Assembly: GCF_016616425.1 (NCBI RefSeq)
Contig: NZ_CP067101.1
Coordinates: 1,736,001-1,800,000 of the forward strand
Length of the DNA: 64,000 nucleotides
DNA from: Bradyrhizobium diazoefficiens
Lineage (GTDB): Bacteria > Pseudomonadota > Alphaproteobacteria > Rhizobiales > Xanthobacteraceae
Reading direction: 5' to 3'
Shown: one piece after another, positions 1 through 64,000 of the stretch
Layout of the letters: the number at the start of each line of letters is the position of its first letter
Position numbering within the stretch: the first letter of the stretch is position 1
Notes under the pieces: model-generated
Seen by the model: only the letters and a program-made list of their open reading frames with translations
Database searches by the model: none
What the model was told of the DNA's origin: nothing
Position numbers and translations under genes: made by a program

Positions 1-285
1 CGGCGCTTTCGCGCTGTCCGCTTGCCTTGGTACGCAGCCGTACCGGCTGCGTTGACGGGCGAGGCCAGTGCTTATCTGACCGGAAGGGAGCCGTTGGCGA
101 CGTGGACGGGTGTACAGCTCGCGCGACACCGAATGTATTTCAGCAGCCGTAAGGCCGAGCGTGAGTTGGGCTATGCCGCGAGGGCCTACCAGTTCGGTGT
201 CGAGGATGCGCTCAGGTGGTTCGAAGCAAACGGGTTCGGCGTGCAGCGCTCAGGCCAACGCGAGAGGATGGCAGCCGGTTCATGA
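1..285 (+). CDS. hpnA: HpnA-like hopanoid-associated sugar epimerase, C-terminal part (window edge)
   Basis: The reading frame is open from base 1, so this is the 3' end of a gene that starts outside the window; about 94 residues are visible. The segment TGREPLATWTGVQLARHRMY followed by FSSRKAERELGY and a final DALRWFEANGF is the characteristic C-terminus of HpnA, an extended-SDR NAD-dependent epimerase associated with hopanoid clusters. The Rossmann domain and YxxxK site lie off the window. The HpnN gene and an HpnK remnant a few kb away support the hopanoid assignment. The 3' end overlaps the convergent YkoP-like gene by a few bases. I cannot tell whether the upstream part is intact. Confidence 0.72.
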   Translation, partial: RRFRAVRLPWYAAVPAALTGEASAYLTGREPLATWTGVQLARHRMYFSSRKAERELGYAARAYQFGVEDALRWFEANGFGVQRSGQRERMAAGS

Positions 286-894
286 CCGGAGAGCAGCGTG
301 ATCGGACCTCTGGCCAAACCGGCTGATGAGAGTTTCGCGCATCATGTACACGTGCAGGCGGGTACGCCGCATGGTGTTGCCGCGCAGCGCCCTCGGGTTG
401 TGCGACCATACCAGCAAAGTGATAAGGATATTCTCGCCGATCTGGTGCAGGCGGTCGGCGGCGGTCTTTCGTGACCTTGCCTGCTCGATCGGTCTGGCGA
501 AACCGTAGCGTCCCGAGAGCGCGATCATGAGCGGAGCGATCGCGTCGGACCCGAAGGCGAGCGTTGCACTGATCGCGACGATATCCGCGAAGTCGCTGCG
601 GCTCGCCACAAACGCGGCCAGCTCGCGCAGCGAAAGGTCGATCTCGCGCGAAATCCGTCGTCCCCAAGCCAAGTTGGTTCCGCTGGCGGGAAGCGGGGGG
701 ACGTGCTCGTTCCAGACGTGGAGCGCGAGCATCGGAGCACCAGGAGGCAGATACGTTCCATCCGGCAGAGTTAGCGCGCTACGGTTGCTCGCCCGCTGAA
801 TCCGGAACAGGCAACCGGCCGACGAGCTATACTCGAAGATGTGCTGACGGCTGCGGAGGGATCGATCAATGGTGGCCATCAACTTGCTCAACAT
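280..894 (-). CDS. YkoP-like domain protein
   Basis: This 204-residue protein contains LPDGTYLPPGAPMLALHVWN followed by an acidic residue, a 'gap-then-LH(x)NE' pattern that I associate with the YkoP-like domain (B. subtilis YkoP and fusions to polysaccharide deacetylases). No function is established for it. I chose the ATG at 894 because it overlaps the TGA of the upstream cyclopropane-synthase fragment as ATGA, the geometry of translational coupling, and because upstream sequence in this frame is antisense-like. No signal peptide or obvious membrane segment is seen. The last ~20 residues are basic and low in complexity. The family call is from memory and moderate; it is otherwise a hypothetical protein of a lipid-related locus. 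Confidence 0.5.
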   Translation of the reverse strand: MLSKLMATIDRSLRSRQHIFEYSSSAGCLFRIQRASNRSALTLPDGTYLPPGAPMLALHVWNEHVPPLPASGTNLAWGRRISREIDLSLRELAAFVASRSDFADIVAISATLAFGSDAIAPLMIALSGRYGFARPIEQARSRKTAADRLHQIGENILITLLVWSHNPRALRGNTMRRTRLHVYMMRETLISRFGQRSDHAALRS

Positions 895-1682
895 CACGGC
901 GGCTCCATTGACGCTGATGAGGACGGCCCCGTGGCACCAAATTCCGCGCTTGCAGGTTCGAACGGGGACGGAAACCGCGCCATGACGGGAATTGAAGGGC
1001 AGATATACTGGTGGTCCCGTGTCCACGGGCGCCGGACCGAGCCGTCGGCCAGGGGCTTGAAAGCTTGCACCTGTGCGATCGATAACCAACCGCGCTCGAA
1101 AGCGCAGGCCATGCCGGCGAGGAAAACCCGCCAGATGCGGACGACCTCCGGTCGAGCCGCTGCGTAGGCATCAGGCAGGCGCTCTTCGAGCCGCCGGCTC
1201 CAATGCTGCAGCGTCAGTGCGTAGTGCGGACGAAGATCTTCGGCATCGGCGAATTCGAGGCCGGCCGCGGAGAGCTCGACAAGGACGCGCGACAAGTGCG
1301 GCACGGCGCCGCCGGGAAAGACGTGCCGTTCGATGAACTCGCCGCCCGGCGGTCCGCGCGGGCGGCCGGCGGCGTCGGTCGAAACGATCCCATGGTTCAG
1401 GAATACTCCGCCGGGACGCAGCAGCCTGTGCACCGTTTGGAAATAGGCCGGAAGATTGTCAAGCCCGACGTGCTCATACATGCCGACCGAGACGATCCGA
1501 TCGAAGAGCTTGGCGTCGTCGAGATCGCAGTAATGTCGGAGCTGAATGTCGATCCGGTCCGACAACCCGGCGGAGGCTGCGGCTTCGAGCGCAGCAGCAT
1601 ATTGCTGCTCGCTCAGGTTGACACCGACGACGATCAGCCAAATAGCACAGATGAGCCATGCAATCGATATCGCCAGATCCAT
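894..1682 (-). pseudogene. cfa: Cyclopropane-fatty-acyl-phospholipid synthase, N-terminally truncated
   Basis: From about 1625 downward the product reads GVNLSEQQYAAALEAAASAG, then DRIVSVGMYEHVG, LLRPGGVFLNHGI, FIERHVFPGG and WTRDHQY, which is the SAM-dependent methyltransferase half of Cfa-type enzymes (methylene transfer from SAM to unsaturated phospholipid acyl chains). Family members are about 400 residues; here the N-terminal lipid-binding part and the first SAM-binding loop (E/DxGxGxG) are missing. Homology starts abruptly after a hydrophobic stretch (MDLAISIAWLICAIWLIVV) that does not belong to Cfa. About 36 residues after WTRDHQY also look foreign, and the frame ends in an ATGA overlap with the next gene. 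It is most likely inactive because the SAM glycine loop is gone. Confidence 0.72.
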
Positions 1683-1743
1683 CGCGGGCCTCGGCCGTCA
1701 TACCCGAACCGCTTAATGGGCGGGCGCGGGATAAGGTTCCTGT

Positions 1744-1860
1744 TCACGGTGCAGGTTCGCCCGGCAAGCTCGTGCGTTGTCCGAGCACTTCGCGAAGATA
1801 GAGCTTCTTGACCGCCACAAAGGCGATTACGGTGATCGGCGCGGCGAAAATGATTCCCAC
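1744..1860 (-). pseudogene. AI-2E family transporter, C-terminal remnant
   Basis: Thirty-eight codons and a stop encode VGIIFAAPITVIAFVAVKKL followed by YLREVLGQ. This matches the last transmembrane segment and the conserved 'LY(V/L)REVLG' tail of AI-2E/PerM family transporters, which are about 350 residues long. Nothing upstream in this frame resembles the family: hpnN ends at 1921 only 60 bases away. It is therefore a 3' gene stump left after a rearrangement. The call depends on a short match, so confidence is moderate. Confidence 0.5.
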
Positions 1861-1920
1861 TTGGTGGGACTGATCGTTCCCGGGACAAGACTGGACTTGG
1901 ACCGGTCGCGGACCGTGTCT

Positions 1921-4533
1921 TCATTCGGCCGATGGCGTCTCGGGACTTTCGTGTGCGAACGGTTTGACATCCCTCGGAGGGCCCATCAGCACCGGCTGAA
2001 ACAGCACGGCGGCCGTCATGGTGCAGAGAAGCGACAGCGCCATCAGTTTGCCCATGCTCGACATACCCGGATATTTGGAGGTCCACATGCTTCCGAACGC
2101 AACCGCATTGGTCAGGGCGCTGAACACGACCGCCTGTGTCAGGGCAGATTGCAACAAACCGGTCTTCCCGGCTCGCCAAGCCATGATGTAGTAGATCTTG
2201 AATGCAACACCCACGCCAAGGAGGAGCGGAAGCGCGATGATGTTCGCGAAATTCAGCGACAGCCCCCACATCACCATGACCTCGAGCGCAAGCAGACATG
2301 CAACGAGCAGGGGAATGAGAGTCAGGAGCACGTCGCTGATCCTCCGCAACGCACCATAGAGCAGGGCGGTAATCGCCAGCAGCGCCAGGACGCCGGCCTT
2401 GACGAACGCGCTGATTACGGTGCGGCTCGACTCGTAGTAGCTGATCGCCGGGCCGCTTGCAGCGGGAGCAACGCCGAGTACCGCGCGCGCGAAGGCGCGC
2501 AGGACGTCGACATCGTTGGCGTTCCCTTTCGGCACGATCTGCAGACGCGCCCGGCCGTCCGGAAGCACCCAATCCCGCTTCAAGTCTTGCGGCAGCGTCG
2601 CACGCGTCACGCGATTGGCCGACAAGCCGGATCTGAGCGCATCGAGGTCGTAAGTCAATGGACGGATGAATGCGAGTTCGGCGCGATCCCGCGCCGCAGG
2701 ATCGGCGCGAGCCAAGCGCTCGATCAGCCCGGCGAGATCGCGCGCCGCGCTCGCACCTGAGCTCTCGGCATTGTCGGCAGCTTCATTGAGCGCCTTGGCC
2801 GCCGCATCGAGGGCCGCGACGTTCTCCTGGTCGGTCGGTGCTTGTATCTTGCTTGCAGGACGCAGCGCCGGCCCGAGAACGGTGCTTGCCCGGTGCAAGA
2901 CGGCAAGCTTCTCGTCCTGGTTCGCCGGAATGAAGCTGGAGAGAGTTACTGTTCGCTGGACCTGCGGCAGTGCTGAAATCCGCCTCGCCTCTTGATCGGC
3001 CTCAGCGACGCTGTCGACGAGCAGCTCGGCTCCCAAACTCGCCGTCAACGGGTCCTGCTGCAACCGTCGATAGGTGGCGACCGCAGGCGAAGAGGGATCT
3101 TGCAGGTCGACCGGATTGAAGTCGAACCGGAGCTGAAACAGGAGCGGAATACCCGCGAGGATGGCGATGGCCGTCAGCGCAAGGACGACGGCCCGGCGAC
3201 GTTGCAGAAAAGTCTCGATCGGCCCGAGCCAAGGAAAGCCGATCGGCGCCGCCTCGCCCTGAGGCGCCAGCACCACGAGCGCCGCCGGCACCATCGTGAT
3301 GCTAAATGCAAACGCGAGAATCATGCCGAACCCGGCGATCAACCCGAGTTCGGAGAGACCGCGGTAGTTGGTCGGCAGAAAGGCGAAGAAGGCGACCGTC
3401 GTTGCAGCGGCGGCCAATGCCAGAGGATCACCGGCCTTGTGTGCTGCACTCCTGAGCGCCTTTCGGAGGTCGCCGATGTCATGGCGTTCGGCACGGTAGC
3501 GTACGCTGAGCTGGATGCCGAAATCGGCCCCAAGACCGACGAACAGCACGAAGAATGCGATCGAGATCAGATTGAACGAGCCGACCATGAGAAGGCCGAG
3601 GGCGGCGGTTGCCGCGAGGCCAACCGCAAGACTGAATAGGACGGCAGCGATCAGCTTCCATGACCGGAGGGCGAGCCAGAGCACGACGACCACGCCGAGG
3701 GCCGCGGCCAGCGTGTCGCGAAGAGCGCTTTTGCGAATGACCGAGAACTGCTCGTCGTTCATGGGGACCTGTCCGGTCAGCGCGACGGTCGCATCATAGT
3801 CTCGTCTCAGCGCAAGGTCATGCGCGGTGCTTCTGATGGCCTGTGTCGCGGCGCGGCCGGGCTGCAACCGATCGAAGTTGAGAACGGGAGCGACCTCGAT
3901 GAAGTGTCGTCTCCGGCTGAGCGGCAGATCATGACCTTCGAGCAGGGCTTGCCAAGAAAAGGCGGCGGGTCGCCCGGCCAGCACATCCTCCAGGGTCCTG
4001 CTCGCCTGCGACAGCGGCCAAGACAAAGAAGCGAGATCGACCTTGCCTGATTTGACAACGGACGTCAGTACGTTGAGAACGCCCCGCAAAGAGGGATCCG
4101 AAGCCAGCCCGCTCAGCAGTGGTTTGGCGCTGGTGAGGCCGCCAGTCAGTTGCTCGAGATCGGCCTTCGAGCTGTACAGCAGCCCGTTGGCATCGAGGGT
4201 CAAGCCGGCGTCCGGCCTGTTCAACTCGCGGACACGGGCGCGATCGTCACGAAGCGCCGCGGCCAGGCGGTCGGCGGCCAGCGTCGCGCCCTCGGCCGTA
4301 CTTCCTTCCACGACCACGGTGACTGCACGCTGCGGGAACGCCCGCTCGAGTTCGCGTTGGCGCAGGTGCCACGGCAGGTCCTGTGCGATCAGCGTGTCGA
4401 CGTCGGTTTTGATCTGGAAGTGCAGGACGGCGAACAGAGTGCAGCCGATCATGAGCACGATGCCGAACGCCAGCGTCGTCCATTTGTGCTGCGCACAGAA
4501 ATCGACGATCCGCACGATGAGGCTGTTGATCAT
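1921..4533 (-). CDS. hpnN: Hopanoid RND transporter HpnN (MMPL family)
   Basis: This 870-residue inner-membrane protein is predicted to move hopanoids to the outer membrane, the role shown for HpnN of Rhodopseudomonas palustris. It has the RND/MMPL layout: an N-terminal membrane helix (about residues 15-37), a periplasmic domain, a block of helices around 265-430 containing FVLFVGLGADFGIQLSVRYR, a second periplasmic domain, and a final helix block around 700-850 (LPLLLGVGVAFKIYYIMAW). Length and domain order fit intact family members and no frameshift is visible. The start at 4533 gives the usual MINSLIVRIVDFCAQH-type N-terminus. The hpnK remnant lies directly upstream in the opposite direction. 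It is the only complete hopanoid gene in this stretch. Confidence 0.9.
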   Translation of the reverse strand: MINSLIVRIVDFCAQHKWTTLAFGIVLMIGCTLFAVLHFQIKTDVDTLIAQDLPWHLRQRELERAFPQRAVTVVVEGSTAEGATLAADRLAAALRDDRARVRELNRPDAGLTLDANGLLYSSKADLEQLTGGLTSAKPLLSGLASDPSLRGVLNVLTSVVKSGKVDLASLSWPLSQASRTLEDVLAGRPAAFSWQALLEGHDLPLSRRRHFIEVAPVLNFDRLQPGRAATQAIRSTAHDLALRRDYDATVALTGQVPMNDEQFSVIRKSALRDTLAAALGVVVVLWLALRSWKLIAAVLFSLAVGLAATAALGLLMVGSFNLISIAFFVLFVGLGADFGIQLSVRYRAERHDIGDLRKALRSAAHKAGDPLALAAAATTVAFFAFLPTNYRGLSELGLIAGFGMILAFAFSITMVPAALVVLAPQGEAAPIGFPWLGPIETFLQRRRAVVLALTAIAILAGIPLLFQLRFDFNPVDLQDPSSPAVATYRRLQQDPLTASLGAELLVDSVAEADQEARRISALPQVQRTVTLSSFIPANQDEKLAVLHRASTVLGPALRPASKIQAPTDQENVAALDAAAKALNEAADNAESSGASAARDLAGLIERLARADPAARDRAELAFIRPLTYDLDALRSGLSANRVTRATLPQDLKRDWVLPDGRARLQIVPKGNANDVDVLRAFARAVLGVAPAASGPAISYYESSRTVISAFVKAGVLALLAITALLYGALRRISDVLLTLIPLLVACLLALEVMVMWGLSLNFANIIALPLLLGVGVAFKIYYIMAWRAGKTGLLQSALTQAVVFSALTNAVAFGSMWTSKYPGMSSMGKLMALSLLCTMTAAVLFQPVLMGPPRDVKPFAHESPETPSAE

Positions 4534-4741
4534 GACGGCGAACGTTTCGCAAGAGGAGCCGAGTTAAAGGCCGCGGGGCCGTGGTCGATCAAACGTCGTC
4601 GTACGCGCAAGTTCCTGCCGTTTCGAGGACCGTCGAGAAAAGGTGGGTTTGGTACGGTTCCGATCATTCCGACCGCGTGCCGACGAAGGAACGAAATGCA
4701 ATCTGGTGTGCTTGCTCCGACAGGCCCGCCTGGATTGAGCC

Positions 4742-5074
4742 GTGTTGCATCGTCTCGTGATCAATGGCGACGATTTTGGGCTCGCGACCGAGATCAACGA
4801 AGCGGTCGAGCGCGCTCACCGGAGTGGTCCGCTGAGCGCCGCCAGCCTGATGGTCGGCGGGGCGGCGGCCGCGGATGCCGTTGCCCGCGCACATCGCTTG
4901 CCAGGGCTGAACGTTGGACTGCATCCTGCCCTGCTTGAAGGTGAAGCAGTTTCGGCCAGAGACCGAATTCCTGGTCTGCTCACCCCGGAATTCCGGTTGA
5001 GGGTAGGTTTTGATCGCGGTGGCGCTCACGCGTACGCAGCCGCACCAATCGTTCGTTTTGGAGGCGCGTCTTGA
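4742..5074 (+). pseudogene. hpnK: HpnK-like (ChbG/YdjC deacetylase fold), truncated
   Basis: A GTG start gives LVINGDDFGLATEINEAVER, then LSAASLMVGG and LPGLNVGLHPALLEGE. This is the N-terminal third of HpnK, a YdjC/ChbG-type polysaccharide-deacetylase-fold protein (normally about 280 residues) involved in bacteriohopanetetrol cyclitol ether biosynthesis. The metal-binding DD pair (INGDDFG) is present, but homology stops after PEFRLR and the frame ends at residue 110. The His-rich second half (HxxxH region) is absent from all frames downstream. The following 105 bases before the DUF1328 gene hold no continuation. The gene is broken and should be inactive. Confidence 0.7.
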
Positions 5075-5179
5075 TCGGAACGCTCGCAATTTGCGACGAT
5101 TGTCGCCGGATGGTCCGAGAGCGCAGTTGACACGGGCCAGTTGACATACCTCGCTTTTGATGAAGCGTGGGAGCGTGGC

Positions 5180-5353
5180 ATGCTGAAATGGGCGTTGATC
5201 TTCTTTGTAATATCCATCGTAGCCGGATTCCTCGGCTTCAGCGGAATCGCTGCCGGTGCATCCACAATCGCCAAATGGCTGTTCTTTGCAGCCGTCGCGA
5301 TCTTTCTGGTGTTCGTGCTCTTTGCTTTCCTGGCAGGAGAGGTCATTCTGTAG
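5180..5353 (+). CDS. DUF1328 small membrane protein
   Basis: This 57-residue protein begins [20 protein letters not shown] and continues [18 protein letters not shown], the signature of DUF1328 (YtjA family), tiny two-helix inner-membrane proteins of unknown role. The ATG at 5180 follows a GGGAGCGTGGC ribosome-binding stretch; a longer frame from 5141 adds residues not found in the family. Family members usually have 50-65 residues, so the gene is complete. Confidence 0.85.
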
Positions 5354-5357
5354 CTGC

Positions 5358-5379
5358 GAGAAAGCCGGCGCCGTTTCTC
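5358..5379 (+). terminator. Hairpin just after the DUF1328 gene
   Basis: GAGAAA at 5358-5363 can pair with TTTCTC at 5374-5379 around a GC-rich loop, five bases past the stop codon. There is no T-run, so it is not a classical intrinsic terminator. It could still mark the end of the small transcript. Confidence 0.25.
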
Positions 5380-5542
5380 CTCCAGTGACCGCTGGGGAGG
5401 ACGCTCCGCGAACAGTGTGTGGAGTCGATCTGGAAGCGCGCCGCAGTACGCCCTCGGCCGGTTGCTGTCCAGTGATGCTTGGACCCGTTTGAGAGCGCTC
5501 GAACGGCTTCCGAGAAGCCGCGGATCTGGCCGCGGTCGCACT

Positions 5543-6658
5543 TCAGGAAAAGTAGTACGCAAGCGCCAGAACGACGTAGACGCCGATGAGCAGCAGGCCC
5601 TCGAACCAGGTGGTCTCGGCATCCCTCGTGATGGCATTTACGATGAACGCAGTGCCAGCAATCGAGAACAGGTCGACGGGATTTTGGAAGACGAGGGTCA
5701 TCGGCTTGCCGATTACCCAGGAGAAAATGACGAGAAGCGGAGCGACAACCAACGCGACCTGGATCGCTGATCCGATGCAGAGCGTCATCACGAGACCCAT
5801 CCGGTCGCGCCGGGCAAACCAGACGGCTGCAAATATGTCCGAACTGGTGCCGACGAGCGCCAGCACGACGACGCCGAGAAACAGTGGTGTCACGCCCGTG
5901 GATTTGGCTGCCTCCGTCAGTGCGCCGGAGACGAATTCGCTCTGCAGGGCCGCTGCGCCAGTGCATGCCAGGAGCACGACGAGACAAACCGTCGCCGACC
6001 AGACCGGTTCAGCCGAAGCGTCCTCGTTGGCCGCAAAGACGTTCCGGTGGGTAATGAGTGTGAAGACAAGATTTCCTGAATAGAGAATCAGCAACACGAC
6101 GGACACGGCGAGGCTAAGCAGCTCGTCGGAAGCACTGACGTTATGGATGTGACGAATGCTGCGACCCGTGTAGTCGAAGACTGCGGGTAGAAGAAGAGCG
6201 ATCACGGACAGAACGAGCATGCTCGACAACAGCCCGGCGCGTGCTTGAGTAAAGCGTTGCCGCTCGCGATTGAGCCCGCCCGCGACGATGGCCAGTCCGA
6301 GTCCCAGCAAGCAGGTCGCAGCAATGGACCCGGTGATCTGGGCGTGGACGACATCCACCTGGCCGCGCGCGAGAACAAATAAGGCGAGAATGAGTTCGGC
6401 CAGGCTTCCCAGGCTGACCGTTAGGAGACCGCCTAAGGCTGCACCGGTATGGGTGGAAAGCTGGTCTGTTGCAACGCGGATCCACTCGGCGAGCACGGCT
6501 ATCGCAAGAACACCGGATCCGAAGATCCAGATGGGCGAAAGGTGAAAAACATACTCGCCCATCGGCGTCAGCAGAACGAACGCTAACGGCGCAATGCGCG
6601 CGAGGGCACCGTATCGCGAACGGACGTCCGTTCCTCTGGAGACGTTGGCCTTGGGCAA
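5543..6658 (-). CDS. CaCA/CAX-type cation:proton exchanger
   Basis: This 371-residue integral membrane protein with about eleven hydrophobic segments resembles Ca2+/H+ antiporters of the CAX branch, including the rhizobial 'y4hA'-type transporters. The first alpha repeat reads SLGSLAELILALFVLARGQ with VVHAQITGSI after it; the second reads LALVGTSSDIFAAVWFA. The usual signatures are GNATE and GNAAEH, so both acidic ion-binding motifs are altered (E kept in the first, D in place of E in the second). The first codon appears to be TTG with no clear ribosome-binding site, so the N-terminus is uncertain. It is a single-gene unit with no linked regulator. Substrate is inferred, not shown. Confidence 0.75.
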   Translation of the reverse strand: MPKANVSRGTDVRSRYGALARIAPLAFVLLTPMGEYVFHLSPIWIFGSGVLAIAVLAEWIRVATDQLSTHTGAALGGLLTVSLGSLAELILALFVLARGQVDVVHAQITGSIAATCLLGLGLAIVAGGLNRERQRFTQARAGLLSSMLVLSVIALLLPAVFDYTGRSIRHIHNVSASDELLSLAVSVVLLILYSGNLVFTLITHRNVFAANEDASAEPVWSATVCLVVLLACTGAAALQSEFVSGALTEAAKSTGVTPLFLGVVVLALVGTSSDIFAAVWFARRDRMGLVMTLCIGSAIQVALVVAPLLVIFSWVIGKPMTLVFQNPVDLFSIAGTAFIVNAITRDAETTWFEGLLLIGVYVVLALAYYFS

Positions 6659-7109
6659 GGTGGCGACTGGCTCCTGGCTGCCCGCAAAAGGCAGTCATTG
6701 GATTTGCAGCGGGGCACCCGACGGAACGCCGCCGACGGAGCGGCGGCTTCTGGGCACAAGGCTCCTCGCATTTGGTTCCGGGCAGTTTGCGATGATCAAC
6801 GAAGCAAGACGCGCAGCGTTCGCTGCGCACGGGGCTGATCTTGGTACGCAGCCGGACAAGACGAGGGCGGTGTGCCGCTCCAAACGAGTGCGCAACGTTG
6901 GCGGAAGGACCAAGTCCCGGCGTGTGGAGGCTTTTGCCCAATTTTGTCCGCCCGGATCTGCGCGGCCGTTCAAGACAGATCGCATGAGTGATGACTGTTT
7001 GTCGATTTCCTCGGCGCGGCACCGGACCATTTGTCGAGGGCACCTAGAACTCCTGGCATCGGAAGGGATTAAGGAATCAAAGGGCGGTCTTGTATCGTAG
7101 GAGCATGGA
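6659..7109. other. Intergenic, no gene recognised
   Basis: About 450 bases separate the start of the exchanger gene from the PRC-barrel gene, which are divergent. Open frames here lack recognisable domains. TAGGAG at about 7096-7101 is the ribosome-binding site of the PRC-barrel gene. No repeat of the families seen elsewhere is present. Confidence 0.5.
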
Positions 7110-7823
7110 ATGAGGGTCAAGAGCAGGATCGCCCTTGCAATTCTCGCCGGTACAATCTCGAGCTCCGTTCTGTGGAGTGCCGCATGGGCCGAGACTCAAG
7201 TGAAGGTTGCGACGGAACAATCAGCGCAATCCCAGCAATTCGCCACCACGGTGTATGATGGCTACCGTGCCTCGCGCCTGCTCGGGAGCGCGGTGTTCTC
7301 CTTGAAGGGCGAATATTTGGGAGCTGTTCGGAACGTGGTCATGGCGGACGACGGACAGATCGTTTCGTTGCTGGTTGAAGGATTCAGAACGAAGGACCAG
7401 CCGGAGTTCATCTCGCGAATTCCGTTCAAGCGGGTACTGCGGCCACTTCACGAAGGCGCCATCGTGGCCGACTTCTCCGACCTGAGGTCGCGAGAGTTCG
7501 GCCTCTTTGTTGATCCCGATCAGGCAGAAGCAGAGCCGCACGAGTTCACGATCTCGAAAATCATCGGAGACTATGCGCGGTTGCAGGCAGGACAAGGCTA
7601 CGGGTATGTCTCCGATCTGGTTTTTGACAGCGGCGGAAAGCTCGCGGCCGTCGTGATATCCCGCGAAGCGTCTGCCGGCGGAGGGACGTACGCCTTCCCT
7701 TACCCGGGCCAGACGGGGCGATGGAGCCCGAAGCTGAGCTATTATGGCCTGCCTTACGTCACGGTAGATCAAGCGAACAAAGCCGGCTTGCGGTTGGACA
7801 TGAAGGAGTTTCAGAAGTCGTGA
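7110..7823 (+). CDS. Exported PRC-barrel domain protein
   Basis: This 237-residue protein has a clear signal peptide (MRVKSRIALAILAGTISSSV, cleavage likely after AWA near residue 27). It carries a PRC-barrel fold around residues 55-110 (RLLGSAVFSLKGEYLGAVRN then IVSLLVEGF) and a second similar unit near 150-190 (YGYVSDLVFDSGGKLAAVVI). PRC-barrels are small beta-barrels found in photosynthetic H subunits, RimM and many envelope proteins of rhizobia. This one is presumably periplasmic, and its partner is unknown. The start follows TAGGAG with good spacing. It stands alone between non-coding stretches. Confidence 0.8.
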   Translation: MRVKSRIALAILAGTISSSVLWSAAWAETQVKVATEQSAQSQQFATTVYDGYRASRLLGSAVFSLKGEYLGAVRNVVMADDGQIVSLLVEGFRTKDQPEFISRIPFKRVLRPLHEGAIVADFSDLRSREFGLFVDPDQAEAEPHEFTISKIIGDYARLQAGQGYGYVSDLVFDSGGKLAAVVISREASAGGGTYAFPYPGQTGRWSPKLSYYGLPYVTVDQANKAGLRLDMKEFQKS

Positions 7824-8051
7824 AGAGCCACTGCTCCCGCAATGGAGGCCGACGTGCCTTCGCATGCACGCGCGGTAGCGAACTGACGCAGTCACGTTTG
7901 AGCGCAGAAAAAGTCCTCCCCTCCTCAATCTGCGTTTGAACGTGGCTGCACCAGAGGATCGAAGTTCATCGGACGAGACAACAGACATCGGAAAGCGGAC
8001 GTATCTACCTCTGCTCCGAAACAGTGCGTTGAGCGATATAGCGCTCCCCCG
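7824..8051. other. Intergenic, no gene recognised
   Basis: Together with the 69-base gene stump that follows, this forms the 300-base gap between the PRC-barrel gene and the SDR gene. I see no other coding or repeat signal in it. Confidence 0.4.
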
Positions 8052-8120
8052 CTACCAAATCCTACTCGCCAGATTCCAGGTCGTGACGTCCCATCCCGAG
8101 ATGTCGGCCATGAGATTGTT
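8052..8120 (-). pseudogene. 3' stump of a peptide ABC binding-protein gene
   Basis: Read on the minus strand, 22 codons and a TAG stop encode NNLMADISGWDVTTWNLA plus four residues. The intact peptide-binding protein at 19191-20978 ends NNLMVDMSGWDVTTWNLA, so 16 of 18 residues match, and 49 of 54 bases match at 8067-8120 versus 19209-19262. Nothing of the rest of the gene is present: the SDR gene begins four bases away. This is a gene end cut off by insertion or replacement of the neighbouring catabolic cluster. Confidence 0.78.
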
Positions 8121-8123
8121 CGA

Positions 8124-8858
8124 TCAGCCGGCGAGGAAGCCACCGTCAACTGCAACCACCGTGCCGGTCGCATATTGCGACGCCGGCATGCAGAGGAAGG
8201 CGACAGCACCGGAAACATCTTCCGGCTGTCCCCATCGCTTGAACGCAGTGCGATCGGCGATGCGCTGATAGTGTGCGCGATCGGTTCGGCCTGAGGCATT
8301 GATCGCGGTTTCGATATAGCCGGGCGCAACCGCATTGACGCGAATGCCGTGCTCGGCCCAAGCCAGGGCCAGCGCCTTGGTCAGCATCACGACGCCGCCC
8401 TTGCTGGCGCAATAGGCCGGAATTCGCGGCAATGCCAGCGTCGCATTCATCGAGGCGATGTTGACAATCGAGCCTTTGCTGTCGGCCAGCAGCGAACGGA
8501 ACGCCATGCAGGTCCGGAACGTGCCCGTGAGATTGACGTCGAGCACCTTCATGAAGATCTCGATCCCGTATTCCTTGTCGCGCGCCAGAATGCCAGCGCA
8601 ATTGATCAGCGCGTCCACGCGCTTGTGCTGCCTGGCGAACGAGGCGACGGCATCATCGTTCGTGACGTCGAGGGTCGCGAGCGAGAGCCCTGCGCGCGGC
8701 TTGAGCAGGGAACGCGCGAGATCGTCGTCATTGACGCCCGTCGCGGTCACCGTCGCGCCGAGATCGCAAAACTGGTTGCTGATCGCGGCGCCAATGTCGC
8801 CGGCACCGCCGATGACGACAGCATGGAAGCCGGGGGCGAGAGAAAAATTCGAATTCAT
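8124..8858 (-). CDS. SDR-family NAD(P)-dependent dehydrogenase
   Basis: This 244-residue classical short-chain dehydrogenase shows the cofactor loop GGAGDIGAA near residue 18, NCAG around 87, the catalytic Ser in IVNIASMNA and YCASK (YxxxK) near 150, and a family-typical ending [16 protein letters not shown]. It lies ten bases downstream of the LacI regulator on the same strand and so is probably co-transcribed with it. With the divergent sugar transporter, kinase and aldolase, it probably oxidises or reduces a sugar, polyol or aldehyde intermediate of the same pathway. The exact substrate cannot be read from sequence. Confidence 0.85.
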
Positions 8859-8868
8859 CGGGAGGATC

Positions 8869-9909
8869 TCACTTCAGGATCGTGGGAGGCGCGGCCGTCG
8901 ATTCTCGGACCACCAGTGAAAAGTCGATTTCGCGATGCTTGATGGTCTGTTCGCCCGCGAGGCTTCGCACCAGATATTCCCCGGCCAGCTGCCAGGTCTC
9001 GTCGGTCGGCACGTGAATGGTGGTCAGGCTCGGCCGCAGATGGCGGCTCCAATCGAGGTCGTCGAAGCCAACGACCGACAGATCGCGCGGCACCGAAAAA
9101 CCGCTGCGCTCGGCCTCGAGCAACACGCCATAAGCGATGACGTCATTGCCGCAGGCCACCGCGGTCGGACGGTTCTTGAGGTTCAACAGATAACGGGCCG
9201 CCTCGCGTGCGTCGTCCAGAGTATAGGGCACCTCGACATGCCATTCGGAGGCAAGTTCGAGACCATTCTCTGCAAGCGCGCGGCGAAAGCCGGCGACGCG
9301 CGCACTGGCACGATCGTTGTTGCGCTGGAGGGCCGAGACGATTCCGATCCGACGATGGCCAAGCTCGATGACATGCGCGGCCGCGCGATAGGCGGCGGCT
9401 TCGTTGTTCGTTCCGACGCAAGGGTAAGGCCGGTCCGGTTGATAGATCCCGACGTTGATGAACGGTACCGCATTGTCCGCGAGCAGCTTGCGCAGGCCTT
9501 CGTGATGGCAGTCGCCCCGCAGCACCAGGCCATCGACGCCGCGGCCGATCAGATTGCGCGCCTGTTGCAGCTCGACGTCGAGATCATATCCGCTCGTGGT
9601 GAGGAACAGCATGTAGCCCACCGACGAAAGATACTTTTGCAGCGAGGCGATGCCGCGCGCGAACATGGTGTTGTCGATCGTTGGCACGATTGCGCCGAGC
9701 GTACGCGACCGTCGCGACGACAGGATGCGAGCCGGCGCATGCGGGATGTAACCGACGGCTTCGATTGCCTGCGCGATGCGCGCGCGCAGCGAGGGGCTCA
9801 CCGCATCGGGATTGTTGAGTGCACGCGAGACGGACGCCGTCGACACGCCGGCGCGGGCCGCAACGGCGCGGATGCCCTGCTTCTCGGATCTGCCTGTCGG
9901 CATTGACAT
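8869..9909 (-). CDS. LacI-family transcriptional regulator
   Basis: The protein has an N-terminal LacI helix-turn-helix ([20 protein letters not shown] and hinge [19 protein letters not shown]) followed by a periplasmic-binding-protein-like sensor domain (ending [20 protein letters not shown]). I place the start at 9909 (MSMPTG...) or 9903. An upstream ATG at 9990 would add residues not seen in the family and would put the operator inside the gene. A perfect palindrome TGTAACGTTACA sits immediately before the start, and a second, imperfect site overlaps the promoter of the divergent transporter operon. It is therefore probably an autoregulated, substrate-released repressor of the 10-17 kb operon. 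Confidence 0.88.
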
Positions 9910-9910
9910 G

Positions 9911-9922
9911 TGTAACGTTACA
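9911..9922. promoter_or_regulatory. LacI-type operator, perfect palindrome
   Basis: TGTAACGTTACA is a perfect 12-base inverted repeat with a central CG, the form typical of LacI-family operators. It lies directly upstream of the regulator's start, consistent with autorepression. Confidence 0.7.
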
Positions 9923-9993
9923 TTTGTGGAGCGAGCCCCGCCTGGCAGCGGCAATGCCACAAAATGGCGCATGTTATGCGATTTGTCCATCGC

Positions 9994-10034
9994 TTGACAG
10001 GGCAGAGTTGATGCCTAGGATGTAACCGTTTTCA
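9994..10034 (+). promoter_or_regulatory. Promoter of the sugar operon with overlapping LacI-type operator
   Basis: TTGACA at 9994-9999 and TAGGAT at 10016-10021 form a sigma-70-like promoter with 16-base spacing. TGTAACCGTTTTCA at 10021-10034 is an imperfect inverted repeat (10 of 14 positions symmetric) sharing the TGTAAC half-site and central CG with the perfect palindrome at 9911. It covers the expected transcription start, so a bound repressor would block initiation. The binding-protein start follows at 10080 behind GGGAGGAGAG. Confidence 0.62.
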
Positions 10035-10079
10035 GAAGGATGCCGCCAGCTTAAAGCGGTCAGCCGGGAGGAGAGTTCA

Positions 10080-11381
10080 ATGAATGCCAGGATGCTCGCG
10101 ACGCACGTCGCGTTGCCGGTTCTCGCAATGGCCGCGGTCAGCGCGCAGGCGCACGGGGCCGATTTCGACTGGAAGAAGTTTCAGGGCAAGACCGTCACCT
10201 TTCTCGCCAACAACAATCCGGTGTCGCAGGCGCTGCTGACCTACAAGGCAGATTTCGAGAAACTGACCGGAATCACCCTGAAGGTCGACAGCTATCAGGA
10301 GCAGCAGATGCGCCAGCGTCTGGTCACGGTCATGAATGCGAACAGCGACGAAGTCGATGCGTTCATGACGCTGCCCTCGCGGGAGGGCGAGCAGTTTGCC
10401 GCCGCCGGCTGGTACGCCGATCTCACGGCGATGTCCAAGAACGAGGTCGCGAAGGAGTACGATCCGGCAGGTCTGAGCCAGGCCCTGCTGAAGGCGGCGA
10501 CCTTCAGCGGTAAGCTCACCAGCATGCCCATGAACATCGAAGGTCCGATTTTCTATTACCGCACCGACATCTTCAAGAAGTGCGGTCTCGAAGCGCCGAA
10601 GACCATCAAGGAGGTCGAAGCTGCCGCTGCAAAGATCAAGGTCTGCGACAGCGCGGTGACGCCGTTCGTCTCGCGCGGCCTCAAGCCTGCGGTCGCCTAC
10701 ACCTTCAGCAACATGCTGCACAATATCGGCGGCAGCTACATCGCGAACGGCAAATCGAACCTCTGCTCGGCCAAGGGCAAGGAAGCGCTCGACACCTATA
10801 GCCGGCTGCTGCGCGACTACGGACCGCCCGGCGTCGTCAACTACAGCTTCCAGCAGATTTCCGCGCTGTATCGCAGCGGCCGTGCCGCGATGTCGTTTGA
10901 GTCTTCGAACGAACTGCGCACGGTGATGGAGGGCGGCGCGCGGTTGAAGGACACCGCTCTGCTGCCGTTCCCGGCGGGGGAGGCCGGCCAGGTGCCGACC
11001 ACGATCGGCTGGGGCATGGCGGTGTCCTCGCACAGCAAGCAGCCGGATGCGGCCTGGTACTTCGTGCAATGGGCAACCAGTCCGGAGGTACAGAAGAAGA
11101 TGGCGCTGCAGGGGATCGCCCCGCCGCGGCCGTCCGTCGCCAACGACCCTGAATACCGCAAGTGGATCGACGAGGAGCCGGTCCGGAAGGAATGGCAGGC
11201 GGCGCTCGACGTGCTGGCCACGAAGGGCTCCTCCGAGGTCGGCTATCCCATCGTCGCCAACCCGCAATCGCGCGAGTTCATCGGGCAGGCGGTGCAGGAT
11301 CTGATCCTGAAACAGAAGAGCCTCGATCAGGCTTGCGCCGATGCCGACAAGGCGCTCGATGCGCTGATCGCGCAGAAGTAA
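10080..11381 (+). CDS. Carbohydrate ABC transporter substrate-binding protein
   Basis: This 433-residue protein has a signal peptide (about residues 1-24, cleavage near AHG-A) and then the fold of family-1 sugar-binding proteins, with KFQGKTVTFLANNNPVSQAL at the N-terminus and the conserved C-lobe stretch GWGMAVSSHSKQPDAAWYFV followed by QWATSPEVQKKM. It acts in the periplasm and delivers substrate to the two permeases encoded next. The GGGAGGAG ribosome-binding site at about 10066 fixes the start. It is the first gene of a seven-gene run with gaps of at most about 60 bases. Ligand is unknown; the downstream enzymes point to a ketose-forming or sulfonated sugar. Confidence 0.88.
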   Translation: MNARMLATHVALPVLAMAAVSAQAHGADFDWKKFQGKTVTFLANNNPVSQALLTYKADFEKLTGITLKVDSYQEQQMRQRLVTVMNANSDEVDAFMTLPSREGEQFAAAGWYADLTAMSKNEVAKEYDPAGLSQALLKAATFSGKLTSMPMNIEGPIFYYRTDIFKKCGLEAPKTIKEVEAAAAKIKVCDSAVTPFVSRGLKPAVAYTFSNMLHNIGGSYIANGKSNLCSAKGKEALDTYSRLLRDYGPPGVVNYSFQQISALYRSGRAAMSFESSNELRTVMEGGARLKDTALLPFPAGEAGQVPTTIGWGMAVSSHSKQPDAAWYFVQWATSPEVQKKMALQGIAPPRPSVANDPEYRKWIDEEPVRKEWQAALDVLATKGSSEVGYPIVANPQSREFIGQAVQDLILKQKSLDQACADADKALDALIAQK

Positions 11382-11443
11382 TGCCCGCGGCGCCGGCCGG
11401 CTTCGCGCTGGCCGGCACATCATTCTATCAAGGACACGGACGC

Positions 11444-12331
11444 ATGTCGGATACGGCTGCGACATTGACGCAGGACCGGCAGAAGCTGGAAATGTCGGCG
11501 CTCTCGGCGCCGGCCGTGATCTTCACGGTCGGGATGATCGCGTTTCCGGTCGTCTATACGATCTGGCTGGCCTTCCAGACCTTTTCCTCAACCGGCAAGC
11601 AATCCTTCGCCGGCCTCGCCAATTATTCGAAGCTGATCTCCGATGTTGAGTTCTGGCACGGGCTGTGGGTTACGATCGCGCTATACGTGTTGTCGCTGGT
11701 GCTGCAGCTCGTCTTCGGCATCTGGCTTGCGCTGGTGCTGTTTCACGCCAGGCGCCTGCCGGGCATCGTGCGCTCGCTGTTCATCTCGCCCTTCATGATG
11801 CCGCCGGTGGTCGCCGGCATGATGTGGCTGGTGATCCTCGATCCGTCGCTGGGTGCGGCCAATTATATCCTGCAATCGTTCGGCCTGCCGCCATCGGACT
11901 GGCTGGCCTCGCCGACCTGGGTCATTCCGACCGTTGCGCTGATCGATAGCTGGCAGTGGACGCCTTATGTCGCCCTGATTGTGCTGGGCGGCCTGCAATC
12001 CTTGCCTCCCAGCGTGTATGAAGCGGCTCAAATCGACGGCGCGTCTCCGTTCAAGACGTTCCAGCGCATTACGCTGCCGTTGTTGCTGCCGACCATCGTC
12101 ACCGCGGCGATCCTGCGCAGCGTCGATCTGCTGCGCTTCTTCGACATCATCTACATCACCACCCAGGGCGGCCCGGGCAACGCCTCGAACACCCTCAACA
12201 TCTATGGCTTTCGGGTCGGCTTCGAATTCTTCAACATCGGCTATGCCAGCGCCTTGATGCTGACCTTGACGGCGATCGTGTTCGGCGCCGTCCTCGCCTT
12301 CAACCGCCTGCGCGGCGCGGTGGCGTGGTGA
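11444..12331 (+). CDS. Sugar ABC transporter permease (MalF/UgpA type)
   Basis: This 295-residue inner-membrane protein has six predicted helices and the EAA loop of the binding-protein-dependent permeases (YEAAQIDGASPFKTFQRITL followed by PLLLPT). The ATG at 11444 is preceded by AAGGACACGG; longer frames enter the upstream gap. It pairs with the next permease and shares one ATPase, encoded three genes downstream. Confidence 0.87.
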   Translation: MSDTAATLTQDRQKLEMSALSAPAVIFTVGMIAFPVVYTIWLAFQTFSSTGKQSFAGLANYSKLISDVEFWHGLWVTIALYVLSLVLQLVFGIWLALVLFHARRLPGIVRSLFISPFMMPPVVAGMMWLVILDPSLGAANYILQSFGLPPSDWLASPTWVIPTVALIDSWQWTPYVALIVLGGLQSLPPSVYEAAQIDGASPFKTFQRITLPLLLPTIVTAAILRSVDLLRFFDIIYITTQGGPGNASNTLNIYGFRVGFEFFNIGYASALMLTLTAIVFGAVLAFNRLRGAVAW

Positions 12332-12335
12332 TGCC

Positions 12336-13163
12336 ATGAACGATGCCGCTAACACCGATCGCTGGATTCGCTGGCTCAACACAATGCAGCTCGTGCTCGC
12401 CGGCGTGCTGATCATGGCGCCGACGGTCTGGATGGTGCTGTCCTCGTTCAAGCCGTCTTTTGAAGTCACCGCCTATCCGCCGACGCTGATCTTCACGCCG
12501 ACGCTCGACAATTATGTCGAGCTGACGAGGACCACGCCGTTCCTGAGTTACGCGCTCAACAGCCTCATCGTCACCGTTGGCTCGACGGCACTCGGGCTGC
12601 TGTTTGGAATTCCTGCCGCTTTCGCCGTCTCCTGGACGCGCATTTCCTGGCCCGCGATCCTGACGCTTGCCGCGCGCATGGCACCCGGCACGCTGTTCCT
12701 GCTGCCCTGGTACGTCATGTTCCGGCAGGTCGGCATGATCGGCTCCTACACCGCGCTGATCCTCAGCCATGCCGTGATCACGCTGCCGATCGTGATCTGG
12801 GTTTTGCTGCCGTCTTTCGACGGCATTCCGCGCAGCGTGTTCGAGGCGGCGCAAGTCGATGGGTGCAGCGTCACGCGCATCCTCTGGCGCATCGCGCTGC
12901 CGCTGGTGGCGTCCGGCGTCGCCGTCGCGGCGATCCTCGCCTTCGTGTTCTCGTGGAACTACTTCCTGTTTGCGCTGGTGCTCTCCAACGGCGACACCAA
13001 GACGCTGATCGCGGCGGCCTTCAACTTCATCGGCGAAGGTTCGACGCAATGGGGCGCCATCATGGCGGCGGCGACGCTGATCGCATTGCCGCCGCTGGTG
13101 CTGGCCGCGCTGGTTCAGCGCTGGCTGGTGTCCGGACTGACGCTAGGCGCGGTGAAAGGCTAG
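12336..13163 (+). CDS. Sugar ABC transporter permease (MalG/UgpE type)
   Basis: The 275-residue partner permease starts four bases after the first permease ends. It has six membrane segments and an EAA motif (FEAAQVDGCSVTRILWRIAL with PLVASG). The N-terminal region WLNTMQLVLAGVLIMAPTVW is the first helix. It is typical in length and complete. Confidence 0.87.
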   Translation: MNDAANTDRWIRWLNTMQLVLAGVLIMAPTVWMVLSSFKPSFEVTAYPPTLIFTPTLDNYVELTRTTPFLSYALNSLIVTVGSTALGLLFGIPAAFAVSWTRISWPAILTLAARMAPGTLFLLPWYVMFRQVGMIGSYTALILSHAVITLPIVIWVLLPSFDGIPRSVFEAAQVDGCSVTRILWRIALPLVASGVAVAAILAFVFSWNYFLFALVLSNGDTKTLIAAAFNFIGEGSTQWGAIMAAATLIALPPLVLAALVQRWLVSGLTLGAVKG

Positions 13164-13170
13164 GCATCTG

Positions 13171-14175
13171 ATGAATCCATCCCTCCGTCCGAATGCGACC
13201 ATGCAAGCGGCGGTCTTCCACGGCGACGACCGCATCACCATCGAGCGTCTGGCGATGCCCGACGTCGGCACCGGCGAGGTGCTGGTCCGCGTCTCGCGCA
13301 CCGCGCTGTGCGGCTCGGATTTCAAGCTCTGGCACAAGGGCGCCGAATTCACCGCAGGCCATGAGATCTTCGGCGTCGTCGAGCAGCCCGGTCATCGCCT
13401 GCATGGCCGTCGCTGTGCCGTCTATATCCCCTTGCACTGCGACCATTGCGCTGCCTGCAGGCGCGGCGACACCCAGATGTGCCTGGAAGTCTCCAGCCTG
13501 ATCGGCTGGAACAGGCCGGGCGGCTATGCCGAATACGTGCCGGTGCCGGAAAACTGCCTGCTTCCGGTGCCTGACGACATCGAGGACAGCCTCGCGCCGC
13601 TGCTGCTCGACACCATCGGCACGTCGGGCCATGCCGTACGCTTCGTCAGCCGTGTGGTGCCGCCGAGCGAGGCTGGTCCGGTCCTCGTCATGGGCGCGGG
13701 ACCTGTCGGCCTCGGCGTCGTGCTTGCGCTCCGCGCGCTGGGTTACGACGACATCTACGTCGCCGACCCCAATGCCGCGCGCCTCGAGATCGCGCAGTCC
13801 TTCGGCGCGAAGGCGCATCCGGTCGGCGATGCCTCCAGGCGCTTCGCCCTCATCATGGAATGCTCCGGCGCGCATGCGGCGCGCAATCTCGGCATCGAGC
13901 TGGTGCTGCCGCGCGGCGCGCTGGTGCTGGTCGGCGAGAACGCCGCACCCTGGATCATCGAGGAAGGCAAGGTGTTCCGCCGCAAGGATTTTTACATGAT
14001 CCGGACCTTCTATTTTCCGGTCTCGGATTTCGAGCCGAATGTCGAGCTGCTGCGCAAGTACAAGGACGAATATCGCGTTCTCGTCGACGGCGAGTTCGGC
14101 CTGTCGGCGCTGCCCGAAAATTTCGCCCGCTTCGCCAAGGGCGAGCTGATCAAGCCCGTGCTGGCGCTGGACTGA
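13171..14175 (+). CDS. Zinc-dependent medium-chain dehydrogenase (polyol/L-idonate type)
   Basis: This 334-residue MDR enzyme retains the catalytic zinc ligands (C47 in ALCGSD, H64-E65 in AGHE) and the four structural-zinc cysteines (C90, C93, C96, C104 in CDHCAACRRGDTQMC). The Rossmann loop is VMGAGPVGLGVVLAL. This is the layout of sorbitol/L-idonate/threonine dehydrogenases that interconvert polyols or hydroxy sugars and ketoses with NAD(P). It sits between the permease and ATPase genes, so it belongs to the transporter operon. In context it would produce or remove the ketose used by the downstream kinase. Substrate is inferred only. Confidence 0.85.
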   Translation: MNPSLRPNATMQAAVFHGDDRITIERLAMPDVGTGEVLVRVSRTALCGSDFKLWHKGAEFTAGHEIFGVVEQPGHRLHGRRCAVYIPLHCDHCAACRRGDTQMCLEVSSLIGWNRPGGYAEYVPVPENCLLPVPDDIEDSLAPLLLDTIGTSGHAVRFVSRVVPPSEAGPVLVMGAGPVGLGVVLALRALGYDDIYVADPNAARLEIAQSFGAKAHPVGDASRRFALIMECSGAHAARNLGIELVLPRGALVLVGENAAPWIIEEGKVFRRKDFYMIRTFYFPVSDFEPNVELLRKYKDEYRVLVDGEFGLSALPENFARFAKGELIKPVLALD

Positions 14176-14181
14176 GCGATC

Positions 14182-15255
14182 ATGGCCTCGATCTCGATCC
14201 GCAACCTCGTCAAACGCTACGGCAATTTCACCGTGATACCGGACCTCAGCCTCGAGATCGCGGACCATGAATTCGTCGTGTTCGTCGGCCCGTCCGGCTG
14301 TGGCAAGTCGACCTTGCTGCGGATCATCGCCGGCCTCGAGCCGATCTCGTCGGGAGACCTCTACATCGGCGACAAACGCGTCAACGGCGTGCAGGCTGCC
14401 CGACGCGATATTGCGATGGTGTTCCAGGACTACGCGCTCTATCCGCACATGAAGGTCTACGACAACATGTCGTTTGCGCTGGAGCTGCGCGGGGTACCGA
14501 AGGCGGAGATCGATGCCCGCGTGAAGCGCGCGGCTGCGCTCTTGCACATCGAGCCCTACCTCGACCGCAAGCCGAAGGAGCTCTCCGGCGGGCAGCGGCA
14601 GCGTGTCGCCATGGGCCGCGCCATCGTGCGCAATCCGAAGGCATTCCTGTTTGACGAGCCGTTGTCCAATCTCGATGCCAAGCTGCGCGGGCAGGTGCGC
14701 GCCGAGATCAAGGCGCTGTCGCAGCAGCTGAAAACCACCATGGTGTTCGTCACCCACGACCAGATCGAGGCCATGACCATGGCTGACCGGATCGTGGTGC
14801 TCCAGAGCGGCACGATCCAGCAGTACGACACGCCGGAGACCGTCTACGAGCGGCCGGCCAACCAGTTCGTTGCCGGCTTCATCGGCTCGCCTGCCATGAA
14901 CTTCTTTCCGGTCGAATGGCGTGATGGGTGCGCAATCCTGTCGCAAGGCGGAACGGTGGTGCCGCTCGATGGCGAAACCGCGGGTCGCCTGCGGCAGGCT
15001 GGCAATGCCGTGCTTGGCATTCGTCCCGAACATTTTGCCGTGGCGGCGGGTGCCGTCGACGGCATCGCCATCAACGTCAAGCTGGTCGAGCCGCTCGGCT
15101 CGGATACGCTGATCCACTTCGATCTTGCTGACGCGTCTGCCATTGCGCGCGTCGATCCGGCACTGCGGCCGAAGGTCGGCGATCGCCTCAGTTTGCGTCC
15201 GCAGCCGGGCAAGACGCATCTGTTCGATGCTGGCAACGGGCAGGTTCTGCGGTGA
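14182..15255 (+). CDS. Sugar ABC transporter ATP-binding protein (MalK/UgpC type)
   Basis: This 357-residue ATPase has Walker A GPSGCGKST, signature LSGGQRQRVAMGRAI, Walker B FLFDEPLSNLDAKLR and the H-loop VTHDQIEAMTMADR. A C-terminal OB-type regulatory domain (about residues 240-357, with VLGIRPEHF) is as in MalK/UgpC. It energises the two permeases encoded upstream. Its TGA overlaps the kinase GTG start, indicating coupled translation. Confidence 0.92.
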   Translation: MASISIRNLVKRYGNFTVIPDLSLEIADHEFVVFVGPSGCGKSTLLRIIAGLEPISSGDLYIGDKRVNGVQAARRDIAMVFQDYALYPHMKVYDNMSFALELRGVPKAEIDARVKRAAALLHIEPYLDRKPKELSGGQRQRVAMGRAIVRNPKAFLFDEPLSNLDAKLRGQVRAEIKALSQQLKTTMVFVTHDQIEAMTMADRIVVLQSGTIQQYDTPETVYERPANQFVAGFIGSPAMNFFPVEWRDGCAILSQGGTVVPLDGETAGRLRQAGNAVLGIRPEHFAVAAGAVDGIAINVKLVEPLGSDTLIHFDLADASAIARVDPALRPKVGDRLSLRPQPGKTHLFDAGNGQVLR

Positions 15256-16211
15256 GCGCGCCGGACAACATTGCCGACCTTTCGGCGCTGGCGGACGTCG
15301 CGTCCAAGGCGAGCCCTGTGCATGTGATTTGCCTCGGCCTGTCCGCACTGGATCAAGTCTGGCGTGTCGACCGTCTGTTCGCCGGCCAAAGCGAGAAGAT
15401 CAAAGCCACCGGCTACGGCACGCTCGGCGGCGGCATGGCGGCCAATGCAAGTATCGCGGTGGCAAAGCTTGGCGCGTCCGTCGCATTCTGGGGGCGGGCA
15501 GGCGATGACGCCGCCGGCCACGAGATGAAATCGGCTTTCACCGCCGAAGGCGTCGACGTCGAGAACTTCCGGCTGTTTGCCGATGGCCGCTCGTCGGTTT
15601 CCGGGATCATCGTCGACAGCAACGGTGAGCGGCAGATCGTCAATTTCCGCGGCCTCTATCCTGAAGCCGCAGACTGGCTTCCGCTCGAGGCCGTCGCGCG
15701 CGCATCGTCCGTGCTGGCCGATCCGCGCTGGGTCGAGGGCGCCGCGACGCTGTTCCGGGAAGCGCGAGCGGACGGCATTCCCACGGTGCTCGACGGCGAC
15801 GTGGCCGACGCTGAGGTGTTCGAGCGGCTGCTGCCGCTGACCGACCACGCCATCTTCTCCGAGCCGGCGCTCGCAGGCTTTGCTGGCTCAGCCGACGATC
15901 AGTCCCTCGCAGCTCTCGTGCGCTTCGGCTGCCGCGTCATCGCCGTCACGCGCGGCGAGGCGGGCGTGAGCTGGCGCGAGAATGGCGAGCTGCACCGGCA
16001 GGCCGCCTACGCCGTCGAGGTCGTCGACACCACGGGCGCGGGCGACGTCTTCCACGGCGCCTATGCGCTGGCGCTCGGCGCCGGCCTCGACGTGCGGGCT
16101 GCGATGGCGTTCTCGGCGGCGACGGCCGCGATGAAATGCCGCCACGCCGGCGGCCGCAACGGAATCCCCGATATCAACGAGTGTCTTGCATTCATGAGGA
16201 CGAAGCCATGA
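15252..16211 (+). CDS. PfkB-family sugar kinase, YihV-like (possible sulfofructose kinase)
   Basis: This 319-residue ribokinase-type enzyme has the GG-containing N-terminal signature (GYGTLGGGMAANASIAVAKL) and the C-terminal anion-hole/catalytic-base signature VDTTGAGDVFHGAYALAL. From memory it aligns closely with E. coli YihV, the 6-deoxy-6-sulfofructose kinase of sulfoglycolysis, including VLADPRW, TVLDGDV, DHAIFSEP and the GGRNGIPD ending. The positions matching YihV Lys27, Asn109 and Arg138 (reported sulfonate contacts) are K49, N131 and R159 here. GTG start overlaps the ATPase stop (GTGA), and the stop overlaps the aldolase start (ATGA). It could alternatively phosphorylate tagatose or another ketose. 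Confidence 0.85.
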   Translation: MSAPDNIADLSALADVASKASPVHVICLGLSALDQVWRVDRLFAGQSEKIKATGYGTLGGGMAANASIAVAKLGASVAFWGRAGDDAAGHEMKSAFTAEGVDVENFRLFADGRSSVSGIIVDSNGERQIVNFRGLYPEAADWLPLEAVARASSVLADPRWVEGAATLFREARADGIPTVLDGDVADAEVFERLLPLTDHAIFSEPALAGFAGSADDQSLAALVRFGCRVIAVTRGEAGVSWRENGELHRQAAYAVEVVDTTGAGDVFHGAYALALGAGLDVRAAMAFSAATAAMKCRHAGGRNGIPDINECLAFMRTKP

Positions 16212-17245
16212 GAACGATTGGAAAGAACCGCGGCCTGGCACGGCTTGCTGACGCGGATGGCCACTTTCGCATGGTCGCGCTGGATCAGCGGCCGCCCTTG
16301 TTCGACGCCATCGCGAAAGCGAAAGGCATCACGCGGGAGCAGGTCGAGTATTCCGACGTCACGGCCGCAAAGCGTCTTCTCGTGGAGAATCTCGCTCCGC
16401 ATTGCAGCTCGATGCTGTTCGACCCGAACTTTGCCGTGCCCGCCGCGATCGACCTGCTGCCGCCGCGCTGCGGCCTGATCATGACGCTGGAGGAGCATCG
16501 GGTCGAGGAGACCGCCGGTGGCCGCAAGTCGCGCGCGATCACCAATTGGAGCGTCGAGAAAATCCGCGCCATGGGCGGCGATGCCGTCAAGGTGCTGGCC
16601 TGGTATCGGCCGGACGCCGATGCCGCGGTGAACGAGCATCAGAAGCGATTCGTCCGCGAGATCGGCGAGGACTGCGCCCGCCATGACATCCCTTACGTGC
16701 TCGAGCTGCTGGTCTATCCGTTCCTCGGCAGCGCCAACCACACCGCCGACTACGTGGAATCGCCGGGCAAGCTGCCCGGCCTCGTCATCGACAGCGTGCG
16801 CGAATTCGCCAAGCCGGAATATTGCGTCGATCTGCTCAAGCTGGAGAGCCCGATCGCGGCCAATAGCCTGCCAGCCCGAGACGGCAGTGCGGAAGCCAAG
16901 GCCGCGCAGAAGGAATTCGATGCAATCGGCGACATCTGCCGCGAGCGGAGCATTCCCTGGGTGCTGCTGTCGGGCGGCGCCGCGCCCGAAAAATTCGAGC
17001 AGGTGCTCGACTATTCCTATGCCGCGGGTGCGAGCGGCTTCCTCGCCGGCCGCACCATCTGGCTCGACGCCATCCTGAAGAATTTCCCGGACCGCGCAGC
17101 CGTGTCGGCCAGCCTGCGCAAGGATGGTCTCGGCGTGCTGGAGCGCCTCAACAAACTGACCACGGCCAAGGGCACTCCGTGGAAGGCTCGATTTCCGGTG
17201 TTCACCGACATCAAGCAAGAGGGTGACTTCGCACGCGCCTATTGA
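16208..17245 (+). CDS. Class I ketose-phosphate aldolase (LacD/YihT family)
   Basis: This 345-residue aldolase resembles tagatose-1,6-bisphosphate aldolase LacD and sulfofructosephosphate aldolase YihT. Visible motifs are HFRMVALDQRPPLFDAI, the Schiff-base lysine K211 in DLLKLESP, and IPWVLLSGGAAPEKF with AGASGFLAGRTIW. It would cleave the kinase product into dihydroxyacetone phosphate and an aldehyde (glyceraldehyde phosphate for LacD, sulfolactaldehyde for YihT). The ATG overlaps the kinase stop. It is longer than YihT (about 290 residues) and closer in length to LacD (about 326). As last gene of the operon, it supports a kinase-plus-aldolase ketose pathway. Confidence 0.85.
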   Translation: MRTIGKNRGLARLADADGHFRMVALDQRPPLFDAIAKAKGITREQVEYSDVTAAKRLLVENLAPHCSSMLFDPNFAVPAAIDLLPPRCGLIMTLEEHRVEETAGGRKSRAITNWSVEKIRAMGGDAVKVLAWYRPDADAAVNEHQKRFVREIGEDCARHDIPYVLELLVYPFLGSANHTADYVESPGKLPGLVIDSVREFAKPEYCVDLLKLESPIAANSLPARDGSAEAKAAQKEFDAIGDICRERSIPWVLLSGGAAPEKFEQVLDYSYAAGASGFLAGRTIWLDAILKNFPDRAAVSASLRKDGLGVLERLNKLTTAKGTPWKARFPVFTDIKQEGDFARAY

Positions 17246-17640
17246 GATGGCGGCGGTTCCGCAAGGGCTGGGGATGAAGTCTGGTCGAACTTTCCTGCTC
17301 CAGGCGCGGAGCATCGTGCCCGGCTCGTCAATGGCTAAAGTTGCAGACTGGATGCCGTAATCCTTTGAAGACGGGAACCATACTCCAGGGGGGCGAGGGG
17401 TCCTGTCCCTCTCCCGCTACCGTCAATTTCAAAACTCCTTCCGATATCAGTCGCGCATGGCTTGGGCCCAAGCCGTGGCGGCAAGCTGTCGCGTCGCCAG
17501 GCGTGCGCGATTAGGAACTCCCGCGCACGCTCGAAGCTTGAATCCGCGGGTCAGCGTCGCCGCCGATCGCTGGCCTGCACGGCCCCGCCTCCCCAGCCCC
17601 CCATACCGCCCAGGGTGGGGCCGTGCGTCGTGAGCAGGAG
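17246..17640. other. Intergenic, no gene recognised
   Basis: About 395 bases follow the aldolase gene. A short inverted repeat GAGGG/CCCTC around 17395-17415 resembles a tRNA T-arm, but the loop and the partner acceptor strand do not fit. No coding signal is convincing. Confidence 0.4.
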
Positions 17641-17808
17641 ATGCAATTGTCCGACCCGACTGAGCAAGACATCAGAGAACGCGCGCACCTTTTGTGGGAG
17701 CAAGCCGGCAAGCCCGAAGGCCGCGAGGAGGAGTTTTGGCACGCGGCCGAGCAGGAGCTGCGCAACGAGGACAAGTCGAACCCTTTGCGAACGCCGGACA
17801 CGCTGTGA
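17641..17808 (+). CDS. DUF2934 small protein
   Basis: This 55-residue acidic, helical protein contains DIRERAHLLWEQAGKPEGRE with EFWHAAEQEL after it. This is the DUF2934 signature (IRxRAYxLWExxGxPxGxxxxHWxxAExEL) common in rhizobia. Function is unknown. The ATG at 17641 follows GAGCAGGAG; an upstream GTG at 17623 would add six residues. The ending is a short polar tail. Confidence 0.8.
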   Translation: MQLSDPTEQDIRERAHLLWEQAGKPEGREEEFWHAAEQELRNEDKSNPLRTPDTL

Positions 17809-18394
17809 CCCCAAGTGCCCGTCCTGCGCCGGACACCGGACGGGTTTGCGAAAATCACCCGCTCGCCGGCGAAGCCGCCCGTTTCCTGGCAACGAAGAAA
17901 AAAGCCGCAGGGTTCTTCACCCTGGCGGCTCCAAAGGTCCGTAGCTGTTGATCGTCTCCGCAGCCTCACGCGTACCGCCGTTACCTTGTTTGCGGCCATG
18001 CACAGTCCTTGTAGGCGAGGGCACGTGATTCTGCTGTGACCTGAAGCACACAGTGGAAGGATGATGGCGGGCCGTGGGGAAGGTGCCGCGTGAGAGCTCG
18101 GGCAGGCGACAGGACGTAGGTGCGCCTTCGGGCCGACCTTCAACTCGCCGGCGCCGGTAATTGTCGCTCCCGCCGGGAAATCTGCGCGTCGCGCGGCCGC
18201 ACGGATCGTCGTTGCGGTCCTGGTGTTGGCGATGGCGTTGCAACTCGTCGCGCCGTCGCAGCACGAGGATGAAAGCCTGCGGCCGATCGGACCGCGGTGC
18301 GCGCGTGCTGCGGCTCCGGGTAAATGACGCCGTCTTCGCCGCCGCGCGTCAGGCAAGATCCGTCCCTGTTTCGCGCCTCGTCAATCCCGTCCTG
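17809..18394. other. Intergenic, no gene recognised
   Basis: Nearly 600 bases follow the DUF2934 gene. Long frames exist on the minus strand but have no recognisable domain and a composition like antisense of non-coding DNA. The composite repeat begins after it. Confidence 0.4.
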
Positions 18395-19133
18395 CAAAAA
18401 TATTCCACTTTACCGAAATTCGGTTTTGTCGTATGTGTCGTCCATCCCGGCTCATCCAGGAGGGGCGATCTTGTGTCGTCACTGTCGCGAGCCGGGCCTG
18501 CGGTGGACGCGGCAGCGTCGGCACGAAGGGTCGCGGGCAGGGCGGGTAGTCCCTGTGAGCCCGAAATCGCGTGCGGACGAGCGGCGCTGTCAAGTTCGTC
18601 TCGCCAGCATGCTTCCGGCAACGTCGACAAGGCCAGGAGATCATGCGGCGGTCAGCGAACGCGCGTACGGCAAAACCGTGTGGTCCTGGCCGTCGTTGCT
18701 ACGGTCAAGCCCTTCGAAGATGCGAGCGAGCCCGACCGGGCGGACTGCATCATCCCATTCGAATGGCGAGGGAGGCCAGAACGAACTCGGCTCCCGGGAG
18801 ATCACGGCATAAGCCGTCCGACCATCGCGCAGGGAAGGCCGAGCGTTCGGCACCACCTGTATGCTGCTGTGCGGTTCTTCTGCGTGTGCTTTTCGCGCAG
18901 CAGACCGCGGGTGCGAGCCGGCACCCGGCCTTCCCTGCGCCCTCCTGGCTTTCAGAGGGGGGAGCGATCAAGCAAAGCTCGGGCGAACGCGCCGCGAGAA
19001 CGGGAAGGTATGTCTGCGCCGCACCCTCACTGTCATCGTCCGGCTTGACCGGACGATCCAGTACTCCGGGACGGCATTGATGAATCGAGAGGCTGCGGCG
19101 TACTGGATTCCCCGCTTTCGCGGGGAAAGACAG
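18395..19133. repeat. Bradyrhizobium-type composite intergenic repeat
   Basis: I recognise this 740-base block as a multi-copy intergenic family of Bradyrhizobium. Landmarks are CAAAAATATTCCACTTTACC near 18395, CATCCCGGCTCATCCAGGAG near 18444, an inverted pair GCGCAGGGAAGGCCG (18828-18842) / CGGCCTTCCCTGCGC (18926-18940), and the terminal palindromic element at 19030-19133. It encodes no transposase and no conserved protein. Frames through it give the short hypothetical proteins often annotated in such genomes. Recognition is from memory; a genome self-comparison would confirm copy number. Confidence 0.65.
19030..19133. repeat. ATCCAGTAC palindromic repeat, copy A
   Basis: Arms ATCCAGTAC (19056-19064) and GTACTGGAT (19100-19108) lie inside flanking hairpins (CGTCCGGCTTGACCGGACG and CCCCGCTTTCGCGGGG). 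The same architecture recurs at 36782-36884 and 42505-42609. Here it forms the right end of the composite repeat and lies 57 bases past the peptide-binding-protein stop codon. Confidence 0.8.
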
Positions 19134-19190
19134 CGTCACTTGGAGAGCCAAGCGGTCACCTCGGGACCCAAGAGCCTTCGCCCAGCCCCC

Positions 19191-20978
<1,788 letters not shown>

Positions 20979-21659
20979 CAGATGACCCTCCATCCTTGCG
21001 AACAAACGACGGCATTGGCTGCGTGCAGCCTAGCTCAGCACGTCGGGCCCGGTGGAGTCAAAGACGAGGTGAGGCTGGAGCTGCGGCGTGCTGTCACCGG
21101 CCGCTCGACGCGCCGATCGCCGGCACGCCTGAAGCAGGGCATAGTTCGGGCCGGTTCTGCATCGTGAACTGCGGAGCGGCGAGGGCGGTCATGTCTGAAC
21201 TCCTGGACGATCGTGCCGCAAGTCTCGCTCTCGGGACCGTTGCGCCGTGCTGCGTCATGCTTGCGCAGGCATGGCCGTTCTCCCCATGAGATCGATCGGA
21301 GAAGCGTTGTCCGCGTCATCGGGCAAATATGGTTTTCCATTTCGTTGATTTCGTCCGAGGGAGAAGCGAATACGGGTCCAACCATGATCGCTGAGCTATG
21401 GAGACCAGGATGTCGTTTCGCCTCGCCCTGATCCGCGCGCTCGAGGATGTCGATGTCGCCGCGACCAACACCAAATATGCAGCCAGGGGTGCGGTGCTGC
21501 CGAACGGGTAGGCAGTCTGCCTGGCCCTGGTCCGGCAAAGCCCAGCGCAGGGGCCCGGCGGCCGGCCTTGCGTACGAGCCTTGCGCAATGCCCGCTTGTC
21601 TAGAGCCGCGGCAACCGACATCATCGGCAGCCTGGCCATCCTCGCCCGACAGGGGTCGT
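20979..21659. other. Divergent intergenic region, no gene recognised
   Basis: About 680 bases separate the orphan peptide-binding protein from the luciferase-like operon. A 33-codon frame at 21411 (beginning MSFRLALIRALEDVDVA) and a 32-codon minus-strand frame near 21192 look like possible gene stumps, but I cannot name them. The promoters of both flanking units must lie here; none is clear enough to mark. Confidence 0.4.
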
Positions 21660-22694
21660 ATGAAACGCTTTGCAAATCTGAAACGCCTGGGGTTCTTCAC
21701 CCGGCTGCTCGACGAGGCCCCGCCCGCCGAGCGCTACCGCTTCGCGGCCGAGCAGATCGTACGCGCCGAGAAGGCGGGTCTCGATTCAGCGTGGATCGCC
21801 CAGCATCATTTCCACGAGCGCGAAGGTGGCCTACCGTCGCCCTTCACCTTCCTCGGTTACGTCGCAGCCCAAACCTCGCGCATCCGCCTCGGCACCGGCA
21901 TCGTCACGCTGCCGCTGGAGAACGCGGTGCGGGTGGCGGAGGACGCCGCGGTGCTCGATCTGCTCTGTAACGGCCGTTTCGAGCTCGGCGTCGGCACCGG
22001 CGGCAATCCGTCGGCTTTTGCCGCCTTCGGCCTCGACAGCGCCCAGCGCAACGAGATCTTTGCGCGCAACCTGGAGGTCGTCCGCACGGCCCTGGTCGGC
22101 AAGCCGCTCGATGGCGGCGATACGATCTATCCGCAACGGCCGCAACTGGACAGACGAATCTGGCAGGCCACGTTCTCGGTCGCGGGCGGCGCCCGTGCCG
22201 GCAAGGCGGGCGATGGCCTATTGCTGTCGCGCACCCAGCCACGGGCCAAGGACGCGCCGAAGGCCACGCTGGCCGAGATCCAGAACCCGGTCATCGATGC
22301 CTATCTCGATGCGCTGCCGCCGGGATGTGAGCCCCGCATCATGGCCTCGCGCAGCGTCTTCGTCGCCGACGACCATCGTGAGGCGATGCGCCTTGCCGAT
22401 ATCGGGCTGCGGCGCGCGCTGCCTCAATTCCTCAAGGGCGGCCACGCCAGGCCGGGCGAGACGCTGGAGGAGATGATCGCGGCGTTCGACACCCATGTCG
22501 GCGCGGCCGACGACGTCATCGCCTCGCTGCGGGCCGATGCCACGCTGGAGCGGGTGACCGATCTCGTCTTTCAGGCGCACTCGGTGGATGCGCCGCACCC
22601 CTACATCCTGCGCTCGATCGAGCTGGTCGCGGAGAAGGTCGCGCCGGCGCTGGGCTGGACCCGGACGGCGCCCGACGTGGCGCTGGCAGGTTAG
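21660..22694 (+). CDS. Putative FMN-dependent luciferase-like monooxygenase
   Basis: This 344-residue LLM-class flavin oxidoreductase (bacterial-luciferase TIM barrel) has GLDSAWIAQHHFHEREGGLP, SRIRLGTGIVTLPLENAVRV and GRFELGVGTGGNP, all family landmarks. The start at 21660 follows AGGGGTCGT. The next two genes are a CMD-domain protein and an alkylhydroperoxidase-domain protein, a trio I know as a conserved set (KPN_01858 / Avi_7170 / Avi_7169-type families). Such sets are thought to oxidise small substrates imported by a linked ABC transporter. It uses FMNH2 from an unlinked reductase. Substrate unknown. Confidence 0.82.
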   Translation: MKRFANLKRLGFFTRLLDEAPPAERYRFAAEQIVRAEKAGLDSAWIAQHHFHEREGGLPSPFTFLGYVAAQTSRIRLGTGIVTLPLENAVRVAEDAAVLDLLCNGRFELGVGTGGNPSAFAAFGLDSAQRNEIFARNLEVVRTALVGKPLDGGDTIYPQRPQLDRRIWQATFSVAGGARAGKAGDGLLLSRTQPRAKDAPKATLAEIQNPVIDAYLDALPPGCEPRIMASRSVFVADDHREAMRLADIGLRRALPQFLKGGHARPGETLEEMIAAFDTHVGAADDVIASLRADATLERVTDLVFQAHSVDAPHPYILRSIELVAEKVAPALGWTRTAPDVALAG

Positions 22695-22727
22695 GCGAAT
22701 GTACATCATCGCATGGTGCGAGGCTGA

Positions 22728-23330
22728 ATGATGGCGACGAAGGATATCATCGACATGCTTGCCGGCATCGAGCCGGGTTCGGCTCTGGACGCCATCCGCG
22801 CCCGCCGCCTGCAAGCACGCGAGAACGCGCAGAAGAGCTATCTCGCTTTGTTCGAGCCGATCGACGCGAGCGACTTTTCGCTGGCCGAACGTGCCGCGGT
22901 CGCGGCCTTCGTAACCGGACTTCACGGCGAATCCCCCGTCGCCGCCTTCTATCGCGAGAAGCTTGCAGCGAATGCGGATGCAGCGGCGCTCGGCGAGGCG
23001 ATCCGGCTCGAGATCGAGCGCGGCAAGACCTCCGGTCCCTATGGCGCCTTTCCGGCCGGTCCGTTGTCGATCGAGAACAAGGCCGGGCTGATCTACCGCG
23101 TGAGCGCGGAGCGCAAGCCCGCCCTCGGCACGCGGCTCGTCGCGGCACTCGAACATGCGCATCTCCTGGTGTTTCGGCCGCGCGATGCCGCGTCGACCGA
23201 CGTGAAGGCGCTGCTTGACGCCGGCTGGTCGACCACCGGCATCGTCACCCTCTCCCAGCTCGTCGCGTTCCTGTCGTTCCAGGTGCGCGTCGTCAGCGGC
23301 TTGCGCACGCTCGCCGCAACGAACGCCTAA
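22728..23330 (+). CDS. CMD domain protein, Avi_7170-type
   Basis: This 200-residue protein matches the type found between luciferase-like monooxygenases and AhpD-like proteins. It is all-helical, begins KDIIDMLAGIEPGSALDAIR and ends GIVTLSQLVAFLSFQVRVVS. It has no CxxC pair, unlike its AhpD-like neighbour, so it is unlikely to be a peroxidase by itself; it may be a partner subunit. ATGATG at 22728 follows GCGAGGCTGA. The gap to the previous gene is 33 bases. Confidence 0.72.
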   Translation: MMATKDIIDMLAGIEPGSALDAIRARRLQARENAQKSYLALFEPIDASDFSLAERAAVAAFVTGLHGESPVAAFYREKLAANADAAALGEAIRLEIERGKTSGPYGAFPAGPLSIENKAGLIYRVSAERKPALGTRLVAALEHAHLLVFRPRDAASTDVKALLDAGWSTTGIVTLSQLVAFLSFQVRVVSGLRTLAATNA

Positions 23331-23344
23331 GAGGAGGCTGCATC

Positions 23345-23923
23345 ATGAGCGCCACCGTCAATCCCCCTGTCGTCTTCACCCAGGATGAGCTCGGCTGGGT
23401 GTCGTGGATCGATCCGCTGCCCGAGACCGCATTGACCGAGCGGCATTTCGCCGGCCTGGTCGATCGTGCCCGCGCCAAGTCGGAGTATTTCCGCCTTCTG
23501 GTGCGCGATCCCGAAGTCCTGGAAGCCCGCACCAAGACCGACAAGGACATCTTCTACAACACCGCTGACGGCCTGCCCCGCGCCGAGCGTGAGCTCGCGG
23601 CGGCGGCGACCTCGCGCTACAACGGCTGCATCTATTGCGCCTCCGTGCATGCGCGCTTTGCCAGCATCTATTCCAGGCGCCGCGAGGATGTGCAGCGTCT
23701 GCTCGACGAGGGCGTCGGGGCCGATCTCGGCGAGCGCTGGAATGCCGTGGTCAAGGCCTCGGTCGCGCTCGCCGCGACGCCGATCGCGTTCGGTCCTGAC
23801 AATATTGCGGAGCTGCGCCGTGCGGGACTCGACGATGCGGAGATCGTCGACGTCATCAACGGTGCTTCGTTCTTCAACTGGGCGAACCGGCTGATGCTGT
23901 CGCTCGGGGAGCCCTCGAAATAG
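23345..23923 (+). CDS. Alkylhydroperoxidase-domain (AhpD-like) protein, Avi_7169-type
   Basis: This 192-residue protein has the AhpD active site CIYCASVH (CxxC followed by His) near residue 100, with AERELAAAATSRYNGCIYCA before it and DAEIVDVINGASFFNWANRL near the C-terminus. The fold is the trimeric carboxymuconolactone-decarboxylase/AhpD type. It probably handles peroxides or an acyl/hydroperoxy intermediate made by the monooxygenase two genes upstream. It is fourteen bases after the CMD gene, and in the same operon. Confidence 0.82.
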   Translation: MSATVNPPVVFTQDELGWVSWIDPLPETALTERHFAGLVDRARAKSEYFRLLVRDPEVLEARTKTDKDIFYNTADGLPRAERELAAAATSRYNGCIYCASVHARFASIYSRRREDVQRLLDEGVGADLGERWNAVVKASVALAATPIAFGPDNIAELRRAGLDDAEIVDVINGASFFNWANRLMLSLGEPSK

Positions 23924-23983
23924 GCAATCTCACCGGCATGAAAATTGCTGCTAGTTTCAACACCTGAGTGGACGGAGCCGTGC

Positions 23984-25138
23984 ATGAGCAACATCAACCG
24001 CCGTACCCTGGTCAAGGGCTCTCTCGCCACCATGATGGCGGGAGCGGCCTTCTCGCGCAGCGCCTTTGCGCAATCCGAGCCGATCCTGCTCGGCGTCAGC
24101 GGTCCTCTCACGGGACCGAACGCGCAATATGGCACGCAGTGGAAGCAGGGCTTCGACCTCGCGCTCGACGAGATCCAGGCGGCCGGCGGCATCAATGGCC
24201 GCAAGCTCGCCTACCAATTCGAGGACAGCCAGAGCGATCCGCGCCAGTCGGTGGCGATCGCCCAGAAGTTCGTGTCCGATCCCCGCATCGTCATGGAACT
24301 CGGCGATTTCTCGAGTCCCGCTTCGATGGCGGCTTCGCCGATCTATCAGCGCGGCGGCCTCGTGCAGTTCGGCTTCACCAACTCGCATCCCGATTTCACC
24401 AAGGGTGGCGACTTCATGTGGAGCACCTCGGTCAGCCAGGCGGACGAGCAGCCGCTGCTGGCGGCCTATGCCGTGAAGCGGCTCGGCCTGAAAAAGCTCG
24501 CAGTGCTGCATCTCAACACCGACTGGGGCCGTACCAGCCGCGACTATTTCGTCAAGGCGGCGAAGGAGTACGGCGCCGAAATCGCGGTGACCGAGGGCTA
24601 TATCGCGGAGGAGCGCGACTTCCGTTCCACCCTGGTGCGCGTGCGCGACGCCAGTCCGGACGGGCTGATCCTGATCTCGTATTATTCCGACGGTGCGCTG
24701 ATCGCCCGTCAGGCGCGACAGGTCGGTCTGAAGCAGACGATCTGCGCGGCAAGCTCGGTCTACTCGCCGAAATTCATCGAGCTTGGCGGCGAGGCGGTCG
24801 AGGACGTCCATCTCGGCACGCGCTATTTCCCCCAGGATCCGAGGCCCGAGGTGAAGAAATTCATTGCGGGCTTCAAGGCCAAGTACAACGGGCAGGAGCC
24901 CGACGCCTTCAACGCCTATTCCTACGATGCGATGAATATGGCCGCCGCCGTCATCAAGATCGGCGGCACCGACCGCCGCGCCATCCGCGATGCCTTCGCG
25001 AAAGTGAAGGACGTCTCCAGCGTCATTTTTGGTTCCGCGACGTTCGACGTTGCCAGCCGCCGCGTCAAGGGTGCCATGAACGCCGAGCTCGTGGTCCGCA
25101 ACGGCCACTTCGTGGTCTGGGATGGCAAGCCGACCTGA
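23984..25138 (+). CDS. Branched-chain-type (HAAT) ABC substrate-binding protein
   Basis: This 384-residue family-6 periplasmic receptor has a twin-arginine-like leader ([18 protein letters not shown], cleavage near FAQ-S). Its N-lobe starts [20 protein letters not shown] and continues [20 protein letters not shown], typical of Leu/Ile/Val-type receptors that bind amino acids or small carboxylates. The start at 23984 follows GACGGAG. It opens the transporter half of the luciferase-like operon and probably supplies the oxidase substrate. Confidence 0.87.
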
Positions 25139-25142
25139 CCTG

Positions 25143-27017
25143 ATGGCCGGAGCATTCGCTTCGGCCGCTTCTCTCTTGACTTGGGGCCATCGCTTGTCTT
25201 CCTGGCTCGACTACACGATCAACGGGCTGATCGTCGGCAATGTCTATGCCCTGGTTGCGGTCGGGCTTGCGCTGATCTTCGGCGTCAGCCGGCTGATCAA
25301 CTTCGCGCAAGGCTCGATCTATCTCGTCGGCGCCTACATCGGCTGGGTGGCGGTGGTGCAGCTGCATACGCCGCTGCCCCTCACCATCATCGTGGTGGCG
25401 GCGGCTGCCGCGCTGGTCGGGCTGATCATCGAGCGGTTCGGCCTGCGGCCGCTGCAGAACTCGGTGCGGATCGCGCCGCTGCTCGCGACGATCGGCATCA
25501 GCTTCGTGCTCGATCAGCTGGTGATGCTGACCTTCTCGCCCAATCCGCGCGCGCTGCCGAGCCAGTTGCCGGACGTCCGTTTCCAGGTCGGTGGCGGCAC
25601 GATCGGCCCTCTCGACTTGCTCATAGCTGGTGTCGGCATCACCAGCGCGCTGCTGCTGTTCGTGTTTCTGCGCTACTCCAAGCTCGGCTGGGCGGTGCGC
25701 GCCACCGCGCAGGATCGTGACGCCGCAATGCAGATGGGCGTCGACGTCAACCGCGTCAATCAGGCCGTGTTCGGCATCGCGGCTGCGCTCGGTGGCGTCT
25801 CCGGCATGCTGGTCGGCATGTACTACAACCAGATCGACACTGCGATGAGCCTGCAGGCGACGCTCAAGGGCGTGGTTGCCGAAGTGGTCGGCGGCGCCGG
25901 CAATGTGCCCGGTGCGGTCGTCGGCAGCCTGCTGCTCGGCTTGGTGGAGAGCTACGGTGTCGCGGTGTTCGGTACCAGCTACCGCAATCTGTTCGCGTTC
26001 CTGCTGCTTGTCGTCGTGCTCGTGCTTCGCCCGAACGGCCTCTTCGCCAGCGCGCGGCAGGCGCCGCCCGAGCCGCTCACCGGCACCTTCATCGCGCCGA
26101 GCCGCCCGGTGCGCATTCCGCGCTGGGCCTTGGCTGTTGCGGCCGGTGGTTTCGCGGTCCTGCCGCTGTTCCCGGTCTCGTTCTATGTGCTCCAGACCCT
26201 GATCAACGCCTGGCTGCTCGGGATGCTCGCACTCAGCCTGACGCTGGTCGCGGGCTCGATCGGCCAGGTCTCGCTCGGTCACGCCGCGCTGCTCGCGATC
26301 GGCGCCTATACCTCCGCGCTGCTGTCGCTGACCTTCTCCGTTCCCGTGGGCCTCGCCATCATCGGCGGCGGCTTGATGAGTGCTGCGCTCGGCACCGCGC
26401 TGATCTCGCCGTCGTTCCGCCTGCGCGGGCACTATGTGTCGATCGCCACGCTTGCCATCGGCGAGATCGTCTCGCTGGTGATCCTGAACTGGGAAAGCGT
26501 CACGCGGGGGCCGATCGGCATCTCCGGCATCCCGCCGCTGTCGCTGTTCGGCTATGATTTGATCAGCCCGACCTCGATCTACTGGTTCAGTTTCGCCGTG
26601 CTGGTCGTGCTGGCGCTGCTCCAGGGGCGATTGCTGACCTCGCATCTCGGCCGCAGCTTCCGCGCCATCCGAGATGACGACATCGCCGCGCGCGCCTACG
26701 GCCTCAGCCTGAACCGTTACAAATCGCTGGCCTTCATCTTCGGCGGGTTCGCCGCCGGCGTCAGCGGCGGCATCGCCGCGCATCTGTACTCCTACATCAA
26801 CCACGAGACCTTCAACACGCAGCAATCCATCCTGGCGCTGACCGTGGTCATCCTCGGCGGCCTCGGCAACGTGGTCGGCGCAATCCTCGGGTCGGTGGCG
26901 CTGGTCGGATTGCCCGAGCTCTTCCGGATCGCGGCGGAGTACCGCATCCTGATCTACGGCATCGTGCTGCTGCTGCTCGTGCGGTTCAGGCCGCAGGGCC
27001 TGTTGGGGACGGTCTGA
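25143..27017 (+). CDS. Fused LivH-LivM-type permease
   Basis: This 624-residue protein joins both HAAT permeases in one chain. Residues ~20-310 are LivH-like ([20 protein letters not shown]) and ~340-620 are LivM-like ([20 protein letters not shown], then [20 protein letters not shown]). Between them is a short linker ([20 protein letters not shown]). The start at 25143 is four bases after the receptor stop. Fused permeases of this family are known but less common than split ones. One polypeptide would then provide the whole membrane channel. Confidence 0.87.
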
Positions 27018-27865
27018 TGGGGGAGCGGCTTGACTTCATGTTGTCCCTGCGCGGGCTGACGCGACGCTTCGGCGGCCTCACCGCGGTCGATGCCATCGAT
27101 CTCGATCTCGCCAAAGGAGAGCTCATCAGCATCATCGGGCCGAACGGCGCCGGCAAGACGACCTTGTTCAATCTCGTGACCGGGCTCGACCGGCCCGATG
27201 CCGGCGCCGTCAGCTTCGAAGGGCAGGACATCACCGGCCTGTCACCGGAACGGCTCGCAGCCGGAGGCATCGCGCGCACGTTTCAGCTCGGCCGCGTCTT
27301 CGGCAATCTCAGCGTGATGGACAACGTCCTGATCGGCGCCCATACGCGGCTGCGCGCCGTGAAGCCGACCGTGCCGGTGATCGGGCCGCTGCTCGAATTG
27401 GGCCTTGCGCTGCTGCGTCCCGGCAGCGTCAGGGAGGAGGAGGAGAAGCTGCGCGAGCAGGCGAAAGCCATTCTCGCCCGGTTCGGCGAGCGGCTGCTGC
27501 CGCGGATCGACCAGCCGGCCTATAGCCTCTCCTATGCCAACCGCCGCCGCGTCGAGATTGCGCGCGCGCTCGCCTTGAGGCCGCGCCTGCTGTTGCTTGA
27601 CGAGCCGACCGCAGGCATGAACCCAACCGAGACCGCGGAGATGCAGATGCTCGTCGCCGAGCTCAAGGCGGAAGGGCTGACCATCCTCCTGATCGAGCAC
27701 AAGCTGGAGATGGTGATGCGCCTCTCCGACCGGGTCATCGTGATGGACGAGGGCAGGAAGATCGCGGAAGGATCGGGCGAAGAGGTGCGTGGCGATCCCA
27801 AGGTGATCGAGGCCTATCTCGGCCACGGCTTGTCGGGAAACGCTGAGCAGGAGAGCGCGGCATGA
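27017..27865 (+). CDS. HAAT ABC transporter ATPase, LivG type
   Basis: This 282-residue ATPase has Walker A GPNGAGKTT and Walker B LLLLDEPTAGMNPTE. The ABC signature is YSLSYANRRRVEIARAL instead of the usual LSYGQQRRVEIARAL, so the Gly-Gln of LSxGQ is replaced by Ala-Asn. ATG and the permease TGA share one base. The C-terminal LivG-specific tail (VIEAYLGHG) is present. Confidence 0.85.
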   Translation: MGERLDFMLSLRGLTRRFGGLTAVDAIDLDLAKGELISIIGPNGAGKTTLFNLVTGLDRPDAGAVSFEGQDITGLSPERLAAGGIARTFQLGRVFGNLSVMDNVLIGAHTRLRAVKPTVPVIGPLLELGLALLRPGSVREEEEKLREQAKAILARFGERLLPRIDQPAYSLSYANRRRVEIARALALRPRLLLLDEPTAGMNPTETAEMQMLVAELKAEGLTILLIEHKLEMVMRLSDRVIVMDEGRKIAEGSGEEVRGDPKVIEAYLGHGLSGNAEQESAA

Positions 27866-28602
27866 CGAACCCGCCTCCCGAGACGCTGCTGGTCCTGTCC
27901 AACGTCAACACCTTCTACGGCCAGGCTCAGGTCCATTTCGATCTCTCGATCACGGTCGCACGCGGCCACATCGTCTGCCTGCTTGGCGGCAATGCCAGCG
28001 GCAAGTCGACGACGATGAAGATTATCCTGGGGCTGGTGAAACCGCGCTCGGGCGAGGTGACCTTCGACGGCGCCTCGCTCATTGGACTGACCACGCCGCA
28101 GATCGTCCGCCGCGGCATTGCCTCGGTGCCGGAGGCGCGGCGGCTGTTTGCGGACATGAGCGTCCGCGAGAATATTTTGATGGGCGCTTTCGTGCGCAAC
28201 GATCGCGCTGCGGTGGCGCAGGATTTCGACAAGATGCTCACGCTGTTCCCGAAGCTCGGCCAGCGGCTGTCGCAGCGCGCCGGCTCCTTGTCGGGCGGCG
28301 AGCAGCAGATGGTGGCGATGGCGCGGGCGCTGATGAGCAGGCCGCGCATGATCGTCATGGACGAGCCGACCATGGGCCTGTCGCCGCTCTATGTCGACCG
28401 CGTGCTGGAGCTGATCCGGACCATCAATCAGGAAGGAGTCTCGGTGTTCATGGTCGAGCAGAACGCCAGCCTCGCGCTCGAGATCGCGCATGAAGCCTAT
28501 GTGCTTCAGACCGGCAAGATCGTGCTCTCAGGTCCGGCCCGTGCGTTGAAGGATGATCCACGGGTGCGCGATGCCTATCTCGGCGGTTCCGAGGCGGCGT
28601 AG
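27862..28602 (+). CDS. HAAT ABC transporter ATPase, LivF type
   Basis: This 246-residue ATPase overlaps the LivG gene by ATGA. Walker A is GGNASGKST (usual form GPNGAGKST), the signature LSGGEQQMVAMARALM is canonical and Walker B is MIVMDEPTMGLSPL. It ends RDAYLGGSEAA, typical of LivF. It forms a heterodimer with the preceding LivG-type ATPase. It is the last gene of the seven-gene operon, which is followed by a hairpin-rich repeat. Confidence 0.87.
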   Translation: MTNPPPETLLVLSNVNTFYGQAQVHFDLSITVARGHIVCLLGGNASGKSTTMKIILGLVKPRSGEVTFDGASLIGLTTPQIVRRGIASVPEARRLFADMSVRENILMGAFVRNDRAAVAQDFDKMLTLFPKLGQRLSQRAGSLSGGEQQMVAMARALMSRPRMIVMDEPTMGLSPLYVDRVLELIRTINQEGVSVFMVEQNASLALEIAHEAYVLQTGKIVLSGPARALKDDPRVRDAYLGGSEAA

Positions 28603-28608
28603 AGCCCA

Positions 28609-28738
28609 AAGCATGATCCGGAAAAGTGCGCAGCGGTTTTCCCTCGCGACAAACGCGGGACGCGTTTGTGCGGAGATCATGCTTAAACAACAACCTAAGG
28701 CACGATGACGATTCATCCTGATCGCATCGCGCTTTAGG
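28609..28738. repeat. Rhizobial GCATGATCCGGAAAAGTG-type repeat
   Basis: The block has nested stems: AAGCATGATC (28609-28618) with GATCATGCTT (28675-28684), GGAAAA/TTTTCC (28620-28625, 28637-28642) and ACAAACGCG/CGCGTTTGT (28649-28657, 28661-28669), followed by a second module ending in CATCGCGCTTTA. I recognise it as a widespread rhizobial intergenic repeat. It lies between convergent genes and supplies the last bases, including the TAA stop, of the HerA-like gene. It may act as a bidirectional terminator. Confidence 0.75.
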
Positions 28739-30239
28739 CCGAAGCCGCGCTCGGCTCCGCGGGCAGATCATCGCCATTGGGATCGCCGGGCGCCGTCGCC
28801 CAGGCGAGCTCCACCAGCGTCACGATCCTGCGTCCGCCGCCGTCGAGCTGGCAGACGATCAGGCCCTGCTCCTCCATGTAGCCGAGCAGGCGCTGCGCCC
28901 GGCGCAGCGAATGCGAGCCATAGGCCCGCGCGATCGCGGCGTCGCCGGGACAGGGCCAGCCTTCCTTCGCCGCGCGGGCGATCATCATGAATACGCCCTG
29001 CATGTCGTCGGGCAGGATGGAGGCGCGCAGCGACACGTCCTGCCAGGCGTCGTCTTCGGCAAGATCAGTGCCGAGCCCGGCGCGCGCATGCGTCAGCATG
29101 CGGCGGAATTCGTTGAGATCAGGCACGGCCGAACCGAGGCCCTCGATGCGACAGCGGACCACGAACTCCTGGTAGAGCACGCCGATGGCGCGGAAGCCCG
29201 CGTCCGGCGCGGCGAGCACGGCGCGCAGCGTACGATCCACGCGCTCGCGCCGTTCCGCGAGCTCCTCGGCACTGACCGCCACCTCGATCACCTCGGGTCG
29301 GATTTCCGGCGCGGCGGCCTTCGCGGCGCGAAGCTGCTCCAGCAGATCCGGCGCCGGCCGCCGCTGCGGCCGGTTGGTATCGGGTGGCGGCGCGGCCAGG
29401 ATCACGGCGCGGGCGTCCTCCAACGTCGCTTCCGGCAGCGGCATCAGCCGCGGCGTGGAATTGCGCGGGGAGGTCGCGGTCGGGCCGATGTTCAAACGCA
29501 GCGGACGGCGCGACAGCGCAGGACCCAGCGCCATGAACTGCCCGCGCTCGAGATCGCGAAAGGCTTCGGCCTGCCGCCGTTCCATGCCGAGCAGATCGGC
29601 GGCGCGCGCCATGTCGATGTCGAGGAAGGTCCGGCCCATCAGGAAGTTGGAGGCTTCCGCCGCGACGTTCTTGGCGAGCTTTGCGAGGCGCTGGGTCGCG
29701 ATGATGCCGGCGAGGCCGCGCTTGCGGCCGCGGCACATCAGATTGGTCATCGCACCGAGCGACAGTTTTCGCGCTTCGTCCGAGACCTCGCCGGCCACCG
29801 CCGGCGCGAACAGCTGCGCCTCGTCGACGACCACGAGCATTGGATACCAATGGTCGCGATCGACGTCGAACAGGCCGCCGAGAAACGCGGCCGCACGGCG
29901 CATCTGGTTCTCGGCATCGAGACCTTCGAGATTGAGCACGGTGGAGACCCGATGCAGCCGCGCGCGTTCGCCGGCGACCTGAAGGCCGCGTTCGGTGTGG
30001 TCCTCGGCCTCGATCACCAGATGGCCGAAGCGCTCGGCCAGCGTGACGAAATCGCCCTCGGGGTCGATGACGGCCTGCTGCACCCAGGGCGCGCTCTGTT
30101 CCAGCAGCCGCCGCAGCAGATGCGATTTGCCGGAGCCCGAATTGCCCTGCACCAGGAGGCGGGTCGCCAGCAGTTCCTCGAGGTCCATGGCGGCCGCGGC
30201 GCCTGCCGTGGTCCGCCCCATCTCGATCGCAACCGTCAT
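28734..30239 (-). CDS. HerA/DUF87-type ATPase
   Basis: This 501-residue P-loop ATPase of the FtsK/HerA group has Walker A GNSGSGKS (residues 32-39), Walker B with MLVVVDEAQLFAP, and RGRKRGLAGIIATQRLAKL, the sensor region typical of HerA-like proteins. The C-terminal ~250 residues (after NIGPTATSPRNSTPRL) contain winged-helix-like stretches (GYMEEQGLIVCQLDGGG). HerA proteins are DNA translocases, often with a nuclease partner (NurA, Sir2 or others), but none is encoded nearby. A housekeeping DNA-processing role or a remnant of a defence system are both possible. Gene appears complete and single. Confidence 0.78.
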   Translation of the reverse strand: MTVAIEMGRTTAGAAAAMDLEELLATRLLVQGNSGSGKSHLLRRLLEQSAPWVQQAVIDPEGDFVTLAERFGHLVIEAEDHTERGLQVAGERARLHRVSTVLNLEGLDAENQMRRAAAFLGGLFDVDRDHWYPMLVVVDEAQLFAPAVAGEVSDEARKLSLGAMTNLMCRGRKRGLAGIIATQRLAKLAKNVAAEASNFLMGRTFLDIDMARAADLLGMERRQAEAFRDLERGQFMALGPALSRRPLRLNIGPTATSPRNSTPRLMPLPEATLEDARAVILAAPPPDTNRPQRRPAPDLLEQLRAAKAAAPEIRPEVIEVAVSAEELAERRERVDRTLRAVLAAPDAGFRAIGVLYQEFVVRCRIEGLGSAVPDLNEFRRMLTHARAGLGTDLAEDDAWQDVSLRASILPDDMQGVFMMIARAAKEGWPCPGDAAIARAYGSHSLRRAQRLLGYMEEQGLIVCQLDGGGRRIVTLVELAWATAPGDPNGDDLPAEPSAASA

Positions 30240-30419
30240 GTCCCCGACTCAAACCCCGTCATTCGCGGACAGCGGCTTATCAACCCCGCCGCGGCGCGTC
30301 GAGCGGCACATAACGAATCATGCCGCGTTGCCCACGGTGGACTTGCGCGTCACCCCGGGGAACTCCGATGGCGATACGCCGATCACGGCGGCGACGGACA
30401 CTCTCATCGCCGCGCGCGC

Positions 30420-31484
30420 TTACTGCGCGCCGGATCCGCCCTGCACGATTTTCTCGTTCAGCTTCTGGTCCACGGTGTCGACCGTGCGGTCGATCTCGGC
30501 GTTGGGCACGCCGAGCTGATGCGAGATCAGCTTCACCAGGAGGTCGACGCGCTCGATGAAGGGCGCGCCGCTCGCGACCGCACGCGCAGCCGAGGACGGC
30601 TTGAGCAGGCTCTCGGCGGCCTTGGCGTATTTTGCGAACGGCACCTGGTCCTGCGGATCGGCCCCGAGACGGCGCGCGATCGCATCGACATGGTCGTAGA
30701 TGGTCTGCGAGCGCGCCAGATCGCCGTGCACGGCGTCGCGGATCGACTGGGGCTCGTGCGGCGTGATGCAGCGGTAGTTGCCGGTGAGCAACATCGACCA
30801 TTTCGCCAGCGGCACGAACAAGGAAGCGAATACTTTCAGCTTCACCGGCACGTCGTGGCCGTCGAGCGTCACCGCATCGATGTCGGCCTCGAGCTCGCGC
30901 AGCAGCTTGTTGTGCTTCTCGTCGGCGAAGACTGACGCCTTGAAGTTGGTTGGCAGGCCGACGTGCAGCACGTTCGCGGCTTCTTCCGGCGGGCGGAAGG
31001 CCTGCGGGTCGGGCGAGCACAGCGTCACCAGCCCCGGCTCGAACCGCTCCCACACCTGCGCATTGGTGTAGGCCTCTTCCAGATCCATGTCGGCAAGCGC
31101 CGGGATCCGCTTCAGATAGGGCAGCGGCGGCATGTTCATGATCGACAGGCACGGCAGCTTCGCCGCAGCGATCTTGACCATGAGAACGCGCACGGTGTGG
31201 TTGGTGTATTGCGGCTCCTGCATGGCAAGGCCGACCATGTCGTAGCGGGAGAGGTCGACATTGGCCGGGGTCACAGCGTCCAGCTTGCCGGGCAGGTTGC
31301 GCGAGAAGATCGCCCGGTGCACCGCCTCGTCACGCAGCTTGATGCGCACCTCGGTACCTTCACGGTTGATCAGCTCGGCGGTCTTGGCGCGGCACACCAG
31401 GGTCACGTTGTGCCCCGCCATCAGGAGCTTCGTGCCCAGCAGGGAGCCGTAAGAAGCTCCGAGAATCAATATGTTGCGCGCCAT
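30420..31484 (-). CDS. Ketopantoate-reductase-like NAD(P)-binding protein
   Basis: This 354-residue protein starts MARNILILGASYGSLLGTKL, a Rossmann loop in the ApbA/PanE N-terminal style (GxGxxG altered to GASYGS), and continues AGHNVTLVCR. The C-terminal helical domain is only loosely like PanE (VKLKVFASLFVPLAKWSMLL near the middle). It is longer than true ketopantoate reductases (about 300 residues). A function in pantothenate synthesis is not certain. ATG at 31484 follows AGGGGACGAAGG; an in-frame TTG at 31502 is less likely. Confidence 0.65.
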   Translation of the reverse strand: MARNILILGASYGSLLGTKLLMAGHNVTLVCRAKTAELINREGTEVRIKLRDEAVHRAIFSRNLPGKLDAVTPANVDLSRYDMVGLAMQEPQYTNHTVRVLMVKIAAAKLPCLSIMNMPPLPYLKRIPALADMDLEEAYTNAQVWERFEPGLVTLCSPDPQAFRPPEEAANVLHVGLPTNFKASVFADEKHNKLLRELEADIDAVTLDGHDVPVKLKVFASLFVPLAKWSMLLTGNYRCITPHEPQSIRDAVHGDLARSQTIYDHVDAIARRLGADPQDQVPFAKYAKAAESLLKPSSAARAVASGAPFIERVDLLVKLISHQLGVPNAEIDRTVDTVDQKLNEKIVQGGSGAQ

Positions 31485-31782
31485 CCTTCGTCCCCTTGAC
31501 AATTTACGAGGTTTTTGGGCCCGGCCATCAGCCGCGGGCGAGTTTCCGGCATGTAAGGCGAAGAGCGCAGGGATGGCAACTGGGATAATGCATACAACGC
31601 GAGAGCACCCGGTACGCCCGTCGCTCGATATCTTGGCACGGATCCGCTGCGGAGGATGCCTGGAAGCAAGCGCAGGCCTGGTTCAACAGGCCTGGTTCAA
31701 GAAGCACGGCGTGTTGAGTTGAAGCTGAATTTTACGAGGGCGACCCGATCGGCCGCCCTCGCTCCGTGAGGCCGAGCCGATC

Positions 31783-33054
31783 TCATTTCGTCATCGCGCC
31801 ATAGACGATGTCCTGAACCTGCTCGCGATAATACTTCCTGAGCTCTCCCGGCGCAGCCGTTCCCACCACGACGACGAGACGCTCCTTGGGGTCACAGAAG
31901 AATTGCGTCCCGTAGGCGCCGTTCCAGGTGAACTCGCCGGGATTGCCGGGGACCGACGACAGCCCTTCGGTGGTGCGGACCGCGACCGAAAGGCCAAAGC
32001 CGAAGCCGGCGCGATGCGGTTCGACCTTGGCCACGTTGTTCTTGATCTCCGGGCCAAGGTGGTTGGTCGTCATGTGATGCACGGTCTTCGGCGAAAGGAT
32101 GCGCTGGCCGTCGAGCTCGCCGCCGTTGAGCAGCATCTGCCCGAAACGGAGATAGTCGCCGATGGTCGCGAACGAGCAGGCGCCGCCGCAGTCGAATTTG
32201 GTCGGCGTGTCCAAGAGCTTGATCGCTTGCGGCTTGCCGGTTAGCGGATCGTTGGCAAACGGGCGGGCGAGGCGAGGGCGCTGCGCATCGGTCGGGTGGA
32301 AGGTCGCGTCCTTCATGCCGAGCGGCTGCCAGACATTGGCGGCGAGATAGTCGCCGAGCTTCTGCTCGCTCACCTTCTCGATGACAGCGCCGAGCACGTC
32401 GATCGAGAATCCGTATTCGAACACAGTCGACGGCTGATGCGCCAGCGGCAGTTTGGTGATGCGCTCGATGAAGGCCTGGGTGTCGCCTTCGATCGCCGGC
32501 GCGATGCCATTGGGGTATTGCCGCGCCACCGGGCTCGAACTATCGGGACGACCGCCATACATCAATCCGGACGTGTGCCGGTAGAGATCGTGGATGAAGA
32601 TCGGCGAAGCCTGGGGCTCGAGCGTGAGCGAACCGTCGGCCTGGGTCACGCCGACCTTCATGTCGGCAAAACCGGGATAATAGTTGGACAGCTTGGCCTG
32701 GAGCGGCAGCCGTCCCTGCTCCATCAGTGTCAGGCCCGCGACCGCCGCCATCGGCTTGGTCATCGAGGCCAGCGCGAAGATCGCGTCGACCGGCATCGGC
32801 GTGCCCTTGTCCGGATCGAGCAGACCGTAGGCCTTGTAGTGCACCAGCTTGCCGTCCCGCGCCACCGCGACCACCGCGCCGGGCACGCGCTTGGCGGCGA
32901 TCTCGCGCGCGAAGAAACTGTCGAGGCGTGCAAGGCCTTGTTTCGAGAAGCCGACGTCGTCGGGATTGGCTTCGGGCAGCGGCGCGGCGCCAGCCGTGCC
33001 GAATGTGATGACGGCAGCCGCCGCCGTCGCGATCATGGCGATCGTCTTGTTCAT
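31783..33054 (-). CDS. Exported class-C beta-lactamase-fold serine hydrolase
   Basis: This 423-residue protein has a signal peptide (MNKTIAMIATAAAAVITFGT, cleavage near AGA-AP). It carries the penicillin-binding/AmpC-type SxxK motif SMTK (S97-K100), a Tyr element in FEYGFSIDVLG (Y214) and a late WNGAYGTQFF in place of the KTG box. The missing KTG and the YGF sequence point to family VIII esterases or EstB-like hydrolases rather than true beta-lactamases. ATG at 33054 follows GGAGGACATC. It is a single gene and is probably periplasmic. Confidence 0.82.
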   Translation of the reverse strand: MNKTIAMIATAAAAVITFGTAGAAPLPEANPDDVGFSKQGLARLDSFFAREIAAKRVPGAVVAVARDGKLVHYKAYGLLDPDKGTPMPVDAIFALASMTKPMAAVAGLTLMEQGRLPLQAKLSNYYPGFADMKVGVTQADGSLTLEPQASPIFIHDLYRHTSGLMYGGRPDSSSPVARQYPNGIAPAIEGDTQAFIERITKLPLAHQPSTVFEYGFSIDVLGAVIEKVSEQKLGDYLAANVWQPLGMKDATFHPTDAQRPRLARPFANDPLTGKPQAIKLLDTPTKFDCGGACSFATIGDYLRFGQMLLNGGELDGQRILSPKTVHHMTTNHLGPEIKNNVAKVEPHRAGFGFGLSVAVRTTEGLSSVPGNPGEFTWNGAYGTQFFCDPKERLVVVVGTAAPGELRKYYREQVQDIVYGAMTK

Positions 33055-33177
33055 GATGTCCTCCCGCACGAGCTCGTTATCTGAGTGGCTCGCTGGACGC
33101 CTAGATCACGACTGCACCGCTGCGAAGTCAAGCGCAGGCCGGGCATGCCTGGGAGGTGCCGGACCCCCGCGGGAGCC

Positions 33178-34026
33178 TTATCGTCCTTCGCCGGCGCGCC
33201 ACAGCGCATCGAGGCCGTGCCGATAGGTCGGACAAGCCAGCACAACGCCGAGCTCGCGCTTCAATTTCGCGTTGGAGACCCGGGCGCTGCCGGCATAGAA
33301 GCTGCGGGCCATCGCCGACATCTCGGCCGTCGCGAATGCCTCTTCGGGCGGCGGCGCAACGCCCATCAGCTCAGCCGCATAGGCGATCACGTCCTGCGGC
33401 GCTGCGGGCTCGTCGTCGCAGACGTTCCACGTGCCGCCGCCCTGGTGCTGGATCGCGGCCATGATCGTGCTCGCGATGTCATCGACATGGATGCGGTTGA
33501 AGACCTGGCCGGGCTTGACGATGCGCCGGGCCGATCCGGCCCGCAGCGTCACCAATGCGTTGCGGCCGGGGCCGTAGATCCCCGCGAGTCGCAGGATCGC
33601 GGCATCGCCGCGCGCCGCGTCCATCCAGGCCTGCTCGGCGGCAATCCGCATGCGGGTGCGGTCGAGGATCGCCTGCGGCGGGGTGCTCTCATCAACCCAG
33701 CCGCCGCCGTGATCGCCGTACACGCCGATGGTGGAGAGATAGACGACCTTGCGGCGGCCCGCCCTTAGCTCGTTGCCGAACGCCGCGATGGCGGGATCGC
33801 CGGCACCGCCGGGCGGGATCGACACCAGAAGGACATCGGCATCGCGAACCTGCTCGACCGTCTCGCGCGACGGAGGGCCGCCGGAAAAGGCATGTATCTC
33901 GATGCCGGCGAGGTCGTCCCGCTGCGCGGGATCGCGCACCGTGCCGGCGATATGCGAGAAGCTGCCGCCGTGCTTGCGGACGAACTGCCGAGCACTATAG
34001 CCGAGGCCAAGAATGAAAAGCCGCAT
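33178..34026 (-). CDS. NAD(P)-dependent epimerase/SDR-like protein (YeeZ type)
   Basis: This 282-residue atypical extended SDR starts MRLFILGLGYSARQFVRKHG, a nucleotide-binding loop GLGYSA rather than GxxGxxG, and contains VVYLSTIGVYGDHGGGWVDE, with the Ser and Tyr expected at the active site, plus ILRLAGIYGPGRNALVTLRA. Proteins of this kind (E. coli YeeZ) are widespread and uncharacterised. ATG at 34026 follows CACGGCAGG. It is divergent from the CbbY-type phosphatase gene. Confidence 0.75.
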   Translation of the reverse strand: MRLFILGLGYSARQFVRKHGGSFSHIAGTVRDPAQRDDLAGIEIHAFSGGPPSRETVEQVRDADVLLVSIPPGGAGDPAIAAFGNELRAGRRKVVYLSTIGVYGDHGGGWVDESTPPQAILDRTRMRIAAEQAWMDAARGDAAILRLAGIYGPGRNALVTLRAGSARRIVKPGQVFNRIHVDDIASTIMAAIQHQGGGTWNVCDDEPAAPQDVIAYAAELMGVAPPPEEAFATAEMSAMARSFYAGSARVSNAKLKRELGVVLACPTYRHGLDALWRAGEGR

Positions 34027-34170
34027 ATGCCTGCCGTGCTGGTCGGAGTTCCCATCGCGCGAGCTGCGCAACTCCGCTCATAAGAGATTTTTGGGTCCGG
34101 CAAAAGATATTGCGATTTGTCTCGCCCGCCAGTGCGGGGGATGCTCGCTCGTCACGGGAGGGAGGCATCG

Positions 34171-34899
34171 ATGATGCAGGCAGACGGGCTCGCCCTGGTG
34201 CCGGCGGGCGCAGCGGAGCTGATCCAGCGCGCGGCCGCGCTGATTTTCGACGTCGACGGCACCTTGGCCGAGACCGAGGAGCTGCATCGGCAGGCCTTCA
34301 ACCATGCCTTCGCCCGCCACGGTCTCGACTGGCAGTGGGACCGCGCCGTCTACAAGAACCTGCTGCGGGTGACCGGCGGCAAGGAGCGCATGCGCGCCTA
34401 CCATGGAACGCTGCCGATCGCTCGGCCATTGCCGGACGAGGACATCCTCGCACTTCACCGCATCAAGACTGCGCATTACGCCGAGCTGGTCGAAACCGGC
34501 TGCTGTCCCTTGAGGCCGGGCGTAACAGAGCTGCTTGCCGCGGCAAAGTCACGCGGCCAGCGGCTTGCGATTGCGACCACGACCTCGCACGGCAACATCG
34601 ATGCGCTGCTGTCGCGAGCGCTGGGGGCGAACTGGGCTGCGGAATTCGACGCGATCGTCGCCGGTGACGATGTCAGGCACAAGAAACCCGCGCCGGACGT
34701 CTATCTCGAAACGCTGGCACGGCTGAAACTGGGCGCCGCCGACTGCGTCGCCATCGAGGATTCCGCCAACGGGTTGATCGCGGCCTCGCGCGCCGGCATC
34801 CCGGTCCTGATCACCCGGAGCATGTACTTTCGGGATGACGACTTCGGCGCGGCGCGGGCCGTGCTCGATGATCTGTCGGAACTCGGGGGCGCCAGATAA
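34171..34899 (+). CDS. HAD-superfamily phosphatase, CbbY type
   Basis: This 242-residue haloacid-dehalogenase hydrolase has motif I IFDVDGTLAETE, a helical cap, motif II TTTSH, the Lys of motif III in RHKKPAPDVYL, and motif IV IEDSANGL. The layout matches CbbY, which removes phosphate from xylulose-1,5-bisphosphate, a Rubisco inhibitor, and related beta-phosphoglucomutases. No Calvin-cycle genes are in the window. The ATG at 34171 follows GGGAGGGAGG. Confidence 0.82.
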   Translation: MMQADGLALVPAGAAELIQRAAALIFDVDGTLAETEELHRQAFNHAFARHGLDWQWDRAVYKNLLRVTGGKERMRAYHGTLPIARPLPDEDILALHRIKTAHYAELVETGCCPLRPGVTELLAAAKSRGQRLAIATTTSHGNIDALLSRALGANWAAEFDAIVAGDDVRHKKPAPDVYLETLARLKLGAADCVAIEDSANGLIAASRAGIPVLITRSMYFRDDDFGAARAVLDDLSELGGAR

Positions 34900-34953
34900 G
34901 AAGCTGAAAAACAACCCCATGCACAGTAGATCGCGCCCGCGTGCCGGCCGCGT

Positions 34954-35361
34954 TCAGTGGACGCGGTGGCTCGTTGTATCGTCTTCGGCCTGCTCGACAA
35001 TCTGCGCGATCGGGCTCGACTGGTGGTGCACCAGGCGCCAGTCGTCGCCGACGCGGCGGAAATGGTTCGCGGCGGCCAGAGCGGTGCCGTCGACAATCTC
35101 GATGCAGAGCACGCGGGCGCTGTCGCCATCGACGATCGCCTGCGGCTCGGCGCAGACGATCTGCGGCCGCTCCGGATTTTGCAGGATGTCGCGCCAGCTT
35201 CCGATCACGGTGGTGCGCCCGATGATGGCCGGCCAGCCGGGATGGATGCAGGAGATGCCGTCGTCGTCCGCCCACATCCGTTCCATGCCGTCGAAGTCGC
35301 CCGTCGAGAACGCGGCGTAGAAGGCCGCATTGGCGGCGATGATCTTGCTGTCCTTTGCCAT
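34954..35361 (-). CDS. SnoaL/NTF2-like protein
   Basis: This 135-residue protein with a cone-shaped NTF2-like fold is of the SnoaL_3 type: NAAFYAAFSTGDFDGMERMW, then HPGWPAIIGR, and RRVGDDWRLVHHQSSPI at the end. These proteins serve as small binding or isomerase domains; no activity is assignable here. ATG at 35361 gives the family-typical MAKDSKIIAANAAFYAAF start. It is convergent with the phosphatase gene, 54 bases apart. Confidence 0.78.
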   Translation of the reverse strand: MAKDSKIIAANAAFYAAFSTGDFDGMERMWADDDGISCIHPGWPAIIGRTTVIGSWRDILQNPERPQIVCAEPQAIVDGDSARVLCIEIVDGTALAAANHFRRVGDDWRLVHHQSSPIAQIVEQAEDDTTSHRVH

Positions 35362-35440
35362 CGCTCTCGGGGTGGGGCAAGGACCGGCAAAAATCAAGCG
35401 CGACTTCCGTCGATTTTAGCCGCGAATTGATCCCGGAGCC

Positions 35441-35533
35441 TTTCCAATTCCGATGGAATCGGAACCGGGCTCTGGATTATTGTCTTGACGTGTTTTCTTT
35501 ACGCGAACCGGTATCCACGTCGCTCGAAACGCT
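35441..35533. repeat. Rhizobial intergenic repeat in front of uxuA
   Basis: The stretch contains the palindrome ATTCCGATGGAAT (35447-35459), then GAACCGGGCTCTGGATTATT and GTGTTTTCTTTACGCGAACC, ending GGTATCCACGTCGCTCGAAA. I recognise this order as a common rhizobial intergenic element. It ends just before the uxuA ribosome-binding site and includes TTGACG, so it may supply the promoter. Confidence 0.65.
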
Positions 35534-35547
35534 ACAGGAGAACGCGT

Positions 35548-36738
35548 ATGATGCTGGAGGGATGGCGCTGGTACGGGCCCGATGATCCCGTGTCCCTGGA
35601 CGACGTCAGGCAGGCCGGGGCGACGGACATCGTCTCGGCGCTGCATCAGGTGCCGATCGGCGAGGCCTGGACCCGCAAGGCGGTCGAGGAGCGCAAGAAC
35701 TTCATCGAGCGCGGCCAGCCCGGCCGCTCTCAACTGACGTGGTCGGTGGTCGAATCGATTCCGATCCCCGACGACGTCAAGCGTCTCGGCGGCAAGGCGT
35801 CCCGCTCGATCGAGGCGTGGATCGCGAGCCTGGAGGCGGTCGCCAGCGCCGGCATCAAGATCATCTGCTACAATTTCATGCCTGTCGTCGACTGGTGCCG
35901 CACCGATCTCGAATGGGAGCTGCCGAACGGCGCCCGCGCCATGCGCTTCGACCAGGATCGCTTTGCCGCGTTCGAGCTGCATATCCTCAAGCGTCCCGCC
36001 GCAGCGCAGGAATATTCGCCCGAACAACAGGCGCGTGCCAGGAAGCTGTTCGACCAGATGAGCCAGGCCGATATCGACTATCTCGCCATGGTCATCGCCA
36101 GTGCGCTGCCGGGCTCGACCACCGAGCCGATGACTATCCCGCAATTCCGCGACCGGCTCGAGAGCTATCGCGACATCACGCCAAAGATCCTGCGGCAGCA
36201 TCTCGCCGAATTCCTTGTGCGCGTGACGCCGGTTGCCGAGCAGCTCGGTGTGTCGTTGACCTTGCATCCGGACGACCCGCCGCGCCCGCTGTTCGGCCTG
36301 CCGCGCATTGCCTCCTCAGCCGACGATTATCAGGCGCTGTTCGACGTCGTACCGTCGAAGGCCAACGGCATCTGCCTGTGCACGGGCTCGCTTGGCGTGC
36401 GGCCTGAGAACAATCTGCCCGCCATGGCCGAGCGGTTCGGCCCGCGCATCGCGTTTGCCCATCTGCGCGCGACCACGCGCGAGGCCGACGGGCTGTCGTT
36501 CTACGAATCCGACCATCTCGACGGCGACATCGACATGGTCGCGGTTCTGAAGGCCTTGTTGAAGGAGAACGCGCGGCGGGCGCCGGACAAGCAAATCGTG
36601 TTCCGTCCCGATCACGGCCACCGCATGCTCGATGACCTCGCGGCCACCAAGCGCACCAACCCCGGCTACACCGCCATCGGCCGCCTGCGCGGCCTCGCCG
36701 AGCTCCGTGGCGCGAGCAGGGCCATCGAGCATCGGTGA
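35548..36738 (+). CDS. uxuA: Mannonate dehydratase
   Basis: This 396-residue enzyme dehydrates D-mannonate to 2-keto-3-deoxygluconate in hexuronate breakdown. UxuA landmarks are WRWYGPDDPVSLDDVRQAGA, GIKIICYNFMPVVDWCRTDL, VSLTLHPDDPPRPLFGLPRI, NGICLCTGSLG and FRPDHGHRMLDD. Metal ligands (His of LHPDDP, Cys of CTGS, His and Asp of PDHGH) are present. ATG at 35548 follows ACAGGAG with eight-base spacing. No uronate isomerase or oxidoreductase gene is linked, so it is isolated from its pathway. Confidence 0.92.
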   Translation: MMLEGWRWYGPDDPVSLDDVRQAGATDIVSALHQVPIGEAWTRKAVEERKNFIERGQPGRSQLTWSVVESIPIPDDVKRLGGKASRSIEAWIASLEAVASAGIKIICYNFMPVVDWCRTDLEWELPNGARAMRFDQDRFAAFELHILKRPAAAQEYSPEQQARARKLFDQMSQADIDYLAMVIASALPGSTTEPMTIPQFRDRLESYRDITPKILRQHLAEFLVRVTPVAEQLGVSLTLHPDDPPRPLFGLPRIASSADDYQALFDVVPSKANGICLCTGSLGVRPENNLPAMAERFGPRIAFAHLRATTREADGLSFYESDHLDGDIDMVAVLKALLKENARRAPDKQIVFRPDHGHRMLDDLAATKRTNPGYTAIGRLRGLAELRGASRAIEHR

Positions 36739-36781
36739 GAATGCCTTCTTCGCATACACGGCAACGCTGCCGCATTCTCGG

Positions 36782-36884
36782 TGTCATCACCCGCGAAGGC
36801 GGGTGATCCAGTACCCCGAGACGGTTGTGATTGAACCGATGGGCCGCGGCGTACTGGATTCCCCGCCTTCGCGGGGAATGACAG
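36782..36884. repeat. ATCCAGTAC palindromic repeat, copy B
   Basis: Arms ATCCAGTAC (36806-36814) and GTACTGGAT (36851-36859) sit between hairpins CACCCGCGAAGGCGGGTG and CCCCGCCTTCGCGGGG. Arm spacing is the same as in the copy at 42505. It lies 44 bases after the uxuA stop, between convergent genes. Confidence 0.8.
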
Positions 36885-36904
36885 CCGGGATCATCGGTGC
36901 AGCG

Positions 36905-36971
36905 GTAGCCCGGATGAGCGAAGCGATGTCCGGGACAGCTGATCCCGCATGTCGCTTTGCTCATGCGCTAC
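36905..36971. repeat. REP-like hairpin (GTAGCCCGGATGAGC family)
   Basis: GTAGC (36905-36909) pairs with GCTAC (36967-36971), and the inner ATGAGC...AGCGA pairs with TCGCT...GCTCAT, giving one long imperfect hairpin. The GTAGCCCGGATGAGC motif is a common dispersed repeat in proteobacteria. Together with copy B it fills the gap between convergent uxuA and racemase genes. Confidence 0.7.
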
Positions 36972-37016
36972 AGATCGTCATTCCGGCTGCGCTTGTCATC
37001 AGCCGCGAAGATCAGA

Positions 37017-37706
37017 TCACCCGATCGCGAAATCGGCGGCCGTCTCGGCGTGGATTGCGGTGGTGTCGAACGTCTCCACCGAGGTGTCGTCCGGGCCGAC
37101 CAGCATCGTGATCTCGGTGCAGCCGAGGATGATGCATTCCGCGCCACGGGCGACGAGCGCTGCCATCGCCTGCCGATAGCGGCGGCGGGAGGGATCTGCG
37201 ACCACCCCAAGGCACAGCTCGTCGTAAATGATCCGGTTCACATCGGCGCGCTCGTCCGAGGGAGGAACCAGCACGTCGAGATCATGCGCGCGCAGCCGGT
37301 CGACGTAAAAGTCCTCCTCCATCGTGAACTTCGTGCCGAGCAGCCCGACCCGCCGGTATCCTTTCGCCCGAATCGGCTGCGCCGTCGCGTCACCGATGTG
37401 AATGAATGGAACGGTGACGTTCGACATGATGTCGGGCGCCAGTTTGTGCATCGTGTTCGTGCACAGCACGATCGCTCGCGCGCCGGCGCCTTCAAGACGC
37501 CGCGCGATTTCCGCCAGGCTGGCCGCCGCCTCCTGCCAGCGGCCGGCATACTGCATCTGCTTGATCTCCTCGAAATCGTAGGAGTACATCAGCAGCGGAG
37601 CGGAATGCAGCTTGCCCATGCGATCGCGGACCCGCTCATTGATGAGCTTGTAGTAAAGCGCGGTGCTCTCCCAACTCATGCCCCCGATCAGCCCGATGGT
37701 TTGCAT
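37017..37706 (-). CDS. Aspartate/glutamate racemase-family protein (YgeA/RacX type)
   Basis: This 229-residue enzyme begins MQTIGLIGGMSWESTALYYK and carries the two catalytic cysteines in LCTNTMH and LGCTEI. This is the YgeA-type broad amino-acid racemase group, which removes the alpha-proton by two-base catalysis without PLP. Start follows CCGGAGCACC. Divergent from the ThDP/DadA operon 270 bases away, it may supply D-amino acids to the DadA-like oxidase. Confidence 0.85.
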   Translation of the reverse strand: MQTIGLIGGMSWESTALYYKLINERVRDRMGKLHSAPLLMYSYDFEEIKQMQYAGRWQEAAASLAEIARRLEGAGARAIVLCTNTMHKLAPDIMSNVTVPFIHIGDATAQPIRAKGYRRVGLLGTKFTMEEDFYVDRLRAHDLDVLVPPSDERADVNRIIYDELCLGVVADPSRRRYRQAMAALVARGAECIILGCTEITMLVGPDDTSVETFDTTAIHAETAADFAIG

Positions 37707-37976
37707 TGCGGTGCTCCGGACGAGTTGGTTTGGCCGGATCGTAGACGGAGACGTCGAGGCTCGCCATCATGATAGGAACGCCGTCGAAGCCCTTCAGAAT
37801 CTATTCGCAAGTCAGGCCGAGGGAGCGGCCGCGGCACGGCCTGTAGTGCATCCGGCAGGGACGGGCATGACGTCTGCGCAGGCTGCGAGAAAGCTTTCGA
37901 TCTTGCACGCTCTCTCGCCCTGTCCTACGCCAGTTCCCGAATAGGACCGCATCGCCGAAGCCTTGAGGGAGCCGAC
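37707..37976. other. Divergent intergenic region
   Basis: The 270 bases hold the promoters of the racemase gene and of the ThDP-enzyme operon. I see no clear -35/-10 pair. TTGAGGGAGCCGAC at about 37961 is the ribosome-binding region of the ThDP gene. Confidence 0.3.
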
Positions 37977-39638
37977 ATGACCATCCGTAACACCCGTACC
38001 GGGGGCCAGATCCTGATTGATCAGCTCGTCGCCCAAGGCGTCGAGCGCGTGACCTGCGTGCCGGGCGAGAGCTATCTCGCGGCGCTCGATGCGCTGCACG
38101 ACAGCCCGATCGACGTCGTGATCTGCCGCGCCGAAGGCGGCGCCGCGATGATGGCGGAAGCCTATGGCAAGCTCACCGGGCGGCCCGGAATCTGCTTCGT
38201 CACCCGCGGCCCCGGCGCGACCAATGCCAGCCACGGCGTCCACATCGCGATGCAGGATTCGACGCCGATGATCCTGTTCGTCGGCCAGGTCGACACCGGC
38301 ATGCGTGAGCGCGAGGCGTTCCAGGAGCTCGACTACAAGGCGGTGTTCGGCACCATGGCGAAATGGGCGGTCGAGATCGATCGCCCCGATCGCATTCCGG
38401 AGCTGGTGGCGCGCGCGTTCCGCGTCGCGATGCAGGGCCGCCCCGGTCCGGTGGTGATCGCACTGCCGGAGAACATGCTGACCGAGACCGCAGCCGTTGC
38501 CGATGCCATGCGCATCGAGCCGGCGGTGAGCTGGCCCGCGCCGGCCGATATCGAGAAGCTCGGTGCGATGCTCGCAGGCGCCAGGGCGCCGCTCGTCATT
38601 CTCGGCGGCTCGCGCTGGAGCGATGAGGCGACCAAGGGCATCGCGCGCTTTGCCGAGCGGTTCGACCTGCCGGTCGCGACCTCGTTCCGCCGGGCCTCGC
38701 TGATCGACGCCGATCATTCGCACTATGCCGGCGATCTCGGCATCGGACCGAGCCCGGGCCTGAAGGCGCGCATCGAGGGCGCCGACGTCGTTCTTCTGAT
38801 CGGCGGCCGCATGTCCGAGATGCCATCCTCGTCCTACACGCTGTTCGATATTCCGAGCCCGCGGCAGAAGCTGATCCATGTGCATCCGGGCTCCGAAGAG
38901 CTCGGCCGCGTCTATCAGCCGGCGCTTGCGATCCAGGCCACGCCCGCAGCGTTCGCCGCCGCCGTCGAGACGCTGAAGCCTTCGGGCGCGGTCGCCTGGA
39001 AGGGCGAGGCCGCGAAGGCGCACGTCGATTATCTCGCCTGGACCGAGAAGGCGCGCGAGCTGCCGGGCACCTTCCAGTATGGTCAGGTCATGACCTGGCT
39101 GCGCGACCGCCTGCCCAAGGACGCGATCGTCTGCAACGGGGCCGGCAATTATGCCGGCTGGATCCATCGCCATCACCGCTTCCATAGCTTCGCGGCGCAG
39201 CTGGCGCCGACGTCGGGCTCGATGGGCTATGGCGTGCCGGCGGCGGTGCTTGCGAAACGGCAATATCCGGATCGCGTCGTCGTTGCGTTCGCCGGCGACG
39301 GCTGTTTCCTGATGAACGGCCAGGAATTCGCGACCGCCGTGCAATACGACGCGCCGCTGGTCGTCATCGTCGTCGACAACTCGCAATATGGCACCATCCG
39401 CATGCACCAGGAGCGCGATTATCCCGGCCGCGTCGTCGGCACCCAGCTCAAGAACCCGGATTTTGCGATGTACGCAAAAGCGTTCGGCGGCCATGGCGAG
39501 CGCGTCGAGCGCACGGAAGAATTCGCGCCGGCGTTCGAACGCGCGCTGGCCTCGGGCAAGCCGTCGATCCTCCACTGCATCATCGATGCCAGGGCGATCT
39601 CGGTCGGCAAGGATTTTGTGCCCGCGGTGAGGGCTTAA
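37977..39638 (+). CDS. Thiamine-diphosphate enzyme (acetolactate synthase / 2-oxo-acid decarboxylase family)
   Basis: This 553-residue ThDP enzyme has three domains: an N-terminal Pyr domain with the catalytic Glu in CRAEGGAAMMAEAYGKLTGR (usual RHEQGA), a central Rossmann-like domain (LVILGGSRWSDEATKGIARF), and a PP domain with the ThDP motif GDGCFLMNGQEFATA ending in VVDNSQYGTIRM. It resembles acetolactate-synthase-like decarboxylases of unknown substrate. There is no regulatory subunit gene, which argues against branched-chain amino acid synthesis. As first gene of an operon with an amino-acid oxidase it may decarboxylate the resulting 2-oxo acid. Confidence 0.85.
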   Translation: MTIRNTRTGGQILIDQLVAQGVERVTCVPGESYLAALDALHDSPIDVVICRAEGGAAMMAEAYGKLTGRPGICFVTRGPGATNASHGVHIAMQDSTPMILFVGQVDTGMREREAFQELDYKAVFGTMAKWAVEIDRPDRIPELVARAFRVAMQGRPGPVVIALPENMLTETAAVADAMRIEPAVSWPAPADIEKLGAMLAGARAPLVILGGSRWSDEATKGIARFAERFDLPVATSFRRASLIDADHSHYAGDLGIGPSPGLKARIEGADVVLLIGGRMSEMPSSSYTLFDIPSPRQKLIHVHPGSEELGRVYQPALAIQATPAAFAAAVETLKPSGAVAWKGEAAKAHVDYLAWTEKARELPGTFQYGQVMTWLRDRLPKDAIVCNGAGNYAGWIHRHHRFHSFAAQLAPTSGSMGYGVPAAVLAKRQYPDRVVVAFAGDGCFLMNGQEFATAVQYDAPLVVIVVDNSQYGTIRMHQERDYPGRVVGTQLKNPDFAMYAKAFGGHGERVERTEEFAPAFERALASGKPSILHCIIDARAISVGKDFVPAVRA

Positions 39639-39642
39639 AGCG

Positions 39643-40908
39643 ATGTCGGCCGGCCGTCACGTCGCCATCATCGGTGCCGGCGCGGTCGGCGTGATCAGCG
39701 CCATCGAGGCGCTGCGCGAGGGCCATCGCGTCACGCTGATCGATCCGGGCGAGCCCGGCGGCGAACAGGCGGCGAGCTATGGCAATGCCGGCTGGCTCTC
39801 CTCGCATTCGGTGATCCCGCCGGCCGAGCCGGGCATCTGGAAGAAGGTGCCGGGCTATCTGATGGATCCGCTCGGCCCGCTGGCGATCCGCTGGTCTTAC
39901 CTGCCGAAGGCCCTGCCCTGGCTGATCAAGTATCTGCTCTCGGGCTGGACCGAAGCGCGCGTCGAGAGGACCGCCTTCGCGCTGCGTGACCTGCTGAAGG
40001 ACGCGCCGCTGCTGCACCGGAAGCTCGCGGAGGAGGCGGGCGTCCCCGAATTGATCGAGCGCAACGGCGTGATGCATGTCTTCACCTCGCGCGGCAATTT
40101 CGACAGCGATCTCGGCTGGCGCCTGCGCAAGAAGGTCGGCGTCGAATGGCTCGAGCTTTCCGCCGACGAGATGCGTCAGGGCGAGCCCGATCTGCATCCG
40201 CGCTACACTTTTGGCGTGGTGGTGGAGGAGGCCGGCCGCTGCCGCGATCCCGGCGCTTATGTCGCAGCGCTCGCCAATCATGCGCTGGCGAGCGGTGCCA
40301 AGCTGGTTCGTGCCAAGGCGACCGGACTGAAGCTGAATGGCAACAAGCTTGTCGCGGTCGTCACCGAGAACGGTGAGATCGCCTGCGATGCCGCGGTGAT
40401 CGCCGCCGGCGCGCGCTCGAGACACCTCACCGCCTCCATCGGCGATTCCCTGCCGCTGGAGACGGAGCGCGGCTATCATGTGATGATCGAAAATCCCGAG
40501 TCGGGACCGCGCAGCTCGATGATGGCGTCCGATGCCAAGATGGTGGTGAACTGGACCGACAAGGGCCTGCGCGCGGCCGGCACCGTCGAGATCGCCGGCC
40601 TCGAAGCTGCGCCAAACTGGAAGCGCGCCGAGATCTTGCGTGACAACCTCTTCGGCATGTTCCCGAAACTGCCGAGGGATATCCCGGCCTCGCGCATCAA
40701 GACCTGGTTCGGCCATCGGCCCAGCATGCCGGATGGACGCCCCTGCATCGGCTATGCGCGCGCTTCGCGCGACGTCGTCTATGCCTTCGGCCATGGCCAT
40801 GTCGGCCTGGTCGGCTCGGCCCGTACTGGCCGGCTCGTCGCCCAGCTACTCAGCGGCAAGCCGCCGGAGATTCCGCTTCTCCCCTTCGCGCCCGAACGTT
40901 TCCTCTGA
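39643..40908 (+). CDS. FAD-dependent D-amino-acid dehydrogenase-like protein (DadA family)
   Basis: This 421-residue DAO-fold flavoprotein starts HVAIIGAGAVGVISAIEALR and continues VTLIDPGEPGGEQAASYGNA and GWLSSHSVIPPAEPGIW, the DadA pattern. Near the C-terminus it has WFGHRPSMPDGRPCIGYA and GHGHVGLVGSARTGRLVAQL, the FAD/substrate-closing segment. It would oxidise a D-amino acid, or a related secondary amine, to the imino/oxo acid and pass electrons to the respiratory chain. It starts four bases after the ThDP gene, so it is co-transcribed. Confidence 0.87.
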   Translation: MSAGRHVAIIGAGAVGVISAIEALREGHRVTLIDPGEPGGEQAASYGNAGWLSSHSVIPPAEPGIWKKVPGYLMDPLGPLAIRWSYLPKALPWLIKYLLSGWTEARVERTAFALRDLLKDAPLLHRKLAEEAGVPELIERNGVMHVFTSRGNFDSDLGWRLRKKVGVEWLELSADEMRQGEPDLHPRYTFGVVVEEAGRCRDPGAYVAALANHALASGAKLVRAKATGLKLNGNKLVAVVTENGEIACDAAVIAAGARSRHLTASIGDSLPLETERGYHVMIENPESGPRSSMMASDAKMVVNWTDKGLRAAGTVEIAGLEAAPNWKRAEILRDNLFGMFPKLPRDIPASRIKTWFGHRPSMPDGRPCIGYARASRDVVYAFGHGHVGLVGSARTGRLVAQLLSGKPPEIPLLPFAPERFL

Positions 40909-40917
40909 GGTCGCAGC

Positions 40918-41661
40918 ATGACCAGTTCAGCCAATTCGTCTTCCCGCATCGCCCGTGGCGGCAAGGCGATCTATGGCGCGCCGCTCGGCATCCTGATGCT
41001 GGAAGCGCGTTTCCCCCGCATTCCCGGCGACATGGGCAACGGCACAACCTGGCCGTTCCCCGTGCTCTATCGCGTGGTGAGCGGCGCTTCGCCGAAGAAA
41101 GTGGTGCTGAAGGGCGCGGCGGGCCTGTTGCCCGACTTCATCGACGCAGCCAAGGACCTGGTGCGGTTGGGCGCCGAGGCCATCACCACCAATTGCGGCT
41201 TCCTCTCGCTGTTCCAGAAGGAGATCGCAGCGGCGGTCGGCGTTCCCGTTGCGACCTCGTCGCTGATGCAGGTGCCGTGGGTGCAGGCGACCCTGCCGCC
41301 CGGCAAGCGCGTCGGCCTCGTCACGGTGTCGGGCTCGACCTTGACGCCGGCCCATCTCCAAGGCGCCGGCGTGCCGCTCGACACGCCGCTGGTCGGCACT
41401 GAGAATGGCAAGGAGTTTTTTCGCGTCCTGATCAGGGCCGAGAAGGACGACATGGACATCGCGCAGGCCGAGCGCGACGTCGTCGAGGCGGGCAAGGAAC
41501 TCGTCGCGAAACATCCCGATGTCGGCGCCATCGTGCTCGAATGCACCAACATGCCGCCCTATGCGGCAGCGCTGCAGGCCGAGACCGGATTGCCGGTTTA
41601 CGACATCTATTCCATGATTACCTGGTTTCATGCCGGACTGCGCCCGCGCGCCTTTGCGTGA
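40918..41661 (+). CDS. Asp/Glu racemase-superfamily protein
   Basis: This 247-residue protein of the racemase/arylmalonate-decarboxylase fold has both cysteines: TTNCGFLSLF and VLECTNMPPYA. Other landmarks are VGVPVATSSLMQVPWVQATL and GKRVGLVTVSGSTL. It differs clearly from the YgeA-type protein encoded at 37017. It could be an amino-acid racemase, a hydantoin-type racemase or a decarboxylase. GAGG ribosome-binding site nine bases upstream; third gene of the operon. Confidence 0.8.
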   Translation: MTSSANSSSRIARGGKAIYGAPLGILMLEARFPRIPGDMGNGTTWPFPVLYRVVSGASPKKVVLKGAAGLLPDFIDAAKDLVRLGAEAITTNCGFLSLFQKEIAAAVGVPVATSSLMQVPWVQATLPPGKRVGLVTVSGSTLTPAHLQGAGVPLDTPLVGTENGKEFFRVLIRAEKDDMDIAQAERDVVEAGKELVAKHPDVGAIVLECTNMPPYAAALQAETGLPVYDIYSMITWFHAGLRPRAFA

Positions 41662-41701
41662 ACGCGTCCGTGAGATCGTCACAAGTCCTGGAGTGAGACC
41701 C

Positions 41702-42481
41702 ATGAAGTTATCCGGCAAGGTCGCCGCCATCACCGGCGCAGCGCGCGGCATCGGCAAGGCCTGCGCGAAGAGATTTCTGGACGACGGCGTCAAGGTCGTC
41801 ATCTCCGACGTCGATGCGGAGGGCCTCGCCGCGGCGGCCGCCGAGTTCGCCCGGCCGGATGCCTTGCGCACCGTCGTCGGCAATGTCGCCAAGCGCGCAG
41901 AGGTCGACCAGCTCGTCGCCACCGCCGTGAAGGAGTTCGGCCGGTTCGACATCATGGTCAACAATGCCGGCGTCGCCCGCAATCGGGACATCCTTGAGAT
42001 ATCCGAAGAGGAATTCGACGAAATTATCGGCATCAACCTGAAGGGTGCATTCTTCGGCGTGCAGGCGGCGGCGAGGCAAATGATCGCCCAAGGGGACGGC
42101 GGCGTCATCATCAACATGTCCTCCGTGAACGCGCTGCTGGCGATCCCGGCGCTGGCGACCTACGCGATGTCCAAGGGCGGCATGAAGCAGCTCACCTCGG
42201 TCGCCGCCGTTGCGCTCGCCCCGCACAACATCCGCGTCGTGGCGGTCGGACCGGGCACGATCCTGACCGACATGGTGGCGTCCTCCATCTACACCTCCGA
42301 GGATGCCCGCAAGACCGTGTTGTCACGTACGCCGGCCGGCCGCGGCGGCGAGCCGAGCGAGGTGGCATCCGTCGTGGCGTTCCTGGCGAGCGATGATGCG
42401 TCTTACATCACCGGGCAGACCATCTATCCGGATGGCGGCCGGCTGATCCTGAACTACACGGTGCCGGTGAAGGAGAAGTAG
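41702..42481 (+). CDS. SDR-family oxidoreductase (FabG-like)
   Basis: This 259-residue classical SDR has cofactor loop TGAARGIGKACA, NNAG, catalytic Ser in INMSSVNA and YAMSK (YxxxK), and ending ASYITGQTIYPDGGRLILN. It starts 40 bases after the racemase-like gene and closes the operon. In the pathway inferred for this operon it could reduce the aldehyde made by the ThDP decarboxylase or oxidise an alcohol. Confidence 0.87.
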   Translation: MKLSGKVAAITGAARGIGKACAKRFLDDGVKVVISDVDAEGLAAAAAEFARPDALRTVVGNVAKRAEVDQLVATAVKEFGRFDIMVNNAGVARNRDILEISEEEFDEIIGINLKGAFFGVQAAARQMIAQGDGGVIINMSSVNALLAIPALATYAMSKGGMKQLTSVAAVALAPHNIRVVAVGPGTILTDMVASSIYTSEDARKTVLSRTPAGRGGEPSEVASVVAFLASDDASYITGQTIYPDGGRLILNYTVPVKEK

Positions 42482-42504
42482 AGGCGGCGCTTGCCACACA
42501 CTTG

Positions 42505-42609
42505 CAGTCATCGTCCGGCTTGACCGGGCGATCCAGTACTCCGAGACAGCAGTGATAGAGCCGATGAGCCGCGGCGTACTGGATTGCCCGCTTTCGCGGG
42601 GAATGACGG
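42505..42609. repeat. ATCCAGTAC palindromic repeat, copy C
   Basis: Arms ATCCAGTAC (42531-42539) and GTACTGGAT (42576-42584) are flanked by CGTCCGGCTTGACCGGGCG and CCCGCTTTCGCGGG hairpins. It lies between the convergent SDR and IclR genes, 23 bases after one stop codon and 25 before the other. Confidence 0.8.
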
Positions 42610-42634
42610 TCTTGTGAGGCGGGCAGTCTACCGC

Positions 42635-43429
42635 TCATTCCGCCGCAACCGTGATCCCGTAACCCAGTCGCTTCGAGATGCCGCCGGCGCAGTCGCGCAG
42701 CGCATGCGCAATCGGGCTGTCCCAGCGGGCATCGAACGTGCCGTCTGGCCCCATCGCGGTGATGACCAGCGCGACATGGCCCGAATGGTCGAACACGGGG
42801 GCCGAGAAAGCGTTGACGCCGGGCAGGGGATCGCCGAGCGCGCGGGCGAGGCCGTGCTTGCGGACCTCGGCAAGCATCTCGGCGACCTTCGCGCCTTTCA
42901 CGGTGCGCTTCGGATTGTAACCGACGCCATGACGGTCGAGGCCGCTCTCGAGCGCGGCGTTGATTGTCTTCTCCGGCAGGAAGGCCGCAAACGCACGGCC
43001 CGTCGCGGTCTCCAGCAGCGCCATCACCGAGCCGGCGCGCATGACGATGTGAACTGGCTGGGCCGGCTCTTCGAGCTGGACGATGGTCGGGCCGTGCGTG
43101 CCCCAGACTGCGAGCGAGACGGCATGTCCGATCTGGCTTGCGAGCGCGGCGATCTTCGGCCCTGCAACGCGCACGCCGGAGAGCCGGCGCAGGCTGATCA
43201 AGCCGAGCTCCAGCGCCAGCGCGCCGATCTCGTAGCGGCCGGTGGTCTGGTCCTGCTCGATCAGCCCGATACGGGAGAAGCTGGCGAGATAAGGGTGCGC
43301 CTTGGCCGGCGTCATGCCGGCCTCGCGCGCGAGATCGCGCAGCATCATCGGCTCGCCGCACCTTGCGAGCGCGCGGAGCAGTTCTCCGCCGACCTCGATG
43401 GACTGGATGCCGCGGCTTTCCCTCTTCAT
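42635..43429 (-). CDS. IclR-family regulator
   Basis: This 264-residue regulator has an N-terminal winged helix (EVGGELLRALARCGEPMMLR then DLAREAGMTPAKAHPYLASF) and a C-terminal IclR effector domain (GHAVSLAVWGTHGPTIVQLE). It is the last gene of a minus-strand operon with an ABC receptor and a flavoprotein, 15 bases after the latter. It probably controls that operon, possibly through the palindrome at 46469-46478. Confidence 0.87.
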   Translation of the reverse strand: MKRESRGIQSIEVGGELLRALARCGEPMMLRDLAREAGMTPAKAHPYLASFSRIGLIEQDQTTGRYEIGALALELGLISLRRLSGVRVAGPKIAALASQIGHAVSLAVWGTHGPTIVQLEEPAQPVHIVMRAGSVMALLETATGRAFAAFLPEKTINAALESGLDRHGVGYNPKRTVKGAKVAEMLAEVRKHGLARALGDPLPGVNAFSAPVFDHSGHVALVITAMGPDGTFDARWDSPIAHALRDCAGGISKRLGYGITVAAE

Positions 43430-43444
43430 GCGCCTCCGATCGCG

Positions 43445-45178
43445 CTACGCCGCGTCGCGCCTGGCTGCGCTGTCGGCGAGATGACGGCCGGCAATGTAGC
43501 CGAAGGTCAGCGCCGGCCCAAGCGTGATGCCGGCGCCGGGATAATTGCCGCCCATGATGCTCGCCATGTCGTTGCCGGCGGCATAGAGCCCGGGGATCAC
43601 CCGGCCCTCGGCGTCGAGCGCCCGCGCGTTCTCGTCGGTAACGATACCGGCATAGGTGCCGAGATCGCCGATCACCATCTTGATGGCATAGAACGGACCG
43701 TTCTCGATCGGTGCGACGCAAGGATTGGGACCGTGCATCGCGTCGCCCTGGTAGCGGTTATAGGCCTTCGAACCCTTGCCGAAGGCGGCATCAAAGCCTT
43801 GCGGCGCCGTTGCATTGAACTGCCTGACGGTCTCTGCGAATGCCTTAGCATCAATGCCGGCCTTCGCCGCCAGCGCCTCCAGTGTATCGCCGCGCATGAG
43901 GTAGCCGGTCTTCAAATGATGGCCCAGCGGCATCGGGAAGGGCGGCACGCAGCCGAGGCCGTATTTGCGCAAGGTCTTGTGGTCGCAGATCAGGAAGGCG
44001 GCGATCTCCTCACCAGGCTTGGCCGCCTTGACCATGGCCTGAACGAAATCGTGATAGGAATTGCCTTCATTGGCAAAACGTTTGCCGTCGCGCATCACCG
44101 CGATCACGCCCGGCTTGGCCCGGTCGATGAAATGCGGCATCACGCCCTTCGAGCCGTCCTTGCGCGTGGTCAGCGACACCGGCACCCAGGCTGCTGCGTT
44201 CGGCAGGCGATGCTCGACATGTCCGCCGGCGGATTCCGCAAGCCGCAGGCCGTCGCCGGTGTTGCCGGTCGGTCCCGGCGAGAAATGCTCGTTGCCGGTC
44301 GGCGCATGAGGAAACATTTTTCTGCGGCGTTCAATGTCATGCGGGAAGCCGCCGCAGGCGAGCACGACGCCTTGCCTTGCACGGACGCGCACATCCCGTC
44401 CTTCACGCGAAACGATCGCGCCGGTCACCGCGCCGTTCTCGGACGTGAGCTCGCGCACCGGCGAGGACAGCCACATCGGAATCTTCAGATCCAGCGCGGA
44501 TTTTGCGAGGCGTCCGGCGAGCGCATTGCCGTTGGTCAAGGTCATGCCGCGGCCGTAGCGCAGCACGTCAATCAGGTGACGCGACAGGCGCTTGGCGACG
44601 TAGACCGCCGATGTCAGCGACTTCGTCACCCGCATGAAATGGATGATCTCCTTGCCGCTTCCAAGCATCATGCCGAACACGGTGAGCTCGGGCAGCGGCA
44701 TACCCAGCGTCTTGATGAGGTCGCCGAGCTCGCGGCCGTCGAACGGACGCGTCACCATCGAGCGGCCACCTTGCGCGCCGCCGGGCGCCTCGGCGTGATA
44801 GTCCGGAAACACCAGCGGCATGTCGAAGCGCAAGGCCGTCCTGGTCGTGAAGAAATCGACCGCCTCCGGGCCGGCCGAGAGAAATGCATCGACGCGCGCC
44901 GCATCGTAATTGTTGCCGGCTTCGTGCCGCAGGTAAGTGCGGGCCTGCTCCGGTGTCTCCTCGATGCCATAGGCCTTCGCCAGCGACGTGCCGGGAATCC
45001 AGAGCCAGCCTCCGGAACGGGCGGTGGTGCCGCCGAAGCGCGGCTCCTTCTCGACGATCAGCACGTCGAGCCCGCGATAACGTGCGGTGATCGCGGCCGA
45101 CATGCCGGAGGCGCCGGATCCGGCCACGAGCACATCGCACTCGTAAGTCTCAATCGCGCTATGCTCGCTGCCGGTCAT
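43445..45178 (-). CDS. FAD-dependent oxidoreductase (fumarate reductase / 3-ketosteroid dehydrogenase type)
   Basis: This 577-residue flavoprotein has the dinucleotide loop VLVAGSGASGMSAAITARYR and GGTTARSGGWLWIPG, and the C-terminal segment VIPGLYAAGNDMASIMGGNY with PGAGITLGPALTFGYIAGRH. The layout matches the FAD-binding-2 family (fumarate reductase flavoproteins, 3-ketosteroid-1-dehydrogenases and relatives). There is no haem domain and no export signal, so it is cytoplasmic. It lies seven bases after an ABC receptor gene. It would desaturate or reduce the imported compound. Confidence 0.85.
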   Translation of the reverse strand: MTGSEHSAIETYECDVLVAGSGASGMSAAITARYRGLDVLIVEKEPRFGGTTARSGGWLWIPGTSLAKAYGIEETPEQARTYLRHEAGNNYDAARVDAFLSAGPEAVDFFTTRTALRFDMPLVFPDYHAEAPGGAQGGRSMVTRPFDGRELGDLIKTLGMPLPELTVFGMMLGSGKEIIHFMRVTKSLTSAVYVAKRLSRHLIDVLRYGRGMTLTNGNALAGRLAKSALDLKIPMWLSSPVRELTSENGAVTGAIVSREGRDVRVRARQGVVLACGGFPHDIERRRKMFPHAPTGNEHFSPGPTGNTGDGLRLAESAGGHVEHRLPNAAAWVPVSLTTRKDGSKGVMPHFIDRAKPGVIAVMRDGKRFANEGNSYHDFVQAMVKAAKPGEEIAAFLICDHKTLRKYGLGCVPPFPMPLGHHLKTGYLMRGDTLEALAAKAGIDAKAFAETVRQFNATAPQGFDAAFGKGSKAYNRYQGDAMHGPNPCVAPIENGPFYAIKMVIGDLGTYAGIVTDENARALDAEGRVIPGLYAAGNDMASIMGGNYPGAGITLGPALTFGYIAGRHLADSAARRDAA

Positions 45179-45185
45179 CCGGGCC

Positions 45186-46400
45186 TCACTTTTTCAGGAG
45201 CGGACATTTGGACTCGGAGACCGGGCGGAAGGCGTCCTCGCCCTTCACGGTCTTGACGATGTCCAGATAGTCCCACGGCTCCTTGGACTGCTCGGGTGTC
45301 TTCACCTTGGCGAGATACATGTCGCGGATGACGCGGCCGTCCTCGCGCAAGTGTCCGCCGTGAACGAATGTATCCTCGATCGGCAGCTCGCGCATCTTGG
45401 CCATCACCTTGGCGGGATCATCGGTGCCGGCCGCCTTGATGCCTTTCAGGTAATGCAGGACCGAGCCGTAGACGCCGGTGTGGATCATGGTCGGCATCAC
45501 CTTGGTGCGCTCAAAGAACTTCTTGGACCAGGCGCGGGTCGCCTCGTCCATGTTCCAGTACGACGCCGTGGTCATGTAGGTGCCCTGCGCGGCCTTCAGC
45601 CCGACCGCGTGAACGTCGGTGTCGAACATCAGGAGCCCGACCAGCTTCTGGCCGCCCTGCACCAGGCCGAACTCGCCGGACTGCTTGATCGCGTTGTCGG
45701 TGTCCTGGCCCGCGTTGGCGAAGGCGACGACGTCGGCTTTCGAGCTCTGCGCCTGAAGGGCGAAGGAGGAGAAGTCCGCGGTGTTGGTCGGATGCTTGAC
45801 GCTACCGAGCACCTTGCCGCCCATCTCGTTGATGAAGCGCGTCGCGTCCTTCTCGAGCTGCTGGCCGAAGGCGTAGTCCGCGGTGATGAAGTACCAGGAC
45901 TTTCCGCCCTCCTTGATTACGGCGGAGGCCGTCACCTTTGACAGCGCATAGGTGTCGTAGGTGAAATGCACGGTGTTCGGGCTGCACAGCTCGTCGGTCA
46001 GCGAGCTTGCGCCGGGGCCGGAGAGCAGCGCGATCTTGCCCCGTTCGCGCACCATGTTGTGGACGGCGATCGCGATACCGGAATTGGGAATGTCGACGAC
46101 GGCGTCGACCTTGCCGTTGTCGAACCAGCCGCGGACGATCTGCACGCCGACGTCGGTCTTCATCTGGTGGTCGGCGCTGATGATCTCGATGGGCTTGCCG
46201 AGCACGGTTGGCCCGAATTCCTCCACCGCCATTTTGGCGGCTTCGACCGAGCCCGGCCCGCTGTTGTCGCGACCCCAGCTCGACAGATCCGTCAGCACGC
46301 CGATCCGCACGGCGTCGTCGGAGACTTGCGCGGTGGCCGCAGATGTTATGGCAGCCGAAGTCATGGCCGCGAGCATGGCGCAGGCCAGAAGCCCTCTCAT
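45186..46400 (-). CDS. Branched-chain-type ABC substrate-binding protein
   Basis: This 404-residue receptor has a signal peptide (MRGLLACAMLAAMTSAAITS, cleavage near ATAQ-V) and family-6 landmarks VRIGVLTDLSSWGRDNSGPG and TADYAFGQQLEKDATRFINE. No permease or ATPase gene is linked, so it must use a transporter encoded elsewhere or in trans. It is the first gene of a three-gene operon with a flavoprotein and IclR regulator, preceded by GAGGGAAC and a plausible promoter at 46454-46481. Confidence 0.87.
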   Translation of the reverse strand: MRGLLACAMLAAMTSAAITSAATAQVSDDAVRIGVLTDLSSWGRDNSGPGSVEAAKMAVEEFGPTVLGKPIEIISADHQMKTDVGVQIVRGWFDNGKVDAVVDIPNSGIAIAVHNMVRERGKIALLSGPGASSLTDELCSPNTVHFTYDTYALSKVTASAVIKEGGKSWYFITADYAFGQQLEKDATRFINEMGGKVLGSVKHPTNTADFSSFALQAQSSKADVVAFANAGQDTDNAIKQSGEFGLVQGGQKLVGLLMFDTDVHAVGLKAAQGTYMTTASYWNMDEATRAWSKKFFERTKVMPTMIHTGVYGSVLHYLKGIKAAGTDDPAKVMAKMRELPIEDTFVHGGHLREDGRVIRDMYLAKVKTPEQSKEPWDYLDIVKTVKGEDAFRPVSESKCPLLKK

Positions 46401-46453
46401 GGTTGTTCCCTCTCTTTTATTGGCCGCTGGCGCGGCTGCAGGTTCGGGGACAG

Positions 46454-46481
46454 ATTAGATAATGGCGAACAAATTTGTCAA
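46454..46481 (-). promoter_or_regulatory. Promoter with palindrome overlapping the -35 box
   Basis: Read on the minus strand, TTGACA (46476-46481) and TCTAAT (46454-46459) are spaced 16 bases apart, giving a start about 45 bases before the receptor gene. ACAAATTTGT at 46469-46478 is a perfect palindrome that overlaps the -35 box, a plausible regulator site. Confidence 0.5.
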
Positions 46482-46714
46482 TGTGAATGGCGGCCATCGC
46501 ATTGGCCACGATACCCACTTGGAATATTGGGTAGGCATCATGGGAGCAGCGGGAGTCTCCGGGCGGAGAATCGGTAGCGGCGCACGTGGTGCGGGCGAGC
46601 GCGGCGGCTTGGCGGCGGACTCATCGATCGGGACAAAAAAAGTCCGTCAGCCCTCTTGAAACCGACTTACGATTTTCTAAGTCGTTTTTCGCCGCGAGAG
46701 CGGTGTGCCGGATG

Positions 46715-46817
46715 CCAAGATCGGGTTCGGCACGGGCGCCGGGCCGGTGTTTCGGACCTGTCTGAAATCCCACCTTGCGCTCCTTCGTATCCATCTTGCT
46801 CTTTGGAGGACTTGGTT
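46715..46817 (+). promoter_or_regulatory. ROSE-type RNA thermometer
   Basis: The leader of the first hsp20 gene ends CCATCTTGCTCTTTGGAGGA and then CTTGGTTATG, nearly the same as the 3' end of the Bradyrhizobium ROSE1 element. The conserved TTGCT is at 46796-46800 and the ribosome-binding GGAGGA at 46805-46810; upstream TCCTTC (46781-46786) can pair with it. GC-rich hairpins (GGGCGCCGGGCC region) precede it. ROSE elements mask the ribosome-binding site at low temperature and melt on heat shock. CTTGAAA at 46655-46661 may be the upstream promoter element. The remaining part of the 417-base gap contains no supported gene. Confidence 0.85.
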
Positions 46818-47279
46818 ATGAGGACCAGTTTCGACTTTGCGCCCCTTTGGCGTTCCACCATCGGCTTCGACCATCTGGCCGACCTCGTCGACAGCACGCT
46901 GCGCCAGGCGACCGAGGACAACTATCCCCCGTACAACATCGAGCGTTCCAGCGAAGACCATTACCGGATCAGCCTTGCCGTGGCGGGCTTCGGCGCCAGC
47001 GACATCACGGTGACGGCTGAGCAGAATGCGCTCACGATCGAGGGCCGCAAGCCCGAGACCGCTGCACACGAATATCTGTACCAGGGCATCGCTGCCAGGC
47101 CGTTCCGGCGCGTGTTCAACCTCGCCGATTATGTCCAGGTGAAGCAGGCCTCCTTGCAGGACGGGCTCCTGATCATCGACCTGGTCCGCGAGGTGCCGGA
47201 AGCCATGAAGCCGCGCCGGATTCCCATCGCGGGCGGCACTCCTGCGGCATCGCAGATCGAGCAGAAGAAAGCAGCATAA
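46818..47279 (+). CDS. Small heat-shock protein Hsp20 (IbpA-like, class A)
   Basis: This 153-residue alpha-crystallin chaperone has an N-terminal arm (MRTSFDFAPLWRSTIGFDHL), the sheet domain from NYPPYNIERSSEDHYRISLA to LTIEGRKPE, the L6 loop and FRRVFNLADYVQVKQASLQD, and a short tail with the I-x-I-type anchor (RRIPIAG). It binds unfolding proteins in the cytoplasm. The start is set by GGAGGA in the ROSE element. The second hsp20 gene begins 71 bases later. Confidence 0.92.
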   Translation: MRTSFDFAPLWRSTIGFDHLADLVDSTLRQATEDNYPPYNIERSSEDHYRISLAVAGFGASDITVTAEQNALTIEGRKPETAAHEYLYQGIAARPFRRVFNLADYVQVKQASLQDGLLIIDLVREVPEAMKPRRIPIAGGTPAASQIEQKKAA

Positions 47280-47350
47280 TCGCTCAATCCAGTGGCGGAA
47301 CGCGGCGCGCCGACGTGCGCCCGCGCTTCCGATGCATGAAGGAGAGAACC

Positions 47351-47842
47351 ATGGCTTTTCGTGATCTCATTCCCTGGCCGAGAAACCAGGAGCTTGTGCC
47401 AGCGCGCGACAATTTCGATCCTTTCCTGACGCTTCACCGCGAGATGAACCGTCTGTTCGACGACGTCTTTCGTGGCTTCGGCGGGACCATGCCGTCGCAG
47501 TTGATGCAGGGGCGGTTCGGCTGGCCGAAGGTCGAACTTAGCGAGACCGACAAGGCGCTGACCGTCTCGGCCGAGCTACCAGGCCTGACGGAGAAGGACG
47601 TCGAGGTCGAGATCGCGGGCGGCGTGCTGACTGTCCGCGGCGAAAAGAAGGCGGAGCGCAACGGAGAAGGCAGGTACTTCACCGAGCGCTTCTACGGTGC
47701 GTTCGAGCGGCAGATTCCGCTGGAGGGCGTCGAGGAAGACAAGGCCGAGGCGTCGTTCAGGGATGGCGTCCTGACCATATCGCTGCCGAAGTCGGAGAAG
47801 GCACGCGAAAGCGTCAAGCGCATCGCGATCAACACGCACTGA
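47351..47842 (+). CDS. Small heat-shock protein Hsp20 (class C-like)
   Basis: This 163-residue protein has an alpha-crystallin domain (PKVELSETDKALTVSAELPG, VLTVRGEKKAERNGEGRYFT, then ASFRDGVLTISLPKS) and N-terminal PFLTLHREMNRLFDDVFRGF. This is the HSP20 type distinct from IbpA-like proteins. Class-A and class-C members commonly sit together in Bradyrhizobium. GGAGAGAACC precedes the ATG. Its own leader lacks the ROSE consensus, so heat control would come from the shared transcript. Confidence 0.92.
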   Translation: MAFRDLIPWPRNQELVPARDNFDPFLTLHREMNRLFDDVFRGFGGTMPSQLMQGRFGWPKVELSETDKALTVSAELPGLTEKDVEVEIAGGVLTVRGEKKAERNGEGRYFTERFYGAFERQIPLEGVEEDKAEASFRDGVLTISLPKSEKARESVKRIAINTH

Positions 47843-47850
47843 CATCAAGC

Positions 47851-47874
47851 GGGCGGCGGCGGTCGGCGCCGCCC
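47851..47874 (+). terminator. Strong GC hairpin after the second hsp20 gene
   Basis: GGGCGGCG (47851-47858) pairs perfectly with CGCCGCCC (47867-47874) around an eight-base loop, nine bases after the stop codon. No T-run follows, so it may protect the 3' end or only weaken read-through into the next gene. Confidence 0.35.
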
Positions 47875-47926
47875 TCCATCGTCGACAACCGGTCCCCTGG
47901 AAAGGAGCATGAGGGAGGCACGAGCG

Positions 47927-48262
47927 ATGACCAACGCGAACACCACTGCCGGCACTCTTAATCCGCTATTTCATCCCGCGGCCCATTACGATTCGCCTGC
48001 CGAAGTCCTGAAGGCGCAGGAACTCTCCGCACCAGAGAAGCGCATCATACTGTCGTCCTGGGCCTCGGATATATACGCGGTCGAATCCTGTCCCGCTCTG
48101 CGCGAGATCCCCGGCATGAGCCACACCATCCGGCTCGCCGACGTTCTGGCGGCGTTGCGCAAGCTCGACGGCGACAATGACAATGATGACCCGCCACGCG
48201 GAGGCGGCGTTCCAATGCGGTTGCGGCGGCCCTGGGCCGCCGCGGAGAAGCGAGCCGCATGA
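47927..48262 (+). CDS. Hypothetical protein of the heat-shock locus
   Basis: This 111-residue protein contains HYDSPAEVLKAQELSAPEKR and IILSSWASDIYAVESCPALR, then IRLADVLAALRKLDG and a basic tail. I know similar small proteins next to Hsp20 genes in Bradyrhizobium, but no function. It has no signal peptide or membrane segment. The ATG at 47927 follows GAGGGAGGCACGAGCG; an earlier ATG at 47909 is too close to its Shine-Dalgarno. Its stop overlaps the start of a tiny membrane peptide gene. Confidence 0.75.
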   Translation: MTNANTTAGTLNPLFHPAAHYDSPAEVLKAQELSAPEKRIILSSWASDIYAVESCPALREIPGMSHTIRLADVLAALRKLDGDNDNDDPPRGGGVPMRLRRPWAAAEKRAA

Positions 48263-48369
48263 TCCTCACCCACACCGTCCTCGCGCTCGTGCTGCTCGGT
48301 CAGGCCTCCGCGGCCTTCGCCGTTCCGTTTCTCGCCATGCACGGCCTCGTCACCGCACCGCGCCACTGA
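48259..48369 (+). CDS. 36-residue hydrophobic peptide, translationally coupled
   Basis: ATG at 48259 overlaps the stop of the upstream gene as ATGA. The product starts MILTHTVLALVLLGQASAAF and continues AVPFLAMHGLVTAPRH, one hydrophobic helix with a short polar end. It could be a small membrane protein, or a signal-peptide-like leader (ASA-A). Coupling and codon use make translation likely, but there is no homology evidence. Confidence 0.5.
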   Translation: MILTHTVLALVLLGQASAAFAVPFLAMHGLVTAPRH

Positions 48370-48409
48370 GGCCCATCCGGGCGCGCGACGATCTCAACTC
48401 CTGACCACC

Positions 48410-49897
48410 TCAACGGCAAGCGGCGGCGTCGGGCATCAGCAGAAAGGTGATGCTCGCTGGTGGCAGGCGAACCTGTCCCGGCGCCGTCGCGCGCGCTTCG
48501 AAGCGGGGCAGGTCGTCGTTATCCGTCAGCGAGAGCCTCTTGCCGTTCAATTGCACGTCGGTGTCCTGCAGACGCTCCGCTTGAAGCGTGTAGCGCTCGG
48601 CCGAACCAGCCAGCGTCACGGAACGTGACTCGTTCCGCGACGTGTTGATGAGGAGTACGGATGCCGCGCCCTTTGTCGCGGCATGGCAATGCGCATAGAC
48701 GTGGAGACCGGGTGTCGAGGCCATGCCCGGGTCGAGCACGGTCGATCCCATCAACCGGCGCCAGAGCAGCGCGCCCCAGTAATTCGGCCGCGGGCGAAAG
48801 GTCCTTTCGTCCAGCAAGCCGTAATCGCTGCCCGTGAGCGTGTTGTGCATGACGACCTGCACGCCGGCCCTCGCAAGACGGCCGAGCTGATCGAGATAGC
48901 GGAACGTGTCGAGGAAGGTCGCATCCCACCTGTTGCCGCCGCAGGCGGCATTCGCCGTCTCCGTCAGCCAGATCGGCTTGCCTGGCGCGAATGCGTCGCG
49001 CAAGCCGCGGTAGATGTTCAGCGCGGCGTCGGTCCGCGACAGCCAGTCCTCGGACAGCGCCTGCGCCGGATCGTCGTGCACGCCGCAGCGAGCGGAGAGC
49101 GTGTTGTAGTGATGGTAGGAGACGCGATCGAGCCCGGGCCCCGTCGCGGCGAGCAGATCGCGCGTGCGAATGCCGCCGGATGAGGACGCGGAGTCGCCTG
49201 CGGAGCCGGGACCGACGATGAGCGTCTCCGGTGCCGACCGCCGTATCCACTCGCGAAAAATATTGAAGTCGCGGCCATAGGCCTTTGCGTCATATCCCGG
49301 CGGGGGGCCATTGGTCGCCGCGAGGGTCGGCTCGTTCATGAATTCGGCGGCGGCGATGCGGCCACCCAACCGGCGCGTGTCCTCAATGAGACGCTGCGCC
49401 TGGTCCGGCGTCCACACGCCGTCCGGGTTGCGGCTGCCGGGACTGACGGCAAAGGACGTCATGATCTCCGCATCGGCGGCACGGGCAAAATCGACGACGC
49501 TGCGCCATTGCGCGCGGGTCAGCACGCTGTCGAAGCCGGCGGGTGGCGCGGACCCCGCACCGTCGCGGTCGGCGAAAAACGTCGCATTCGCCCAGGTGCC
49601 GCTGATGCGCATGTAGGCGGGCCCGAGCGCCGCGGCGAGCTTGCGCAGGCGCGGGTTGGCGAGATCCACCGGCGGCCGATAGGCATAGCGATCGCGACGC
49701 ATGTCCTTCTGCGTATAGGGCTTCCAGAACCGGCCGCCCGTCACCTCGACCATCTCGACATTGTAAGATTGGAAGCGGGCGTCGATCGTACCCGATGCTT
49801 TCATGCGCGCAGGCGCGATGATGTCTGCGCCATTACCGGTTCCCGGCGACGTCGCGCTGATGAGCAGCGCGACGCCAATCCTCCTGATTGTCTGCAT
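48410..49897 (-). CDS. Exported GH79-like (heparanase-type) glycoside hydrolase
   Basis: This 495-residue protein has a signal sequence (MQTIRRIGVALLISATSPGT). Its TIM barrel opens SYNVEMVEVTGGRFWKPYTQ and LGPAYMRISGTWANATFF, with the likely acid/base Glu in AAAEFMNEPTLAA and the likely nucleophile Glu in IWLTETANAACGG. A C-terminal beta domain includes VYAHCHAATKGAASVLLINT. These features match the GH79 heparanase/beta-glucuronidase group, retaining enzymes acting on glucuronic-acid-containing chains. Start at 49897 follows AGGGCGAG. It may trim a plant or bacterial polysaccharide. It is divergent from the next gene. Confidence 0.72.
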   Translation of the reverse strand: MQTIRRIGVALLISATSPGTGNGADIIAPARMKASGTIDARFQSYNVEMVEVTGGRFWKPYTQKDMRRDRYAYRPPVDLANPRLRKLAAALGPAYMRISGTWANATFFADRDGAGSAPPAGFDSVLTRAQWRSVVDFARAADAEIMTSFAVSPGSRNPDGVWTPDQAQRLIEDTRRLGGRIAAAEFMNEPTLAATNGPPPGYDAKAYGRDFNIFREWIRRSAPETLIVGPGSAGDSASSSGGIRTRDLLAATGPGLDRVSYHHYNTLSARCGVHDDPAQALSEDWLSRTDAALNIYRGLRDAFAPGKPIWLTETANAACGGNRWDATFLDTFRYLDQLGRLARAGVQVVMHNTLTGSDYGLLDERTFRPRPNYWGALLWRRLMGSTVLDPGMASTPGLHVYAHCHAATKGAASVLLINTSRNESRSVTLAGSAERYTLQAERLQDTDVQLNGKRLSLTDNDDLPRFEARATAPGQVRLPPASITFLLMPDAAACR

Positions 49898-50075
49898 GAC
49901 GCTCGCCCTGGCCAGGCCTGCTGGAGCACTGATCCTAGCGCGCGATCGGCATGAGAGGGGACCATCGTCGCTCCATGGCCGGGTTCCGCTGGTCGATTGC
50001 CTTTTGTTGGCCGGCAAGCGAACCTCGTGCGGCCATATTTGAGCAGGAGTGATTTCCCGTGAGGGAGACACTCCG

Positions 50076-50465
50076 ATGACCAAAGTTCTGATCACCGCGA
50101 TTGCAATGCTGGCCTGTGTGCCCGCGAGCGCGGTTGCGCAGGAGCGCGCGGGCGATGCAGCACTCGGCGCCGTGTCGGGCGCGATCGTGCTGGGCCCTGT
50201 CGGTGCCGTCGCCGGAGCTTTGGTCGGCTACACTGCCGGACCTACGATCGCCCGATCATGGGGAGTGAGAGGTTCGCGGTCGGCAGGACACCGGCAGCCG
50301 TCGCGTCGCGAGGCGAGCCGCAGGGCCGGGGCTTCGCCGCGTACGCGCCAGGCAATGGATGCCAACAGCCAGATGAGAGCGGCCGGCAATCCGCCCCCGC
50401 CGGTTCAAGCCGCGCCTGCCGTGCCGGCGCAGACCTCGATGCCGCCCGTTCAGGGATTCGACTGA
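50076..50465 (+). CDS. Exported glycine-zipper protein
   Basis: This 129-residue protein has a signal peptide (TKVLITAIAMLACVPASAVA, cleavage near AQ) followed by a glycine-zipper helix AALGAVSGAIVLGPVGAVAG with ALVGYTAGPTI. The tail is basic and then Pro-rich (NPPPPVQAAPAVPAQT). Glycine zippers insert into or across the outer membrane; the function here is unknown. GAGGGAGACACTCCG precedes the ATG. Confidence 0.72.
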   Translation: MTKVLITAIAMLACVPASAVAQERAGDAALGAVSGAIVLGPVGAVAGALVGYTAGPTIARSWGVRGSRSAGHRQPSRREASRRAGASPRTRQAMDANSQMRAAGNPPPPVQAAPAVPAQTSMPPVQGFD

Positions 50466-50475
50466 GGTCGCGGCT

Positions 50476-51216
50476 TCAGGCCGACGCCTTCGGCCGCAGC
50501 CGGTCGACCGTTCTTGCGATCAGTGCAGCGACCTCGGTGACTTTCGGTCCGATGCGGAATTCCGGGCCGGCGACGACGACCGAGAGGCGGCGGTCGCCGA
50601 TGGGCAACGGGATCGCCGCGCCGGCGAGGTCACGGCTGTAATCGCCAAAGCTCTGGCAGTAACCGCGCGCGATCGAGTTGCGCAGTTCGGTCTCCACCGC
50701 ATCGATGCTGATTGGTGTCGACGGGCCATATTGCTTGAATTCGATCTTGCGGTAGACGGAGTCGCGCTCCTCCTGCGAATATTGCAGCAGCAGTGCGCGG
50801 CCGCTGGCGGTCGCGTGGATCGGCACGCGGTGGCCGATGCTGGCAAAATAGCGGATCGCAGCCTGGGATTCGACGACGTCGATGAACACGGCCATCACGC
50901 CTGCCGGCGCAACGATCGAGGCGGTCTCGCCGGTCTCCGTGGAGAGGTCGGCGATCAGCTGATGCGTCCAGGGCGGCAGCGGCTCGACCTCCGAGATCAT
51001 CCGCGCCATCGCCAGCCAGCGCGGCGTCGGATAGAAGCCGGCGCGCGGCCGCGGCTCATAGAGATAGCCCTTCTCCGACAGCGTCGCGAGCAGGTTGAAG
51101 GTCGAGGAGCGCGGCCAGCCGAAATGATCGGCGATCTCCGCAAGCGTCGCCGGCTTCCTCGCTTGCGCGAAGAATTCCATGATCTCCAGGACGTTTGCGG
51201 CTTGGCGAACGATCAT
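50476..51216 (-). CDS. IclR-family regulator of the CoA operon
   Basis: This 246-residue IclR protein has HTH ATLAEIADHFGWPRSSTFNL and an effector domain (GETASIVAPAGVMAVFIDVV, then PIHATASGRALLLQYSQEER). The ATG at 51216 gives MIVRQAANVLEIMEFFAQAR, a usual IclR start. It is the last gene of the operon CoA-transferase/MaoC/CitE-like, 20 bases after the lyase, and presumably controls the divergent region at 53.8-54.0 kb. Confidence 0.87.
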   Translation of the reverse strand: MIVRQAANVLEIMEFFAQARKPATLAEIADHFGWPRSSTFNLLATLSEKGYLYEPRPRAGFYPTPRWLAMARMISEVEPLPPWTHQLIADLSTETGETASIVAPAGVMAVFIDVVESQAAIRYFASIGHRVPIHATASGRALLLQYSQEERDSVYRKIEFKQYGPSTPISIDAVETELRNSIARGYCQSFGDYSRDLAGAAIPLPIGDRRLSVVVAGPEFRIGPKVTEVAALIARTVDRLRPKASA

Positions 51217-51236
51217 GGCGAGGCTTGTGTCCCGAT

Positions 51237-52088
51237 CTACGGTTGGCCGAGGATCTTCTTCGCGGCGCGAAGATGCGGCTTGTCGATCATCTGGCCGTCG
51301 AGCCGCAGCGTGCCGGAATTGGGATTGCTCGCGAACGCCGCGATCACCTTCTCCGCCCAGCTCCGCTCGGCGTCCGTCGGCTCGAACGCCGCATTGACGA
51401 CGTCGACATGCTTCGGGTGGATCAGCGCCTTCGCCGAGAAACCGTCGCGCCGCGCCGCGCGCGTCTCCTGCTCGAGCCCTGCAAGATTGTCGATTTCGGT
51501 GTAGACCGTGTCGATCGGCGCGACCTCGGCCGCGGCGGCCGCCATCAGGCAGAGATCGCGTGCGAGGCGATAGGGGCTGTGGAACACGCCGCCGGATGAC
51601 TTTTCGGTGGCGCCGAGCGAAGCCGAAAGATCCTCGGCGCCCCACATCAGGCCGGCGAGACGAGGGGAGCAGCCCTTGTAGCTGCCGAGGCCGAAGATCG
51701 AAGCCGCGGTTTCCGTCGCCACGCAAACGATGCGGGTCGAGCCGACCTCCGCACCGGTCGCCGCCTCGAGGGCTTCGAGCCAGGTCGCGACCTGCCGGAC
51801 GTCATCGCCGCCCTGCGATTTCGGCAATACGATGCCGTCGGGCGCGCCTGGCAGCACCGCGGCGAGATCGGCAAGGGTCATGCCGGTATCGAGCGCGTTG
51901 ACGCGGACATAGAGCTGACGCGGGCCGCGAGAGCCCTTCAGCATCGACAGCGTCAGCGTGCGCGCCTCCGCCTTCTTCTCGGCGACGACGGAGTCCTCGA
52001 GGTCGATGATCAGCGCGTCGGCCTTGCCTTCGCTCGCCTTCTCGAATTTGCGCGGGGAATCGCCCGGCACGAACAGCATCGAACGCAT
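51237..52088 (-). CDS. CitE-like acyl-CoA lyase (possible citramalyl-CoA lyase)
   Basis: This 283-residue protein of the HpcH/HpaI/CitE TIM-barrel family has MRSMLFVPGDSPRKFEKASE, ADALIIDLEDSVVAEKKAEA (with the metal-binding acid of LEDSV), and a later MWGAEDLSASLGA with the second acidic ligand. CitE-like enzymes split beta-hydroxyacyl-CoA, for example citramalyl-CoA to pyruvate and acetyl-CoA. ATG overlaps the MaoC stop by one base. In company with a CaiB CoA-transferase and MaoC hydratase it fits Ccl of the itaconate pathway. Confidence 0.85.
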   Translation of the reverse strand: MRSMLFVPGDSPRKFEKASEGKADALIIDLEDSVVAEKKAEARTLTLSMLKGSRGPRQLYVRVNALDTGMTLADLAAVLPGAPDGIVLPKSQGGDDVRQVATWLEALEAATGAEVGSTRIVCVATETAASIFGLGSYKGCSPRLAGLMWGAEDLSASLGATEKSSGGVFHSPYRLARDLCLMAAAAAEVAPIDTVYTEIDNLAGLEQETRAARRDGFSAKALIHPKHVDVVNAAFEPTDAERSWAEKVIAAFASNPNSGTLRLDGQMIDKPHLRAAKKILGQP

Positions 52089-52540
52089 CAGACCGGCCTC
52101 TTGTGCATCATCGCCATGCGGCGGCATTTGCCGACGATCTCGTCGTTCTGGTTCAAGGCGTGGTGCTCGAACTCGACGATGCCGGCCTTGGGCCGCGATT
52201 TGGATTCCCGCACCGAGAGCACCTTTGTCGTGGCCCGTAACGTGTCGCCATGGAAGACCGGTTTTGGAAACGTGACGTCAGTCATGCCGAGATTGGCAAC
52301 CGTGGTCCCCAGGGTCGTATCATAGACCGTCATGCCGATCATGATGCCGAGGGTGTAAAGGCTGTTGAAAATGCGCTGGCCGAACTCGGTCTTTTCGGAG
52401 AAATGCGCGTCGATGTGCAGCGGCTGCGGATTGAGCGTCAGCAGGCTGAACATGGTGTTGTCCATCTCCGTGACGGTCCGGGTCAGCGGATGCCTGAACT
52501 CCTGGCCCACGGAAAAGTCCTCGAAATAAAGTCCGGCCAT
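52088..52540 (-). CDS. MaoC-family hydratase (possible itaconyl-CoA hydratase)
   Basis: This 150-residue hot-dog-fold protein has YFEDFSVGQEFRHPLTRTVT, the catalytic-type segment LNPQPLHIDAHFSEKTEFGQ (Asp/His of NPxHxD) and VFHGDTLRATTKVLSVRESK. MaoC enzymes hydrate 2-enoyl-CoAs. In itaconate breakdown, Ich, a MaoC-type protein, hydrates itaconyl-CoA to citramalyl-CoA. It lies between the CoA-transferase and lyase genes. Confidence 0.85.
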   Translation of the reverse strand: MAGLYFEDFSVGQEFRHPLTRTVTEMDNTMFSLLTLNPQPLHIDAHFSEKTEFGQRIFNSLYTLGIMIGMTVYDTTLGTTVANLGMTDVTFPKPVFHGDTLRATTKVLSVRESKSRPKAGIVEFEHHALNQNDEIVGKCRRMAMMHKRPV

Positions 52541-52585
52541 CGCGGTTCCCTCCTCCTATGTCCTGCGATTTGGACGACGCTGCCT

Positions 52586-53788
52586 TTAAGGCGGCGCCGC
52601 AAGATGAACAGCCCTTTGCTCTGCGAGCCGGTCGATCTCCTCAGTCGAGAAGCCGGCCTCGCGCAAGATGTCGCGGCCGTGCTCGCCGAGCGTCGGTGCG
52701 GGACCGGCGGCTTCCGGCTGGGTCACGCTCCAGGTGGAGGGCACGCGCATCTGGCGGATGCGGCCCTCCACGGGGTGATCCACCGTCCTGAAGAAATCGA
52801 CCGCATCGAGATGCGGATCGTTCAGGATCGTCTCCAGCGTGTGCATCGGCATCACCGGAATGTCGGCGCGCTCCAGAAGTTCGCGCCATTCCGCGCTCGT
52901 GCGCGTCAGGAAGATCTGGCCGATTTCGGCGTAGATCTCGTCGATGTGCTTGGTGCGCGCGGCGTGGTTGGCAAAGCGCGGCTGCTGCAAGAATTCGGGC
53001 TGCCCGATCGCCTCGAAGAAGCTGCGCCAGTGCTTGTCATTGTAGATGAGAACGCAGAGATAGCCGTCGCTGGTCTGGTAGGGCTTTCGATAGCGCGACA
53101 ACAGGCGGGCGTAGCCGCCATGGTCGAGCGGCGGATCATAGGTTAACCCGCCGAGATGATCGACCAGCACGAACTCCGCCATCGATTCGAACATCGGCAC
53201 GTCAATGCGCTGGCCTATGCCGGTGCGCTGCTGGTGCATCAGCCCGCCCAGAATCGCGTTGACCATCATCAGGCCGACGATGCGGTCGGCGATGGTGACG
53301 GGGACGTAGCGCGGCGTGCCGTCACCGGCGGCCGCCAGCAACGTCGGAATGGCGGCCGCACCCTGGATCAGATCGTCATAGGCGGGCTTTGCGGCATAGG
53401 GACCGGACTGGCCGTAGCCGAACGCGCCGACATAAACGAGCGAAGGATTGATCGCGGCAAGCGTCTCGTAGTCGAGGCCGAGCCGCGTCATCGCCTGCGG
53501 GCGTACATTATAGACCAGCGCGTTGGCATTCTTCGCCAGCCGCAGCAGCGCGTCGCGGCCTTCCATCTTCTTGAGGTCGAGCACGATGCTGCGCTTGCCG
53601 CGATTGGCATTGAGGAACATCCCGCCCATGCCGGGCGTGCGGCCGGGACCGATCTGGCGGACGATATCGCCCTCGGGGTTCTCGACCTTGATGACGTCGG
53701 CGCCCATGTCGGCAAGCACCTGGGTGCCGTAGGGGCCCATCAGCACGGAGGTCAGGTCGAGAATGGTGAAGCCGGCGAGCGGTCCCAT
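52586..53788 (-). CDS. CaiB/BaiF family III CoA-transferase (possible itaconate CoA-transferase)
   Basis: This 400-residue enzyme starts MGPLAGFTILDLTSVLMGPY and has NRGKRSIVLDLKKMEGRDAL and LVYVGAFGYGQSGPYAAKPA, class III landmarks. Such proteins move CoA between carboxylates through a mixed anhydride on an Asp. I chose ATG 53788, which is behind a purine-rich GAGAGA, over ATG 53809, which has no ribosome-binding site. As first gene of the operon it would activate the imported acid with succinyl-CoA, as Ict does for itaconate. Confidence 0.87.
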   Translation of the reverse strand: MGPLAGFTILDLTSVLMGPYGTQVLADMGADVIKVENPEGDIVRQIGPGRTPGMGGMFLNANRGKRSIVLDLKKMEGRDALLRLAKNANALVYNVRPQAMTRLGLDYETLAAINPSLVYVGAFGYGQSGPYAAKPAYDDLIQGAAAIPTLLAAAGDGTPRYVPVTIADRIVGLMMVNAILGGLMHQQRTGIGQRIDVPMFESMAEFVLVDHLGGLTYDPPLDHGGYARLLSRYRKPYQTSDGYLCVLIYNDKHWRSFFEAIGQPEFLQQPRFANHAARTKHIDEIYAEIGQIFLTRTSAEWRELLERADIPVMPMHTLETILNDPHLDAVDFFRTVDHPVEGRIRQMRVPSTWSVTQPEAAGPAPTLGEHGRDILREAGFSTEEIDRLAEQRAVHLAAPP

Positions 53789-53803
53789 GAGTCTCTCGTG
53801 AAA

Positions 53804-53925
53804 GTTCATATACGTGGAGTAAGAGTTCAGAAAGTGCAGGTGTCAATTCGCCGCTACCGCCAACTAGCGCATGGGCGTATGCAGGGTTCATATGCTTGAC
53901 AGATAAATTCACATATATGTACACT
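53804..53925. promoter_or_regulatory. Divergent regulatory region with repeated GTTCATAT motifs
   Basis: GTTCATATACGTGG (53804-53817) and GTTCATATGCTTGA (53886-53899) are near repeats. ACATATATGT (53911-53920) is a perfect palindrome inside TTCACATATATGTACAC. TTGACA at 53896-53901 is a good plus-strand -35 box, but its -10 is unclear. The AT-rich palindrome close to the expected start suggests control of the TRAP operon, probably by the IclR protein. Confidence 0.45.
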
Positions 53926-54010
53926 TTCCTCAAGCAAGAAGTGAAGCCGGACTGGCGGACAGCAACTGGCTGCCGCACTTCGGCGTGAGGGCACGTCAAG
54001 GAGAAGCCAA

Positions 54011-55039
54011 ATGAAGAGAAATCTGGTCTGGGCGGCAGCAGCGTTTGCACTCTCGCTGCCGACCTCGACGCTGTCGGCGCGAGCGCTGGAGCTGAAAGTC
54101 GCCGATAGCTTCCCCGCCGACCACTATCTCGTCCGTCTGATGCTCAAGCCCTGGATGGACGATGTCGCCAAGCGGACCAATGGTGCGGTGAGCTTCACTC
54201 ACTATCCGAACCAGCAAATCGGCAAGGCGGCCGACATGCTGCGGCTGACCCAGTCCGGCGTGGTCGACATCGGCTACATCGGGCCGTCCTACGTCTCGGA
54301 CAAGATGCCGCTCTCCGAGGTCGCGCAATTGCCGGGCGCGTTCCAGACCAGTTGCCAGGGTACGCTCGCGTATTGGAAGGCTGCACGGGAAGGCATCCTG
54401 GCCAAACAGGAATATGCGCCCAACAAGATCAAGCTGCTGATGGCCGTGGTGCTGCCGCCCTATCAGGTGTGGACCGCCAAGCAGAAGGTCGAGACAATCA
54501 AGGACATGCAAGGCTTGAAGCTGCGCACCACTGGCGGTGCTCAGGATCTGACGGTACGCACGCTCGGCGCGGTGCCGGTGCGCATGGCGGCGCCCGATGC
54601 GTATGAATCGCTCTCGCGCGGCACCATGGACGGGCTGCTGTTTCCCATGGACAGCGTCGCGGCCTATGGGTTGGACAAGCTGGTCAAATACGCGACCGAC
54701 GGCGTCAGCTTCGGCAGCTTCATCGTCGCCTACTCGATCAACCAGTCGGTCTGGGACAAGCTGCCTGATGACGTGAAGAAGGCGATGGACGCCGCGTCGG
54801 AAGCGATCACGCCGAAGGCCTGTGCCGACGTCGACAAGGAGCAGGACGCCACACGGCAGAAGATGAAGGACCAGGGCATCAGCTTCACGGCGCTTTCCGA
54901 GGCCACGCGCGCGGAGATGAAGGAGAAGCTCAAGGGCGTTGCGCAGGAATGGGCGGCCGGGCTGGACAGCCGCGGCAAGCAGGCCTCCGCAGCGTTGAAG
55001 GAGTTCGAGGGCCTGCTTGCCGCAGGCGGTGCGAAGTAG
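54011..55039 (+). CDS. TRAP transporter receptor (DctP family)
   Basis: This 342-residue periplasmic receptor has a signal peptide (NLVWAAAAFALSLPTSTLSA, cleavage near ARA-LE). Landmarks are ELKVADSFPADHYLVRLMLK, the conserved LKLRTTGGAQDLTVRTLGAV and the helix FGSFIVAYSINQSVWDKLPD. TRAP receptors bind organic acids through a conserved Arg, here probably the one in LRTTGG. AAGGAGAAGCCAA precedes the ATG. It is divergent from the CoA-transferase operon and first of the transport genes. Confidence 0.9.
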   Translation: MKRNLVWAAAAFALSLPTSTLSARALELKVADSFPADHYLVRLMLKPWMDDVAKRTNGAVSFTHYPNQQIGKAADMLRLTQSGVVDIGYIGPSYVSDKMPLSEVAQLPGAFQTSCQGTLAYWKAAREGILAKQEYAPNKIKLLMAVVLPPYQVWTAKQKVETIKDMQGLKLRTTGGAQDLTVRTLGAVPVRMAAPDAYESLSRGTMDGLLFPMDSVAAYGLDKLVKYATDGVSFGSFIVAYSINQSVWDKLPDDVKKAMDAASEAITPKACADVDKEQDATRQKMKDQGISFTALSEATRAEMKEKLKGVAQEWAAGLDSRGKQASAALKEFEGLLAAGGAK

Positions 55040-55088
55040 CGCAGCACGATCGCTAGCTGCGGGATCGAGCGGAAGGGAGACGCCGGAG

Positions 55089-55643
55089 ATGATCAAGCGG
55101 GCAACGGACGTGCTCGGCGCACTGGAGCGCGCGCTGACGGTGATCGCCGCGATTGCTCTCTTCGCGATCATGGCGCTGGTGGTGGCCGACGTGTTCATGC
55201 GTTACGTCATGAACAGCCCGTTCTCCTTCACCTACGACCTGATCGGGCTGTATCTCCTCGCCGGCGTGTTCTTCCTGACGCTGTCCGATACCTTGCGCGT
55301 TCATGCGCATGTCGGCGTGGACATCCTGCTCTCGCGCTTTCCGCCGGCGGGCCGGCGCCTGTCGGAAATCGTCACCGCGATCACCGGCTTGTTCGTCTTC
55401 GTCCTGATCTGCAAGGTCGGGTTCGAGCGCGCGCTGGAAAATTACGAGCAGCACGACGTGCTCGCCGGTGCCATTGCGTGGCCGACCTGGATTTCGGCCG
55501 CACTGGTGCCGTTCGGCTGCGGCGTGCTGGTGCTGCGGCTGGCGCTGCAGCTCGTCGGCAACGTCCTCAGCCTCGCGTCCGGGCGAGATCTGTTTCCTTT
55601 GCCGCCTGTCAACGAGACCGGCGAAGCCCACTCCTTCGAATAA
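55089..55643 (+). CDS. TRAP transporter small permease (DctQ)
   Basis: This 184-residue protein has four membrane helices, starting ALERALTVIAAIALFAIMAL and VVADVFMRYVMNSPFSFTYD, the DctQ signature. It complexes with the large permease encoded next. ATG at 55089 follows GGAAGGGAGACGCCGGAG. The C-terminal tail is polar. Confidence 0.88.
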   Translation: MIKRATDVLGALERALTVIAAIALFAIMALVVADVFMRYVMNSPFSFTYDLIGLYLLAGVFFLTLSDTLRVHAHVGVDILLSRFPPAGRRLSEIVTAITGLFVFVLICKVGFERALENYEQHDVLAGAIAWPTWISAALVPFGCGVLVLRLALQLVGNVLSLASGRDLFPLPPVNETGEAHSFE

Positions 55644-55654
55644 CGGCGGCATCG

Positions 55655-56944
55655 ATGACGGTCATCCTCGTGCTCGGATTGCTTTTCCTCCTGCTGGCGA
55701 TCGGCACGCCGGTCGGTTTCGCTATGGGATTCGCCGGCTCGGTCGGCTTGCTGATGGTCGGCGGTACCGGCACGCTGTTCGGCATTCTCCAGACGGCACC
55801 GCTTTCGACGGTGTCGTCCTACGAATTGATCACGATCCCGATGTTCCTGCTGATGGCGGATCTCGTGCTGCTGTCCGGCGTCGCCGACGACATGTTCAAG
55901 GCGGCATCCGCGTGGGTCGGCCGGATCCCCGGCGGGCTCGGCATGGCGACCGCGCTGGCCGGCGCCGGCTTTGGCGCGATCTGCGGCACCTCGACCGCGT
56001 CCGCGGCGACACTGTCATCGACCAGCCTGCCGGCAATGATCCGCCAGGGCTATGAGCCCAAGATGGCGGCCGGCGTCGTCGCGATCTCGGGGACGCTGGC
56101 GATGTTGATCCCGCCCAGCGTGGCGCTGGTGATTTTCGGCCTGCTCGCGGAGGTCAACATCGGGCAGCTCCTGATCGGCGGCATCATTCCGGCGGCACTC
56201 GTGACCGCCACGATCATGGCGACAATCTTGTTCCTGGTCTGGCGGGATCCGTCCCGGGCTCCGCGCATCGAGCCCATATCCTGGCGCGAGCGGTTTTCCT
56301 TGCTGTGGCAGGTCGGCCCGATGGTGCTGCTGTTCGCCCTCGTCACCGGCACGATCTATCTCGGTGTGGCGACGCCGACCGAAGCTTCGGCGCTCGGCGC
56401 CGCCGGGGCGCTGGGAATGGCGATCGTCAAACGCAGGGTGACGGCGGCCTCGCTCTACCGCGCACTGCTCAGCGCCTGCCACGGCACCTGCATGATCGTG
56501 ACGATCCTCGTCGGCGCCTCGATCTTCGGCTACTTCTTCACGCTCACCCATGTGACCCAGGACCTCGTCGCCTGGATCGGCAGCTTGCCGGCTTCGCGCT
56601 GGGTGATCATCACGCTGATCCTGTGCGGCTACATCGTGCTCGGCTCGTTCATGGATCAGATCGCGATCCTGGTGCTGACCGTGCCGATCGTGCTGCCGCT
56701 GATCAAGACGCTCGGCTTCGATCCGATCTGGTTCGGCGTCATCAAGATCGTCACCGCCGAGGTCGGCATGATCACGCCGCCGGTGGGACTCAACTGCTTC
56801 ATCGTCGCGCGTTACGCCAAGCGGCCGGTGGCGGAGGTGTTCCACGGCACTTTCCCGCACTTCATCGCCCATCTGATCGCCATCGCGATCCTGGTGGCGT
56901 TTCCCTCGATCATTCTCTGGCTGCCGTCGCAGATGGGGCGCTAG
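55655..56944 (+). CDS. TRAP transporter large permease (DctM)
   Basis: This 429-residue protein has the twelve-helix DctM pattern: TPVGFAMGFAGSVGLLMVGG at the start, FGAICGTSTASAATLSSTSL, GVATPTEASALGAAGALGMA, and TAEVGMITPPVGLNCFIVAR near the end. It carries substrate with Na+ symport. ATG at 55655 is eleven bases after DctQ; longer frames run into that gene. With DctP and DctQ it forms a complete importer. Confidence 0.9.
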   Translation: MTVILVLGLLFLLLAIGTPVGFAMGFAGSVGLLMVGGTGTLFGILQTAPLSTVSSYELITIPMFLLMADLVLLSGVADDMFKAASAWVGRIPGGLGMATALAGAGFGAICGTSTASAATLSSTSLPAMIRQGYEPKMAAGVVAISGTLAMLIPPSVALVIFGLLAEVNIGQLLIGGIIPAALVTATIMATILFLVWRDPSRAPRIEPISWRERFSLLWQVGPMVLLFALVTGTIYLGVATPTEASALGAAGALGMAIVKRRVTAASLYRALLSACHGTCMIVTILVGASIFGYFFTLTHVTQDLVAWIGSLPASRWVIITLILCGYIVLGSFMDQIAILVLTVPIVLPLIKTLGFDPIWFGVIKIVTAEVGMITPPVGLNCFIVARYAKRPVAEVFHGTFPHFIAHLIAIAILVAFPSIILWLPSQMGR

Positions 56945-56982
56945 GATCGGAGCTGGCGGCTCCCAAGAAGGAGATCAAGAAC

Positions 56983-58149
56983 ATGGATTTCGCGCTCACC
57001 GATCAGCAGGAAGCCATTCGCGACGCCATCGCCAAGATCTGCGAAGGTTTTCCGGATGCCTATTGGCTGAAGAAAGATCGCGACGGCGGCTTCCCGCACG
57101 ACTTCCACAAGGCGCTTGCCGACGCTGGCTGGCTCGGCATCTGCGTGCCGGAAGCCTATGGCGGCTCCGGGCTCGGCATCACCGAAGCCGCGATCATGAT
57201 GCGCACGATCGCGGAGTCCGGTGCCGGCATGTCCGGTGCCTCCGCCGTGCACATCAACGTGTTCGGGCTCAATCCCGTCGTCGTGTTCGGTACCGAGGAG
57301 CAGCGCAAGCGCATGCTGCCGCCGATGGTCGAGGGCTGCGAGAAGGCGTGCTTTGCCGTCACCGAGCCCAACACCGGCCTCAACACGACGCAGCTCAAGA
57401 CCCGTGCCGTCGCCAAGAACGACCGCTACGTCGTCAACGGCCAGAAGGTGTGGATATCGACCGCGCAGGTCGCGCACAAGATCCTGCTGCTGGCGCGCAC
57501 CACGCCGCTGGAAGAGGTGCGCTCGCCGACCCACGGCCTCAGCCTGTTCTACACCGATTTCGACCGCAACAGGATCAAGGTCCACGAGATCGAGAAGATG
57601 GGCCGCAAGATCGTGGATTCCAACGAGCTGTTCTTCGAGGATTTCGAGATTCCGATGGAGGATCGGATCGGTGAGGAAGGCAAGGGCTTCCAGTACATCC
57701 TCGAAGGCATGAACCCCGAACGCATCCTGATCGCCGCGGAAGCGGTCGGCCTCGGCAAGCTCGCGCTGTCGCGCGCCACCGAATACGCCAAGACGCGCGT
57801 GGTGTTCAATCGTCCGATCGGCAAGAACCAGGGCATCCAGCATCCGCTCGCGGTGAACTGGGTCGAGCTCGAGGCGGCCTGGCTGATGGTGATGTCAGCG
57901 GCCTGGCAATACGACAAGGGCATGCCGTGCGGCGCTGCAGCCAATGCCGCGAAGTATCTTGCGGGCGAAGCGGGCTTTTCGGCCTGCGAGCAGGCCGTGA
58001 TGACCCACGGTGGCTTCGGCTATGCCAAGGAGTTCCACGTCGAGCGCTACTTGCGAGAAGTCCTGATCCCGCGCATCGCGCCGGTCAGCCCGCAGCTCGC
58101 GCTCAGCTTCATCGCCGAAAAAGTGCTTGGCCTCGCCAAATCGTACTAG
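56983..58149 (+). CDS. Acyl-CoA dehydrogenase
   Basis: This 388-residue flavoenzyme has N-terminal helices (MDFALTDQQEAIRDAIAKIC), CFAVTEPNTGLNTTQLKTRA and KVWISTAQVAHKILLLART for FAD/substrate binding, and HGGFGYAKEFHVERYLREVL at the C-terminus. It introduces a 2,3 double bond into acyl-CoA and gives electrons to ETF. AAGAAGGAG precedes the ATG. An acyl-CoA dehydrogenase also accompanies itaconate genes in Pseudomonas aeruginosa. Here it could turn methylsuccinyl-CoA or a similar compound into a substrate for the hydratase. Confidence 0.9.
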   Translation: MDFALTDQQEAIRDAIAKICEGFPDAYWLKKDRDGGFPHDFHKALADAGWLGICVPEAYGGSGLGITEAAIMMRTIAESGAGMSGASAVHINVFGLNPVVVFGTEEQRKRMLPPMVEGCEKACFAVTEPNTGLNTTQLKTRAVAKNDRYVVNGQKVWISTAQVAHKILLLARTTPLEEVRSPTHGLSLFYTDFDRNRIKVHEIEKMGRKIVDSNELFFEDFEIPMEDRIGEEGKGFQYILEGMNPERILIAAEAVGLGKLALSRATEYAKTRVVFNRPIGKNQGIQHPLAVNWVELEAAWLMVMSAAWQYDKGMPCGAAANAAKYLAGEAGFSACEQAVMTHGGFGYAKEFHVERYLREVLIPRIAPVSPQLALSFIAEKVLGLAKSY

Positions 58150-58180
58150 TCTTGCCTGTGTACTGTTCGGCAGGAACGCC

Positions 58181-59530
58181 ATGAATCTCGCTTACCACCT
58201 CCTGCGCGCCGCCAAAGCCAATCCATCCGCGCCGGCGCTGTTGAAGGGATTGGCGCCGGTCGCCGACTACGGCCGGCTCGCCGCGACCGCGGCTTCGCTC
58301 GCTGCGTCGCTGCGGCAGCGCCTGGGTCTCGCCAAAGGTGACCGCATCGCGTTGCTGATGAAGAACGTGCCGGATTATGTCGCCTGCCTCTATGCATGCT
58401 GGCATGCCGGGCTGGTCGCGGTGCCCATCAACGCAAAGCTGCATCCGCGCGAGGTCGCCTTCATTCTCGACAATTCAGGCGCTGCGCTCGTTTTCGCGAC
58501 CGAGGACATGGCAAGCGTCGCGTCGGAGGCGCTGGCGCTCGCTACGGCCAAGCCGCGCGTCATCGGGATCGGCTCCGCCGAGCATCGCGGTCTGAAGAAC
58601 GCTGACGGAATCGCCATCGTCGAGGTGGGGGGAGCGCAGATCATTCCGGAGAGCGGCCGCTTCGAGCCGGACGAAATTCTGGAACTGACGGCGAAGCGCA
58701 ACGGTATCTCCTTCTTCGCTGCACCGACCATGGTGCGGCGCCTGACCGTCGCGGCGGAAAGTTCGGGCGCGACCGCGCCGGGGCTGAAGACCATCATCTA
58801 CGGCGGCGGCCCCATGTATGTCGCCGATTGCAAGGCGGCGCTCGGCGTGTTCGGGTCAAAGCTCGTGCAGATCTACGGTCAGGGCGAGACGCCGATGACC
58901 ATCACGTGCCTGCCGAGATCCATGCATGTCGATACCGGGCACCCGCGCTATGAGGAGCGCCTCGCCTCGGTCGGCATCGCCCAAGGCGTCGTGCAGGTGC
59001 GCACCGTGGACGACACGGGACGCGACGTTGCAGCGGATGAGATCGGCGAGATCATCGTGCGCGGCGACACCGTGATGTCCGGTTACTGGCAGAATCCGGA
59101 CGCCACCGCGGCCACGTTGCGCGACGGCTGGCTCTATACCGGCGACATGGGCGCCTTCGACGCGGATGGCTTTCTCACGCTGAAGGATCGTTCCAAGGAC
59201 GTCATCATCTCCGGCGGCACCAATATCTATCCGCGCGAGGTCGAGGAAGTGCTGCTGCGGCACGAGGCCGTCGCCGAAGTCTCGGTGATCGGCAGGCCGC
59301 ATCCGGAATGGGGCGAGGAGGTCGTGGCGGTCGTCGTTCCCGTCGCGGGCAGGGCGGTCACACGCGACGAGCTCGACCAGACGTGCAACGCCTGGATCGC
59401 GCGGTTCAAGCGGCCGAAGCATTATTACCTGACCCGTGAGCTGCCGAAGAACAGCTACGGCAAGATCGTGAAGACCGAGCTGCGCACGCTGCTCGGCGAG
59501 TCCTCCGCGCGCCTCACGCCGATGACCTGA
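58181..59530 (+). CDS. Acyl-CoA synthetase lacking the A3 (P-loop) region
   Basis: This 449-residue ANL-family protein is otherwise well preserved: LAKGDRIALLMKNVPDYVAC, A5-like IYGQGETPMT, A7 LYTGDMGAFDADGF, A8 KDRSKDVIISGGTNIYPREV and the A10 ending PKNSYGKIVK. However, the A3 motif (YTSGTTGxPKG), which grips ATP phosphates, and the ~65 residues around it are gone: ADGIAIVE joins directly to VGGAQIIPESGRFEPDEI at residues 141-165. The family is usually about 515 residues, so the loss explains the length. The deletion is in frame and the gene otherwise intact. ATG at 58181 follows CAGGAACGCC. Adenylation should be crippled. Confidence 0.85.
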   Translation: MNLAYHLLRAAKANPSAPALLKGLAPVADYGRLAATAASLAASLRQRLGLAKGDRIALLMKNVPDYVACLYACWHAGLVAVPINAKLHPREVAFILDNSGAALVFATEDMASVASEALALATAKPRVIGIGSAEHRGLKNADGIAIVEVGGAQIIPESGRFEPDEILELTAKRNGISFFAAPTMVRRLTVAAESSGATAPGLKTIIYGGGPMYVADCKAALGVFGSKLVQIYGQGETPMTITCLPRSMHVDTGHPRYEERLASVGIAQGVVQVRTVDDTGRDVAADEIGEIIVRGDTVMSGYWQNPDATAATLRDGWLYTGDMGAFDADGFLTLKDRSKDVIISGGTNIYPREVEEVLLRHEAVAEVSVIGRPHPEWGEEVVAVVVPVAGRAVTRDELDQTCNAWIARFKRPKHYYLTRELPKNSYGKIVKTELRTLLGESSARLTPMT

Positions 59531-59537
59531 GGTGGAA

Positions 59538-60782
59538 ATGCCCGAGCGCGCGGCGCCGGTCGACTATTCTGACCTGATCCGCGAGGACGATCTCGTGGTG
59601 TGCGGCCAAGCGACGGCGGAGCCGGTCACGCTGACGGCAGCGCTGATGGCGCAGGCGGGGCATTTGCCTCCGTTCCGGATGATGGTCGGACCGATCTTTT
59701 CGGACACGTTCCCCGCGGCCTGCGCACCCAACGTGGCGTTCCAGAGCTACGGCGTGATCGGCAATGCGCGGCGGCTCGCCAGGGCCGGGCGGCTCGACGT
59801 CATCCCGAGCAATTACAGCGCCTTCTGTGCCGAGTTCGCTGCGCGCCGTCACAAGGCCGACGTCGTTCTGGTGCAGCTTGCGGAAGCCGGCGACGGACGG
59901 CTGAGCGCCAGTCTCTCCAACGACTACGTCATCGCCGCCGCGCGCGGCGCGCGTCTGGTCATTGCCGAGATCAATCCGGATGCGCCGTTTACGTTTGGAG
60001 CGGAATGGCCCGGCGAGGTGCCGATCCATATCCGCGTGGCCGCGCGCCGGCCGCCCCTCGAACTGGCCTCGACGCCGCCCGATGACATCTCCCGGCGCAT
60101 TGCGGCGCATGCGGCGAACCTGATCGCCGATGGCAGCACGCTTCAGTTCGGCGTCGGGCGGATCCCGGACGCGATCCTGTCCTCGCTGTCCGATGCGCGC
60201 AATCTCGGCATCCATTCCGGCCTGATCAACGAGGCCGTCGTCGATTTGATCGAGCGCGGCGCGGTGACGAATGCGCAGAAGGGCGTCGATGCGGGGATCA
60301 CGGTCACCAACCAGGTGATCGGCACACGACGGCTCTATCGCTTCGTGCACGAGAACAAGGCGGTTGCGGTGCGGCCGACGTCCTACACACACGGCCAGGA
60401 CGTATTGGCACGCATCAACCGGCTGGTCGCGATCAATTCGGCGCTTCAGGTCGGGCTCGACGGCAGCGTCAATTCCGAGACGCTCGATGGCGTGCCGATC
60501 GGTGCGATCGGCGGCCAGCTCGACTTCGTGCGCGGGGCCAACGCCTCTCGCGGGGGCAGGGCGATCATTGCGCTGCCGGCGACGGCCTCCGATGGGACCA
60601 GCCGGATTGTCGCCAATGTCGAGACGGTGACGACGCCGCGCGCCGACGTCGACGCCATCGTCACCGAATGGGGGATTGCCGAGCTGCGCGGTTGTGGCCT
60701 TTCCGAGCGGGCGCGCCGCATGATCGCGATCGCGGCGCCCGAGCACCGCGATGCGCTGTCGGCGCGGCTCCGCGAGATGTGA
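59538..60782 (+). CDS. Cat1/4-hydroxybutyrate CoA-transferase-like protein with catalytic Glu replaced
   Basis: This 414-residue family I acetyl-CoA hydrolase/transferase has GSTLQFGVGRIPDAILSSLS, IGGQLDFVRGANASRGGRAI and VTEWGIAELRGCGLSERARR. In Clostridium 4-hydroxybutyrate CoA-transferase the nucleophile is Glu238 in HSEM; here the aligned sequence is GIHSGLINEAVVDL, with Gly228 in that place. The remaining fold seems intact. ATG at 59538 follows GAGGTGG after the synthetase stop; GTG at 59532 is possible. It closes the TRAP/acyl-CoA operon. It may have an altered chemistry or be non-catalytic. Confidence 0.8.
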   Translation: MPERAAPVDYSDLIREDDLVVCGQATAEPVTLTAALMAQAGHLPPFRMMVGPIFSDTFPAACAPNVAFQSYGVIGNARRLARAGRLDVIPSNYSAFCAEFAARRHKADVVLVQLAEAGDGRLSASLSNDYVIAAARGARLVIAEINPDAPFTFGAEWPGEVPIHIRVAARRPPLELASTPPDDISRRIAAHAANLIADGSTLQFGVGRIPDAILSSLSDARNLGIHSGLINEAVVDLIERGAVTNAQKGVDAGITVTNQVIGTRRLYRFVHENKAVAVRPTSYTHGQDVLARINRLVAINSALQVGLDGSVNSETLDGVPIGAIGGQLDFVRGANASRGGRAIIALPATASDGTSRIVANVETVTTPRADVDAIVTEWGIAELRGCGLSERARRMIAIAAPEHRDALSARLREM

Positions 60783-60807
60783 AATTTCGCCCCCAAGGCG
60801 TCGCCCG

Positions 60808-62382
60808 CTATTCGGAGGCGATCCGGTCCATCGCCATGGCGCGCAGCCTGGCGCGCTGGATCTTCACGCCGTTGGCGCTGTCGGTGACGGGGAAGGCATC
60901 CATGAGATAGATGCGCGCCGGCACCTTGTAGCCGGCGAGCCGCTCGCGCAGGCGCGCGATCAACGTCTCCTGCATTGGCGGCTGCCCTGCCGGGATCACG
61001 AACGCGACGCAACGTGCCTGGCCGTTCAGATCGACTGCAACCACCTGGGCGTCGGCAACGCCCGGACATGATTTGAGCTCGTCCTCGATCTCGCCGGGCG
61101 CGACGAGGAAGCCGCCGAGCCGCATGGCATCGCCCGCGCGGGTCTCGTACACGAAGGAACCGTCGCCGCGCAGCCGGCCGATGTCGCCGGTGCGGAAGAA
61201 CCCGTCCGCGGTGATTGCATCGCGCGTTGCATCCGGATCATTGAAATAACCGAGAAAGCGTGACGGCGCGCTGATCTCGATCTCGCCGGAAACGCCGAAC
61301 GGGGCAAGCTCGCCGGTTTCGGTGTCGCGCACGCGCACCTTTGCCTCGAGCGACATCGGCCAGCCGCCGCCCTCGATGCGATCGGCAAAGGCGTCGCCGG
61401 GGCGGGCGATCGAGAACAGGGCTTGTACCTCGCTCGAACCGTAGAGGCCGTACAGCGGCAGGCCGCGCGCCTCGGCCTTCGCGGCAAGCTCGCGCCAGCC
61501 GGGCTGGAACGCGGCGAAGCCGCAGACTTCCAGATGCGGGAATGGGCGCGGCGCATCGGTGAGGGCGAGAATGCGCCGGAACATCTCGTCCGAGCCGAAG
61601 GCGTGCGTGATCCTGCTCTCGCGCAGGATTGTCAGGGCCGGTGCCGCCTCGAAGGCGTCGAGCACGTGGACGGTCGCGCCTGCCGCGACGAAGCCGAGCA
61701 GGCTCGTCATGCCAAAGGTGCCGCAGAACGGCAGCATGGCGAGCAGCGAGTGGCGCTGCGGATCAAGCTGGAGCGCGTGAGCGACGGAGGTGGCGTGCGT
61801 GGCCAGCGTCGCTTGCGAATGCGCGACGAGTTTTGGTCCTTTGGTCGTACCTGACGTGGTGTAGAGCAGCACGGGCAGGTCGACGTCGTCCTGTATCGGA
61901 GGCGCCGCCGGATAGCGATTTTCGAAAGCGTCGAAGCGGACACAGGGCCAGTGCGCCGGGATCGCATCCGCGCCGACCACCGCGAGCCGTTGCAGCGCTG
62001 GCACTTCGTCCTTGGCGACGTCCGCGAGAATCGCGGCAAAGTCGATCGAGCGGAATGCAGCCTCGACCACCATCAGCTTGGCGCCGGACAACCGAAGCAG
62101 ATGCGCGACCTCCGCGCTACGGTAGCGCGTATTGACGGCAGCGACGATGGTACCAAGGCGGGCGGCGGCGAAGAGCAGCGCGATCCATTGGATCCGATTG
62201 ACCAGCCAGACCGCGACCACGTCGCCCCTGCCGATGCCTTGCGCCGCAAGCCAGGCCGCGGTCTGCTCGATCCTCGCCGAGAATTGCGCGCGCGAGACCG
62301 GCGTGCCGTCGAAGACGAAGGCGGGATCGGCGGCGAGCTCGGCCCGGATCAGCGATTGCAGCGAAAACGCCTTGGCACTCAT
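60808..62382 (-). CDS. AMP-dependent acyl-CoA synthetase
   Basis: This 524-residue ANL enzyme has all main motifs: A3 YTTSGTTKGPKL, A5-like LYGLYGSSEVQALF, A7 FFRTGDIGRLRGDGSFVYET, and an unusual A10 (SANGVKIQRARL instead of NGKIQR). It activates a carboxylic acid as adenylate and then CoA thioester. ATG at 62382 is preferred to an upstream TTG at 62409. It is convergent with the preceding operon, and 33 bases downstream of upp. Substrate unknown. Confidence 0.85.
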   Translation of the reverse strand: MSAKAFSLQSLIRAELAADPAFVFDGTPVSRAQFSARIEQTAAWLAAQGIGRGDVVAVWLVNRIQWIALLFAAARLGTIVAAVNTRYRSAEVAHLLRLSGAKLMVVEAAFRSIDFAAILADVAKDEVPALQRLAVVGADAIPAHWPCVRFDAFENRYPAAPPIQDDVDLPVLLYTTSGTTKGPKLVAHSQATLATHATSVAHALQLDPQRHSLLAMLPFCGTFGMTSLLGFVAAGATVHVLDAFEAAPALTILRESRITHAFGSDEMFRRILALTDAPRPFPHLEVCGFAAFQPGWRELAAKAEARGLPLYGLYGSSEVQALFSIARPGDAFADRIEGGGWPMSLEAKVRVRDTETGELAPFGVSGEIEISAPSRFLGYFNDPDATRDAITADGFFRTGDIGRLRGDGSFVYETRAGDAMRLGGFLVAPGEIEDELKSCPGVADAQVVAVDLNGQARCVAFVIPAGQPPMQETLIARLRERLAGYKVPARIYLMDAFPVTDSANGVKIQRARLRAMAMDRIASE

Positions 62383-62415
62383 GGCAACCGGAGTAGCCCG
62401 ATCGAACAAGCCTGT

Positions 62416-63051
62416 CTACTTGGTGCCGAACATCCGGTCGCCGGCATCGCCCAGGCCGGGCACGATGTAGCCGTGGTCGTTGAGCCGCTCGTCGATCGCG
62501 GCGGTCCAGATCGGCACGTCGGGATGCTCGCCCTGGAACTGCACGATGCCCTCGGGCGCGGCCAGAAGGCATACGAAGCGGATGTCGCGGGCGCCTCGGG
62601 CCTTGAGCAGGGACGCGCCGGCGCAGGCCGAGTTGCCGGTCGCCAGCATCGGGTCCATCAGGATCACGGTGCGGTCGGACAGGTCCTGCGGCGCCTTGAA
62701 GTAATACTCCACGGCCTGCAACGTCTCGGGGTCGCGATAGAGCCCGATATGGGCAATGCGCGCCGACGGCATCAGCGCCAGCATGCCGTCGAGGAAGCCG
62801 ACGCCGGCGCGCAGGATCGGCGCCAGCGTGAGCTTCTTGCCGGCGATCTTCGGCGCCCGCATCGGTGCGATCGGCGTCTCGATCTCGACCAGCTCCAGCG
62901 GCAGGTCTCGCGTTACCTCGTAGCCAAGCAGCATCCCGATCTCGTTCAGGATCTCGCGAAAGCTCTTGGTCGAGCGGTCCTTCTCCCGCATCAGGGAGAG
63001 CTTGTGCTGGATCAGGGGGTGGGCGACGACGTTGACGCTGCTGGTGCTCAT
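62416..63051 (-). CDS. upp: Uracil phosphoribosyltransferase
   Basis: This 211-residue enzyme makes UMP from uracil and PRPP (salvage). Landmarks are [40 protein letters not shown], the PRPP-binding loop [20 protein letters not shown], and the uracil-binding ending [16 protein letters not shown]. Length and motifs are those of bacterial Upp. It lies just upstream of the acyl-CoA synthetase gene and may share its transcript. Confidence 0.95.
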
Positions 63052-63104
63052 GAAACCGCTCTACACGGTTCCCTGGAATTGCGCCAGATCGGCCGGGTCT
63101 TAAA

Positions 63105-63992
63105 CTACCCTGCCTTCCTGTGCCGCGCCGTCGAACGGTGCGCTTTCTTCTCAGTTCGCCGCCGCCCGGTCGCACGGCGGGCATGCGACTTCGCAGCCGT
63201 CTTTTTCCCGCCGCCGCGTCCCTTCAGGCTCTGCTTCAGCGCGTCCATCAGACTGACGACATTGCTCGGCCGCTCCTCGGGCTCCGGCAGTTCGATTTTC
63301 TTGCCGCTGGCCTTGCGTTTCACCAACGCCTTCAGCGCGTCCTCGTACTCGTCCTTGAACTTGCCGGGGTCGAAATGCGCGGCCTTGGAGTGCAGGATAT
63401 GGCCGGCGAGCTCGACCATGTCCTTGGTGATCTTCGGGCTCTTGATGTCGTCGAAGAACTGGTCCTCGTCGCGCAGCTCGTAGGGGTAGCGCAGCGTGGT
63501 GCCCAGCAGACCCTTGCCGAGCGGCTCGATCGCCATCATGTGTTCGCGGTTGGTGAGCACGATCTTGGCGAGCGCCACGCGCTCCTGGTCCTTCATGGCG
63601 TCGCGGATCACCGCGAACGCGTCGACCGCGGCCTTGCCGTCTGGCGCGATGTAATAGGGATGGTTGAGGTAGCGCTGGTCGATCTCCTCGCTCGGCACGA
63701 AGCTTTCGATGTCGATGGCGTGGTTGCTCTCGATCTGGACCGCCTCGAGCTCCTCCGGCTCGATCTCGACATATTTGCCCTTGCGCAACTCGTAGCCGCG
63801 CCCTTTTTGGTCGCGCTCGACGACGTCGCCGGTTTCGGTATCGATCATCTGCTGCTTGAGCCGATTCCCGGTCTCACGGTTGATCAGGTGAAACCGGGTC
63901 TTCTCGGCTGCGGTGGTTGCGGGGTAGAGCACGACCGGGCAGCTGACCAGCGACAGCTTCAACGTTCCCTTCCAATAGGCACGCGGGGCCAT
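63105..63992 (-). CDS. ku: Ku protein (non-homologous end joining)
   Basis: This 295-residue bacterial Ku homodimer subunit begins MAPRAYWKGTLKLSLVSCPV and contains RVALAKIVLTNREHMMAIEP and DMVELAGHILHSKAAHFDPG. The C-terminal ~40 residues are very basic (KSHARRATGRRRTEKKAHRS), the DNA-binding extension typical of rhizobial Ku. It binds double-strand ends and recruits LigD, whose gene is not in the window. The gene is complete. Confidence 0.95.
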   Translation of the reverse strand: MAPRAYWKGTLKLSLVSCPVVLYPATTAAEKTRFHLINRETGNRLKQQMIDTETGDVVERDQKGRGYELRKGKYVEIEPEELEAVQIESNHAIDIESFVPSEEIDQRYLNHPYYIAPDGKAAVDAFAVIRDAMKDQERVALAKIVLTNREHMMAIEPLGKGLLGTTLRYPYELRDEDQFFDDIKSPKITKDMVELAGHILHSKAAHFDPGKFKDEYEDALKALVKRKASGKKIELPEPEERPSNVVSLMDALKQSLKGRGGGKKTAAKSHARRATGRRRTEKKAHRSTARHRKAG

Positions 63993-64000
63993 TTCATTCT

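Follow-up and report, generated by a model that had tools for sequence, protein, structure and literature searches.

A conserved LacI-type operon of Bradyrhizobium diazoefficiens with a YihV-like kinase and a LacD-type aldolase, a candidate pathway for a sulfonated sugar

Organization and conservation of the locus

The window analysed here is the whole stretch of 64,000 nucleotides from Bradyrhizobium diazoefficiens. At positions 8124-17245 it carries genes for an SDR and a LacI regulator on the minus strand and seven genes on the plus strand, for a substrate-binding protein (SBP), two permeases, a zinc dehydrogenase, an ATPase, a PfkB kinase and a LacD-type aldolase. Every gene of a preliminary description of this DNA was found where it had been placed, and domain matches at the locus bore out the joint presence of a zinc dehydrogenase, an SDR, a sugar ABC importer and a LacI regulator. 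Two predicted operator sites and the remnant of a tenth gene, which were not in that gene list, also belong to the unit:

8124..8858, minus strand: SDR-family dehydrogenase, 244 aa (PF13561/PF00106), directly downstream of lacI
8869..9990, minus strand: LacI-family regulator (PF00356/PF13377), 68-70% to the operon LacI of relatives
9910..9923, no strand: predicted LacI-type operator 1, GTGTAACGTTACAT (conserved core, genome scans)
10020..10035, no strand: predicted LacI-type operator 2, degenerate, with 3 mismatches to ATGTAACCGGTTACAT (motif match, chance in the window 0.04)
10080..11381, plus strand: ABC importer substrate-binding protein (PF01547), 67-68% to operon SBPs of rhizobial relatives
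11411..12331, plus strand: ABC permease A, start approximate (PF00528), 80-83% to relatives
12336..13163, plus strand: ABC permease B (PF00528), 81-83% to relatives
13171..14175, plus strand: zinc-dependent medium-chain dehydrogenase (PF08240/PF00107), 78-80% to relatives
14182..15255, plus strand: UgpC/MalK-type ABC ATPase (NF008653, 478 bits, cut-off 432)
15252..16211, plus strand: PfkB kinase with K49/N131/R159, closest solved relative YihV (structure-sequence search, alignment, tree)
16208..17245, plus strand: class I LacD-type aldolase (NF009498, 389 bits, cut-off 184; 8tnf, 495 bits)
17264..17333, plus strand: MR/MLE (enolase-superfamily) gene remnant, 74% over 23 aa and DNA identity to relatives' loci

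The true start of LacI is likely to lie near 9909, judging by the annotated orthologues, which have 339-342 aa. Operator 1 has a chance of occurrence in the window of 0.03. Its core 8-mer recurs in 10 of 12 diverse loci, and 58 of the 62 scan loci have the site with no more than one mismatch. At the same tolerance it is a single site per genome in all seven genomes scanned, where a reversed control pattern gave one match in the window's genome and none in the other six.

Eight genes of the unit are kept in all 58 long related loci, and the SDR in 56 of them. The aldolase occurs in five of the ten Bradyrhizobium genomes listed, its own genome counted, and the operon is also present in Shinella, Rhizobium, Neorhizobium, Sinorhizobium, Brucella endophytica, Phyllobacterium, Hyphomicrobium and Variovorax. 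A search with the zinc dehydrogenase at E 1e-40 returned 11 plasmid records, and these 11 also head the rankings for the kinase and the aldolase, which favours a sulfosugar substrate; in a class-wide search at 1e-60 (385 genomes, best five candidates per genome), only the window's own genome matched.

Kinase and aldolase

The kinase had been described as YihV-like, and YihV is its closest solved relative: it aligns with YihV (7ag6) over residues 23-315 with 216 bits (E 7.5e-63), the best of the 59 solved sequences matched. Its residues K49, N131 and R159 align to K27, N109 and R138 of YihV, which we take to be the sulfonate-binding residues, and this triad is present in 59 of 59 aligned orthologues. 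The preliminary description had named the occurrence of the triad in non-sulfo ketose kinases as evidence to the contrary. None of the ten other PfkB rows of the window's genome (nine distinct proteins, two of them poorly aligned) shows it, but a Nitratireductor kinase does, in an operon in which no sulfur gene is annotated, so that the triad alone is no proof. In a phylogenetic tree, the window-type kinases form a clade of their own (98/98), apart from the clade of YihV and Zymomonas (100/100), which argues against a sulfosugar.

The reading frames of the kinase and the aldolase overlap by 4 bp. The aldolase had been called YihT/LacD-like, of which the LacD part stands: the best match, 8tnf, scores 495 bits, whereas YihT reaches 54-57 bits at 25% identity, and we reject a YihT-type enzyme. 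It passes the broader family NF009498 and lies below the cut-off of the lacD equivalog TIGR01232 (131 bits, cut-off 432). K211, presumably the Schiff-base position, and R282 are invariant throughout set A2, YihT included.

Dehydrogenases and importer

The SDR, in which an S136-Y149-K153 motif can be read from the translation, is 70% to the SDR of the Rhizobium, Neorhizobium and Shinella operons. The zinc dehydrogenase resembles threonine and polyol dehydrogenases. Among solved proteins, the SBP has a sorbitol-binding protein as second-best match and SmoF as fourth (66 bits); it is equally near to several other sugar-binding proteins, which speaks against a sulfosugar.

The reported absence of a sulfoquinovose isomerase, a sulfoquinovosidase and a YihU-type reductase was confirmed, as there is no YihS-, YihQ- or YihU-like gene at the locus; nor did any ORF in the 62 scan loci match YihS, YihQ, YihU or YihT at 35% identity or above. 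The architecture with two dehydrogenases and no YihS-like isomerase is real and conserved.

Additional genes in related operons

The strongest support for the presumed sulfosugar comes from genes that the window itself lacks. The operon of rhizobial relatives is extended by an ALDH closely related to the sulfolactaldehyde dehydrogenase RlGabD, an MR/MLE gene and a gene for a TauE-family exporter (PF01925). The TauE-family gene is found in seven of seven rhizobial-type loci and an ALDH of the RlGabD type in 6 of 58 loci. Against a sulfosugar, the remaining 51 long loci yielded no TSUP gene and one ALDH.

The Shinella operon ALDH scores 909 bits with 8c54 (next best 667) and is nearer to it than to succinate-semialdehyde dehydrogenases. 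We take 8c54 to be RlGabD, since the landmarks given in the paper on this enzyme (W-N-F, Arg171, Arg289, Cys295) fit the 8c54 sequence with an offset of one. RlGabD oxidises sulfolactaldehyde (SLA) and is about 30-fold poorer with GAP (PMC10599462). Its SLA-binding arginines occur in succinate-semialdehyde dehydrogenase too, which weakens the argument.

The window operon contains neither an SLA reductase nor an SLA dehydrogenase. The best ALDHs elsewhere in the strain are 58% and 55% identical to that of Shinella, about the level of an ordinary succinate-semialdehyde dehydrogenase and thus a point against, and no sulfur genes were seen among their few neighbours examined. A Cereibacter operon, with permeases 57-61% identical, favours a sulfosugar: it has a YihV-like kinase beside a YihT-like aldolase (47%), and an ALDH 53% identical to that of Shinella.

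Of 48 Bradyrhizobium loci, 32 have an MR/MLE gene directly 3' of the aldolase. The window retains only about 70 bp of it, which match 27 of the 55 loci compared at 77-91% DNA identity. In a survey of 385 genomes, we obtained 18 further alphaproteobacterial MR/MLE loci, with mostly unnamed neighbours. One of these (L101) has SuyB-like, TauE-like (37%) and SsuABC-type genes; in three (L100, L113, L117) there is a GMC oxidoreductase that shares 59-60% identity with the one belonging to the MR/MLE copy in the window's genome, two of them (L100, L113) also with sulfatase-like genes. No TauE match was found in 17 of the 18, several of which are incomplete, and this argues against a general link. A search of viral contigs found no MR/MLE gene.

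SuyAB was considered as the desulfonating step and rejected. A SuyA-like query (95 aa, L017) had one match in the genome, 45% over 49 aa and inside a 513-aa frame. Searches of nine relatives' genomes with the SuyB-like query from L101 gave 74% and 64% in Hyphomicrobium (G1008, L069), only 32-36% in seven and no match in one. The SuyAB-like labels of these queries derive from their neighbours, NCBIfam giving only weak matches to galactarate dehydratase.

Proposed pathway and alternatives

On balance, we think it somewhat probable that this operon, controlled by LacI, serves to break down an anionic hexose or hexitol, with a C6 sulfonate as the most likely anionic group, by an EMP-type route in which dehydrogenases make the ketose. 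From the computed gene content, conservation, operator, homologies and triad, we infer the substrate, the order and direction of the dehydrogenases and the product as follows. The ABC importer would take up the sugar. The zinc dehydrogenase and the SDR would convert it to a 6-deoxy-6-sulfoketose, for example from aldose via alditol to ketose, or straight from an alditol taken up as such. Phosphorylation of the sulfoketose at C1 by the YihV-like kinase would follow, and the LacD-type aldolase would release DHAP and sulfolactaldehyde. In rhizobial relatives, the RlGabD-type dehydrogenase may then oxidise the sulfolactaldehyde and the TauE-family protein may export sulfonate or sulfite. The sulfosugar route of the preliminary description is therefore retained in part: the relatives' RlGabD-type ALDH and TauE-family gene and the 59 of 59 triads speak for it, but its YihT half falls, the aldolase being LacD-like.

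More tentatively, and with considerable doubt, the linked MR/MLE enzyme could act on sulfolactate in this dehydrogenase-fed, isomerase-free sulfo-EMP route. As a sulfolyase, it would abstract the alpha proton, with loss of sulfite from C3 to give pyruvate; otherwise it might be a sulfolactate racemase. Either would bring the enolase superfamily into C3-sulfonate metabolism.

The LacD-type aldolase, the zinc dehydrogenase with its likeness to threonine and polyol dehydrogenases, the sorbitol-binding protein as second-best solved SBP and a window operon free of sulfur genes would all suit an ordinary hexitol or rare ketose (galactitol, altritol, tagatose or similar), with a ketose phosphorylated at C1 and cleaved to DHAP and glyceraldehyde. 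However, a YihV-like kinase with a conserved triad, and the RlGabD-type ALDH and TauE gene of sister operons, make this unlikely. Sulfatase genes adjoin 4 of the 58 scan loci, in at least three genera and twice together with a formylglycine-generating enzyme, and hint at sulfate esters. An O-sulfated sugar such as a hexose 6-sulfate would pass through the same steps to glyceraldehyde 3-sulfate, to be desulfated later by an intracellular sulfatase; the Neorhizobium sulfatase apparently has no signal peptide, as judged by eye. We find such a substrate improbable, given that the remaining 54 loci gave no sulfatase match at the thresholds used and that the operon ALDH is nearest to a sulfolactaldehyde dehydrogenase.

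Finally, an ordinary sulfo-EMP pathway might draw on an unlinked isomerase, with the two dehydrogenases acting elsewhere, for example on sulfolactaldehyde. The same idea has been proposed for a kinase-aldolase pair of Paracoccus wurundjeri (PMC12421959), and the window's genome encodes one PF07221 protein. Yet this protein shares only 21% identity with YihS (over 223 aa), and with a single LacI operator in each genome (at most one mismatch) there is no second site to co-regulate such a gene; we regard this explanation as very improbable.

If the preferred substrate is correct and a sulfosugar is degraded, the operon would give soil and root-nodule bacteria a further route to an organosulfur pool, and a means of making a sulfoketose with no isomerase involved. 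The combination of zinc dehydrogenase, kinase and LacD-type aldolase would offer a gene signature for finding users of unidentified sulfosugars.

Comparison with known systems

A literature search, superficial for most papers, found no account of this operon, and one on the closest solved aldolase, 8tnf, brought up nothing but papers on other subjects. Cluster 2 of P. wurundjeri, which acts on sulfofucose, resembles it by description in having a PfkB and PF01791 pair, a 'threonine dehydrogenase', an SDR-type dehydrogenase and an ABC importer. ED enzymes do the work there, sulfofucose did not induce the comparable kinase and aldolase, and the 'threonine dehydrogenase' of the cluster failed to oxidise SLA (PMC12421959); the last two points count against a sulfosugar. 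The sulfo-EMP clusters of Arthrobacter comprise ABC importers, YihV and an SLA dehydrogenase (SlaB), with TauE in one strain (PMC8873060), and the likeness lies in the SLA-dehydrogenase-type ALDH and the TauE of the window's relatives. With the tagatose-1,6-bisphosphate aldolase LacD, the window's aldolase shares invariant residues and the passing of the NF009498 cut-off; it differs in scoring far under the lacD equivalog cut-off and in being partnered with a YihV-like kinase. The likeness to the sulfo-EMP pathway of E. coli (yih) would consist in the YihV-related PfkB kinase and a class I aldolase giving DHAP, whereas the window operon dispenses with YihS-, YihQ- and YihU-like genes, has a LacD-type enzyme in place of YihT and adds a zinc dehydrogenase and an SDR.

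Operon organization and conservation

The genome carrying the window comprises 7.14 Mb in one contig, with Bradyrhizobium as the nearest match for its proteins, and window annotation together with profile searches resolves the operon into nine genes in two divergent units, followed by what is left of a tenth:

Minus strand: lacI and SDR genes
Plus strand, in order: SBP, permease, permease, Zn dehydrogenase, ATPase, kinase, aldolase
17264-17333, about 70 bp: remnant matching the 5' part of an enolase-superfamily (MR/MLE) gene; remainder absent from the window

The last three plus-strand genes (ATPase, kinase, aldolase) overlap by 4 bp each, and two LacI-type operator sites are predicted between the divergent units. 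The first, ATGTAACGTTACAT, which has one mismatch in the window copy, occurs at ≤1 mismatch as a single site per genome in 7/7 genomes searched, and the copies in the six genomes that underlie named loci sit immediately ahead of lacI and the SBP gene; the operon therefore looks like a one-promoter regulon. The reversed pattern, used as control, had one match in the window's genome and none in the other six. Scanning named genomes with four aldolase queries yielded 62 loci, 58 of which have the site.

Conservation was counted in the 58 loci of at least 17 kb. LacI, SBP, both permeases, Zn dehydrogenase, ATPase, kinase and aldolase are present in all of them and the SDR in 56, with the SDR gene located within the operon in Variovorax. 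The Zn dehydrogenase matches 11 plasmid records (E ≤1e-40), and these are also the 11 top-ranking records for kinase and aldolase. Given this co-occurrence and its presence in 58/58 loci, the dehydrogenase looks dedicated to the kinase-aldolase pathway.

Kinase and aldolase

The best solved relative of the window kinase is the sulfofructose kinase YihV. As the preliminary description had proposed, K49, N131 and R159 correspond to YihV residues, which we take to be sulfonate-binding, and they are kept in 59/59 orthologues aligned. The 70 loci, in which L002 and L023 represent one and the same plasmid, yielded 60 kinases after filtering on ORF, coverage and identity; the 59 leave out one of these, a Cereibacter non-orthologue with K-L-R. 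Among other relatives, the triad reads K-G-S in Devosia, K-P-R in a Rhizobium kinase and K-N-R in Zymomonas. Within the genome, none of ten other PfkB rows (nine distinct proteins, two poorly aligned) has the full triad; a Nitratireductor kinase keeps K-N-R with no sulfur gene annotated nearby, so the triad by itself does not prove a sulfosugar kinase. The Nitratireductor PfkB gene (L010, 9995-10888) has isomerase-family and Gfo/Idh genes as operon neighbours, and no aldolase is annotated there. In a 20-row tree, which does not settle the order between clades, the operon kinases form their own clade (98/98), separate from YihV and Zymomonas (100/100). Some already carry the label 'sulfofructose kinase' in public annotation.

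The aldolase, initially described as YihT/LacD-like, bore out the LacD-type half of that label: its score of 389 bits exceeds the 184-bit cut-off for the broad tagatose-diphosphate aldolase subfamily and falls below that for lacD, while YihT is a distant relative only. Its nearest solved protein, 8tnf, is named only as a DUF2090 protein. When the window aldolase is aligned with YihT and a LacD-like protein from Devosia, the invariant positions include D26, Q27, K128, E166, K211 and R282. A second LacD-type group, about 50% identical, occurs in many Hyphomicrobiales genomes (e.g. G041:C13:3517-4473).

The MR/MLE gene

At least 44 of the 70 loci carry an MR/MLE gene downstream of the aldolase at a distance of ≤3 kb, not counting L008 and L018, where it was overlooked by ORF choice; in 32 of 48 loci titled Bradyrhizobium it comes immediately after the aldolase. 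The window's genome has a complete copy, 69% identical, at 3,539 kb. There (L097, the 3,530-3,550 kb region; 6264-12434) it accompanies a GMC oxidoreductase, a GntR regulator and an NMT1-type ABC importer; on Bradyrhizobium plasmid L095 a near-identical set adjoins an arylsulfatase and a formylglycine-generating enzyme.

Ten family members conserve KxK, D, E, E and H, the motif residues of the mandelate-racemase group. Of 18 further loci, one, from an alphaproteobacterium (L101), has MR/MLE together with a TauE-like gene, a SuyB-like gene and ABC genes of the sulfonate type; the other 17, several of them truncated, gave no TauE match. In the L101 row (3722-10056), a UxaA gene of SuyB-like type and its small partner stand with a TauE-like gene, an SsuA-family binding protein, transport genes and MR/MLE, suggesting C3-sulfonate use. 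As a 2-hydroxy acid whose C3 carries a leaving group, sulfolactate would be a possible substrate for a lyase or racemase reaction of the MR/MLE enzyme.

Substrate and relation to known pathways

In Shinella, Rhizobium, Neorhizobium, Sinorhizobium, Brucella endophytica and Phyllobacterium, the genes after the aldolase encode ALDH, SDR, MR/MLE and TauE-family proteins, the ALDH missing from the operon in Rhizobium CC-CFT758, Rhizobium NFR07 and Neorhizobium. Compared with solved proteins, the ALDH of Shinella reaches 909 bits with 8c54, which we take to be RlGabD, and 667 with the next. The RlGabD landmark residues of PMC10599462, whose main text gives no 8c54 code, can be placed on 8c54 if the numbering is shifted by one; that paper reports that RlGabD oxidises sulfolactaldehyde (SLA), with GAP activity about 30-fold lower.

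Because of these three features, kinase type, ALDH type and TauE, a C6-sulfonated substrate is favoured. The two dehydrogenases would then substitute for the isomerase, most simply from aldose via alditol to ketose, or from alditol to ketose. Counting against a sulfur context, TauE is found in 0/51 and ALDH in 1/51 of the other long loci, and an ordinary hexitol is a possible substrate of the Bradyrhizobium version. An O-sulfated sugar is a serious rival: sulfatase genes adjoin 4/58 long loci, and Neorhizobium has one more, by eye seemingly without a signal peptide. At L069, L076, L021, L002 and L004, sulfatase genes, some with a formylglycine-generating enzyme, lie within or next to the operon.

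Two further arrangements were also seen. In Variovorax (L006, 11001-13689), a TauE-like gene (35%) and an IlvD/Edd-type gene, matched by the L-arabinonate dehydratase model, run convergently towards the end of the operon. A Cereibacter sphaeroides plasmid (L005, 279-9894) carries a cluster with no annotated isomerase, comprising a related ABC importer, a different Zn dehydrogenase, an ALDH, a tartrate-dehydrogenase-like gene, a YihT-like aldolase (47%) and a YihV-like kinase.

Our literature search found no account of this operon. PMC12421959 discusses a kinase and an aldolase acting as a pair on sulfotagatose, the isomerase being encoded elsewhere, but the two proteins were uninduced. Arthrobacter sulfo-EMP clusters, as described in PMC8873060, have ABC importers together with SLA dehydrogenase and TauE (TauE in one of two strains); the operons of those rhizobial relatives that have the ALDH likewise combine an ABC importer, an SLA-dehydrogenase-type ALDH and TauE.
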